Shown: piece by piece, positions 1-36,910 of the stretch
Position numbering within the stretch: the stretch's first letter is position 1
Layout of the letters: the number at the start of each line of letters is the position of its first letter
Assembly: GCA_020343535.1 (NCBI GenBank)
Contig: CP070799.1
Span: forward strand, 1,997,547 to 2,034,456
DNA from: Nitrospinaceae bacterium
GTDB lineage: Bacteria; Nitrospinota; Nitrospinia; Nitrospinales; VA-1
Direction of reading: 5' to 3'
DNA: 36,910 bases
Notes under the pieces: generated by a model
The model's input: the letters and a program-made list of their open reading frames with translations, nothing else
Database searches by the model: none
Told to the model about the DNA's origin: nothing
Made by a program: the position numbers and the translations under genes

Positions 1-1491
1 ATCGAGAATGAGGATCGGCGGGTCTTTGAGAAACGCCCGGGCGATGGCGATGCGATGCCTCTCGCCCGCTGAAAGCTTGACTCCCCGCTCGCCGATCAGC
101 GTGTCGTACTTTTCAGGCAGTTTTTCGATGAACTCCGCGGCGTGCGCTGCCCTGGCGGCGTGGGCGACACTATCGGTGTCCGCCTCAATGTTGCCGTAAA
201 GAATGTTTTCGGCCACCGTGCCGTTGAACAGGAAGGGGTCCTGCGAAACCAGCCCGATTTGTTCCCGGAGGTAGGAAAGTTTCAATTGCTGGATGGGGTG
301 GCCGTCGAGGCGGATGACCCCCCGGTCGGGATCGTAAAAGCGCATGAGCAGCTTCACCAGTGTGGACTTGCCGCTGCCGGTGTGCCCCACCAAGGCGATG
401 GTTTCTCCCTCGCTGATGTTGAAGGCGATGTCCTCGACCGCCATCTTGTTTCCCTGATAAGAGAACGAGACCGCCTCGAAGGCGATGCGGCCGTGGGCGT
501 TGGTCGAGGGCAGGATCGCCCGGGGCGATTCGACCACCTCCGGCAGCGTGTCGATGATTTCGAAAAGCCGCTCGCTGGAAGCCAGGGCGTGCTGCAGCAT
601 ATGGTTGACCGAATGCAGCTGATTGATCGGCGTGTAAAAAAGCGCCAGGTAGCCGAGAAAGGCGACGAGCGAACCGACGGTGATCTCCCCGCCCCGCACG
701 AGCCCGATGCCGTAGAGAAGGATGAACACCGTGCCCAGAGAGCCGATGAACATCATCGATGGCGAGTACACCGCCCACAGGCCCATCACCTTCAGGGTTC
801 CGTCGCAGTAGTCGCTGCTTTTTTTCTCGAAGCGCTTGATCTCGTGCAGCTGACGGTTGAACGACAGGGTTTCGCGAATGCCTGAGATCGAATCCTGCAG
901 GATGGCGTTCATTTTCGCCGCGCGCTGCCGCACCAGGTGATATAAACTGTGGGCATGGACGGTGTACTTCCACGCGCCCCACACCAGGAGCGGAATGGGC
1001 AGGAGCGCCACCAGCGCCAGTTTCCAGTGCAGCGCGAGCAACAGGAGCGTGATGCCCAGGAGCGTGAGAACGGCGGTGACCACCTGCTCCACGCCGTCTA
1101 TGAAGATGCGCTCGACGTAGTTGACGTCGTCGTTGACCCGCGACATGAGTTCGCCGGTGGAGCGGTTCTCGAAATAATTGAGAGAAAGCCGTTGCAGCGC
1201 CCGGTAAACCTCCGAACGCATGTCGAACACCACTTTTTGCTCGACCCGGTTGTTGACGACGATGCGCTTGTGGTTGAAGAAATTACGCGCCAGGAACACG
1301 ATCAGGAGCAGGGCAGTGGCCCCGTACACCAGCCTGCCGGTGTCGCTCTCCACCAACCGGTCGACGATCACCTTCATCAGCCACGGTGGCACCAGGTCGA
1401 GCAGCGTGGTCAGGATCGCAAAGGCGAGGGTGAGCGCCACCTGGGCCTTGTATGGTTTCAAATAGGCAAGAACGCGAAGCAATGATTTCAT
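1..1491 (-). CDS. ABC exporter, fused permease/ATPase (MsbA type), 3' end cut off
   Basis: This is a type IV (exporter-fold) ABC half-transporter that probably moves lipid or another hydrophobic substrate across the inner membrane. It reads from ATG at 1491 and stays open to the window start (497 codons, no stop seen). The N-terminal half has about six hydrophobic segments (residues 1-310). The ATPase domain has Walker A GHTGSGKST (about 367-375), a Q-loop region SQDPF, and a signature LSAGE (about 472) in place of the usual LSGGQ. The sequence ends at the Walker B run PPILILD, so the catalytic Glu and H-loop lie outside the window. It is divergent from the aldo/keto reductase and shares a 119-bp spacer with it. 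Lipid A (msbA) is the best-known substrate of close relatives, but the substrate cannot be read from the sequence. Confidence 0.93.
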   Translation of the reverse strand, partial: MKSLLRVLAYLKPYKAQVALTLAFAILTTLLDLVPPWLMKVIVDRLVESDTGRLVYGATALLLIVFLARNFFNHKRIVVNNRVEQKVVFDMRSEVYRALQRLSLNYFENRSTGELMSRVNDDVNYVERIFIDGVEQVVTAVLTLLGITLLLLALHWKLALVALLPIPLLVWGAWKYTVHAHSLYHLVRQRAAKMNAILQDSISGIRETLSFNRQLHEIKRFEKKSSDYCDGTLKVMGLWAVYSPSMMFIGSLGTVFILLYGIGLVRGGEITVGSLVAFLGYLALFYTPINQLHSVNHMLQHALASSERLFEIIDTLPEVVESPRAILPSTNAHGRIAFEAVSFSYQGNKMAVEDIAFNISEGETIALVGHTGSGKSTLVKLLMRFYDPDRGVIRLDGHPIQQLKLSYLREQIGLVSQDPFLFNGTVAENILYGNIEADTDSVAHAARAAHAAEFIEKLPEKYDTLIGERGVKLSAGERHRIAIARAFLKDPPILILD

Positions 1492-1610
1492 ATTGAATGT
1501 ATGACCTGAATAGAGGACGGGGGATGCGGGGAAACCCCATGCTTCATGGTATTTTCCGCACCGTGGGATGTCAAGCCCCGTGAAACCGGGCTGAAAGAGG
1601 AGACGGGTTG

Positions 1611-2555
1611 ATGGAATACAGAAAACTCGGAGACAGCGACCTCGAGGTGTCGGCCATCGGATTCGGCGCCTGGGGCATCGGCGGAGCGCCGTTCTGGAAA
1701 ACCGAGGGCGATCCGGCCTCGATGAAAGCCCTTCGAAAAGCGGTGGATGCGGGGATCAATTTTTTCGACACCGCGCCGGTGTACGGTTTCGGCCATTCCG
1801 AGGAGCTTCTTGGGAAGGCGCTGAAGCCGGTGCGCGACCGGGTGATCCTCGCCAGTAAGTGCGGCCTGCGCTGGAGCCGCAAAGCGCTCGGGGCGATCAC
1901 GAAAAACGCCAGCCGCGCGTCCATCGAAGAGGAGGTGGAGGGCAGCTTGCAGCGCCTCGGTACCGATCGCATCGATCTGTATCAGGTCCACTGGCCCGAT
2001 GTGAACACGCCGCAGCAGGAGACGATGGAAGCGCTGCTGGGCCTTCAGCGGAAGGGTAAGATCCGCCACTTTGGCGTCAGCAACTATTCTCTGGAGCAGA
2101 TGAAAGACGCCATGCAAAACGGAAGATTCATCGCCCTGCAGCCGGAATACAATCTGCTCAGCCGCGGCATCGAGGCCGAGGTGGTGCCGTGGTGCCTCGA
2201 AAACGGTATCGGCATCGTTGCCTACAGTTCGCTGGCCTCGGGCGTGCTGACGGGAAAGTACGGCAAAGCCACTCGCTTCACGGATTGGCGCAGCAAGGGG
2301 ATAATCGGCACCTTTCAGGGCGAGGCTTACGAGAGGAACATCGACAAGGTGGAACGGTTGGCGGCGCTCGCGAAGGCCTCCGGGCGCACGGCGGCGCAGG
2401 TGGCCGTCAACTGGGTGTTGCGCCAGCCGGCGGTGGCCACTGCCCTGGTCGGGGTCAAGAACGCGCGTCAGATCGAGGAAAACCTGAGCGCCGTCGGCTG
2501 GGCGCCCGCGCCGGACGTTGACGCCCGGTTAAACGAGGTGTTCGCGCGCAAATGA
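1611..2555 (+). CDS. Aldo/keto reductase
   Basis: This is an NADPH-dependent aldehyde/ketone oxidoreductase of the AKR superfamily, 314 aa, a typical length. The catalytic tetrad is visible: D53 and Y58 (DTAPVYG), K83 (ASKCG) and H127 (YQVHWPD). The C-terminal VGVKNARQIEEN is the cofactor-binding stretch of YajO/AKR11-12-like members. The start is ATG 1611, preceded by AGAGGAG about 8 nt upstream; a TTG immediately before it (1608) is less likely. It stands alone on the plus strand and converges on the prepilin peptidase gene, whose stop is 8 nt away with no terminator between. The physiological substrate is unknown. Confidence 0.93.
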   Translation: MEYRKLGDSDLEVSAIGFGAWGIGGAPFWKTEGDPASMKALRKAVDAGINFFDTAPVYGFGHSEELLGKALKPVRDRVILASKCGLRWSRKALGAITKNASRASIEEEVEGSLQRLGTDRIDLYQVHWPDVNTPQQETMEALLGLQRKGKIRHFGVSNYSLEQMKDAMQNGRFIALQPEYNLLSRGIEAEVVPWCLENGIGIVAYSSLASGVLTGKYGKATRFTDWRSKGIIGTFQGEAYERNIDKVERLAALAKASGRTAAQVAVNWVLRQPAVATALVGVKNARQIEENLSAVGWAPAPDVDARLNEVFARK

Positions 2556-2563
2556 GGCGCGGG

Positions 2564-3343
2564 TCAGAACGGCTGCTGCATCGCCGATAGATAATACCGG
2601 ACGAGATCGTCGCCATAATATAGGACCGCGAGGGTGCCCAGGGCGAGGAAGGGGCCGAAGGGAATCATGCTTTTGCGCGTCCCGCCTTTAAGGACCATGA
2701 GGGCGATGCCCACCACCGAGCCCGCGAGCGCGCCGATGAAGATGATGAGCAGTACCTTCTGCCAGCCCACCAGCGCCCCCGCCGCGGCGATGAACTTGAT
2801 GTCGCCGCCGCCCATGCCGCCCCGCGAGAGCACCGCGATCAGGTAAAACAGTCCGCCGCCAAGAAAAAAGCCGATGAGCGAATCCCGCCAGCCTTCGAGA
2901 TAAAACCCCGCCGCGAAACCGAAGATAATGCCCGGCAGGGTGATCCTGTCGGGAATGATGCGGTGCTGGAAATCGATGACGGTGATGATGACCAGAACCG
3001 CGCTCACCGTGGCGGTGACGGCGAATTCCACACTGAGGCCGGAGCGGAGAAACGCCAGGGTGATGAGCAGCCCGATGATGAGTTCGATGGCCGGATACAT
3101 CGGCGATATCTTCACTCCGCAGGAGCGGCACTTACCGCCGAGCAGGAGGTAGCTGATCACCGGGATATTGTCGTAGGCGCGAACGGGGCTGTTGCAGGCG
3201 GTGCAGTGCGAGGCGGGAAACACCACCGATTCCCGCTTGGGCATGCGGTAAATGCAGACGTTGGAAAAGCTTCCGACCAGCAGGCCGAAGACGGCGACGA
3301 AACCGGTCATGATGGAGAAGGGGACAACGCTTAGAAATTCCAT
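2564..3343 (-). CDS. pilD: Prepilin peptidase / N-methyltransferase (type IV leader peptidase)
   Basis: This is an inner-membrane aspartic protease that removes the leader peptide of type IV pilins or type II secretion pseudopilins and N-methylates the new end. It is 259 aa with multiple membrane segments. The cytoplasmic zinc-binding cysteines are C47-x2-C50 and C72-x2-C75. The catalytic aspartates are D124 (TVIDFQHR) and D180 (GGGDIKF), matching the pair known from the family. It starts 6 nt after the recX stop, so it is probably the last gene of thpR-recA-recX-pilD. No pilin or secretion genes are in the window, so whether it serves pili or type II secretion is not shown. Confidence 0.95.
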   Translation of the reverse strand: MEFLSVVPFSIMTGFVAVFGLLVGSFSNVCIYRMPKRESVVFPASHCTACNSPVRAYDNIPVISYLLLGGKCRSCGVKISPMYPAIELIIGLLITLAFLRSGLSVEFAVTATVSAVLVIITVIDFQHRIIPDRITLPGIIFGFAAGFYLEGWRDSLIGFFLGGGLFYLIAVLSRGGMGGGDIKFIAAAGALVGWQKVLLIIFIGALAGSVVGIALMVLKGGTRKSMIPFGPFLALGTLAVLYYGDDLVRYYLSAMQQPF

Positions 3344-3349
3344 GGCGAT

Positions 3350-3877
3350 TCAGTCGGCATCGGGTGGCGGAGAAAACGCCTCGGGGTCGGATTCGCGGGA
3401 GAGCGGCGCGCCGCCCCCATGCGGAGCCAGTTCGCGCACCACCTTGAACACGGTGCCGGTCGCGAAGCCCCGCCGTTGGAGGTAATGGGCTAGGCGGCGG
3501 CGTTGGGTGCCGCCGTCCACCCCGCCCAGGGTCGACATTTTTTTTTGCCCCGCCCTCAGGGCGAGGTCCCACTCGTCGATTTCGGTGGCCAGGGTGTCGA
3601 GCGCCCTTTCCACCGTGTCGTCCTTCAGGCCCCGCGCCTTCATCTCCATCGCCAGGCGGCGGCGGCCGATATTTTTTTCTTCCATGCGGAAGCGGCCCCA
3701 GTTGAGCGCGAAGCGTTCGTCGTTGATGTAGCCCAGGCGCTTGAGCTCGTCCAGCGTGGAGGCGATGGCGGAGACCTCGAAGTCCTTCTTCGCCAGATGA
3801 TCGGCCACTTCCTTTTCGGTCCGGTCGCGGTAGGACAGGTAGCGAAGCGCCACCGGGCCGGGCTTTTTTCCCTTCAC
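3350..3877 (-). CDS. recX: Regulatory protein RecX
   Basis: RecX binds RecA filaments and modulates their activity. The product is basic and helical, with the RecX signature of tandem three-helix modules: SYRDRTEKEV near the start, then RLGYINDERFA, then RRLAMEMKARG. I chose GTG 3877 (175 aa). It lies 16 nt after the recA stop and has AAAGG about 8 nt upstream. An in-frame ATG at 3970 would give 206 aa, but its N-terminus would overlap the recA C-terminal codons and be an Arg/Pro-rich run unlike RecX. The position directly downstream of recA is the usual one and supports the call. Confidence 0.9.
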   Translation of the reverse strand: MKGKKPGPVALRYLSYRDRTEKEVADHLAKKDFEVSAIASTLDELKRLGYINDERFALNWGRFRMEEKNIGRRRLAMEMKARGLKDDTVERALDTLATEIDEWDLALRAGQKKMSTLGGVDGGTQRRRLAHYLQRRGFATGTVFKVVRELAPHGGGAPLSRESDPEAFSPPPDAD

Positions 3878-3893
3878 CGCGAAGCCTTTGCCC

Positions 3894-4973
<1,080 letters not shown>

Positions 4974-5033
4974 AATGCAAACCCTCCTTCGTGGTGATAG
5001 ATCGGCCGGCACCGCCGGCGGGTGAGTGGGTCA

Positions 5034-5597
5034 TTATTTATCGGCCAGCGCGAAGCGCGCCAGCGTCGTGTAGCGAGAGCCCTGGCGGGACAGCTCGCTT
5101 TCAATCAGTTGAAACGAAGCCACCTCGAAGGGGGCCGCCGTCATCGGTTCCAGGGCCTCGGCCCGCTCTTTCAGCCGGCCCTTGCCGCGGGGCGATTTGA
5201 TCCGCGCCAGGGTGAGGTGTGGGACCTTGGCGCGGTCGTCGCGCTCGAACCCCATCGCGGCGGTTTCATCCTCGATGCAGCGGATGAGGGGGGGCAGCCC
5301 GCCCTCGGGGTCCTCCATGCCCACCCACAACACACGTGGGTTCCGCCAGTGCGGAAACACGCCCACCGCGCCGAGCGACAGCGAAAAGCGGTGGCTTTGC
5401 CCCGCGGAATGTTGCATGCGCGTTTTCAGCTCGGGGACCAGCCCAGGGTGGGTTTCGCCCAAAAACTTGAGAGTTAGGTGCACATTGGCCGGTGGCACCC
5501 AGGCGGCCTTAAGGTCCAGGCTTTGAAACGCCTTCTGGACCCCGGCCAGCGCGTCCCGGGCCGCGGGCGGAATGTCGATCGCAAGAAATAACCTCAA
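5034..5597 (-). CDS. thpR: RNA 2',3'-cyclic phosphodiesterase (2H family)
   Basis: This is a 2H-phosphoesterase that opens 2',3'-cyclic phosphate RNA ends; it was formerly called 2'-5' RNA ligase (LigT). It is 187 aa with both catalytic HxT motifs, H40-L-T42 (HLTLKFLG) and H127-L-T129 (HLTLARI). The start is TTG 5597, where the canonical N-terminus MRLFLAIDIP begins; no better in-frame ATG exists and there is no strong ribosome binding site. It is the first gene of the probable thpR-recA-recX-pilD unit. The cinA-thpR-recA neighbourhood is common in bacteria; cinA is absent here. Confidence 0.92.
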   Translation of the reverse strand: MRLFLAIDIPPAARDALAGVQKAFQSLDLKAAWVPPANVHLTLKFLGETHPGLVPELKTRMQHSAGQSHRFSLSLGAVGVFPHWRNPRVLWVGMEDPEGGLPPLIRCIEDETAAMGFERDDRAKVPHLTLARIKSPRGKGRLKERAEALEPMTAAPFEVASFQLIESELSRQGSRYTTLARFALADK

Positions 5598-5606
5598 GGC
5601 GGTTCC

Positions 5607-5636
5607 AGTTTAGCAAGGCGCTTGAAAGCTTGTCAA
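5607..5636 (-). promoter_or_regulatory. Candidate sigma70 promoter for thpR-recA-recX-pilD
   Basis: On the minus strand there is a perfect -35 TTGACA (5636-5631), an 18-nt spacer and -10 TAAACT (5612-5607, 4 of 6 matches). The predicted start of transcription falls about at the TTG start codon of thpR, which would make that mRNA nearly leaderless. Seen by eye only. Confidence 0.4.
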
Positions 5637-5697
5637 ACAAACTCTATCGGAGAACCAATCGAGGGAAGTTTTGCCGCTGCGCGGGGGGAGGCAGGCG

Positions 5698-5741
5698 CCC
5701 GGGCCGGGCCGCCCAGGGAGAGGGAAGACGGCCCGGCCGGG
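5698..5741. other. Strong G+C-rich hairpin downstream of the DUF2959-like gene
   Basis: The arms GGCCGGGCCG (5702-5711) and CGGCCCGGCC (5729-5738) pair perfectly, and three outer G-C pairs continue past one bulge. The loop is about 17 nt. It lies 15 nt beyond the stop of the lipoprotein gene (minus strand). No T-run follows on the minus strand, so it is not a canonical intrinsic terminator. It may stabilise the 3' end of the mRNA or slow polymerase. Confidence 0.5.
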
Positions 5742-5755
5742 AATAAATAAATCGC

Positions 5756-6457
5756 CTACATATTGGATGGCTTGACGGCGCGCGGCTTGGACGACGTCCT
5801 GGCCGGCGGCTCGGAGAGATTGCGGTTGATCTCCATGGACCTCTCCACCCGGTTGAGCTCGGCAATGGTGGCGTCGAGGCACTTATGGATGTTGCTCGCG
5901 TCCTTGCCCGCCTTGACCACCACGTCCTTGATAGAGACGATGCCCTCAGGCGTCAGGTCGTGGTTCAGGTATTTCTCCACGTCCTGCAGGTCGATGAGGA
6001 ACGGATAGAAGGCCTCGTCGGCGGCGTCCATCTTGACGAGGATCTGATTGAAATTTTCCATCGCCTCAATACGGCGCGCGGCGCTGCGCTCGCGAATGTC
6101 CGGGTTGGCAATGAGCTCGAGGTCCTTCTCCCAGGCCTTGAAGTACACGTCGCCGTTGGCCTTCGTAACGCGCACGCTCTGGTAGGCCGTCTTGGCCTGG
6201 GTTTCCATCTTGTGCAGCGACTTGACGAAATTGTTGTACTGCGGCCTGGGGTCCTCACTCTTTTGCCGGACCAGGCTGTTGAGGTTGGCCAGGGTGATGG
6301 AGATCTGCGATTTCATTTTTTCAAGTTCGGGCTTGGCCTCGTTCATGCTGACGGTGGCCCGCGTGGCGCGTTCGTGCCCGGCGGTGGCACAGGCGGCGAG
6401 CAGGGCAATCGCCATCAGTAAGGCGGCGCGTGACAGGAATGAAAGTTTTTGCGGCAT
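5756..6457 (-). CDS. Outer-membrane-type lipoprotein, DUF2959-like
   Basis: This is a 233-aa predicted lipoprotein. The signal peptide ends in a lipobox LAAC (Cys at about residue 22). The rest is long, mostly alpha-helical and charged, with elements such as YFKAWEKDLELI, NPDIRERS and FLIDLQDVEKYLNHDL. These resemble the DUF2959 family of unknown function; this is a recognition by eye. The C-terminus is a low-complexity, Pro/Ser/Lys-rich tail. It appears monocistronic, with a long upstream region carrying a CRP/FNR-like palindrome, and ends just before the G+C-rich hairpin at 5698-5741. No enzymatic function can be assigned. Confidence 0.8.
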   Translation of the reverse strand: MPQKLSFLSRAALLMAIALLAACATAGHERATRATVSMNEAKPELEKMKSQISITLANLNSLVRQKSEDPRPQYNNFVKSLHKMETQAKTAYQSVRVTKANGDVYFKAWEKDLELIANPDIRERSAARRIEAMENFNQILVKMDAADEAFYPFLIDLQDVEKYLNHDLTPEGIVSIKDVVVKAGKDASNIHKCLDATIAELNRVERSMEINRNLSEPPARTSSKPRAVKPSNM

Positions 6458-6542
6458 GGTGAAAATCCCCCTGTAGTGAAAATGGCCGAAATCTAACCTG
6501 AAGGTACAGAGTTGGGCCCCCTCCTTCCTCTGTATTGGAAAC

Positions 6543-6603
6543 AGGATATCGCGAAACCGATGTCGGTCTAGTGACCTGTGTCACACAGACCTTATTGATT
6601 ATA
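6543..6603 (-). promoter_or_regulatory. Promoter region with CRP/FNR-family-like palindrome upstream of the lipoprotein gene
   Basis: An AGTGA-N6-TCACA palindrome lies at 6570-6585 (CRP/FNR consensus TGTGA-N6-TCACA, 9 of 10 matches). On the minus strand a TATCCT (6548-6543) lies at the distance expected for a class II activated -10, which would put the palindrome centre at about -40. A perfect TATAAT (6603-6598) lies on the other side; if that is the true -10, the palindrome would overlap the initial transcribed region and act as an operator. The sequence alone does not decide which. Confidence 0.4.
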
Positions 6604-6695
6604 AAGGGTTTTGCCTCGGCGCGCCAGGAATTGCCGGGCAACCGGCGGAATGTCAGGGGCTTCGCCCGGGGCTCGGCCGTACCGGTGGACCCTTG

Positions 6696-6767
6696 AAAAA
6701 ATAAAAAAAATTGAGAGGCAGGGGCTTTCTGGGCGCGGGAAGGTTCACATAAGGTCAGAGCCCCTGC
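6696..6767 (-). terminator. Intrinsic terminator with long loop for the 71-aa gene
   Basis: On the minus strand, AGCCCCTGC (plus 6759-6767) and its exact complement (plus 6718-6726) form a 9-bp stem across a loop of 32 nt. A T-rich tract (plus 6696-6710) follows. One arm lies inside the end of the 71-aa coding region. The T tract is long, but the large loop makes the call moderate. Confidence 0.5.
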
Positions 6768-6970
6768 GCGTGCTTGGCGAACCAGTGGCCAAAACTCCAG
6801 CCGGTGCTCCCCCGGCGGCGGGCCTGTTGCCTGGCGAGCCCTTGCAGCATCATGCGCTTCAAGGCCTCGCGGCATTCTCCCTCGCTGATCTCGCCCGCCT
6901 GCAACATTTCCTGAAGCCGCAACACCTTCTCCGGCTCAAGAAATGCGCGCAGCTTTTGCTTCGCCGCCAT
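6755..6970 (-). CDS. Small hypothetical protein (71 aa)
   Basis: I do not recognise the family. The protein is basic and helical: MAAKQKLRAF, a Leu-rich helix, QAGEISEGECREALKRM, then RRRG and an aromatic tail (GWSFGHWFAKH). I chose ATG 6970 because GAGG lies 6 nt upstream. An in-frame ATG at 6982 has no ribosome binding site. The appropriate start signal and the terminator-like structure at its end support a real gene. It is unlinked to the lipoprotein gene downstream. Confidence 0.5.
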   Translation of the reverse strand: MAAKQKLRAFLEPEKVLRLQEMLQAGEISEGECREALKRMMLQGLARQQARRRGSTGWSFGHWFAKHAQGL

Positions 6971-7345
6971 CGCTTTCCTCATTATTATTAATAAAGATCG
7001 CCCGCCCCATACGGGCGCACCCCGCCCATGCGGGAGCTGTAAATCTATAAAGCAAACCCTGTGCCAAAGTTAAGGGGCAGATTTTAAAGGATTTTTATGG
7101 CGGCAAGTGTCCAAAAAAGTGCACGGGGAAGGAGGGGACTGTAGATTGAGTGTGAACATGTTGTAAGCAGCGAGGTGGTTCGAGGAAACAAGGGCTTAGA
7201 TGAAGAGGTTGATAAGTATCCGGATCATTATGACTGATGAAGGATAGAAAGTTTTGATTTTGGGGGCGGGCAATTTTGTCCGCCCGCAATTTTTTATGTA
7301 AACAGCCCCTGGGAATTTTTCTCTGATGAGGCCACAAGTATAAAT
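6971..7345. other. A+T-rich intergenic patch with hairpins and a possible gene remnant
   Basis: About 375 bases without a convincing intact gene. At 6994-7031 two adjacent small G+C hairpins of similar sequence (GCCCG/CGGGC and CCCGC/GCGGG) are embedded in A+T-rich DNA. At about 7145-7240 on the plus strand an open frame without a usable start ends in DEEVDKYPDHYD and a TGA. It reads like the C-terminal end of a lost gene and is followed by the terminator at 7266-7295. Base composition is clearly lower in G+C than the surroundings. Confidence 0.4.
7266..7295 (+). terminator. Intrinsic terminator
   Basis: GCGGGC (7266-7271) pairs with GCCCGC (7282-7287), with a 10-nt loop, and is followed by AATTTTTT. 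This is a canonical plus-strand terminator. No intact plus-strand gene precedes it, so it probably belongs to a decayed gene or a small RNA in the preceding 200 bases. Confidence 0.6.
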
Positions 7346-7561
7346 ATGGTTGCACGTGATCGATACCAAATAAACTTAAAATACGAAAATTGCACGGAAA
7401 CCGGTGTTATTGGCATCTCCGAAAATGATTATCCATTTATGAAAAAAGTGGGTAGATCTGTTGATTATGCCAATGGAAACTTTACTGCTCAGATGATGGT
7501 TGAGTTGGAAGTTTTGGCCATTTGCAAGAAATGCGGCCATGGAACAATAGGCTTTAAGTGA
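7346..7561 (+). CDS. Small Zn-ribbon-like hypothetical protein (71 aa)
   Basis: The product begins MVARDRYQINLKYENC, continues TGVIGISENDYPFM and ends with ICKKCGHGTIGFK. The layout resembles small zinc-ribbon proteins that start with a KCPKC knuckle, carry a SEND/EENDYP-like turn and end with a second CxxC. Here the first knuckle keeps only one Cys (C16), so metal binding may be impaired. The start codon has only a weak, distant GAGG. Codon use is A+T-rich, unlike neighbouring genes, which suggests recent acquisition. Function unknown. Confidence 0.5.
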   Translation: MVARDRYQINLKYENCTETGVIGISENDYPFMKKVGRSVDYANGNFTAQMMVELEVLAICKKCGHGTIGFK

Positions 7562-7638
7562 ATTGACTGGGCTTAAAAATCATTCATTGTTCTATTTCTT
7601 CGGCCAGATAGCTATTGGGAATTATTAAATGAGTCCTC

Positions 7639-8237
7639 TCACCGATGATTCCATCGGATTCGGAACCGCGTGACAATAAACCACGCGAATCCGATGAACA
7701 GCATCCAGACAGCATAAGAGATATCTTGAGGCTTGGGGTCAGAAGCCGCGGTAAAAATTCCGACTGTACCGACAATCGCGAGAAGAGACGAAGCTATCAA
7801 CTGCCCCTTGAGCTTCTTGCTGGTCGCCTGAATCGTCTGCACCCCACCGTGGAATTGGGCCGCTGACCCTCCACCAGCGGTGCCGCGCAGCGCGGGCAGC
7901 TCACCGCGCGCAGTGAGACCTCCGCGCCACAATCCGGGCACTGGGTAAGGCGGGAATCCGGTTTCAGGACCGGCCGCGCGGGTCGCAGTGGCTCATCGGC
8001 GATAAGCACCTCCGGCTCCGCCTTGCGCGCCGGCCTCGGGGCCTGCGAACGAGCCCTCTTCAACTTCCCTGGCAGTTCCGGCACCTGGTCAATGCGCGTC
8101 CAGGTCTTTCCCTTGCCGGTGGACACCAGATCTGAACCGACGAGGAACCCCTGCGCCAACTGGTTGTCCATCAGGTCCTGAGGTACGCTCCCCATCACGG
8201 TATCGCCGCGTTTAACCTGGCAGGTCGTCGAGAACAT
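7639..8237 (-). pseudogene. Zinc-ribbon / membrane protein gene split by a one-base frameshift
   Basis: The gene starts at ATG 8237 with GAGGAG 7 nt upstream. The first frame encodes an N-terminal domain (MFSTTCQVKRGDTVMG...), a basic/proline linker and a double-CxxC zinc ribbon (CPDCGAEV, then SCPRCAAPL). It then runs into unlike sequence and stops near 7797. A second minus-strand frame continues with QTIQATSKKLKGQ, two hydrophobic segments (IASSLLAIVG and YAVWMLFIGFAWFIV) and a stop at 7639. The switch point is the run of four C on the plus strand (7842-7845); one added base would join the frames through STVGVQTIQ. The intact form would be a roughly 199-aa zinc-ribbon membrane protein. It is either a true pseudogene or a sequencing error in a homopolymer. 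Confidence 0.7.
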
Positions 8238-8398
8238 GGTGTTCTCCTCGCCACTTTGTCAGCTATTATGATGTATTCTATGGGGCATTTGGAGTGTACA
8301 TATTTGTCCGATTAGGTGTGTTAATGAGGTTTGGAGAGAGTTTGGGGTTTAAGCGGGTTGAATATTAATGACGTCTACACTTAAAAAAACGCGTTCGT

Positions 8399-8560
8399 TC
8401 AGTGGGTCCCGGCGGGCGTGGGTGTTGGCTTGGGCGGCGGGCTGTCGCCGGGGCTTTGCCAGAAGAAGAACAGCCAGAACAGGATGGCGAGGATCAGGAG
8501 CACGATTTTTCTTGCCGCTGGCACGTGCGCGAAGCTGAAGAATTTTTTGAGTGGCGGCAT
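8399..8560 (-). CDS. Small single-span membrane protein (53 aa)
   Basis: This short gene encodes MPPLKKFFSF, a basic stretch (AARK), a strongly hydrophobic helix with Trp and Phe (about residues 19-34) and a Pro/Thr-rich tail (SPPPKPTPTP). GAGGG lies 6 nt upstream of ATG 8560. It begins 15 nt after the stop of the FGE-like gene, so the two are probably co-transcribed and translationally coupled. Positive residues before the helix suggest an N-in orientation with the Pro-rich tail in the periplasm. A role as membrane partner for its neighbour is inference only. Confidence 0.65.
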   Translation of the reverse strand: MPPLKKFFSFAHVPAARKIVLLILAILFWLFFFWQSPGDSPPPKPTPTPAGTH

Positions 8561-8575
8561 GGTGCGCCCTCTTGG

Positions 8576-9580
8576 CTAGGGGGTCTTGGCGCAGCGAAAG
8601 CCAAAACTGTTGTTGCGCACTTCGGGGGTGAAAAAGCTGCGGTTGAACGTCGGCGCGCTCAGGCCGCAGCCGTAGGACAGGCAGTCGAACCACGAGCCGC
8701 CTTTCAATACGCGTTTGTCCTCGCCGTATTCCGGCCTGGGGCGGGTGTTGCCGGGGTGCGGCAGGTAATAGGAATCCACCCATTCCCAGACGTTGCCGGA
8801 CATGTCATTCAGCCCGTAGGGGCTCTTGCCTTCGGGGTAGTTGCCGATGGGCTGAGTGCCGGTGGAGCCGATGTACGGGTTGTTGGATTTCTTGAGCGAC
8901 CATTCGTGCCCCCACGGGTAGGTGAGCCCTTCCTCGCCGCGCGCGGCTTTTTCCCATTCCGGCTCGGTGGGCAGGCGTTTGCCGTTCCAGGCGCAGTAGT
9001 CGTGGGCGTCGAACCAGTTGACGTACACCACGGGGTGGCGCTCCTTGCCTTCCGGGATGTTTCCTTCGGGCCAGTGGTACGGTGCTTCATGGCCGGTGGC
9101 GGCGACGAATTTCTGGTAGTCGGCGTTGGTGACTTCATTGATGTCTATATAGAACGCCTCAGTGCGGGCGATGTGCTCGGGGGATTCGTCGTCCCAGCGC
9201 TCGTTGGAGCCCATGATGAATTCTCCCGCAGGCACCAGCGCCATGCCCTCGGGGGCTGTGTCTTTGGCGGCACCGGGCTGCGGGCCGGTCTTCTTGGCGT
9301 TGCTTGCGAGCACGGCTTTTGGCCGAACCTTCACGGAAGGGGGAAGGTGGCTGGCGGGCAGCAGCGGGCGCGCGGGCACGCCCTGGTGGCAGCTTTTGCA
9401 GCGCTCTTCGGCGAAGCGGTCGCTTCTCGCCTGAATGATGTTTTCGGCCTTGTGGCAGGTGCTCTCGCATTTTAAACTGGATTCGCCCAGTTCGGGAAAC
9501 GCGCTGGCCGCCTTGGGCGAAAGCAGGGTGGCGAGAAGCCCTGTCAGGATGAGTGTCTTTAGGGTCCGGGTTGCTGGCAT
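8576..9580 (-). CDS. Formylglycine-generating-enzyme (SUMF1-like) domain protein with N-terminal haem motifs
   Basis: This is a 334-aa exported protein. The signal peptide (residues 1-27, cleavage near AASA) is followed by a short cytochrome-like part with CESTCH (C38, C42, H43; a CX3CH motif) and CKSCH (C61, C64, H65; canonical c-type haem motif). From about residue 108 comes an FGE-sulfatase fold: MALVPAGEFIMGS, LPTEPEWEKAARG, GNVWEW, VLKGGSWFDC and FGFRCA. C300 and C305 have the C-x4-C spacing of the FGE active-site pair, although C300 is one residue further from GGS than in characterised FGE. Many proteins with this fold are not enzymes. The start is ATG 9580, where the signal peptide begins; a much longer upstream reading is non-coding in appearance. 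Confidence 0.88.
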   Translation of the reverse strand: MPATRTLKTLILTGLLATLLSPKAASAFPELGESSLKCESTCHKAENIIQARSDRFAEERCKSCHQGVPARPLLPASHLPPSVKVRPKAVLASNAKKTGPQPGAAKDTAPEGMALVPAGEFIMGSNERWDDESPEHIARTEAFYIDINEVTNADYQKFVAATGHEAPYHWPEGNIPEGKERHPVVYVNWFDAHDYCAWNGKRLPTEPEWEKAARGEEGLTYPWGHEWSLKKSNNPYIGSTGTQPIGNYPEGKSPYGLNDMSGNVWEWVDSYYLPHPGNTRPRPEYGEDKRVLKGGSWFDCLSYGCGLSAPTFNRSFFTPEVRNNSFGFRCAKTP

Positions 9581-9626
9581 GGTGTGTGATCGCGCGGCAT
9601 GGGCGGAAGAGTTAGGGTCGAAGTTC

Positions 9627-9655
9627 AGAGTAAAGGATGGCCGAATGGGAGTCAA
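9627..9655 (-). promoter_or_regulatory. Candidate promoter for the FGE-like gene
   Basis: On the minus strand, TTGACT (plus 9650-9655, 5 of 6), a 17-nt spacer and TACTCT (plus 9627-9632, weak) would start a transcript about 40 nt before ATG 9580. By eye only. Confidence 0.3.
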
Positions 9656-9703
9656 AGCAAAATTCCAGCCACCGGTGCTTGTCCGCCGGGGGGCGTTTTT
9701 CCG

Positions 9704-10534
9704 GTGAATCCCTGGCGGCTCATTGAGGACGGGCCGGGCGAGGGCGACGCCAATATGGCGCGGGACCACGCGCTGCTGCTCGCCGCCGACGCGGGGCGGG
9801 TGGCGCCCACGCTCAGGCTTTATGGCTGGCGGCGGCCGACGGTGAGCCTCGGACATTTTCAGGACCCGGCGCGGGCGGTCGATGCCGGGCGCTGCCAGGC
9901 GATGGCGGTTCCGGTGGTGCGCCGCCCCACCGGTGGCCGGGCGCTGTTGCATCATCATGAGATCACCTACAGCCTGGCGGTGCCGTTGCCGCATCCGTTG
10001 TTCACCGACGGGTTGCGGGAGACGTATGCCGCCGTCGCCCGCGCGTTGCTCGCCGCCGTCCGCGCGCTCGGGGTGGAGGAGGCCCAAGCCGCAGCAGAAA
10101 GCCGTGGCGGCTTGCGCTCGCCGGCGTGTTTTGCCACACTCAATCATGGCGAGATCAGCGTCGGCGGCCGCAAGCTTCTGGCGAGCGCCCAGCGCCGGCT
10201 GAAGCGGGCGTTTCTGCAGCACGGCTCGTTGCCGCTTGAAAAGCCGGGCGAGCTTTCCTATTCGCTGTTCCTCTATGAAAACGAAGCCGCCCGCAGCGCA
10301 GCGGGGGAGCGCCTGCAAAACAGCACCACCGCGCTTGCCGAGGTGGCTGGGTGTCCGGTACCGCCCGCCCGGGTGAGCGCCGCTTTTCGCCAGGGCTTTG
10401 CCGATGCTCTGGGCGTCGTCTTCGAGCCCGCTGGCTGGACGGCGTGGGAACGCGAGACGGCCCGGCGCCTGCAGGAGGAGGGTGAAGACCCTGCGCCACT
10501 GCCAAGACGCGGAGCCGGGCCCCGGTGCCCGTGA
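9704..10534 (+). CDS. lipM: Octanoyltransferase / lipoate-protein ligase family (LipM-like)
   Basis: This BPL/LPL-fold acyltransferase probably moves octanoyl from acyl-carrier protein to lipoyl domains, the first step of lipoate synthesis. It is 276 aa, as in LipM. It opens with NPWRLIEDGP and NMARDHALL, then has the RRPTGGRALLHH motif. A cysteine at residue 142 (SPACF) sits where LipM has its catalytic Cys. The invariant Lys region GRKLLASAQRR and LQHGSL follow. I chose GTG 9704 because family N-termini align there; the ribosome binding site is poor (a G run about 10 nt upstream). LplA-type ligase remains the alternative; the cysteine favours LipM. It is divergent from the FGE-like gene. 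Confidence 0.8.
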   Translation: MNPWRLIEDGPGEGDANMARDHALLLAADAGRVAPTLRLYGWRRPTVSLGHFQDPARAVDAGRCQAMAVPVVRRPTGGRALLHHHEITYSLAVPLPHPLFTDGLRETYAAVARALLAAVRALGVEEAQAAAESRGGLRSPACFATLNHGEISVGGRKLLASAQRRLKRAFLQHGSLPLEKPGELSYSLFLYENEAARSAAGERLQNSTTALAEVAGCPVPPARVSAAFRQGFADALGVVFEPAGWTAWERETARRLQEEGEDPAPLPRRGAGPRCP

Positions 10535-10539
10535 AGGTT

Positions 10540-10568
10540 TTGCTTGTTTCCGAGGATTCCTTTATAAT
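10540..10568 (+). promoter_or_regulatory. Promoter for the FG-GAP lipoprotein gene
   Basis: TTGCTT (10540-10545), a 17-nt spacer and a perfect TATAAT (10563-10568). The predicted transcript starts near 10575, giving a leader of about 57 nt that contains a TTGCGC/GCGCAA inverted repeat. Confidence 0.5.
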
Positions 10569-10631
10569 TTCGAATTTTGTCACCTTGCGCGGCGAACGCG
10601 GCGCAACCTTCCCATCCGCGAGGGGCATGCG

Positions 10632-11927
10632 ATGAAGGCCTGGAAACCGAGCCGTACAGGCGGTGCACCGTTTCATCCCGGAGCAGGGCGATGGGCGCTG
10701 GTGTTGTGCCTGCTGGCCGGGCTTGGGTTTGCCTGCAGCAAGGACCCCTCGGTGGCCGACAACCCGCACCGCCAACACTACCTCGACGCCACCCGCAAGC
10801 TCTTTTCCAAGCCGCTGCCGCAGCCGATTCTGCAGGCGGGCTTTACCGCGGCCGACCGCAACCGCCATCCCGACCTGCTGCTGCTCGCCGACCAGGGTGC
10901 GAAGGGCAAGGCGGTATTTGTCTATTTCAACCGGCCCACGGAAGGGAAGCTGGAGCAGACGGGCGAGCCGCAGACGGTGGCGGAGGCCGGTGAGGAAGTG
11001 CTGCACCTTGCCACCGCCGATTTCGACCGCGACCATGCGGACGATGTGATCCTGATCCTGAAAACCGGCCAGGGGATGCGGGTCAAAATCCTGTTCAATA
11101 ACGGCAAGGCCTATTACTACGAAAAGATCAAATACGCCCTGCCGCCGGTGCGCGCCGGCGTGACCCGCGTCGATCTCCTGGATGTCGACGACGACCGCGA
11201 CGTCGACCTGTTGTTCAGCGGGCCGCTGCTGCGCCACGGCGACGGACGCACGGACGAACACCAGGCGCAGTTGTTCATCAATAACGGCCTTGGGGAGTTT
11301 CGCGATTTCTCCCGCCTGCTGTTGCCGCCCGCGCCGCCGGGCATCTCCGGGGTTTCCTATGCCGACTATGATGGCGACCGCATCCCCGACCTGTTCGTCA
11401 TGTACGGCAACGGCCAGAACCGCATGTTTCTCAATAACGGCCTGGGCAAGTTCACCGATGCGACGAGGCGCTCGCTTCCCGCGATCGCGGACGAGACCGT
11501 GAGCGCCGACTGGGCGGACTTCGACCAGGATGAGGACAACGATCTGCTGGTCGTCAACCGGCGCCTCCTAAATTCGGCCACAAGCTCAGGCGAGACGTCC
11601 TATTTCCTTGAAAACAACGGCCGCGGCGAATTCAGCAAGAGATCCTACCCGGGCCTGCCCGCGCTTCCGGCCCTCAATGTCTACCTGCTCGACGCCAACG
11701 GCGACACGATGGCCGATGCGTTGATCCTGAACGGGGAGGGCGTGCTGTACCTGCAGGGAAAAGGCAAGTGGAGGTTCTCCAACGAGACGCTGCGGCGGCT
11801 GCCCCGGTTTCATCGTTTTCAGGAACTGGTGTTCGCCGATGTCGACCGGGATCATTTCCTGGACCTGTTCGGCATCGAAAACGGACCCCGGCGGCGGGGG
11901 TTGTTGTGGCTCAACCGTATCGATTGA
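10632..11927 (+). CDS. FG-GAP/VCBS repeat lipoprotein
   Basis: This is a 431-aa predicted lipoprotein (hydrophobic signal then GFAC) forming an integrin-like beta-propeller. At least six calcium-binding loops of DxDxDxxxD type are visible, in order: DFDRDHADD, DVDDDRDVD, DYDGDRIPD, DFDQDEDND, DANGDTMAD and DVDRDHFLD. The adjoining strands carry FINNGLGEF, FLNNGLGKF and FLENNGRGEF, which supports a six- or seven-bladed propeller. ATG 10632 has GAGGGG 8 nt upstream. Its own promoter precedes it and an intrinsic terminator follows directly, so it is probably a single-gene unit. Binding partner unknown. Confidence 0.88.
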   Translation: MKAWKPSRTGGAPFHPGAGRWALVLCLLAGLGFACSKDPSVADNPHRQHYLDATRKLFSKPLPQPILQAGFTAADRNRHPDLLLLADQGAKGKAVFVYFNRPTEGKLEQTGEPQTVAEAGEEVLHLATADFDRDHADDVILILKTGQGMRVKILFNNGKAYYYEKIKYALPPVRAGVTRVDLLDVDDDRDVDLLFSGPLLRHGDGRTDEHQAQLFINNGLGEFRDFSRLLLPPAPPGISGVSYADYDGDRIPDLFVMYGNGQNRMFLNNGLGKFTDATRRSLPAIADETVSADWADFDQDEDNDLLVVNRRLLNSATSSGETSYFLENNGRGEFSKRSYPGLPALPALNVYLLDANGDTMADALILNGEGVLYLQGKGKWRFSNETLRRLPRFHRFQELVFADVDRDHFLDLFGIENGPRRRGLLWLNRID

Positions 11928-11937
11928 CCCCGGGTTC

Positions 11938-11968
11938 GGCGGCCCGCCTCGGCGGGCGGCCAATTTTT
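11938..11968 (+). terminator. Intrinsic terminator after the FG-GAP lipoprotein gene
   Basis: The stem GCCCGCC/GGCGGGC (11942-11948 with 11951-11957) has a 2-nt loop region. It continues with three more pairs beyond one mismatch and is followed by AATTTTT. It lies between the FG-GAP gene stop and the start of the TerB-like gene, so the latter needs its own promoter or read-through. Confidence 0.65.
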
Positions 11969-11982
11969 ATAGCGAGGAGACG

Positions 11983-12882
11983 ATGTCCAAATTCAAGCAC
12001 CTTACCTTCTTAAAAGTTCTTTCCATCATCGCCTGGGCCGACGGCGAGGTCACCCATGCCGAGCTCAATCTGCTCAAATCCTTTTACCGGAAGTTCGGCC
12101 TCGACCGGCACGATATCCACGAACTCACCCCGTACCTTGAGGCCCCGGTGTCCGCCAAGCATCGCGACGAGCTGTTCCGCCAGCTGATCGACGAGCTGGC
12201 ATTGCCCGTCGAGCGGGAGGAAATCGTCCAGGCCCTGGAAGCGATCCAGGGCACCAAAAAGCGAGTCAGCGAGGAGGAGAAGGAGCTGGCGCGGAAGTTC
12301 ACCGCCTGGCTGCAAAAAGCCTCGCCGACCCGGCGCTCGCTCGGCCGGGTGCGAAACTTCATCACGCGCACCCTGTTCAGCGATTCGAGGGACATGGACC
12401 CCGATCTAGAAAAATACTTCAAGCGTCGCGTCCTGGATAAAATTCGCAGGAAGAGCGCCCGCCGTGGGCACAAGGTGGATCTGCCCGAGGAGGAAATGTA
12501 TCACCTTTGTCTGCTGGGCGCCCTGCTCGCCTCGGTCGCGCACGAGGGCGATGGTCTTGATGAGCAAGAGCGGGGGAAACTGGAGGCGATCCTGTCCGAG
12601 CGCTTCGCCTACACCGGCAAGACCCTCGCCCTGCTTCTCGATGTGGTGGAGGAGCAGGTGCGCCAGGGGTTCGATTTTCACGAGGTGATGACTCAGGTCA
12701 ACCAGACCCTGACCTACAACGAACGCCGGGCGCTGCTTGATTGCTTTTTCGCCATGGCCGTGGCCGACGGCGAGATCTCGCACCAGGAGTCGGAGGAAAT
12801 CCGCCGCATCACCAAGGCTATGCATATCCCCCACCAGGAATTCAAGGCGGCCAAGATCGCGGCGCTGGAGAAAATCCGCTGA
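11983..12882 (+). CDS. TerB-like helical protein with two TerB-type modules
   Basis: This 299-aa soluble all-helical protein has two copies of the TerB-type acidic helix motif: AWADGEVTHAELNLLKSF (near residue 17) and AVADGEISHQESEEIRRI (near residue 262). A third, degenerate module (LLASVAHEGDGLDEQER) sits between them. In TerB these acidic DGxxxxxE segments bind metal. Typical TerB is about 150 aa, so this is a multi-module relative. ATG 11983 has GAGGAG 4-5 nt upstream. It heads a likely operon with a small Zn-ribbon protein, dtd and an unknown gene. The molecular function is unknown. Confidence 0.8.
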   Translation: MSKFKHLTFLKVLSIIAWADGEVTHAELNLLKSFYRKFGLDRHDIHELTPYLEAPVSAKHRDELFRQLIDELALPVEREEIVQALEAIQGTKKRVSEEEKELARKFTAWLQKASPTRRSLGRVRNFITRTLFSDSRDMDPDLEKYFKRRVLDKIRRKSARRGHKVDLPEEEMYHLCLLGALLASVAHEGDGLDEQERGKLEAILSERFAYTGKTLALLLDVVEEQVRQGFDFHEVMTQVNQTLTYNERRALLDCFFAMAVADGEISHQESEEIRRITKAMHIPHQEFKAAKIAALEKIR

Positions 12883-12911
12883 GGTTCTATACGGGAGAAG
12901 GTCGCGAGGGC

Positions 12912-13082
12912 ATGGAAAAGAACCGCAAATTTCTAGGCATCCTGTTCGAGTGCTGCCATCTTTGCCGGCGCATCTATCTCAACCGGGAGAAGAACGCCTA
13001 CGTGGGGAGCTGCCCGCGTTGCGGGGCGCGGGTCAAGGTGCTGATTGGCCCGGAGGGGGTGGCAGGGGATTCTTTGCTGTAA
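12912..13082 (+). CDS. Small double-CxxC zinc-ribbon protein (56 aa)
   Basis: The product carries ECCHLCRRIY and, 18 residues later, SCPRCGARVKV. This is a compact two-knuckle zinc ribbon with aromatic and basic residues. GAGGGC sits just upstream of ATG 12912. It lies 29 nt after the TerB-like gene and 51 nt before dtd, in the same direction. Such proteins usually bind nucleic acid or protein; the partner is not visible. Confidence 0.75.
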   Translation: MEKNRKFLGILFECCHLCRRIYLNREKNAYVGSCPRCGARVKVLIGPEGVAGDSLL

Positions 13083-13133
13083 AATAGGCGTTTGCTCTAA
13101 CTTAGGTAATGTATTACATCAGGGTATTTGGGC

Positions 13134-13565
13134 GTGAAACTGGTTTTGCAGCGGGTGGAAAGGGCATCGGTCGCGGTGGCCGGCGAGGAGATCGCCCGCA
13201 TCGGGCGAGGTTTGCTTGTGCTCATCGGCGTGGAGAAAGGGGACGCGCAGGAGCGCGCCGAAGCCCTCGCGGTCAAGACCGCCGAGCTGCGCATCTTCGC
13301 CGACGAGAACGGCAAAATGAATCGCTCCTGTCTGGATATCGGCGGCGAGGTGCTGGTGGTGTCGCAATTCACCCTGGCGGGGGATTGCAGCCGGGGTCGA
13401 CGGCCGGGGTTCGACAAGGCGGCCCCGCCCGAGTTGGGCGAGGCCCTTTACCTGCATTATGCCGAACGGCTGCGCTTAACGGGCCTGCGGGTGGCCACCG
13501 GGCTCTTTGGCGCCGATATGCAGGTCGAGCTGGTCAACGACGGTCCGGTGACGTTCATTTTGTGA
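13134..13565 (+). CDS. dtd: D-aminoacyl-tRNA deacylase
   Basis: This enzyme hydrolyses D-aminoacyl-tRNA (and glycyl-tRNA-Ala), proofreading chirality in translation. The product is 143 aa, the normal length. The two active-site motifs are present: SQFTL and NDGPVTF (the Gly-cisPro motif). I chose GTG 13134, which gives the canonical N-terminus [16 protein letters not shown] lies about 9 nt upstream. A TTG two codons earlier is less likely. It is third in the TerB-like operon, 9 nt before the next gene. Confidence 0.96.
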
Positions 13566-13574
13566 GAATGTGGC

Positions 13575-14285
13575 ATGCGCTTCATCGCAGGAGGGTATTT
13601 TCTCGTTCAGCCCCGGCCGAGCACCGAGTGGCGGCAGCAAAAGCCGCTCCTGCCTGAACAATTCTGGACGGTGGATGGCGACCTCTGCCACCTGTATCCC
13701 GACCTGTGGGGCTGGTCATGGACCGGTATTTCCGGTGAAGAAACGGCAGACGTTAAGGCGCGGCTCGGCCAGGGCGAGGCCGCCTACCGCGTCATGCAGC
13801 GCTTTGTCGAAACCCTGTTCGAGGCGGGAGACATCGGTTTTGGCGGCGTCTTTTTCGACCCGGAGAGCGCCCGTGGGTTTCACCACCGCTTTACTTCCCG
13901 CGTCCCCGATATCAAGCTCCTTTCGGTGGCCCTCGCCGCGGACCAGATCGAAGTATTTCTCGCCCACCAGCCGCCGGACAGGGAGAAAAACGAAGGTGAG
14001 CCGGGCATCCGCGCGATGGTCCGAAAAAGTCTGGCGGTGGCTCCGGCCGCCGGTGAGCGCGGCTATGAGGTGCTGGGCTACGATCACGGTGCGTTCAATT
14101 CGTTCGCGGTCAATTACCTTGAAAACGAGTATGTTCACCGCCTGGGCCTCTGCCTGAAAGGATACGGCCTGTTCGACGACTATGCCTTGGCTCTCCAGGC
14201 GGCGGAGCGCACGGCGAAGCCGACGACGGGATCGGAGCCCGGATTATGGCTTCCATGGAAGGTTAGCGAGCGCAACTTAAGGTAA
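13575..14285 (+). CDS. Hypothetical protein (236 aa), family not recognised
   Basis: No family recognised. The protein is soluble and aromatic-rich, without signal peptide or membrane segment. It opens MRFIAGGYFLVQPRP and contains LYPDLWGWSWTGIS, GFGGVFFDPE, YEVLGYDHGAFNSFAVNYLENEY and KGYGLFDDY. The start at ATG 13575 lies 9 nt after the dtd stop, so it is probably co-transcribed with dtd; the ribosome binding site is weak (GAGA). It converges on nuoN with only 21 nt between the stops and no terminator. Confidence 0.75.
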   Translation: MRFIAGGYFLVQPRPSTEWRQQKPLLPEQFWTVDGDLCHLYPDLWGWSWTGISGEETADVKARLGQGEAAYRVMQRFVETLFEAGDIGFGGVFFDPESARGFHHRFTSRVPDIKLLSVALAADQIEVFLAHQPPDREKNEGEPGIRAMVRKSLAVAPAAGERGYEVLGYDHGAFNSFAVNYLENEYVHRLGLCLKGYGLFDDYALALQAAERTAKPTTGSEPGLWLPWKVSERNLR

Positions 14286-14306
14286 TACTTTAGCCAGAGT
14301 GGGGAG

Positions 14307-15833
14307 CTAGAAAGGCAGGGAATTGAGGGCGATCTGCATGAACCCCGAGGGAAACAGGCCAATGGCCACGATGGCCAGCGAGCTCACGCCGACCAGTGCC
14401 CCCATGCCGGGGCTGACCGCGGGAGCGGGTTCTTCCTCGCTCTCGTGGAAATACATCATCACGATCACGCGCAGGTAAAAATAAACCGAAATAACGCTGG
14501 CGATCACGGCAAAAATGGTGATGAGCACGTAACCCGCCTTGATCGCAGCGACGAAGAGAAATAGCTTGCCGAAGAACCCCGCGGTGGGGGGAAAGCCCGC
14601 GAGGGACAGCATGAACAGGGTCATGGCCGCCGCCAGCAGCGGGTTGCGTTTGGCGAGGCCCTTGAAGCGGTTGATCGATGCGCCGTCCTGGCCTTCGCCC
14701 TCGAGGATGAACAGCACGGCAAAGGCGCCGACGTTCATGAACAGGTAAGCGCCCAGGTAGAAGAGAATGCTTGCGACCCCGTCCTCGCTGTTGGCGACGA
14801 TGCCGATGAGCAGGTAACCGGCGTGCGCGACGCCGGAGTAGGCCAGCATCCGCTTGACGTTGTCCTGAAAGATCGCCGCGGTGTTGCCGACCAGCATGGT
14901 CAACGCCGAAGCGCCGAACAGGATGGGCATCCAGACCTTCTGAATATCGGGCAGGGCGGTAAAAAACACCCGCGCGATGAGGGCGAACGCCGCCGCCTTG
15001 GTGGCCACCGACATGAACCCGGTGATGGGGGTCGGCGCGCCCTGGTAGACATCCGGGGTCCAGGAGTGGAAGGGCACCAGCGACACCTTGAACGCCATGC
15101 CGGAAAACATGAGACCCATGCCGATGAACACCAGGGTGTTTTTCATATATGGGTTTTCCTGCATGAGCGTGCCGATCGTGCGGATTTCCGTTGTTCCCGT
15201 TCCCGCGTAGATGAGGGCCATGCCGTAGACCAGGATGGCCGAGGCGAACGCCCCAGTGAGCAGGTATTTGACCGTCGATTCCTGAGACGCCAGGCATTCC
15301 CAGCTCAGTTGAGCGCCATCGGCGGGGCCTTCCCGTCCGGTGCCGTGCTTGGCGGAAAAGCCGCACAGGATGTACAGGGCGATGGAAAATATCTCCAGGG
15401 AAATGAACGCCGTGATCAGGGTCCCCGATTTGGCGAGGAACATCATGCCGGATACCGCGAGAAGCACCAGGGCGAAATACTCGGCCTTGTTCCTGTTGTC
15501 CGCCAGGGGGTAGCGCACGGAGCCGAAAAAAGCGAACAGCGACATAATCAGGAAGATTATATTGAAAGTTTGCGCGAACCGGTCGTGAATCAGCGCGTTG
15601 CTGAACATGCCCGGGCTGGCTCCGTTGCCCGCCGTGGGAGCGTCGCTCCAGAGGGCGAGAGAGAAGACGAGGGCGGCGGCGGTGCCGGCGAGGGCCACCA
15701 TGGAAAGGAAGCGGTTTGTATCGCACTCCTTCTTGAGGCCGAGAAGGAGCACCGCGAGGGCGGTGAAAATCACCGTAAGCTCCGGCCCGAGGGCCATCCA
15801 GTTCATATCGTCGAAATTGATATTGATTTCCAT
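14307..15833 (-). CDS. nuoN: NADH-quinone oxidoreductase subunit N, away from the main nuo cluster
   Basis: This antiporter-like proton-pumping subunit of the complex I membrane arm has 508 aa and about 14 membrane segments. NuoN hallmarks are clear: FHSWTPDVYQGAPTP, ATKAAAFALIARVF and RMLAYSGVAHAGYLLIG. ATG 15833 has GAGG about 6 nt upstream. An in-frame GTG 15 codons earlier (15878) gives an unlikely N-terminus. It is alone on the minus strand, about 15 kb from nuoA-G, which run the other way. It could complete the same complex or belong to a second set; the sequence here cannot decide. Confidence 0.95.
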   Translation of the reverse strand: MEININFDDMNWMALGPELTVIFTALAVLLLGLKKECDTNRFLSMVALAGTAAALVFSLALWSDAPTAGNGASPGMFSNALIHDRFAQTFNIIFLIMSLFAFFGSVRYPLADNRNKAEYFALVLLAVSGMMFLAKSGTLITAFISLEIFSIALYILCGFSAKHGTGREGPADGAQLSWECLASQESTVKYLLTGAFASAILVYGMALIYAGTGTTEIRTIGTLMQENPYMKNTLVFIGMGLMFSGMAFKVSLVPFHSWTPDVYQGAPTPITGFMSVATKAAAFALIARVFFTALPDIQKVWMPILFGASALTMLVGNTAAIFQDNVKRMLAYSGVAHAGYLLIGIVANSEDGVASILFYLGAYLFMNVGAFAVLFILEGEGQDGASINRFKGLAKRNPLLAAAMTLFMLSLAGFPPTAGFFGKLFLFVAAIKAGYVLITIFAVIASVISVYFYLRVIVMMYFHESEEEPAPAVSPGMGALVGVSSLAIVAIGLFPSGFMQIALNSLPF

Positions 15834-16115
15834 AGCGTCCTCGAATGGCGGCGCTTGCACCCGCCCGGGCACGGCCACCGGGTGGTGACGCGAGCCTGAC
15901 CCTCCTAAGCGTCGTAGGGTTTTTAAAGCATTTCCAGATATTTTTCAAGGGAATGTTTCCCGCTTCAAGGCCCCGCGCCGCCGCCGGGCCCTTAAAGGGG
16001 CTTTCCTCCGGCGCCCCCGGCCGAGGGCAGGGTTTCCCGTTCCGAAAATTAGGATATAATGAAATCCGATGCCGTTCCCTTCGGAAACCGGAAGACACAG
16101 GGTAGGATTGCATTG
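15834..16115. promoter_or_regulatory. Divergent promoter region between nuoN and the giant CHAT gene
   Basis: A 282-base spacer between divergent genes. On the plus strand a perfect TATAAT (16055-16060) implies a transcript starting near 16067, so the giant gene should start at ATG 16116 rather than the upstream ATG 16059, which is part of the -10 itself. No good -35 partner is seen. On the minus strand a TTGAAA and an A+T-rich stretch near 15925-15950 could serve nuoN. Confidence 0.4.
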
Positions 16116-19100
16116 ATGCTGAAGCGCACTGTCATCATTGGCCTTGTGGCCGCTTTTTACCTGGCCGGGAATGCTCCCGTCCGGGCCGAAATCGCCTACA
16201 ACGAGCCCCGGCAGTTGACCACCCACCCCGGGGAGGATTTCGCCGCGGTGATATCGCCGGACGGAACCTTCATTATTTATGTGTCGGACCAGTCGGGCAA
16301 CCTCGATCTGTGGATGAAGTTCATCGGCCCCGGGGTCCAGCCTCCGGCGCGCCGCCTCACGCAGCATATCGCCGAGGACAATTCGCCCGCCATCAGCCCG
16401 GACGGCAAGCGGGTGGCGTTCATCTCCCACCGCTTCGACCCGCGCGGCGACATCTTACTCCTCGATCTCGGCGGAGCGGAGGAAGGGGAGGCCGCGCCCG
16501 TCCTCCTCACGGACGACCGGTTGACCGAGGCCGACCCAGTGTGGTCGCGCGATGGAGGCTCCATCTATTTTGTCTCCGAAGATCCGGATACAAGGAAAGA
16601 AGGTCTGTTCCGCATCGATGTCCTTTCCGGCGCGCGTTCCCCCCTGATCGTGGAAGACGCGGTCAACCCCGCACCGTCGCCCGGCGGCGGTCACCTTGCC
16701 TACGCCAGGGGCGGTGCACAGGGCGGCCTGGGCGTCCTGGACCTTGAAACCGGTACGCGGACGGGGCTCACCACCGGCCCCGCCGTCGATATGTTCCCTA
16801 GCTGGCGGGAGGACGGGCGGCTCATCTACTTCGTGCGCTACCAGGACGACACCAACAAGGACGGGCGGCTGGACCTCGACGACAACCCGAATCTGTGGAG
16901 CGTCGAATGGGACGAGGGCCGGCCGGGCCTGCTGCGCCAGCTCACCGACAGTTCCACCTACGACCTCCTCCCCGCCGCCGGGTCCGGCGGGTTGCTCTTC
17001 ACTTCCAACCGAAAAAACAGCATCGATATCTGGCAGGTTCCCGGTCCGGGGTTGCTTCCGCGCATGGAGGGGTACGGCTGGGCGCTGCAGGCTGTGGAGG
17101 ACCTGTGCCCGAACCCCGCGTCCTACCGTTGTTTTTTGACCTACAACAACCTGCTGGGAGAATTCAAGGGGCGAAAGAGCCTGGCGCGCATCCGTTATCA
17201 GCTGGCGCGCGGTTATCAGGAGATGGGGCACCGGGACACCGCGCTGGCCGTCTACCGCGAACTCATCGAGGAGGACCCGGAGCCTGTGGAATACAAGGGG
17301 CTGGCCGAAATCGAACTGTTGCTCCTCGACATCGAGCGCTCCCGGGACGAAGGCCCGACGGCGCATCGCAGGGCCCTTGAGGCCGGGCTGGACGGGCTTG
17401 GCGAATTGTTCGAGCGCTACCGGGGCCGGGGACGGGTGGAATCGCGGGCGCTCTTTGAAACCGGCGCCCTTCATCTCGAGCTCGACGAGCCGGACCGGGC
17501 GCTCGCGTTTTTCAGGAAGGTAACGGAGGAGTACCCCCGGCAGCGGGTCATTTCCGCCGAGGCCGCCTTCGACCAGAGCCGCATCTACAGTTTGGTGGGG
17601 GATCAGCAGAAAGTGGTAGCTGCCTACGTCCAGGTGATCGCCGATTATTACGATGTGGACGCGTGGACCGACCGTGCCATCCAGGAAATTCTCAACCTTT
17701 ATGAACAGGCGCCGACACTGGAGAAGAAGGTTTCCAGTCTGCAGGCCCTCGCCGCCGAGCAATCCGGGCTGCCCCGCCTCGCCGCCGCCGTGCAGAACCG
17801 CATCGGTGAATTGTATCACCTGAATCGGGAAAACCTTCTCGCCAAGGAAGCGTACCGCGAAACCCTGGTTCGCTACCCGGAGGTTGCGGCGCGTGTTTTC
17901 GACGCCCAGGTGGCGCTTGCAAATATCTACGCCGAGGAGGAAAACTTCGAGGAAAGCCTGAAGCTCTATGAGCAACTCGGCGAGTTTAGCGCGCAGGTGG
18001 AGGACCTGCGCGAAGCGGCCCGGCAAGGGTGGATCGAGAAATCCCTGGAGAAGGGAAAGTGGGAGCTGCGGGTCGGTGAAATCAAACTGGCGCTTAAAAC
18101 ATTTCTCAAGGTGATGGAGGAAAGCCCCGCCACGGTGGAGGCGCACCGCGGTTACCTGTCCGCCCAGGCGGCTCTTGGCCAGGCGGCGCAAGCGGTGGCG
18201 TTTTACAAGGAGAGGGTGCGGGAGAATGAAACCTCGGCGGTGGAGGCCTACGCCCTCGGCCTCGCCTATACCTACCTCGACCCGCCCGGCCTCGACGCAG
18301 CCCGGCGAGAGATTTCCCGCGCCATCCTGCAGGACTCCCGGCAGGTTTTCTTTCATCAGACCCTGGGCTGGGTTTTCGAGCAGAAGGACCGCAAAGAGCC
18401 CGGCGGGGATTTTCTTGAGCGGGCCGTCGCGGAATACGAGGTCGCCCTCGCCCTGAACGATGAGACCGCCGATCCCGACAACGAAGCCGACCTGCTGCTC
18501 AATATGGGCAACGGCCACTACCTGCTGAAAAATTATTATGCGGCTTTCCTCTACTACGGCCGGCGCGCCAAGGCCGGGGTGGGATTTTTCAATCCGGCCC
18601 GCGAGGCCATCTTCCGCCAGCGGTTCGGCGAGAGCGCGTTCAAGGTCGGCGAGCCGGAGGCCGCCCTGGCGGAGTATGAGAAGGCGCTGGACCTGGTTTC
18701 CCGGCAAAACGATCTTGCCCGCATGGCCGAGCTCAACGATCGCATCGCGCTGGTGCACCAGGAGCTCGGCCAGCACGCCCGCGCGGTGGATCATTTTTCG
18801 CGCACTCTCGACCTCAACCGGCGGGCCGGCAACATGGGCTCCTTGTCGCGCTCGCTCCGAAACATCGCCAACAACTTGTTCCTGCTGAGCGAGAAAGGCG
18901 ATGACGACAGCCACGCCCTCAACCGGGCGCTCGGGAACTATTTCGCCGCCATCGACAACCTCGAAAAATACGGAGTGGTCGAGAAAAAGAAGAAAAAGAG
19001 ATCGGGGCTCATCGGCATCGACGTTGAGGCCGGCGCGGGCCCGGATGCCTCCGGCGCCGCGACGGGGTTCGACAAGGCGGGCGAGGAAAAACTGATCTTC

Positions 19101-22100
19101 CATTATATTGGCCGCATCTACGCCTCCTTCGGCGAGTACGGCCGCGCGGTGGACTACTTTAAAAAGAAGCTGGAGCGGATTCCAGACAACCTCGACCCGA
19201 AGAAGCACGTGCCGGTGCTACTCGAAAAGGCCCTGCTGCTGAACCAGATCGGATATTACATGCACCTCGGGGGGCAGGGGGAGGAGAGCGTGGAATGGTT
19301 CAGGGCCTCGTACGATATCAGCCGCCAACTGGCCAACGGTCGCGGCATCGCGGTCAACGCCGCCAACATCGGCCGCGTCGTGTTCGAGCAGGCGCGGACC
19401 CTGCCCGCGCCGCGGTTTTTGCCGAGGCTCGCCGATGCCGCGCGCCTGCTCGAGGAAGCGGCGGCGGACGTCCGGGCGATGGAAAATTTTGCCAGCCCGG
19501 AATACCTGGTGCTCATCCAGAATTACCTTGGGGTCTTTCATCACGCCCTGGCCTATCACGGCTCCGGCGTGGCGAGGGCGGAGGATGAGGCCCCGGCGTC
19601 CGCAAAGGCGGCGCTACGGGCGGCGCTCGACGGTCTTGGACGGCAAAGCCAAAGCGCGCTCAAATCCGCGGCGGCGTTAGAGGAAGGCCTGAAGCTGCTG
19701 GATTCGCGCAGCGTCGCCGGCCAACCGCACCTGCGGCAGGCCCTCGGGCAGAACATCGCCCTGTCGCGCTCACTTTTGGGGGGAGGCCCGAAAGGCGCGC
19801 CAGACCCCGCGCCGGTGGCGCCCGCCTGGCTCTGGCGCACGCTTTATCAGGCGGCGCTCACCGCCAGCGAGGGAGAGCGCCTGGATCGCCTGCGCGAAGC
19901 CGAGCGGGAGCTTGACCGCCTGCCCGCGGTGTTTTTGGTGCGCGATGCGCCGGGCGTGAAATTAATGGAAGACCTTTACCGGGAGCTCACCGCCTCATTA
20001 TTTGCCGCAGGAAGTATCGAGGAGGCCCTGCGTTTTTCCGAGAAGGGGCGGCAGCAGGCACTCCTCGCCCGGCAGCCCCGCCTCAAATTCGAGGATGCCG
20101 ACCGCCAGGCATACCAAGACGAGATCGATTCCCTTGGCGGGCGACTGCGGACGCTGGCCGAGGCGGCGGAAGAGGCGGAGGCCTTCGAAGCGGCGCTTGC
20201 CGAATACCAGGAGTTTCTCGCGATGGTCCGGGAGGACGACCCCCGGCTCGCGGTGCTTCTTACGCCGGACGCGCCGGATCCGAAGGACATAGCGCCCCTT
20301 CTCGCGCCGGGGGCTGGGTTGCTCAAGGTGCAACGGGTGGACGATGCCCTCCTGCTCTGGCTCATCGGCGGCGGTGGGGTGAAAGGCGAGCGGGTGGGGT
20401 TGCCCGCGGGGCTTTCGGGCCGCTTATCCGCCGGGCCCTTGACGGCGCCCACCGGGGCCGAAGCCGCTTTGCTGGCCTCGATCCTCGCGCCAGTTCAGGC
20501 CGAGCTCGAGCGGGCGAAGACGCTTTACCTGATCGCTGACGGGGCGCTCGAATTCCTGCCTTGGGCCGCGGCGCCCCTCGGCCCGGCGACGCTGGCCGAG
20601 AAAATGCCGTTGGTGTTCCTTGAGTCGGTCACGCACCTGAAATGGGCCACCGCCGCCCGCAACCTGTACAGCTCCCGTTACCTGGGGGTGGAATCGCCGC
20701 CGCTGCCCGCGCTGTCGGGGAAATTCGCCTCGGCGGAAACCCTGGCGGGCGACGCTGCCACCGGCGAGGCGTTTCGCGAACGGTGGGCGCATTTCGGCGT
20801 GGTCCACATCGACACGCCCGCCAGGCTCAGCCCCGACGATGCGGCTATCAACCTGACGGGCATGGAAAACCGCTTTGAACGCCTGGGCTTAAGCGACCTG
20901 CTCACACAGCCGGTCGAGGCGCATCTGTTCGCACTCGGCGACGTGGACGTTCGCTTCGATCCCGAAACCCGCCTGAGCCCCACCGCACCCCTCATCCGCG
21001 CGCTCACCTTCAAGGGCTATCCCGGCGTGTTGTTGCGCGCCGGCCCGAAGGATGAGGCCCTGCACGCCGAACTGTTGAATCTGTTCTTCGAGCGCTTGCC
21101 CGAGGGCCGCCCCGCCCGGGCCCTGCAGCTCGCGCAGGTCGAACTCGCCCGGCGGCATCCGGGCAATCTCGCCTGGGCAGGGTACCGGTTCTACGGGTTT
21201 CCCGGCATGGAGGAGGAAGAGAAAAACCTGTTTGCGCGCACGCATTTCGACGCCAACGTCGAGGCCGGGGCGAAGGCCTTTCTGGCGAAAGACTGGCTCG
21301 CGGCCATCGACCACCTGGAAAAGGCGCTGGCGCTCGTTCGCTTTCTTCCAGATTCGGCGCAGGCGATCAAGCTTCGGCAGACCCTCGCCCAGGCCGCCTA
21401 CAATCGGGAGGATTACCGCAAAGCCATCCATTACCAGGAGGCACTCCTGCCCGCCGTCGAACAGGCCGACGACCCGGAGGTGTTGGCCGAGGCCCTTTAC
21501 TTCCTCGGCATCCTCGAATCGCGGGCGGAAAACTTTCCTAAATCGGTGGAGCACCTGAAGCGGGCGCTGTCCATTTTCGAGCAATATGAAATTCTCGACC
21601 GGCTAGCCGAAAGCTACAGCACGCTGGGCATCGTCGAGGAAAACGCCCTCGACTACGACCAGGCCCTGGAAGCCTTCCGCCGTTCGCTCGAGATCAATCA
21701 GGAGATCGGCGAAGAGCTCAACCGCGGCCGCGAGCTTCGGCGCATCGGACGGATTTATTATCTCCGGCTCAGCCGCTACGCCGACGCTCGGAAATACTTC
21801 ACCGACGCCTACGACCTGTTCGCCGGGCTCGATGAAAAGGAGCAGATGGCCGAAAGCCTGCTGGAACTCGGCCTGGTCAGCGAAAAACAGGGCGACTTCG
21901 AGCGGGCGCTGGATTATTACCAGCGGGCCGAGGAGCTCGCGGCCGGTGAGGAGATGCGGGCGGTGCTGTCGAAAGCGCTTCTCTACCAGGCCAATTCGCA
22001 CTGGTATCAGGGCGCCTATCAGCAGGCTTTCCGCTTTCAGAAAAGCGCCCTCGACATCGCCGAAGCCCTCGGCGACAAGCGTCAGGAAGTGTTCATTTAT

Positions 22101-24083
22101 AATACGCTGGGACTCATCCATTGGACACTGAACGATTCCAAGCGGGCGCTGGAGAACCTGGAAAAGAGCCTTGAACTCGCCCGCGAAATCGCCTCGCCGC
22201 TGGATATCGCGACGGCCTACAACAACATCGGCCTGGTGCACCGGAAGAACGAGGCGTACGAAACGTCCATCGATTTCTTCAGCAAGGCCCTGGAAAAAGA
22301 CATCGAACTCAAATCCAAGTGGGGGCAGGGCTACACCCACCGCAATCTCGGCATGAGTCTGCTGAGGCTTGGCAGGCTCGACGAGGCGGAGACGCACATC
22401 GAACAGGCCGTCGTCCTAAGCGACGCTATCGGCAACCACATCAACCTTGTCAAATCGCTGCTGGAGTGCGGCCACCTGGCTCTGGAGAGAAAGAGCTTCG
22501 AGAAAGCCATCGAGGTTTTCAGGGAGACGGCGAAGCGGGAGGAAACGGTCAACCTGCCCGAGGTGCGGTGGCGCGCCCTTCGGGGCGAGGGCGCCGCCCT
22601 GGTCGCCGGCGGCCGCCGCAGGGAGGCGGCGGCGGTCTACAAGGAAGCGGTGGCGGTGGTGGATCGGCTGCGCGCCGCCATCAAGATCGAGGAGTTTCAG
22701 AACGGTTTCCTCACCGACAAGCAGGACGTTTATAAGGAACTGGTGCTTCTCCTGCTCGATATGGGGCGGGTGGAGGAGGCGTTCAACTACGCCGAGAAGG
22801 CCAAGTCGCGCAGTTTCATCGATCTGCTCGGCAACCAGAGATTCAGCCTCAAGAACGACGTGAGCCAGAGGCTCTACGATCAGCTGATGGCGAGCAAGCA
22901 ATCGATCCGCCTGATCGAGGACGCGCTGGCCGAGGCGCGAAGCAAGGAAGATGAGGCCGGGGCCACCCGGCTCGCGGGCGAGCTCGAGGCGGCGCGCAAC
23001 GGTTACCAGGACCTGCTCATCGCGGCCAAGGAGGAGAGCCCGCAGATCTCAAGCTTCGTCACCGTCGACGCCATTGAACTCGACGCCCTGCAGGGGCTTC
23101 TGGAAGAGGGGACGGCGCTGGTCGAGTACCTGGTGACCAGGCAGGAGCTCGTCGCCTGGGTGGTGACGAAAGGGGGCATCGAGGTGGTTCGCACTGCCGT
23201 CGCCGAGGCCGACCTGAACGCCAGGATCGCCGATTACAGGAAGCGTATTCAACAGCTCGCGCCAGTAGAGGAGGTGTCGGAGCGGTTGCATGGCTGGCTG
23301 ATCGCGCCGCTGGCCGGGCGCATCGCGGAGGCGCGCGTGCTCGGCATTGTGCCGCACGGGCACCTGCATTACCTGTCCTTCGCCTCGCTCAAGGACAAGG
23401 AGGCCTACCTCATCGAACGGCACCCGCTGTTCTATTCACCCAGCGCCTCGGTGCTCAGGTACACCTTTGGGCGAAAGCGCGAGATCAGCGGCCCGGTGAG
23501 GGTGCTGGCGCTCGGCAACCCGGACCTCGGCGATTTCAATTACGACCTGCCGCTGGCCGAAATGGAGGCCAACGCCATCCGCTGGGACTTTCCGACCGTT
23601 GACGTGTTGACGCGCGAGAAGGCGACGGAAACCTGGCTCAAGGAGCACATCGGCGATTATCAGATCATCCACATCGCCTCGCACGGCGAATTCGATCCGG
23701 TCAACCCGCTGTTCTCCTCGCTCAAGTTGACGAAGGACGAAGCCGCCGATGGCAACTTCGAGGTCAACGAAGTGTTTTCGCTCAAGATCGACGCCGACAT
23801 CGTCACCCTGAGCGCCTGCCAGACCGGACTTGGCGACATCAAGGGCGGCGACGAGCTGGTGGGCCTGAACCGCGCGTTCATCTACGCCGGCACGCACTCC
23901 ATCCTTTCCTCCCTGTGGCGGGTGAGCGACATCTCGACGGCGGTGCTCATCAAGCATTTCTACCGCAACTTCGCGCATGGCGACAAGGCCGAAAGCCTGC
24001 GCAAGGCGCAGCTCCTCGTCAAGAAGTTCTACCCCCATCCCTCCTACTGGGCCGGGTTCAGCCTGAGCGGCGACCATCGCTGA
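16116..24083 (+). CDS. Giant exported PD40-TPR-CHAT protein with two CHAT domains
   Basis: A 2655-aa protein, predicted to be exported by a signal peptide (MLKRTVIIGLVAAFYLAG..., cleavage near VRAE). Residues about 30-310 form a TolB/PD40 beta-propeller with repeated SPDGxxIxYVS-type blades. Residues about 350-1200 are TPR helices. About 1395-1705 is a CHAT-like domain without catalytic cysteine. About 1715-2200 is a second TPR array of kinesin-light-chain style. About 2325-2655 is a complete CHAT domain with H2523 (IASHGE) and C2568 (LSACQTG), the caspase-like dyad. CHAT domains are clan CD peptidases, so a regulated protease is likely; the substrate is unknown. The start is ATG 16116, since an upstream ATG at 16059 overlaps a TATAAT. 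The gene stands alone between divergent nuoN and a convergent gene. Confidence 0.93.
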   Translation: MLKRTVIIGLVAAFYLAGNAPVRAEIAYNEPRQLTTHPGEDFAAVISPDGTFIIYVSDQSGNLDLWMKFIGPGVQPPARRLTQHIAEDNSPAISPDGKRVAFISHRFDPRGDILLLDLGGAEEGEAAPVLLTDDRLTEADPVWSRDGGSIYFVSEDPDTRKEGLFRIDVLSGARSPLIVEDAVNPAPSPGGGHLAYARGGAQGGLGVLDLETGTRTGLTTGPAVDMFPSWREDGRLIYFVRYQDDTNKDGRLDLDDNPNLWSVEWDEGRPGLLRQLTDSSTYDLLPAAGSGGLLFTSNRKNSIDIWQVPGPGLLPRMEGYGWALQAVEDLCPNPASYRCFLTYNNLLGEFKGRKSLARIRYQLARGYQEMGHRDTALAVYRELIEEDPEPVEYKGLAEIELLLLDIERSRDEGPTAHRRALEAGLDGLGELFERYRGRGRVESRALFETGALHLELDEPDRALAFFRKVTEEYPRQRVISAEAAFDQSRIYSLVGDQQKVVAAYVQVIADYYDVDAWTDRAIQEILNLYEQAPTLEKKVSSLQALAAEQSGLPRLAAAVQNRIGELYHLNRENLLAKEAYRETLVRYPEVAARVFDAQVALANIYAEEENFEESLKLYEQLGEFSAQVEDLREAARQGWIEKSLEKGKWELRVGEIKLALKTFLKVMEESPATVEAHRGYLSAQAALGQAAQAVAFYKERVRENETSAVEAYALGLAYTYLDPPGLDAARREISRAILQDSRQVFFHQTLGWVFEQKDRKEPGGDFLERAVAEYEVALALNDETADPDNEADLLLNMGNGHYLLKNYYAAFLYYGRRAKAGVGFFNPAREAIFRQRFGESAFKVGEPEAALAEYEKALDLVSRQNDLARMAELNDRIALVHQELGQHARAVDHFSRTLDLNRRAGNMGSLSRSLRNIANNLFLLSEKGDDDSHALNRALGNYFAAIDNLEKYGVVEKKKKKRSGLIGIDVEAGAGPDASGAATGFDKAGEEKLIFHYIGRIYASFGEYGRAVDYFKKKLERIPDNLDPKKHVPVLLEKALLLNQIGYYMHLGGQGEESVEWFRASYDISRQLANGRGIAVNAANIGRVVFEQARTLPAPRFLPRLADAARLLEEAAADVRAMENFASPEYLVLIQNYLGVFHHALAYHGSGVARAEDEAPASAKAALRAALDGLGRQSQSALKSAAALEEGLKLLDSRSVAGQPHLRQALGQNIALSRSLLGGGPKGAPDPAPVAPAWLWRTLYQAALTASEGERLDRLREAERELDRLPAVFLVRDAPGVKLMEDLYRELTASLFAAGSIEEALRFSEKGRQQALLARQPRLKFEDADRQAYQDEIDSLGGRLRTLAEAAEEAEAFEAALAEYQEFLAMVREDDPRLAVLLTPDAPDPKDIAPLLAPGAGLLKVQRVDDALLLWLIGGGGVKGERVGLPAGLSGRLSAGPLTAPTGAEAALLASILAPVQAELERAKTLYLIADGALEFLPWAAAPLGPATLAEKMPLVFLESVTHLKWATAARNLYSSRYLGVESPPLPALSGKFASAETLAGDAATGEAFRERWAHFGVVHIDTPARLSPDDAAINLTGMENRFERLGLSDLLTQPVEAHLFALGDVDVRFDPETRLSPTAPLIRALTFKGYPGVLLRAGPKDEALHAELLNLFFERLPEGRPARALQLAQVELARRHPGNLAWAGYRFYGFPGMEEEEKNLFARTHFDANVEAGAKAFLAKDWLAAIDHLEKALALVRFLPDSAQAIKLRQTLAQAAYNREDYRKAIHYQEALLPAVEQADDPEVLAEALYFLGILESRAENFPKSVEHLKRALSIFEQYEILDRLAESYSTLGIVEENALDYDQALEAFRRSLEINQEIGEELNRGRELRRIGRIYYLRLSRYADARKYFTDAYDLFAGLDEKEQMAESLLELGLVSEKQGDFERALDYYQRAEELAAGEEMRAVLSKALLYQANSHWYQGAYQQAFRFQKSALDIAEALGDKRQEVFIYNTLGLIHWTLNDSKRALENLEKSLELAREIASPLDIATAYNNIGLVHRKNEAYETSIDFFSKALEKDIELKSKWGQGYTHRNLGMSLLRLGRLDEAETHIEQAVVLSDAIGNHINLVKSLLECGHLALERKSFEKAIEVFRETAKREETVNLPEVRWRALRGEGAALVAGGRRREAAAVYKEAVAVVDRLRAAIKIEEFQNGFLTDKQDVYKELVLLLLDMGRVEEAFNYAEKAKSRSFIDLLGNQRFSLKNDVSQRLYDQLMASKQSIRLIEDALAEARSKEDEAGATRLAGELEAARNGYQDLLIAAKEESPQISSFVTVDAIELDALQGLLEEGTALVEYLVTRQELVAWVVTKGGIEVVRTAVAEADLNARIADYRKRIQQLAPVEEVSERLHGWLIAPLAGRIAEARVLGIVPHGHLHYLSFASLKDKEAYLIERHPLFYSPSASVLRYTFGRKREISGPVRVLALGNPDLGDFNYDLPLAEMEANAIRWDFPTVDVLTREKATETWLKEHIGDYQIIHIASHGEFDPVNPLFSSLKLTKDEAADGNFEVNEVFSLKIDADIVTLSACQTGLGDIKGGDELVGLNRAFIYAGTHSILSSLWRVSDISTAVLIKHFYRNFAHGDKAESLRKAQLLVKKFYPHPSYWAGFSLSGDHR

Positions 24084-24117
24084 TTTCATTTATTTGTCGC
24101 AACGGCGCTTGCGCCTC

Positions 24118-24786
24118 TCAGGACGGAACCTCATCGGGGCCTGGAAAAACCCGGCTGGCTTCCAGAAGGACCCAACGTTCGGACGTGTCGCCGATCACCA
24201 GGTCGAGATGATCGCCGATGCGCACCCGTTCGAGGATATTGTCCGAGAGGCGCAGAGAAAGGTCGTCTTTTTCCCGGGGGCAATGCAGGTGGATGCGGTC
24301 GCTTGAGATTTTCGCGACGCGAAACAGCGTGGCTCGGGTGAGGACGATTTCCGGCGGGGAAGCCAGCACCCGCTGGGCCTCGGCGTCGAGAAGGTGGCTG
24401 AGTTCCAGGCAGCGGCTCTGCTCGCCCGCCAGTTCGCGCATCAGGCAGTCCACCGCCAACTCTCCCAGCCCGGCCGGGTCGCCCCTTTTGTCAAGCCACT
24501 GTAGGAAGGAATACACCTCGAACAGGATGGCGTTGATCTCGTTTTTATCGGTGACGGAATTGAACGGCAGGAAAGCGACGATGAAATGGCTGAGATGCAG
24601 GGGCCGCAGGTTTTTCGGCTCGGCGGTGAGGCGCGGGTTTTCTTCCGGTCCCTCCGTCGCGAGGCCCGTTTCGACGAGGCTTTGGTGAAACAGGGCGATG
24701 CTCTTTCCCAACTCGCCCGCCGGCAGGTCCGCCGGAGCGATGCGGTGGAGGCGCGCGTATTCGGCCATGTGGTCGTACAGCGTCAC
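24118..24786 (-). CDS. Hypothetical protein coupled to the PhnW-like aminotransferase (222 aa)
   Basis: No family recognised. The first half is helical (MAEYARLHRIAPADL, SIALFHQSLVETGL, FLPFNSVTDKNEINAILFEVYSFLQWLDKRG). The second half looks like beta-strands (EIVLTRATLFRVAKIS, DRIHLHCP, RIGDHLDLVIGDTSERWVLLEASRVFPG). There is no signal peptide or membrane helix. The GTG start (24786) overlaps the stop of the aminotransferase gene as GTGA, so translation is probably coupled and the products may work together. It ends 34 nt from the end of the giant CHAT gene, which converges on it. Confidence 0.72.
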   Translation of the reverse strand: MTLYDHMAEYARLHRIAPADLPAGELGKSIALFHQSLVETGLATEGPEENPRLTAEPKNLRPLHLSHFIVAFLPFNSVTDKNEINAILFEVYSFLQWLDKRGDPAGLGELAVDCLMRELAGEQSRCLELSHLLDAEAQRVLASPPEIVLTRATLFRVAKISSDRIHLHCPREKDDLSLRLSDNILERVRIGDHLDLVIGDTSERWVLLEASRVFPGPDEVPS

Positions 24787-25886
24787 GGCCGGCCCCCGCT
24801 GCGGGAAGAGTGCTCGGCGAGGGTCTCTCCCAGCGCTTGCAAAAACGTGTCGAATTCGGCGGGTTGGATGTCGCCGATGTTGGCGATCCGGAAGGCGTGG
24901 CTCTTCAGGTTGCCCTGGCCGGCGTAAATGACGAACCCGGCCGCCTTGAGGCGATCGTGCAGTTTGGGGTAGGCGAGGCCGTCCGGCAGCTTCAGGGCGG
25001 TGAGCACATTGGATTGCCACTCTTCGGGGAGAAGGGCGGACAGGCCCATTTCGGCAAACCCATTTCTTAACCGGAGAGCCGCGGCGCGGGTGCGTTCGAT
25101 CCGGCGGGCGACGGTTTCTTCCGCCAATTCGTCGAGGGCGGCATCGAAGGCGTAGTGCGCTTGCACGGCGGGGGTGAACAAGGTTTGCCCCGATTCCTGG
25201 GCGCGGTGGTGCGCCGCCAGGTTGAAGTACAGCGAACGCGCGGGGATGGCCTCCAGGCGGGGAAGGTCGTCCTTCCGCACCAGGGCGAAGGACACGCCGG
25301 GAAGTCCCTGCACGCATTTGTTGGCGGTGCCCACCGCCAGATCGACGGTGTCAAAATCGAAGGTATCACCGGCGAGGCTGCTGATGGCGTCGACGAGCAC
25401 TTTCTTGCCGGCGCGGCGTGCAAGGGCGCTCGCTTCGGCAAGGGGGTTGAGCAGTCCGGTGGTGGTTTCGTGATGGACCAGGGCCATCGCCTCGATGCTG
25501 GGGTCGGCCGCCAGCGCCTGTTCGACGGCGGCCAGGTCCGGCGGGGTTCCCCACGGCGTTTCCATCACGGTTCGGGGGATGCCGTGGACCTCGGCGATTC
25601 TGGCGATGCGCTCGCCGTAAACCCCGTTCGAAATAACGAGGAGCTTGCGTTCCGGCGACACGAACGAACAGACGGCCATCTCCAGCGCCGCAGTGCCGGA
25701 GCCTGAAATCAGCACCGGCGTGAATTCATTGCCGACGCCGAACACCCCGGCGAGCTTGCGGCGGATGGCTTGCGCGAGCAGGGCGAATTCTTCCTCGCGG
25801 TGGCACAGGTCGCCCCGAAGCTGGGCGCGGGCCACCTTCTCGCTGACGTTCACCGGTCCGGGGTTGAGCAGAACCGTTCGTTTCAT
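24783..25886 (-). CDS. phnW: Class V aminotransferase, PhnW-like (2-aminoethylphosphonate-pyruvate transaminase family)
   Basis: This 367-aa PLP enzyme of the class V fold begins LLNPGPVNVSEKV. It has GSGTAALEMAV in the cofactor pocket, VDAISSLAGD with the PLP-ring Asp, and the lysine motif TANKCVQGLPGVSF, which closely matches the PhnW lysine motif. Family members move the amino group of 2-aminoethylphosphonate, or a serine/alanine-type donor, to pyruvate or glyoxylate. No other phosphonate genes are nearby, so the exact substrate is unproven. ATG 25886 has GAAGGA about 6 nt upstream. It is coupled to an unknown gene downstream by a GTGA overlap and divergent from the DUF4159 gene. Confidence 0.78.
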   Translation of the reverse strand: MKRTVLLNPGPVNVSEKVARAQLRGDLCHREEEFALLAQAIRRKLAGVFGVGNEFTPVLISGSGTAALEMAVCSFVSPERKLLVISNGVYGERIARIAEVHGIPRTVMETPWGTPPDLAAVEQALAADPSIEAMALVHHETTTGLLNPLAEASALARRAGKKVLVDAISSLAGDTFDFDTVDLAVGTANKCVQGLPGVSFALVRKDDLPRLEAIPARSLYFNLAAHHRAQESGQTLFTPAVQAHYAFDAALDELAEETVARRIERTRAAALRLRNGFAEMGLSALLPEEWQSNVLTALKLPDGLAYPKLHDRLKAAGFVIYAGQGNLKSHAFRIANIGDIQPAEFDTFLQALGETLAEHSSRSGGRP

Positions 25887-25996
25887 CCTTATTCCTTCGT
25901 GTTTCTTTTTTATGGGCGGCGTATTCGCCATTGGGCGCCAGTCTAACTCAGGGGATCAGGCAAGGCAAAAGGAAATCCCGCTATTAAGGAACTCGA

Positions 25997-26025
25997 TTGA
26001 AAACCGGCGCGATCCTGTTTAAACT
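25997..26025 (+). promoter_or_regulatory. Promoter placing transcription start at the DUF4159 start codon
   Basis: TTGAAA (25997-26002, 5 of 6), a 17-nt spacer and TAAACT (26020-26025, 4 of 6). The expected start of transcription is at about 26032, the A of the ATG, and no ribosome binding site precedes that ATG. This predicts a leaderless mRNA. Confidence 0.45.
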
Positions 26026-26031
26026 CAAATC

Positions 26032-26796
26032 ATGCGATTTCTTGGTGCGACAATCTTTTTCCTCCTGACCTGGCTTCCATTCGGTCCGCCCGCCCCGGCG
26101 GCGGCGGAGGATTATTCCAGTTTCACCATTCCCCTGCTCAGGTATCCGGGCGGCAATTTCAACCCACGTCCCGAGGCCCTGCGCAGCCTGCTTGCCCAGG
26201 TGGCCGCGCGCACGTCCATCGAGGTCAATCGCGAGCCGGTGGTGCTGGAAGCCACCGATGCCCGGCTGTACTGCTATCCTTTCCTTTATATGGGCGGCAA
26301 CGAGGGGTTTCGGCCCTTTTCCGCCGAGGCGCTGGCGGCGCTAAGAAATTACCTTTCGTTCGGCGGGTTCCTTTTTATTGACGACAATTCCGGCAAAGCG
26401 GGCTCGGCGTTCGACACATCGGTGAGAAAGCTGATCGCCGATCTGTTTCCGAAGAACCCGTTGCAGAAGATCCCCCGCGATCATTCGATCTACCGTTCGT
26501 TTTACCTGATCAACCAGCCCGCGGGCCGGGTGAGGGTGAACGCCTACCTGGAAGGACTTTCCATCAAGGGGCGCACGGTCATCGTCTACAGCGCCAACGA
26601 CCAGGGCGGCGCCTGGTCGCGGGACAAGCTCGGCAACTGGAATCACGGCATCATCGCAGGCGGTTACCAGGTACGGCAGCATAGCATCCGCCTGGGGGTG
26701 AACATTGTCATGTACGCCCTCACGCTTGATTATAAAAAGGACATGGTGCATCTGCCCATCATCCTGGAACGGCTCCGGCGGTATCATTCACAGTGA
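26032..26796 (+). CDS. DUF4159 domain protein, exported
   Basis: This 254-aa protein has a signal peptide (MRFLGATIFFLLTWLPFG, cleavage near APAAAED). The mature part matches the DUF4159 pattern by eye: FTIPLLRYPGGNFNPRP, YPFLYMGGNEGF, NYLSFGGFLFIDDNSG and RDHSIYRSFY. These elements are typical of a glutamine-amidotransferase-like fold without the catalytic set. In many bacteria such genes sit at the end of MoxR-DUF58-VWA clusters. The stop overlaps the next start as GTGA, so the two products probably act together in the envelope. Biochemical role unknown. Confidence 0.85.
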   Translation: MRFLGATIFFLLTWLPFGPPAPAAAEDYSSFTIPLLRYPGGNFNPRPEALRSLLAQVAARTSIEVNREPVVLEATDARLYCYPFLYMGGNEGFRPFSAEALAALRNYLSFGGFLFIDDNSGKAGSAFDTSVRKLIADLFPKNPLQKIPRDHSIYRSFYLINQPAGRVRVNAYLEGLSIKGRTVIVYSANDQGGAWSRDKLGNWNHGIIAGGYQVRQHSIRLGVNIVMYALTLDYKKDMVHLPIILERLRRYHSQ

Positions 26797-29081
26797 ACAT
26801 TCTCATTAAATGGCTGGGGCTCAACCCCGATGAATACAACCAGTGGGAAATCCGCTGGGCAGCCGCCGGGCCGGGTCTCGAAGCGGCGGTTCTGGTGCTC
26901 CTGGTGCCGCTTGCTTTGTGGTTTTTCTGGACCAGCCTCGCACGGATTCGATCCCCCTGGAGGAAGGTTTTTCTGCTCCTGCTAAGGGTGCTGGCCTTTT
27001 CCGCCTTGCTGCTCGTTCTGTTCCGTCCGGAACTCGAACTGCGCAAGGGGCATTACCTGAAGAATTCCATCGCCGTCCTGCTCGACAACAGCAAGAGCCT
27101 GTCGATCAAAACTTTTCCCGACGAGCAGCCGAGGGCGAGCCTGGTTCGCCAGGCGATGGAGAAAAACCAGCCCTATTTCGAGCGGCTCGCCAAGACGTTC
27201 AATGTGGATTTTTATTTTGTTTCCGACCGTCCCGTCCAGGTGTCGTCGGGTGAGATCGCCACGCATTACCAACCGAGGGAACCGTTCACCGATTTTGGCC
27301 GGGTGTTCGCCGACCTGCGGAAGAAATACGAGGACCAGTCCTTGAAGGGTGTGATGCTGTTTTCCGACGGCGCCGACCTCAATCAGGCGCCGGATGAAAT
27401 TTCAGAGGAGCTGAGGCGGGCCGTCGCCTCCATCGACAGCCCGATCCACGCCTTTCAGACCGGCAGCAACGATCTGTTCAAGGATCTCGCCATCGAGGCC
27501 GTCGACGCGCCGGACTTTGGCTTCGTTCAACAGCCGGTCAATCTTTCGGTGACGGTGAACGCCTCGTCCATCGGCAACAAGAATGTGTCGCTGGTGTTGA
27601 AGGAGGGGGATAACGTCCTGATTTCAAAAATGATCGAGATCCGCGAGGGCACCGCGCGTTATCCGGTGGACCTCCAGTTCACGCCGCGGGCGCTCGGCAA
27701 GCGGGTGTACAGCCTGTCGCTGCCGCTGTTTGCCGGCGAGTCGATCGCCAGCAACAACCGGCGGGAATTTCAGGTGAAAGTCATCCCCGACCGCATTCGC
27801 GTTCTGCACCTGAACGGTCGCCCCTCGTGGGACTCGCGGTTTCTCCGCGAAGTGCTGGTGAACAATCCCAAGGTGGACCTGTTGTCCTTTTTCATCCTGC
27901 GCACCCTTGGCGACGACGTTGCCGCACCCACCACCGAGCTTAGCCTCATCCCTTTTCCGTCGAACCTGCTGTTCACCGATTACCTGAACTCGTTCGACCT
28001 CGTCATCTTCCAGAACTTTAAATACTCACCGTTCATCGAGAAGAAGCACCTGGAAAATGTCAAGGCGTTCGTCGAGAACGGCGGCGCGTTCCTGATGATC
28101 GGTGGCAACCTGTCGTTCCAGGGCGGGGAATACGAGCGCACCGCCATCGAGGACCTTCTCCCGGTTTCGCTCCTGCGCGAGAAGCAGGCCTGGAGAAAGG
28201 ACGAAATTGCATCGCGTCCGGTGAAGGGATTCCTCAACCACCCGATTCTGCGCCTTGAAAAGGACGACGCGGCGAACGAGAAGATCTGGCGCTCGCTGCC
28301 GCCGCTCAGTACCCTGAACACCGGGCTCAGGCCGGAAACCGGTGCGCAGGTGCTCGTCGAGGATGGCAAGGGGGGGCCGGTGCTGGCGGTGGCGAAGAAG
28401 GGCCGGGGGCGGGCGGCGCTCATCGCCAGCGATTCGTCGTGGAACTGGAATTTTCGCCGCGTCGGCGAAGGCGGCAGCGGCCGCTATTACCAGCGGTTCT
28501 GGAACAACATGGTGGCCTGGCTCTCGGGCGACCCGGCCACCCAGGTCCTGCAACTGGAAACCGACCGGGAGCAATACCACGAAGGCGACGAGGTGCTCAT
28601 CAAGGGGCGGGTGCTCAAGGAGGATTACCAGCCCGCCGCGGGGGAGGCGGTGACCCTCACCCTCCGTTCGCCGGCGGGGGGCGTGGATACGCACGCGCTC
28701 AAGGCCGGCCCGCTGGGGGAAGTCGCCTTTGCTTTCACTCCGGAAGAGGAGGGGTTTTACCACGCACGCGCCGAAGTGAAGCGCGGCAAGGAGACCCTGA
28801 GCGCGGAGGCCGGCTTCGGCGTGTTCGGCGACACGGCGGAATTTCAGAAGCCGCTGGTGAATCCCGCCCTGCTGGAAAAAATCGCCGCGATCAGCGGCGG
28901 CACGGCCTCGGTCTTGAGTGCCCAGACGGACCTGTCCGGCATCCATTTCGAGAACCCGGAAGTGCTGGTCAAGACCCGCAGCAAGGCGTTTTCCCTTTGG
29001 GACAATTGGGCGGCCTACGGGTTGATCGCCGGTCTTCTTTTTCTCGAATGGTGGCTGCGCAGAAAATCTGGCCTCAGTTGA
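26793..29081 (+). CDS. Membrane protein with VWA-like and glutamine-amidotransferase-like domains
   Basis: This 762-aa integral membrane protein has two N-terminal membrane helices (about residues 30-75). A VWA-like domain follows, with the metal-site motif DNSKS (near residue 98, matching DxSxS) and LFSDGADL. Next come a beta-sandwich stretch, then a class I glutamine-amidotransferase-like region (about 333-450: IRVLHLNGRPSWDSRFL, FDLVIFQNFKY, FVENGGAFLMIGGN). No catalytic Cys nucleophile is evident there. A second Ig-like part and one C-terminal helix (about 740-757) followed by Arg/Lys complete it. It starts at GTG 26793, overlapping the DUF4159 stop. It is probably a large periplasmic module anchored at both ends. 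Confidence 0.85.
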   Translation: MNILIKWLGLNPDEYNQWEIRWAAAGPGLEAAVLVLLVPLALWFFWTSLARIRSPWRKVFLLLLRVLAFSALLLVLFRPELELRKGHYLKNSIAVLLDNSKSLSIKTFPDEQPRASLVRQAMEKNQPYFERLAKTFNVDFYFVSDRPVQVSSGEIATHYQPREPFTDFGRVFADLRKKYEDQSLKGVMLFSDGADLNQAPDEISEELRRAVASIDSPIHAFQTGSNDLFKDLAIEAVDAPDFGFVQQPVNLSVTVNASSIGNKNVSLVLKEGDNVLISKMIEIREGTARYPVDLQFTPRALGKRVYSLSLPLFAGESIASNNRREFQVKVIPDRIRVLHLNGRPSWDSRFLREVLVNNPKVDLLSFFILRTLGDDVAAPTTELSLIPFPSNLLFTDYLNSFDLVIFQNFKYSPFIEKKHLENVKAFVENGGAFLMIGGNLSFQGGEYERTAIEDLLPVSLLREKQAWRKDEIASRPVKGFLNHPILRLEKDDAANEKIWRSLPPLSTLNTGLRPETGAQVLVEDGKGGPVLAVAKKGRGRAALIASDSSWNWNFRRVGEGGSGRYYQRFWNNMVAWLSGDPATQVLQLETDREQYHEGDEVLIKGRVLKEDYQPAAGEAVTLTLRSPAGGVDTHALKAGPLGEVAFAFTPEEEGFYHARAEVKRGKETLSAEAGFGVFGDTAEFQKPLVNPALLEKIAAISGGTASVLSAQTDLSGIHFENPEVLVKTRSKAFSLWDNWAAYGLIAGLLFLEWWLRRKSGLS

Positions 29082-29198
29082 CGCCCGGCGGGATTGCCAT
29101 TGTGCCTCCGGTTCTTTTCATGTAAAATTTTCCGAGTTTCGACAGCCTTTCCCCGGGGCACGTCCGCCCTCATAATTTCATAACACGAATTCCCTACA

Positions 29199-30545
29199 AT
29201 GCCTTCCATGCAGAAACCGGACAAGAGTGGCCTGAATATTCGAGCGTGGGTGCGGGACCGCATCATTTTTCTTGCCGTGGTGATTTTTGTGGCGGGCGCG
29301 GGGGCCTACATCGGCGCGGAAGGGTTGTTCGACCACGAGAGCATCTGGCTGCATCCGGTCAAGGAATTCGCGCTGCTGATTTCGCTGATCGGCGTGGTGT
29401 CGCTGGGCTACGAGTTGTTCCTGCGGGAAATGACCTTCCGCGAATACAAGGACGCGCTGCAGGAGATCGTCAATCCCGATGCGGTGCGCCTCGGCATCAA
29501 GGGGTTTTACAAGAACCGCTCGGAGCTCGGCCAGGCCTCGACGTTCGAACAGTTGTTCAAGAAGGTCAATCGCGAGATTTTTATCGGCGGCTCTTCGCTG
29601 CTTTCTATTTCCACCGCCAGCCGCGAACTGCTCAAGGAAAAGGTGAGGGCGGGTGTTACGGTGCGGCTTCTCTTGATGAATCCGGATTCGCCGGTGGTGG
29701 AGCTCATCACCAAGCAGGGCGGCGGCAAGGCCACGTTTCTCAATGAGATCAAAACCTCCCTGTTGCTGCTGCAGAAAATTTACCACGAGATCGAAGGCGA
29801 AGGCGGGCTGCTCGCGGCGGGAAAGCTGATCGTCCATACCTACGACATCATTCCGTCGCATTCCTTCATCTCCCTCGATCCCGGCGACCGGGGAGGGATG
29901 ATCATCGCCGACATCGGCCCCTACCTGGGCCGCAGCACGCCGCGTCCCAGCATGGTGGTGATTAACAAGAAGGAAGGAATGTACGAGTATTGGCAGGAAA
30001 TGAACGCCCTGATGTGGGAGGCCAGCCAGCCAGTGGATTTCAAGGAAGCCTCTCCCAGGGCCCGGCCCACCGAAACCCTGGTGTTCAACAGCGGCAAGGA
30101 CACTGAGTATTACGACACCAATACGGAGAGCTGGCGCAACGCTTCCATCTGCCAGATGGACAAGGGCTGGAAGGGCATCAAGGGCAGCCAGTGGGTCTGG
30201 GTGCGCGCCACGCTGACCCTCCATGAGGCGAAAACCGGCAGCCAGAACAAATTCCGACTGCGTTTCCAGCTTCCCGCCGGCAAGCGGCAGCCGGTGGTCC
30301 GGGCGGACCTTTTGCTACGGTCCGACGACACCTGCCATATCACGGTCAACGATGTGGGCCTCAAGCAGGAATACGGCGGCGCCGACTACCCCGACCCCTT
30401 TGTCGTCGATATCGGCAAGTTCGTCAAGGAAGGGGATAATACCGTTTTCTTCGAGCTGCTCTCGTTCGCCAAGCCCGACGCGGAATCTCCCGGAGACAAC
30501 CGCACCGGCCTCATTTACCGCCTGCACATCGAATACCCCCTCTAA
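29199..30545 (+). CDS. Membrane protein with PLD-like (DUF5919-like) and C-terminal beta-sandwich domains
   Basis: This 448-aa protein has two membrane helices (about 23-42 and 52-70). A domain at about 85-290 recalls the phospholipase-D-like DUF5919 fold: FEQLFKKVNREIFIGGSSLLSI, VRAGVTVRLLLMNPDSP, HSFISLDPGDRGGMIIADIG. There is no HKD motif, so phospholipase activity is unlikely. The last 150 residues are a beta-rich jelly-roll-like domain (SQWVWVRATLTL, FRLRFQLPAG, VVRADLLLRSDDTCHITVND). ATG 29199 or 29208 could be the start; neither has a good ribosome binding site. It lies 117 nt after the VWA/GATase-like gene, so co-transcription is possible. Function unknown. Confidence 0.8.
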   Translation: MPSMQKPDKSGLNIRAWVRDRIIFLAVVIFVAGAGAYIGAEGLFDHESIWLHPVKEFALLISLIGVVSLGYELFLREMTFREYKDALQEIVNPDAVRLGIKGFYKNRSELGQASTFEQLFKKVNREIFIGGSSLLSISTASRELLKEKVRAGVTVRLLLMNPDSPVVELITKQGGGKATFLNEIKTSLLLLQKIYHEIEGEGGLLAAGKLIVHTYDIIPSHSFISLDPGDRGGMIIADIGPYLGRSTPRPSMVVINKKEGMYEYWQEMNALMWEASQPVDFKEASPRARPTETLVFNSGKDTEYYDTNTESWRNASICQMDKGWKGIKGSQWVWVRATLTLHEAKTGSQNKFRLRFQLPAGKRQPVVRADLLLRSDDTCHITVNDVGLKQEYGGADYPDPFVVDIGKFVKEGDNTVFFELLSFAKPDAESPGDNRTGLIYRLHIEYPL

Positions 30546-30968
30546 TCGGAGTGCCCGGGCGGCGTGGGCAAAACCTACCCCTCACCCTTGTTTTTATCCC
30601 TGTCCCCGGCGTTCCAAGGCCTGTGGAGCCCGTGCGCGCCTAAACGCGGCGAACCCTTCAGCCGGCTGCTTGCCGCTTGCCTCTCTGAATCGCCAACGCC
30701 TTTTATTATTTGAGGTTGCAGAATTTTCGCGGTGAGGATCGGCGGCCGCGGGCGGCGGCAATTCTGTTATTGACAGGGTAGGGAAGGCTGATATAATCGC
30801 CAATCCTATGACTTTCTGCCCGAGGCGAAAGCCAGGATGCTAATATGAGGAAGAGTTCCGGCGTTGCCGGAGCGGCTATTGCAATGTGCGCCAATAACGT
30901 ACATTGATAATAATAATCAATAGGTTTATCTCCCGGCGGAGGACCCCTTCCTCGCCAGGATCACGACC
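30546..30968 (+). other. Intergenic region holding the nuo promoter and a structured leader
   Basis: 423 bases without a convincing gene. The first 220 show nothing clear. The promoter lies at 30770-30797. The leader (about 30804-30968) has three hairpins: 30857-30871 (TCCGGC/GCCGGA, 3-nt loop), 30882-30906 (9-bp stem with one G-U, 7-nt loop) and 30935-30956 (around GAGG/CCTC, just before the nuoA ribosome binding site). A 11-codon open frame (30808-30843, MTFCPRRKPGC) starts almost at the transcript end but has no ribosome binding site. Confidence 0.5.
30770..30797 (+). promoter_or_regulatory. Strong sigma70 promoter of the nuo operon
   Basis: Perfect TTGACA (30770-30775) and perfect TATAAT (30792-30797) with a 16-nt spacer; this is the best promoter match seen in the window. 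The expected start is near 30804, giving a leader of about 165 nt before nuoA. Confidence 0.8.
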
Positions 30969-31322
30969 ATGAGTGAATATTTTTTCATCTCTCTTTTTGC
31001 CGTGGTTGCCTTGGTGGTCATTGGCGCCCTTCTGGTGCTGTCCACGATTCTGGGGCCCAGGAACCCCAGCCCTCAAAAATTGATCCCCTACGAATGTGGT
31101 ATTATCCCCCAGGAAGAAGCCAAGGGGCGTTTTCCCGTGCGCTTTGCCACCATCGCCATGTTTTTCATTATATTTGATGTCGAGGTGGTGTTCATGTACC
31201 CCTGGGCGGTCGCCCTCGATCAGCTTCGGTTGTTCGGCCTGATCGAAATGGTGGTGTTCATTGCCATTTTGGGAGTGGCGTACGTCTACATCTGGGGACG
31301 AGGAGGTTTGGAATGGGATTGA
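30969..31322 (+). CDS. nuoA: NADH-quinone oxidoreductase subunit A
   Basis: This membrane subunit of complex I sits at the junction of the peripheral and membrane arms. It is 117 aa with three membrane helices. Conserved features are [25 protein letters not shown] and [13 protein letters not shown] lies about 8 nt before ATG 30969. It is the first gene of the operon behind a strong promoter and overlaps nuoB by 10 nt. Confidence 0.97.
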
Positions 31323-31897
31323 TCGATTTTGCCGTCGATAAGTTTGAGGAAGAAGTCAACAATTTGAAATTGAATGTCAAGGATGCCGTCGAGGCGATGG
31401 AATACGAGTATTCCGGCGCTGTCTACGACAGCATCCTGACCACGAAGCTCGGCAAGGTGGTGGGGTGGGCACAGAAAAATGCCCTGTGGCCGGCCACCTT
31501 CGGGCTCGCCTGCTGCGCCATCGAGATGATGGCCATGGCCAATTCCCGGTGGGACGCCGCCCGCTTCGGCGCCGAGGTTTTCCGCGCCTCGCCCCGGCAA
31601 GCCGATCTGATGATAGTCTCCGGCCGCGTTTCGCAGAAGATGGCCCCGGTGCTCAAGCAGATTTACGACCAGATGCCGGAGCCGAAGTGGGTCATCTCCA
31701 TGGGCGCCTGCGCTTCCTGCGGCGGCGTCTTCAACAACTACTCCATCGTGCAAGGGGTGGACCGCGTGGTGCCGGTGGATGTGTATGTGCCCGGCTGCCC
31801 GCCCGGCCCCGAGGCCCTGTTGTACGGCGTGATCAAACTGCAAGAAAAAATCATGATGGAAGCGGGAACCGATAAAGCCAAGAAGAGGGCGGCATGA
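31313..31897 (+). CDS. nuoB: NADH-quinone oxidoreductase subunit B
   Basis: This peripheral-arm subunit carries the N2 [4Fe-4S] cluster, the last redox centre before quinone. It is 194 aa. The ligands are in [11 protein letters not shown] (two adjacent Cys), GACASCGG and VPGCPPGPE. The roughly 45-residue leading part (to [10 protein letters not shown]) precedes the core. ATG 31313 has GAGG close upstream inside the nuoA end. The stop overlaps nuoC as ATGA, so the genes are translationally coupled. Confidence 0.98.
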
Positions 31898-32424
31898 CCA
31901 GCGAGGAAATCGTTGAAACGGTGACCCAGACCCTGGGAGACAAGGTCGAGCGGGGCGAAGTGGCCCTGGGCGACGCGGTGCTTTTTATCGCGCCGGAACA
32001 CCTGCCCGAGGTGGCCGCTCACCTCAAGAACGACCCCGCGCTCGCGTTCGACTACCTTTCCCATATCAGTGGCGTGGATTACCTCGACGAGGACCGGGAG
32101 CCGCGCTTCGAGGCGGTCTACGAATTCCATTCCATGGATCATAACCATTCCGTGCGCCTGCGGGTGGGCCTTGCGGAGGAAAACCCCACCGTTCCCTCCC
32201 TCACGGGCCTGTGGGGCGCTGCGGTTTACCCCGAACGCGAGCTGTACGACATGTTCGGCTTCACCATCACCGGCCTCGACAACGATAAGAGGCTCATCAT
32301 GCCCGAGGGCTGGGAAGGGTTCCCTCTCAGGAAGGATTACCCCCTCACGACCGAAGACATTGCTTTCTCGCACAACCGGGATTACAAGAGTGAGCTTGTC
32401 AAATCCAAGCCGCCGACCAGGTAA
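31894..32424 (+). CDS. nuoC: NADH-quinone oxidoreductase subunit C
   Basis: This 30-kDa-type subunit of the connecting module is 176 aa. The family signature [10 protein letters not shown] is followed by [18 protein letters not shown]. It is a separate gene rather than the nuoCD fusion of enterobacteria. The ATG overlaps the nuoB stop by 4 nt, and the stop lies 6 nt before nuoD. Confidence 0.97.
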
Positions 32425-32430
32425 ACCGTC

Positions 32431-33630
32431 ATGACCGTCACCGAACAGGGCTTGCTCGAACGCGATAAGGACACCATGACCCTCAATATGGGTCCGTCGC
32501 ATCCCAGCACCCATGGCGTGTTCCGCATTATCCTGGAAATGGATGGCGAGTTGGTGAAAACCGCCGAGCCGGAGATCGGCTACCTGCACACCGGCATCGA
32601 GAAGACCTCTGAAAACAAGCGCTACCAGCACGTCATCCCGATGACCGACCGGCTCGACTATCTGAGCCCGCCGTCCAATAACCTGGCGTTCTGCCTGACC
32701 ACCGAGAAACTCCTGCAGATCCGCGTTCCGGAGCGGGCCGAATACCTGCGCGTTATCATGTGCGAGCTGGCCCGGCTGGGCAGCCACCTGGTGTGGTTGG
32801 CGACGCACGCCCTCGATATCGGCGCCATGACGGTGTTTCTCTATTGCTGGCGCGAGCGGGAGATGATCCTCGACCTCAACGAGGAAGTTGCCGGCGTGCG
32901 CATGATGACGAGTTACATCCGCATCGGCGGAACGATGCGCGATGCGTCGGCCGCCTGGCTGCGCAAGGTGCGCCAATTCGTCGATTACCTGCCGTCCAAA
33001 ATCGACGAATATGAGCGGCTGCTGACGAAAAACCCCATTTGGCTAGATCGCACTCAGGGCGTCGGCGCGATGACGCGCGAGGAAGCCATCAACTGGAGCC
33101 TGAGCGGGCCGGCGCTGCGCGCCTCGGGCGTCGATTTTGATTTCCGCAAACAGCGACCCTACAGCGGCTACGAGGAATTCCGCTTCGAGGTGCCCACCGG
33201 CAAGAACGGCGACGTCTACGACCGCTATCTCGTCCGGGTGGAGGAGATGCGGCAAAGCCGGGAGATCATTTCTCAGGCGCTGGACGCCATCCCCGCCGGC
33301 CCCTATAAGATTGAAGATAATAAGGTTTCCCTGCCGCCCAGGAGCACGCTGCACAGCAGTATGGAAGCCCTTATTCACCATTTCAAGCTGGTTTCCGAAG
33401 GCATTCACGTGCCTCGGGGCGAGACCTATGTCCCCATTGAAGGGCCGCGCGGCGAAGTCGGTTTCTACATCGTTTCCGACGGCGGCAACGCGCCGCTTCG
33501 CGTGAAGCTTCGGGCGCCGTCGTTCATGGCGATCCCCGGCATGTGCAAAATGATGGAAGGCTGTTACATCGCCGATGTGGTCGCGGTGATTGGCAGTATC
33601 GACATTGTCATGGGAGAGGTGGATCGCTGA
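32431..33630 (+). CDS. nuoD: NADH-quinone oxidoreductase subunit D
   Basis: This 49-kDa-type subunit forms the quinone pocket with nuoB. It is 399 aa, normal for an unfused NuoD. Landmarks include MGPSHPSTHGVFR, the His-rich quinone site, IGYLHTGIEK, DRLDYLSPPSNN, RPYSGYEEF and GEVGFYIVSDG. AGGT lies about 9 nt before ATG 32431. The stop shares a base with the nuoE start (TGATG). Confidence 0.98.
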   Translation: MTVTEQGLLERDKDTMTLNMGPSHPSTHGVFRIILEMDGELVKTAEPEIGYLHTGIEKTSENKRYQHVIPMTDRLDYLSPPSNNLAFCLTTEKLLQIRVPERAEYLRVIMCELARLGSHLVWLATHALDIGAMTVFLYCWREREMILDLNEEVAGVRMMTSYIRIGGTMRDASAAWLRKVRQFVDYLPSKIDEYERLLTKNPIWLDRTQGVGAMTREEAINWSLSGPALRASGVDFDFRKQRPYSGYEEFRFEVPTGKNGDVYDRYLVRVEEMRQSREIISQALDAIPAGPYKIEDNKVSLPPRSTLHSSMEALIHHFKLVSEGIHVPRGETYVPIEGPRGEVGFYIVSDGGNAPLRVKLRAPSFMAIPGMCKMMEGCYIADVVAVIGSIDIVMGEVDR

Positions 33631-34100
33631 TGTTCGCATTCAACGAGGCTTCGGAAAAGGAGATCGAAAAGATCCTGGGGAAATATCCCGACCGCCAGAG
33701 CGCACTGCTGCCGCTTCTCACGGTGACGCAGCGGCAGGAACGCCACATCAGCCCGGAGGCGATGGTGGAGATCGGCCGCCGGCTGGACGTGTCGCCGGCT
33801 TACGTGCAATCGGTTGCCTCGTTTTATACGATGTATCACGCCGAGAAGGTGGGCCGCTACCTGATTCTGTTCTGCATCAATATCAGTTGTCAGTTGAACG
33901 GCTGCGACGACCTTCTCGCTTACACGGCGAAGAAGCTCGGCATCGAGGTCGGCCAAACCACGCCGGACGAGAAGTTCACCCTGCTTCGGGAAGAATGCCT
34001 CGCCGCGTGTACCGGCGCGCCGATGATGCGCATCAACGACACGTTCTACGAATTTTTGACGCCGGCAAAGATCGATGAAATCATCGATTCCCTGGAGTAG
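33630..34100 (+). CDS. nuoE: NADH-quinone oxidoreductase subunit E
   Basis: This thioredoxin-like subunit of the NADH module binds a [2Fe-2S] cluster. It is 156 aa. The four ligands are in CINISC (C-x4-C) and ECLAACTGAP (C-x3-C); an extra Cys (LNGC) follows the first pair. ATG 33630 overlaps the nuoD stop by one base, and GAGAGG lies about 10 nt upstream. nuoF begins 11 nt later. Confidence 0.97.
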   Translation: MFAFNEASEKEIEKILGKYPDRQSALLPLLTVTQRQERHISPEAMVEIGRRLDVSPAYVQSVASFYTMYHAEKVGRYLILFCINISCQLNGCDDLLAYTAKKLGIEVGQTTPDEKFTLLREECLAACTGAPMMRINDTFYEFLTPAKIDEIIDSLE

Positions 34101-34111
34101 GAGAAAAGACC

Positions 34112-35371
34112 ATGACCCAGATCCTTTTCAAGAATATCAACCTCGAAGGTCTCGCCACGCTGCCGGTGTACGAAAAGCACGGTGGCTACCGCGGCCTGAA
34201 GGATGCCTTCAAGAAGGAGCCCGAGGAACTGGTGGAGATGGTCAAGGCTTCGGGCCTGCGCGGCCGCGGGGGCGCGGGGTTTCCCACCGGCCTGAAATGG
34301 AGCTTCCTCGCCAAGGACGTTTTTCCGCGTTACCTTTGCTGCAACGCCGATGAAAGCGAACCGGGCACGTGCAAGGACCGCGAGCTGTTGCTTAAGAACC
34401 CGCATCTGCTCATCGAGGGAATGATCCTGTGTTCCTACGCCTGCCGCATTCAAACGGGCTACATTTATTTCCGGGGCGAGTTTTACGACCTCGCTCAGAT
34501 TATGGAAAAGGCCCTGGGCGAAGCGTACGAGAAGGGTTACCTGGGCAAGAACATTCTGGGGGCCGGGTTCGACCTGGACATTTACACGCACTTGGGCGCT
34601 GGCGCTTATATATGTGGCGAGGAATCGGCGCTGCTCAACTCTCTCGAGGGACGGCGCGGCGAGCCGCGCATGAAACCGCCGTTTCCGGCGGTGGAGGGCC
34701 TGTACGCCAAGCCGACGGTCATCAACAACGTCGAGACGCTGTGCGCCGTGCCCTACATCATCACCGAAGGGCCGGAAAAATACGCCGCCCTCGGAACCGA
34801 GAAGAGCAAGGGCACCAAGCTTGTGAGCGTGTCCGGCCATGTCAAGAATCCAGGAAACTATGAAGTGGTGCTCGGCACGCCGACGCGGGAAATCATTTAC
34901 GGCCTGGCCGGCGGCATCCGCGACGACAACGAACTGAAGGCGTTCATCCCCGGCGGTTCGTCGGTGCCGATGGTGCCCGCGAGCCTGGTGGACACGCCCT
35001 ACGATTACGAAGGGTTACAGGCCGCGGGCAGCATGCTGGGTTCCGGGGCGCTCATCGTCCTCGATCATACGGTGAACGTGGTGGAGGCCACGCACCGGCT
35101 GGTCAGTTTCTACATGCACGAGTCGTGCGGCAAGTGCACCCCGTGCCGGGAAGGGACGCGCTGGTTGTGGCAGATCCTCTCGCGGATCATGAAGGGGCAG
35201 GGCGAGGGGGACCCGATCGACAAGCTCAACGACATCTGCGACAACATGAGTTTCAAGTGCTTTTGTCCGCTGGGCGACGCCGCCATCGCTCCGGTGGTGA
35301 GCGGCATCAAGCACTTCAGGGCGGATTATGAAGAATTTTTGCAAAAAGCGGCTGCCGGAGCCGCGGGATAA
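34112..35371 (+). CDS. nuoF: NADH-quinone oxidoreductase subunit F
   Basis: This 51-kDa-type subunit binds NADH, FMN and the N3 [4Fe-4S] cluster. It is 419 aa. The NADH/FMN glycine motif GRGGAGFPTGLKW, CCNADESEPGTCKDRELL, AYICGEESALLNSLEG and PTVINNVETL are present. The cluster ligands are ESCGKCTPCREGT plus a later Cys (FKCFCPLG). GGAG lies about 8-9 nt before ATG 34112. nuoG follows after 3 nt. Confidence 0.98.
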   Translation: MTQILFKNINLEGLATLPVYEKHGGYRGLKDAFKKEPEELVEMVKASGLRGRGGAGFPTGLKWSFLAKDVFPRYLCCNADESEPGTCKDRELLLKNPHLLIEGMILCSYACRIQTGYIYFRGEFYDLAQIMEKALGEAYEKGYLGKNILGAGFDLDIYTHLGAGAYICGEESALLNSLEGRRGEPRMKPPFPAVEGLYAKPTVINNVETLCAVPYIITEGPEKYAALGTEKSKGTKLVSVSGHVKNPGNYEVVLGTPTREIIYGLAGGIRDDNELKAFIPGGSSVPMVPASLVDTPYDYEGLQAAGSMLGSGALIVLDHTVNVVEATHRLVSFYMHESCGKCTPCREGTRWLWQILSRIMKGQGEGDPIDKLNDICDNMSFKCFCPLGDAAIAPVVSGIKHFRADYEEFLQKAAAGAAG

Positions 35372-35374
35372 TTC

Positions 35375-36910
35375 ATGGCCAACGAAACCGTCACCCTGAC
35401 CATCGACGACAAGATCGTCACCGTGCCACGCGGCACCAAGGTGGTGGACGCGGCGAAGACCGTGGGCATCGAGATCCCCGTGTTCTGCTATCACGAAAAG
35501 CTCGGCCCGTTCGGCTGCTGCCGCATGTGCCTGGTGGAAGTGGAGAAAATGCCCAAGATGGTGACCGCCTGTACGCTGGACGTCGGCCCCGACATGGTGG
35601 TGAAGACCAACACGGAGAAGGTGGAGAAGGCGCAGAAAGGCGTGCTGGAGTTCACCTTGCTGAACCACCCGCTCGATTGCCCGGTGTGCGACAAGGGCGG
35701 CGAATGCCCGTTGCAGGACAACACTTTCAAGTTCGGCCCGCCGGACACGCGGATGGAGTTTGACCGCGCGCACAACCTCAAGGCCGCGCCGCTCAGCCCC
35801 GTCATCACCCTCGACCGGGAGCGCTGCATCGCCTGCCAGCGCTGCACGCGCTACAGCGACATCATCGAGGACGAGCGCGCCCTCGTCATGCTCAACCGTG
35901 GATTCCATAACGAGATCGGCACCTTCAACAACGAACCGTACGCCACTCGATTTTCCGGCAACGTGATCGACATTTGCCCGGTCGGCGCTTTGACGAACAC
36001 GCAGTTCCGGTTCAAGGCCCGGACCTGGGATCTGACGAATTCCGATACGCTGTGTTCGCATTGTGGCGTCAACTGCAATATGACGATGGGGACGCGCACC
36101 AACAAGTTCATGCGTATCCAGAGCCGCCCCAACGATGGCGTCGACGACGGCTGGATCTGTGACAAGGCGCGCTGGGGCTACGATTTCCTCGAGAGCAAAA
36201 ACCGCATCGGCATGAACAAATCGAAGCTCGGCGGCGATTGGAAGGAATACACCCCCAGGGAAGCCGCGGCGCACGTGGCCGAGGCGTTCAAAAAAATCGC
36301 CGATGAACACGGGCCGGCAAGCATCGGCTTCATCGGTTCCCCCTATGGAACCAACGAGGAGCTTTACCTGTACCAAAAACTCTTCCGCCTCGGGCTTGGC
36401 ACGAACAACATCGATCATAAAACCTATCCCGGTACGGCCAGTTTGCCCATCGCCCATCACGACCTCGTGGATATCGAAACCTCCGACCTGGTGGTGCTTC
36501 TAGCGTCCGACCCGGCGGAGGAATTGCCGATCCTCGAATTGCGCCTGAAAAAAGTGGCCAAGCGCGGTGGCGTCAAACTGGTGGTGCTGAACGACCAGAC
36601 CACTTCGATGGACCGCTACGCCGAGCTGTCCGCCCGCTATAATGTGGGGGCCGCGGCGGCGGTGTGCGAGGCGCTGGCAGCGGAGCTGGCCGATAGCGGC
36701 GCGTCCGGCGACATCCAGAGCCGCACCGGCATCGACGGCGAAACCATCAAGGCGCTCGGCGGCCTCATTCGCGGCAGCCGCAAGGCGACCCTCGTCTACA
36801 ATCCGGTTCCCTTGAGCGCGGCGGCGCACGGTCCGCTTCATCGATGGATGAGCGCCATGGGACGAATTCCAGAACTTTCCTGCGGAGCCCTTCCCGCTGC
36901 GCCCTACACC
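35375..36910 (+). CDS. nuoG: NADH-quinone oxidoreductase subunit G, 3' end cut off
   Basis: This 75-kDa-type iron-sulfur subunit of the NADH module is open from ATG 35375 to the window end (512 codons). The N-terminal [2Fe-2S] domain has VFCYHEKLGPFGCCRMCLVEV. The His-ligated cluster region has HPLDCPVCDKGGECPLQD. The next [4Fe-4S] site has CIACQRCTRY with DICPVGAL. A molybdopterin-oxidoreductase-like domain with its own Cys set follows (LCSHCGVNCNM, WICDKARWGYDF). The C-terminus and any nuoH-M genes lie outside the window. Confidence 0.97.
   Translation, partial: MANETVTLTIDDKIVTVPRGTKVVDAAKTVGIEIPVFCYHEKLGPFGCCRMCLVEVEKMPKMVTACTLDVGPDMVVKTNTEKVEKAQKGVLEFTLLNHPLDCPVCDKGGECPLQDNTFKFGPPDTRMEFDRAHNLKAAPLSPVITLDRERCIACQRCTRYSDIIEDERALVMLNRGFHNEIGTFNNEPYATRFSGNVIDICPVGALTNTQFRFKARTWDLTNSDTLCSHCGVNCNMTMGTRTNKFMRIQSRPNDGVDDGWICDKARWGYDFLESKNRIGMNKSKLGGDWKEYTPREAAAHVAEAFKKIADEHGPASIGFIGSPYGTNEELYLYQKLFRLGLGTNNIDHKTYPGTASLPIAHHDLVDIETSDLVVLLASDPAEELPILELRLKKVAKRGGVKLVVLNDQTTSMDRYAELSARYNVGAAAAVCEALAAELADSGASGDIQSRTGIDGETIKALGGLIRGSRKATLVYNPVPLSAAAHGPLHRWMSAMGRIPELSCGALPAAPYT

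Follow-up and report, generated by a model that had tools for sequence, protein, structure and literature searches.

The window analysed here, a stretch of 36,910 nucleotides (positions 1,997,547-2,034,456 within a single 2.53-Mb contig) from a bacterium of the phylum Nitrospinota, contains a gene whose product joins two N-terminal haem-attachment motifs to a domain with the formylglycine-generating enzyme (FGE) fold, and this domain carries a cysteine pair that occurs together with the motifs. The combination of a dihaem mini-domain with an FGE fold and a coupled cysteine pair is a conserved and apparently undescribed architecture; in the open-licence literature that we consulted, which is less than a full survey, we recognised no description of a dihaem FGE-fold protein. 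Our data lead us to propose, with a confidence that falls somewhat short of even, that the protein is a periplasmic, haem-wired copper/thiol oxidoreductase and not a general activator of sulfatases. Nature has here joined the FGE fold, with two cysteines in the corresponding segment, to a pair of haem motifs, and the protein thereby offers a direct test of whether cytochromes can feed FGE chemistry. The gene is nearly universal (60/64 genomes) in an order within the phylum reported to hold major marine nitrite oxidisers (PMC10839748, PMC3578206). The cysteine pair, a small membrane-protein gene located downstream and the occurrence of the family in other phyla are new with respect to the initial annotation of this DNA.

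Organisation of the gene and its product

The features of the gene and of its immediate surroundings are collected in Table 1. Judging by its hydrophobic start and the AxA-like end of that segment, the protein would be exported to the periplasm, and the aligned Nitrospinota orthologues, inspected by eye, likewise start with a hydrophobic N-terminus. The two motifs named in the initial annotation, C38-C42-H43 and C61-C64-H65, lie exactly at those residues of the translated minus-strand open reading frame (ORF). The FGE fold that it had placed C-terminal of them is borne out by the PF03781 profile, which matches residues 111-332 with an E-value of 1.9e-55 and a score of 188.7 bits (cut-off 23.3).

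Table 1. Features of the dihaem FGE-fold gene and of the adjoining genes, in positions of the window.
Feature	Position	Strand	Basis
Gene for a 53-aa single-pass membrane peptide, directly downstream	8399..8560	-	ORF; similar peptides in relatives
Gene encoding the FGE-fold protein (334 aa) with two haem motifs	8576..9580	-	Uninterrupted ORF from ATG
FGE-sulfatase (PF03781) fold domain, residues 111-332	8585..9250	-	Profile match; structure model
D299-C300-L-S-Y303-G-C305, C-x4-C pair in the part corresponding to the copper-site segment of FGE	8666..8686	-	29/29 orthologues
Linker of low conservation, residues 66-110	9251..9385	-	Orthologue alignment; low model confidence
CXXCH, residues 61-65 (CKSCH), canonical haem-attachment motif	9386..9400	-	29/29 orthologues
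CX3CH, residues 38-43 (CESTCH), atypical haem-attachment motif	9452..9469	-	29/29 orthologues
Signal-peptide-like N-terminus, residues 1-27, ending AASA-F	9500..9580	-	Judged by eye
Divergent lipoate-ligase-like gene (start uncertain)	9599..10534	+	21/21 Nitrospinota loci that were compared, counting the window
FG-GAP repeat protein gene (start uncertain)	10398..11927	+	20/21 compared Nitrospinota loci

The haem-attachment motifs

Conservation of both motifs among homologues, which the initial annotation had proposed as a check, was found throughout: CX3CH-x17-CXXCH and the loop GGSWFDCLSYGCGLSAPTFNR are kept in 29/29 aligned Nitrospinota orthologues, with identical spacing of the motifs. This alignment comprises the orthologues with retrieved loci, minus one with a frame break (L030), and in it the N-terminal part around the motifs is otherwise freely variable. 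A chance origin of the motifs is ruled out by this conservation, which is the stronger test, and by shuffling, as in 50,000 shuffles of the protein's own residues CXXCH arose in 256, CX3CH in 243 and both in 3.

Across phyla, 23/23 aligned members keep all six haem-motif residues unchanged, and the homologues from other phyla mostly carry the canonical CXXCH as first motif. Among the 83 dihaem ORFs that also possess the cysteine pair described below, the first motif is CXXCH in 41 and CX3CH in 42, the latter with the x17 spacing in 41 cases and x15 in one; CX3CH is also found in L187, which belongs to the same class but to another family. Since the canonical motif occupies the first site elsewhere, we read the Nitrospinota CX3CH as a modified haem site; this is the best sequence evidence on the matter, and it supports the prediction of two haems per protein. 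One report (PMC6295460) treats the CX3CH of ImcH and CymA homologues as an atypical haem motif.

The family members compared share no distal His or Met near the two motifs, so the distal haem ligands would be either supplied from elsewhere or missing. The best profile for the N-terminal fragment of the window's protein was cytochrome c3, below its cut-off (PF14537, 20.2 vs 25), and the fragment also scored weakly on zinc-finger and zinc-ribbon profiles. When nine N-terminal fragments were compared with the Pfam cytochrome models, that of L110 passed PF09699 (23 vs 20.6) and that of L099 barely reached the same cut-off (20.7). The motif itself drives these weak matches to cytochrome c3/c7 and doubled-CXXCH profiles. 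The protein resembles the cytochrome c3/c7-like mini-domains (PF14537, PF14522, PF09699) in its tandem, closely spaced motifs, but it has only two of them, the first being CX3CH in Nitrospinota, and no conserved distal ligand.

Cytochrome-assembly proteins are encoded in the window's genome (three PF01578 matches over the cut-off), and covalent attachment of haem to the protein appears likely, as does a redox function. The suggestion in the initial annotation that haem next to this fold serves redox chemistry in the periplasm is reasonable in view of the conserved motifs, the PF01578 proteins and the cytochrome genes adjoining relatives, while the haem itself and the flow of electrons are what we infer from them.

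The FGE fold and related families

The structure model used was built for the mature protein from a 106-row alignment, an earlier one based on the 29 orthologues (pLDDT 47.5) having been set aside. Its mean pLDDT was 85.2; most of the FGE domain exceeded 90, the block holding the cysteine pair had 69, and the initial 80 residues had 42-72. Foldseek/VIA-align comparisons placed FGE, CalU17, EgtB and ToxD chains near the top (E-values to 5.5e-24), and the best 20 VIA rows had Z scores of 27.3-29.2 and rmsd values of 1.9-2.9 over 216-222 residues. With its profile score of 188.7 bits against 23.3 and Z scores of 27-29, the protein is a member of the PF03781 FGE-sulfatase superfamily. However, likeness of fold alone does not tell function, since PorK and the phage and treponemal variable proteins have the same fold, and FGE folds can serve as non-catalytic scaffolds (PorK/GldK).

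Identity with several families of this superfamily was rejected on the basis of NCBIfam scores far below the cut-offs, namely EgtB (122.7 vs 360), SenA (117.2 vs 420), OvoA (54.5 vs 400), PvdO (56.8 vs 500) and PorK/GldK (84.4 vs 350). The sulfoxide and selenoxide synthases EgtB, OvoA and SenA likewise have an FGE-fold domain and carry out oxidative sulfur or selenium chemistry. With FGE (SUMF1) itself the protein has in common PF03781, the fold (Z about 28) and two cysteines spaced C-x4-C within the segment of the GGS loop; it differs in its two N-terminal haem motifs, in its DCx2YxCG[LI]S loop, in the shift of the pair by one residue in the ungapped alignment and in having no tie to sulfatases. 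SUMF2, the FGE paralogue (1y4j), was the top PDB sequence match and aligns without gaps from GGS to the final FRC; it has no cysteine at either position of the pair, and no haem motif was aligned.

The cysteine pair

C300 and C305 are located within a GGS[WFY]xDCx2YxCG[LI]S-like loop, which in the orthologue alignment is better conserved than any other part of the protein; its DCx2YxCG[LI]S part is invariant in 29/29 Nitrospinota orthologues. Across phyla, both cysteines are present in 22/23 aligned members.

Co-occurrence with the haem motifs was counted in 217 distinct FGE-like ORFs containing both ends of the FGE model; duplicates and ORFs lacking an end were excluded, and the frame-shifted copy L030 and the contig-edge copy L104 stand outside this count. 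The pair is present in 86 ORFs, of which 83 have two haem motifs, while three related ORFs (L094, L218 and L219) have the pair and no haem motif. The pair is missing from the other 131 ORFs: 129 of these are free of haem motifs, two motifs are present in L105, and a neighbour gene in L099 has one CXXCH, located in a cytochrome c domain. The window's genome has 26 PF03781 matches (two of them partly masked), a large paralogue expansion for so small a genome (2.53 Mb). Only one match has two haem motifs, and the same dihaem protein is the only one with the pair after GGS; L175, from this genome, carries a C-x4-C upstream of GGS instead.

In a quick tree of 82 rows, 46 of which fall in no named group, the pair carriers, with or without haem motifs, group together in a single clade (support 88), and the three that lack the motifs are nested within it. 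The 83 co-occurrence rows, about half of which are the Nitrospinota form, are therefore not independent, and the pattern looks like one old fusion kept together rather than many events. The cysteine pair, occurring as it does together with the haem motifs, gives the strongest hint as to the purpose of the electrons.

FGE is described as an unusual one-copper enzyme (PMC12123546) that binds Cu(I) through two cysteines in a linear bis-thiolate and needs two electrons per turnover, its natural, physiological reductant being still unidentified according to these accounts (PMC12123546; PMC4505483). When aligned to human FGE by HMM, the family has its pair one residue further along in the ungapped part and shows two extra residues ahead of the final GFRC; opening a one-residue gap on each side would bring both cysteines into line with the FGE pair. 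Owing to this register shift and to the low model confidence of the loop, C300/C305 is only a putative counterpart of the FGE copper cysteines, and the presence of copper at this site is plausible.

Distribution of the family and of sulfatases

A profile search (E<=1e-90) identified the gene in 62 of 77 Nitrospinota genomes, that is, in the 60 order members already mentioned and in 2/13 genomes outside the order. The order members without a match are G015, G035, G057 and G064, with completeness values of 87, 79, 57 and 59%, respectively. At E<=1e-20, a threshold that also admits paralogues, 41/41 genomes were matched, with 10 to 31 matches per relative; the orthologue separates from these paralogues at 61-86% identity, G015 having a partial copy with a stop (58%) and G035 none.

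Beyond Nitrospinota, a genome scan yielded at least 80 loci, and among the matches listed both features occur in metagenome-assembled genomes titled Gammaproteobacteria, Chromatiales, Deltaproteobacteria, Nitrospirota and Candidatus Manganitrophus; some members titled Deltaproteobacteria fall under Myxococcota according to the tree labels. Of 245 sampled genomes of Nitrospirota, the phylum of Manganitrophus, 20 were matched at E<=1e-75, 18 of them having the family including its N-terminal part, and G105 and G130 matching in the FGE part only.

The window's genome encodes two sulfatase-family proteins with a CXPXR motif (CCPSR and CVPAR). A PF00884 match at E<=1e-15 was obtained in 37/77 Nitrospinota genomes; gene and sulfatase are found together in 30 genomes, the gene alone in 32, a sulfatase alone in 7 and neither in 8. 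Given that 32/62 carriers lack a sulfatase match, activation of sulfatases is not the shared job of these proteins, unless the threshold or incomplete genomes hide sulfatases, although it may be the role in the window's own organism. As PF00884 also includes enzymes that need no formylglycine, the 30 genomes with both are an upper figure for a link to sulfatases.

Gene neighbourhood

A peptide similar to that encoded directly downstream is present within 450 bases in 35/41 distinct Nitrospinota loci and was not found in the other 6. These peptides have about 36-86 residues, one membrane span and the pattern R[KR]...FWxFFYW; a similar pattern gave no match in loci L091-L190, and among the loci searched it was seen only in Nitrospinota. 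On the other side, the lipoate-ligase-like and FG-GAP genes (9599-11927, plus strand), divergent from the dihaem gene, stay together across the order.

Outside Nitrospinota the family gene is frequently accompanied by a second FGE gene, often of the GGxWGxxGHY type; this type stands beside the pair-bearing FGE in L091, L092, L097, L099, L101, L104, L237, L240, L241, L254 and L255; one gene lies between the two in L092, and in L104 the contig ends within the first gene. These paired genes make a two-FGE system possible. Monohaem cytochrome c genes are located beside relatives in L092, L237, L239, L240 and L241, and L240 and L241 combine multihaem cytochromes, NHL-repeat proteins and a monohaem cytochrome with the two FGE genes (Pfam assignments made on L240). 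Some Nitrospirota members stand downstream of ubiA- and ubiD-like genes, and transporters or regulators lie beside other members. The contexts overall agree on no single pathway; the cytochrome-rich ones favour electron transfer but name no substrate.

Several loci show arrangements of their own. The ubiA- and ubiD-like genes cluster with the dihaem FGE gene in L096, L098, L100, L238, L246 and L248, often together with a chorismate-lyase-like gene and another FGE gene. Directly after the dihaem FGE gene of L099 lies a cytochrome c-FGE fusion (6923-8173), which likewise joins an FGE domain to a c-type haem domain but differs in that its cytochrome c domain is a whole, CBB3-like one with a single CXXCH, and in that its FGE domain belongs to another clade and lacks the pair. 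An apparent domain swap is seen in L105 (5809-7571), where the FGE domain that carries the haem N-terminus belongs to the neighbouring clade and lacks the pair; the gene that follows encodes an FGE close to the dihaem clade, also without the pair.

Proposed function and alternatives

According to our tentative proposal, the protein would be exported, and a two-haem c-type mini-domain would be wired to the FGE-fold domain in the periplasm. C300/C305 would most likely bind copper or, failing that, cycle between dithiol and disulfide, and single electrons would travel through the two haems between this site and the cytochrome pool of the periplasm. The substrate may be a thiol or another small or peptide molecule, and in Nitrospinota the small membrane peptide may tether the protein at the inner membrane.

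A different role, possible though doubtful in our judgement, is that of an electron-transfer scaffold in which the FGE fold serves only as a binding module, attaching the dihaem mini-domain to a complex of the membrane or outer membrane, and the cysteine pair is a structural disulfide. This role would agree with the fold held in common with PorK/GldK and the variable proteins, with the frequent adjacent second FGE gene, often of the GGxWGxxGHY type, with the membrane peptide gene of Nitrospinota, and with the relatives that adjoin multihaem cytochromes, NHL propellers, a weak outer-membrane-barrel match and a monohaem cytochrome c. However, the loop of the cysteine pair is conserved beyond what a scaffold would apparently need, and the pair falls in the active-site segment of FGE.

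The proposed oxidoreductase could also take the form of an FGE-type Cu(I)-thiolate oxygenase with its own electron supply and a non-sulfatase target, working in nitrite- and manganese-oxidising and other bacteria; the two c-type haems would then feed the two electrons of each turnover. We regard this form as unlikely.

It is improbable that the protein is a true formylglycine generator, oxidising a cysteine of a sulfatase or of another exported protein with the two electrons given by the haems. The FGE-like C-x4-C spacing would suit such an enzyme, as would the two CXPXR sulfatase-family proteins of its own genome, where no other FGE match bears the pair at this place; against it stand the off-by-one register of the pair, the 32/62 carriers without a PF00884 match and the seven genomes with a sulfatase match and no gene. 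An equally slim prospect is that of a haem-bound sensor of small ligands, or of a cytochrome handling NO, O2 or nitrite, whose open haem sites would bind the ligand while the FGE domain relays the signal or reacts. The mini-domain without a conserved distal ligand fits this idea, and so does the near-universal presence of the gene in a Nitrospinales-like order whose known members, as far as these sources describe them, live on nitrite (PMC10839748, PMC3578206), but no nitrogen-metabolism gene was named among the annotated neighbours and the family is also found in 18/245 sampled Nitrospirota genomes. Finally, it is most improbable that the motifs hold zinc or an iron-sulfur centre, CX3CH never being haemylated, as the atypical CX3CH and the weak zinc-finger and zinc-ribbon scores of the window's fragment might suggest, because the first site is CXXCH in 41/83 members, CX3CH has its precedents in ImcH and CymA homologues, the start looks exported and the best profile of the fragment, albeit below the cut-off, is cytochrome c3.

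Other genes of the window

Further along the window, positions 16059-24083 (plus strand) encode a protein of 2674 aa with PD40 propeller repeats, many TPRs and a C-terminal CHAT domain. It is flanked by ORFs of 607 aa (14290-16113, minus strand) and 399 aa (24118-25317, minus strand) with no Pfam match at E 0.01, and the 607-aa ORF has relatives in other Nitrospinota loci.

Follow-up and report, generated by a model that had tools for sequence, protein, structure and literature searches.

A predicted exported propeller-TPR-CHAT protein of a Nitrospinaceae bacterium combines a degenerate and an intact caspase-like module

The plus-strand gene at positions 16116..24083 of the window (the whole stretch of Nitrospinaceae DNA that was analysed, 36,910 nucleotides) encodes a protein of 2655 amino acids that is probably a single-chain cysteine protease of the TPR-CHAT/separase type, both exported and regulated. 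Its domains follow one another in the order signal peptide, PD40/TolB-like propeller, TPR array, CHAT, second TPR array and second CHAT, and this domain content was counted in favour of an exported protease. A His-Cys dyad that is invariant in the second CHAT module (CHAT2) and absent from the first (CHAT1) was likewise counted for the putative protease. A first-pass annotation of the same DNA had proposed a periplasmic or surface protease, which is supported as likely, as is the exported PD40-TPR-CHAT-TPR-CHAT layout, the activity itself being a prediction. Its further suggestion, a novel trigger and a novel substrate, is possible.

The reading frame runs without a stop codon across all 2655 residues, in agreement with the open reading frame described in that annotation. 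Near-full-length orthologues are 48–60% identical to the protein and a same-genus relative, split over two contig pieces, is 78–81% identical, which indicates that the frame is not a chance one. The start codon is unsettled: the same-genus relative (L004) reads ATC opposite the ATG at 16116 of the window, and an in-frame ATG at 16059, 19 codons upstream, is common to both. A scan for sigma-70 promoters upstream of the gene found nothing. In two orthologues, L048 (genome G020) and L032 (genome G045), an in-frame TAG lies within the CHAT gene, reflecting either assembly error or decay. Searched in full against Pfam, the protein matched CHAT in two stretches (2.1e-71), PD40 in three stretches (8.8e-26) and many TPR families, so that the PD40 and CHAT profiles expected from the first reading were both recovered.

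The first 24 residues (16116..16187) resemble a signal peptide with cleavage after VRA; the N-terminus, MLKRTVIIGLVAAFYLAGNAPVRA|E, follows the n-h-c pattern of Sec type I signals. In a rule-based check, a hydrophobic N-terminus with an AxA-like (small-x-small) site was present in all 26 rows examined, which comprised the window and 24 distinct relatives, with one genome entered twice. The signal peptide previously read from the 16116 start was thus recovered by rule and repeated in the orthologues examined, and the alternative start at 16059 likewise gives a signal-peptide-like N-terminus. Further, the protein contains only four cysteines in 2655 residues, of which three are conserved, namely C331, C339 and the catalytic Cys2568. 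The mean Cys content is 0.20% in the family and 0.99% for six cytoplasmic proteins encoded in the window. C331 and C339 (17106..17132), located between the propeller and the first TPR array, are kept in 26 of 27 sequences and probably form a disulfide; in L152, a relative from the second phylum, the pair is not conserved as such. A hydropathy scan gave no transmembrane stretch standing out beyond the N-terminus. By the sequence signs tested, i.e., recurring rule-based signal peptides and a low Cys content with one conserved non-catalytic pair, the protein would be exported, and the same signs were counted for its reading as an exported protease.

The bacterial TPR-CHAT proteases that have been studied well act in the cytoplasm and are triggered by RNA. 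The premise that export sets the present protein apart was not supported, since other TPR-CHAT proteins of the phylum have lipobox-like or signal-peptide-like starts and a transmembrane protein, DdvA, is among the structural matches described below. These other TPR-CHAT proteins are single-module, several have lipobox-like starts, and an exported TPR-CHAT protein is therefore not unique to this gene. Three of them (L157, L158 and L160) share the lipobox-like start, the TPRs and a CHAT domain with the protein studied here, but they are 795–1075 residues long, with one CHAT module and without a propeller.

The propeller spans approximately residues 25–320 (16188..17075), with about six blades by eye. 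When the segment was searched in isolation, PD40 was matched at 1.8e-31, and in a search of PDB sequences residues 41–240 matched TolB at an E value of 5.8e-9; together with the full-length PD40 matches, this bears out the TolB-like propeller initially assigned. The likeness to TolB and other PD40 propeller proteins lies in the PD40 repeats and the periplasmic propeller, whereas TolB consists of the propeller only and here it is joined to TPR-CHAT units; the TolB equivalog score was 72 bits, far below the cut-off of 343. The first TPR array follows at approximately residues 350–1170 (17163..19625), with TPR_12 at 1.3e-20 and other TPR families in Pfam. The second, at approximately residues 1715–2150 (21258..22565), was matched by TPR_12 and TPR_1, and in the AF2 model it forms a regular solenoid of helix pairs with pLDDT mostly 80–94.

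CHAT1 (residues 1283–1697; 19962..21206) was recognized by Pfam when searched alone (CHAT, PF12770; 4.9e-11, 43 bits compared to a cut-off of 24), and both catalytic residues are absent from it in all 27 aligned sequences. The column of CHAT2 His2523 is occupied in CHAT1 by Pro, Arg, Lys, Thr or Ala and that of Cys2568 by Val, Ile, Leu or Ala, and no Cys was found in the columns adjoining the missing catalytic one in the same 27 sequences. The earlier assignment of two CHAT domains was therefore upheld as regards their presence in Pfam and failed as regards two proteases; an arrangement with two active CHATs was discarded on the same alignment.

Measured against the same-genus relative, CHAT1 has a dN/dS of 0.25; it evolves faster than CHAT2, yet it is kept under purifying selection. 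The AF2 model of the module reached a pLDDT of 87.5, and its best PDB matches in Foldseek were the TPR-CHAT protein of Craspase, human separase and the anti-sigma factor DdvA. TM-scores on the CHAT1 query were modest (0.34–0.51 among the significant matches), so that the resemblance is one of fold and not of close kinship. No viral relatives of the CHAT1 fold were found at E <= 0.001. The model also matched the axonemal central-apparatus entries 7n6g and 9ijj, which are not known to be proteases. From its alignment columns and its model, CHAT1 is predicted to be a conserved pseudoprotease that keeps a Craspase/separase-like fold. The match to Craspase and separase, in which a pseudo-caspase adjoins the active domain (PMC10028731), was counted for the protease reading.

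CHAT1 also bears on a different reading, which we consider unlikely though deserving of weight, according to which the protein would be a non-proteolytic envelope scaffold, with a propeller and TPRs that arrange other proteins and a CHAT2 that serves as a binding domain, as dead CHATs may. The retention of the CHAT1 fold without catalysis and its match to the axonemal entries would suit such a role, as would the fact that most of the protein is made up of TPRs and propeller. It is at odds with CHAT2, where His2523 and Cys2568 are invariant in 26 of 26 sequences and the core is the most constrained part.

The CHAT2 module, an intact caspase-like domain, covers residues 2205–2655 (22728..24080), with the Pfam CHAT match at 2386–2653. 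Its predicted catalytic residues are His2523 in the motif ASHG (23682..23684) and Cys2568 in the motif SACQTG (23817..23819). Compared to the same-genus relative, dN/dS was 0.10 for the module and 0.046 for its core, the strongest constraint measured; this value and the purifying selection on CHAT1 were counted for the regulated protease. Aligned with hhalign, the CHAT1 region (1180–1735) and the CHAT2 region (2141–2655) matched over 415 columns with a probability of 99.7 and an E value of 2e-25, which indicates that they are copies of one module. In the tree, sequences group by module across genomes: CHAT2 forms one clade (99/99), and a single branch sets the CHAT1 sequences apart in 80% of bootstraps, a grouping that is less well supported and has long branches. 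The simplest reading would be a single ancient duplication or fusion that was inherited from then on, and the common descent of the modules and their grouping by module were likewise counted for the protease. A 1200-residue model of both CHATs had a pTM of 0.49 with low confidence in CHAT2; it was good only for the second TPR array and does not serve to judge whether CHAT1 touches CHAT2.

Pairs of a dead and an active domain are known from separase and from Csx29, the TPR-CHAT protein of Craspase (type III-E CRISPR), whose CHAT1 has been described as a pseudo-caspase and whose CHAT2 as active, in a comparison with separase (PMC10028731). By analogy with this arrangement in Csx29, a pseudo-caspase lobe may also lie within each CHAT module of the present protein. 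In both proteins a TPR array precedes a pseudo-caspase and a CHAT domain with a His-Cys dyad, which is predicted to be active in the present protein. The Craspase protein is among the best Foldseek matches of CHAT1. The NCBIfam Csx29 model matched the CHAT2 region at 1.5e-12, with 47 bits, far below its cut-off of 300. In contrast to Csx29, which has approximately 650–750 residues, the present protein has 2655, appears to be exported and carries a TolB-like propeller and a doubled TPR-CHAT unit, with no Cas7-11 or Csx30 alongside. Eukaryotic separase resembles it in the long helical-repeat region, may resemble it in the succession of a dead and an active caspase-like domain, and gave Foldseek matches to CHAT1 with E values down to 3.4e-9; however, separase is intracellular, cleaves cohesin and has neither propeller nor signal peptide, and no sequence match between the two was detectable. 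DdvA (PDB 8rot and 8rw5), a transmembrane anti-sigma factor according to the PDB title, is likewise bacterial and membrane-linked and matches CHAT1 in structure, whereas neither an anti-sigma domain nor a transmembrane anchor was detected in the CHAT protein. We filed the protein with the TPR-CHAT/separase-like proteases, as a new variant.

Should the protein be a protease of this type, its site of action would be the periplasm or the cell surface. An envelope ligand would be bound by the propeller and the first TPR array, CHAT1, being dead, would act as a structural or allosteric relay, and the second TPR array would hold the substrate or gate CHAT2; upon a change in the state of the ligand, CHAT2 would cleave one or a few envelope proteins. 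As a more tentative proposal, which we hold as possible rather than probable, the protein could be a self-contained separase-like envelope signalling protease, with a single chain that joins a sensor outside the cytoplasm, made of propeller and TPRs, to a relay formed by the dead CHAT and to an active CHAT. It would then parallel Craspase, with an envelope ligand in place of RNA as what is sensed. If true, this would extend regulation of the caspase/separase type to the bacterial envelope, in an exported and propeller-fused form, and in a family with a similar dead-plus-active protease plan that spans an order of Nitrospina relatives and reaches a second phylum. It also offers a clear test, with one Cys, one His and one gene without obligate neighbours.

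A full CHAT1 module (>600 bits) was found in 37 of 77 genomes of the phylum. All 37 carriers belong to the order of the window, for which 64 genomes, incomplete ones included, were available, leaving 27 apparent non-carriers. Outside that order, both modules occur in a partial copy in G059, a genome from another order of the same class. Relatives were also found in 4 of 24 genomes of a second phylum (that of G077), taken as distinct since the search of the first phylum had returned no genome from it. Two of these are open frames, of 2629 and 2497 amino acids, in both of which Pfam confirmed PD40, TPR and CHAT. The PD40-TPR-CHAT-TPR-CHAT architecture thus recurs in the order and in a second phylum, and the full-length relatives in the latter were counted for an exported protease. 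As many relatives lack the gene, it is dispensable in those, which was weighed against the protease reading.

In carriers, the CHAT gene lies between a divergent nuoN and a minus-strand pair encoding a small protein and a PhnW-like aminotransferase, beyond which DUF4159 and then a GATase-like membrane protein are found. Many genomes of the order preserve the block Dtd-NuoN-CHAT-small-PhnW-like-DUF4159-GATase, as would be expected if the CHAT protein formed a fixed envelope system with the downstream DUF4159 and GATase-like membrane proteins, perhaps together with the divergent nuoN. We consider this improbable. CHAT-less genomes keep the order of the flanks, whole in L057–L059 and L063 and mostly in L061, L062 and L064, and the GATase-like gene occurs in 51 of 60 relatives, CHAT-less ones included. 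Of the neighbour proteins tested, none had a homologue alongside the second-phylum relatives, save generic TPR matches. The neighbours were therefore rejected as dedicated partners, and the persistence of the flanks indicates that the CHAT gene was either cleanly lost or acquired at a single site.

An involvement of the protease in defence or conflict, killing the cell or damaging an invader, seems about equally improbable. For Craspase and further caspase-like systems, a role in defence is known or has been proposed (PMC10028731, PMC9729208, PMC10907252), and the patchy presence of the CHAT gene was counted for such a role. However, its fixed chromosomal place and vertical descent differ from mobile islands, the exported location of the protein speaks against such a role, and PADLOC found no CRISPR or known defence link, its matches being limited to a generic TPR model and, marginally, to BovA (3.7e-4). 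Pfam identified nuo, Dtd, TerB, FG-GAP, FGE-sulfatase, aminotransferase, DUF4159 and GATase-like genes as the neighbours in the window, with neither Cas7-11 nor Csx30 among those adjoining the CHAT gene, in keeping with the earlier remark that no CRISPR partner is nearby.

Several further features of the surroundings were observed. The gene nuoN stands alone at 14307–15878, divergent from the CHAT gene and approximately 15 kb from the cluster of nuoB, C, D, F and G (31313–36910), and it also holds its place in CHAT-less genomes. In some genera (L047, L048, L050, L055, L061 and L062), a protein of 411 residues (p411) is encoded between the CHAT gene and nuoN, and it remains near nuoN in CHAT-less relatives. 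The aminotransferase at 24783–25931 lies at the cut-off for 2-aminoethylphosphonate enzymes (PhnW/AepZ; 361.0 compared to 360.8 bits) and possibly belongs to phosphonate metabolism, and at 26032–29081 a DUF4159 protein with a signal-peptide-like start is followed by the membrane protein with a GATase1-like domain. On the other side, an FGE-sulfatase-like protein is encoded at 8576–10318 and FG-GAP and TerB proteins at 10398–12882, the latter pair belonging to the conserved gene order.
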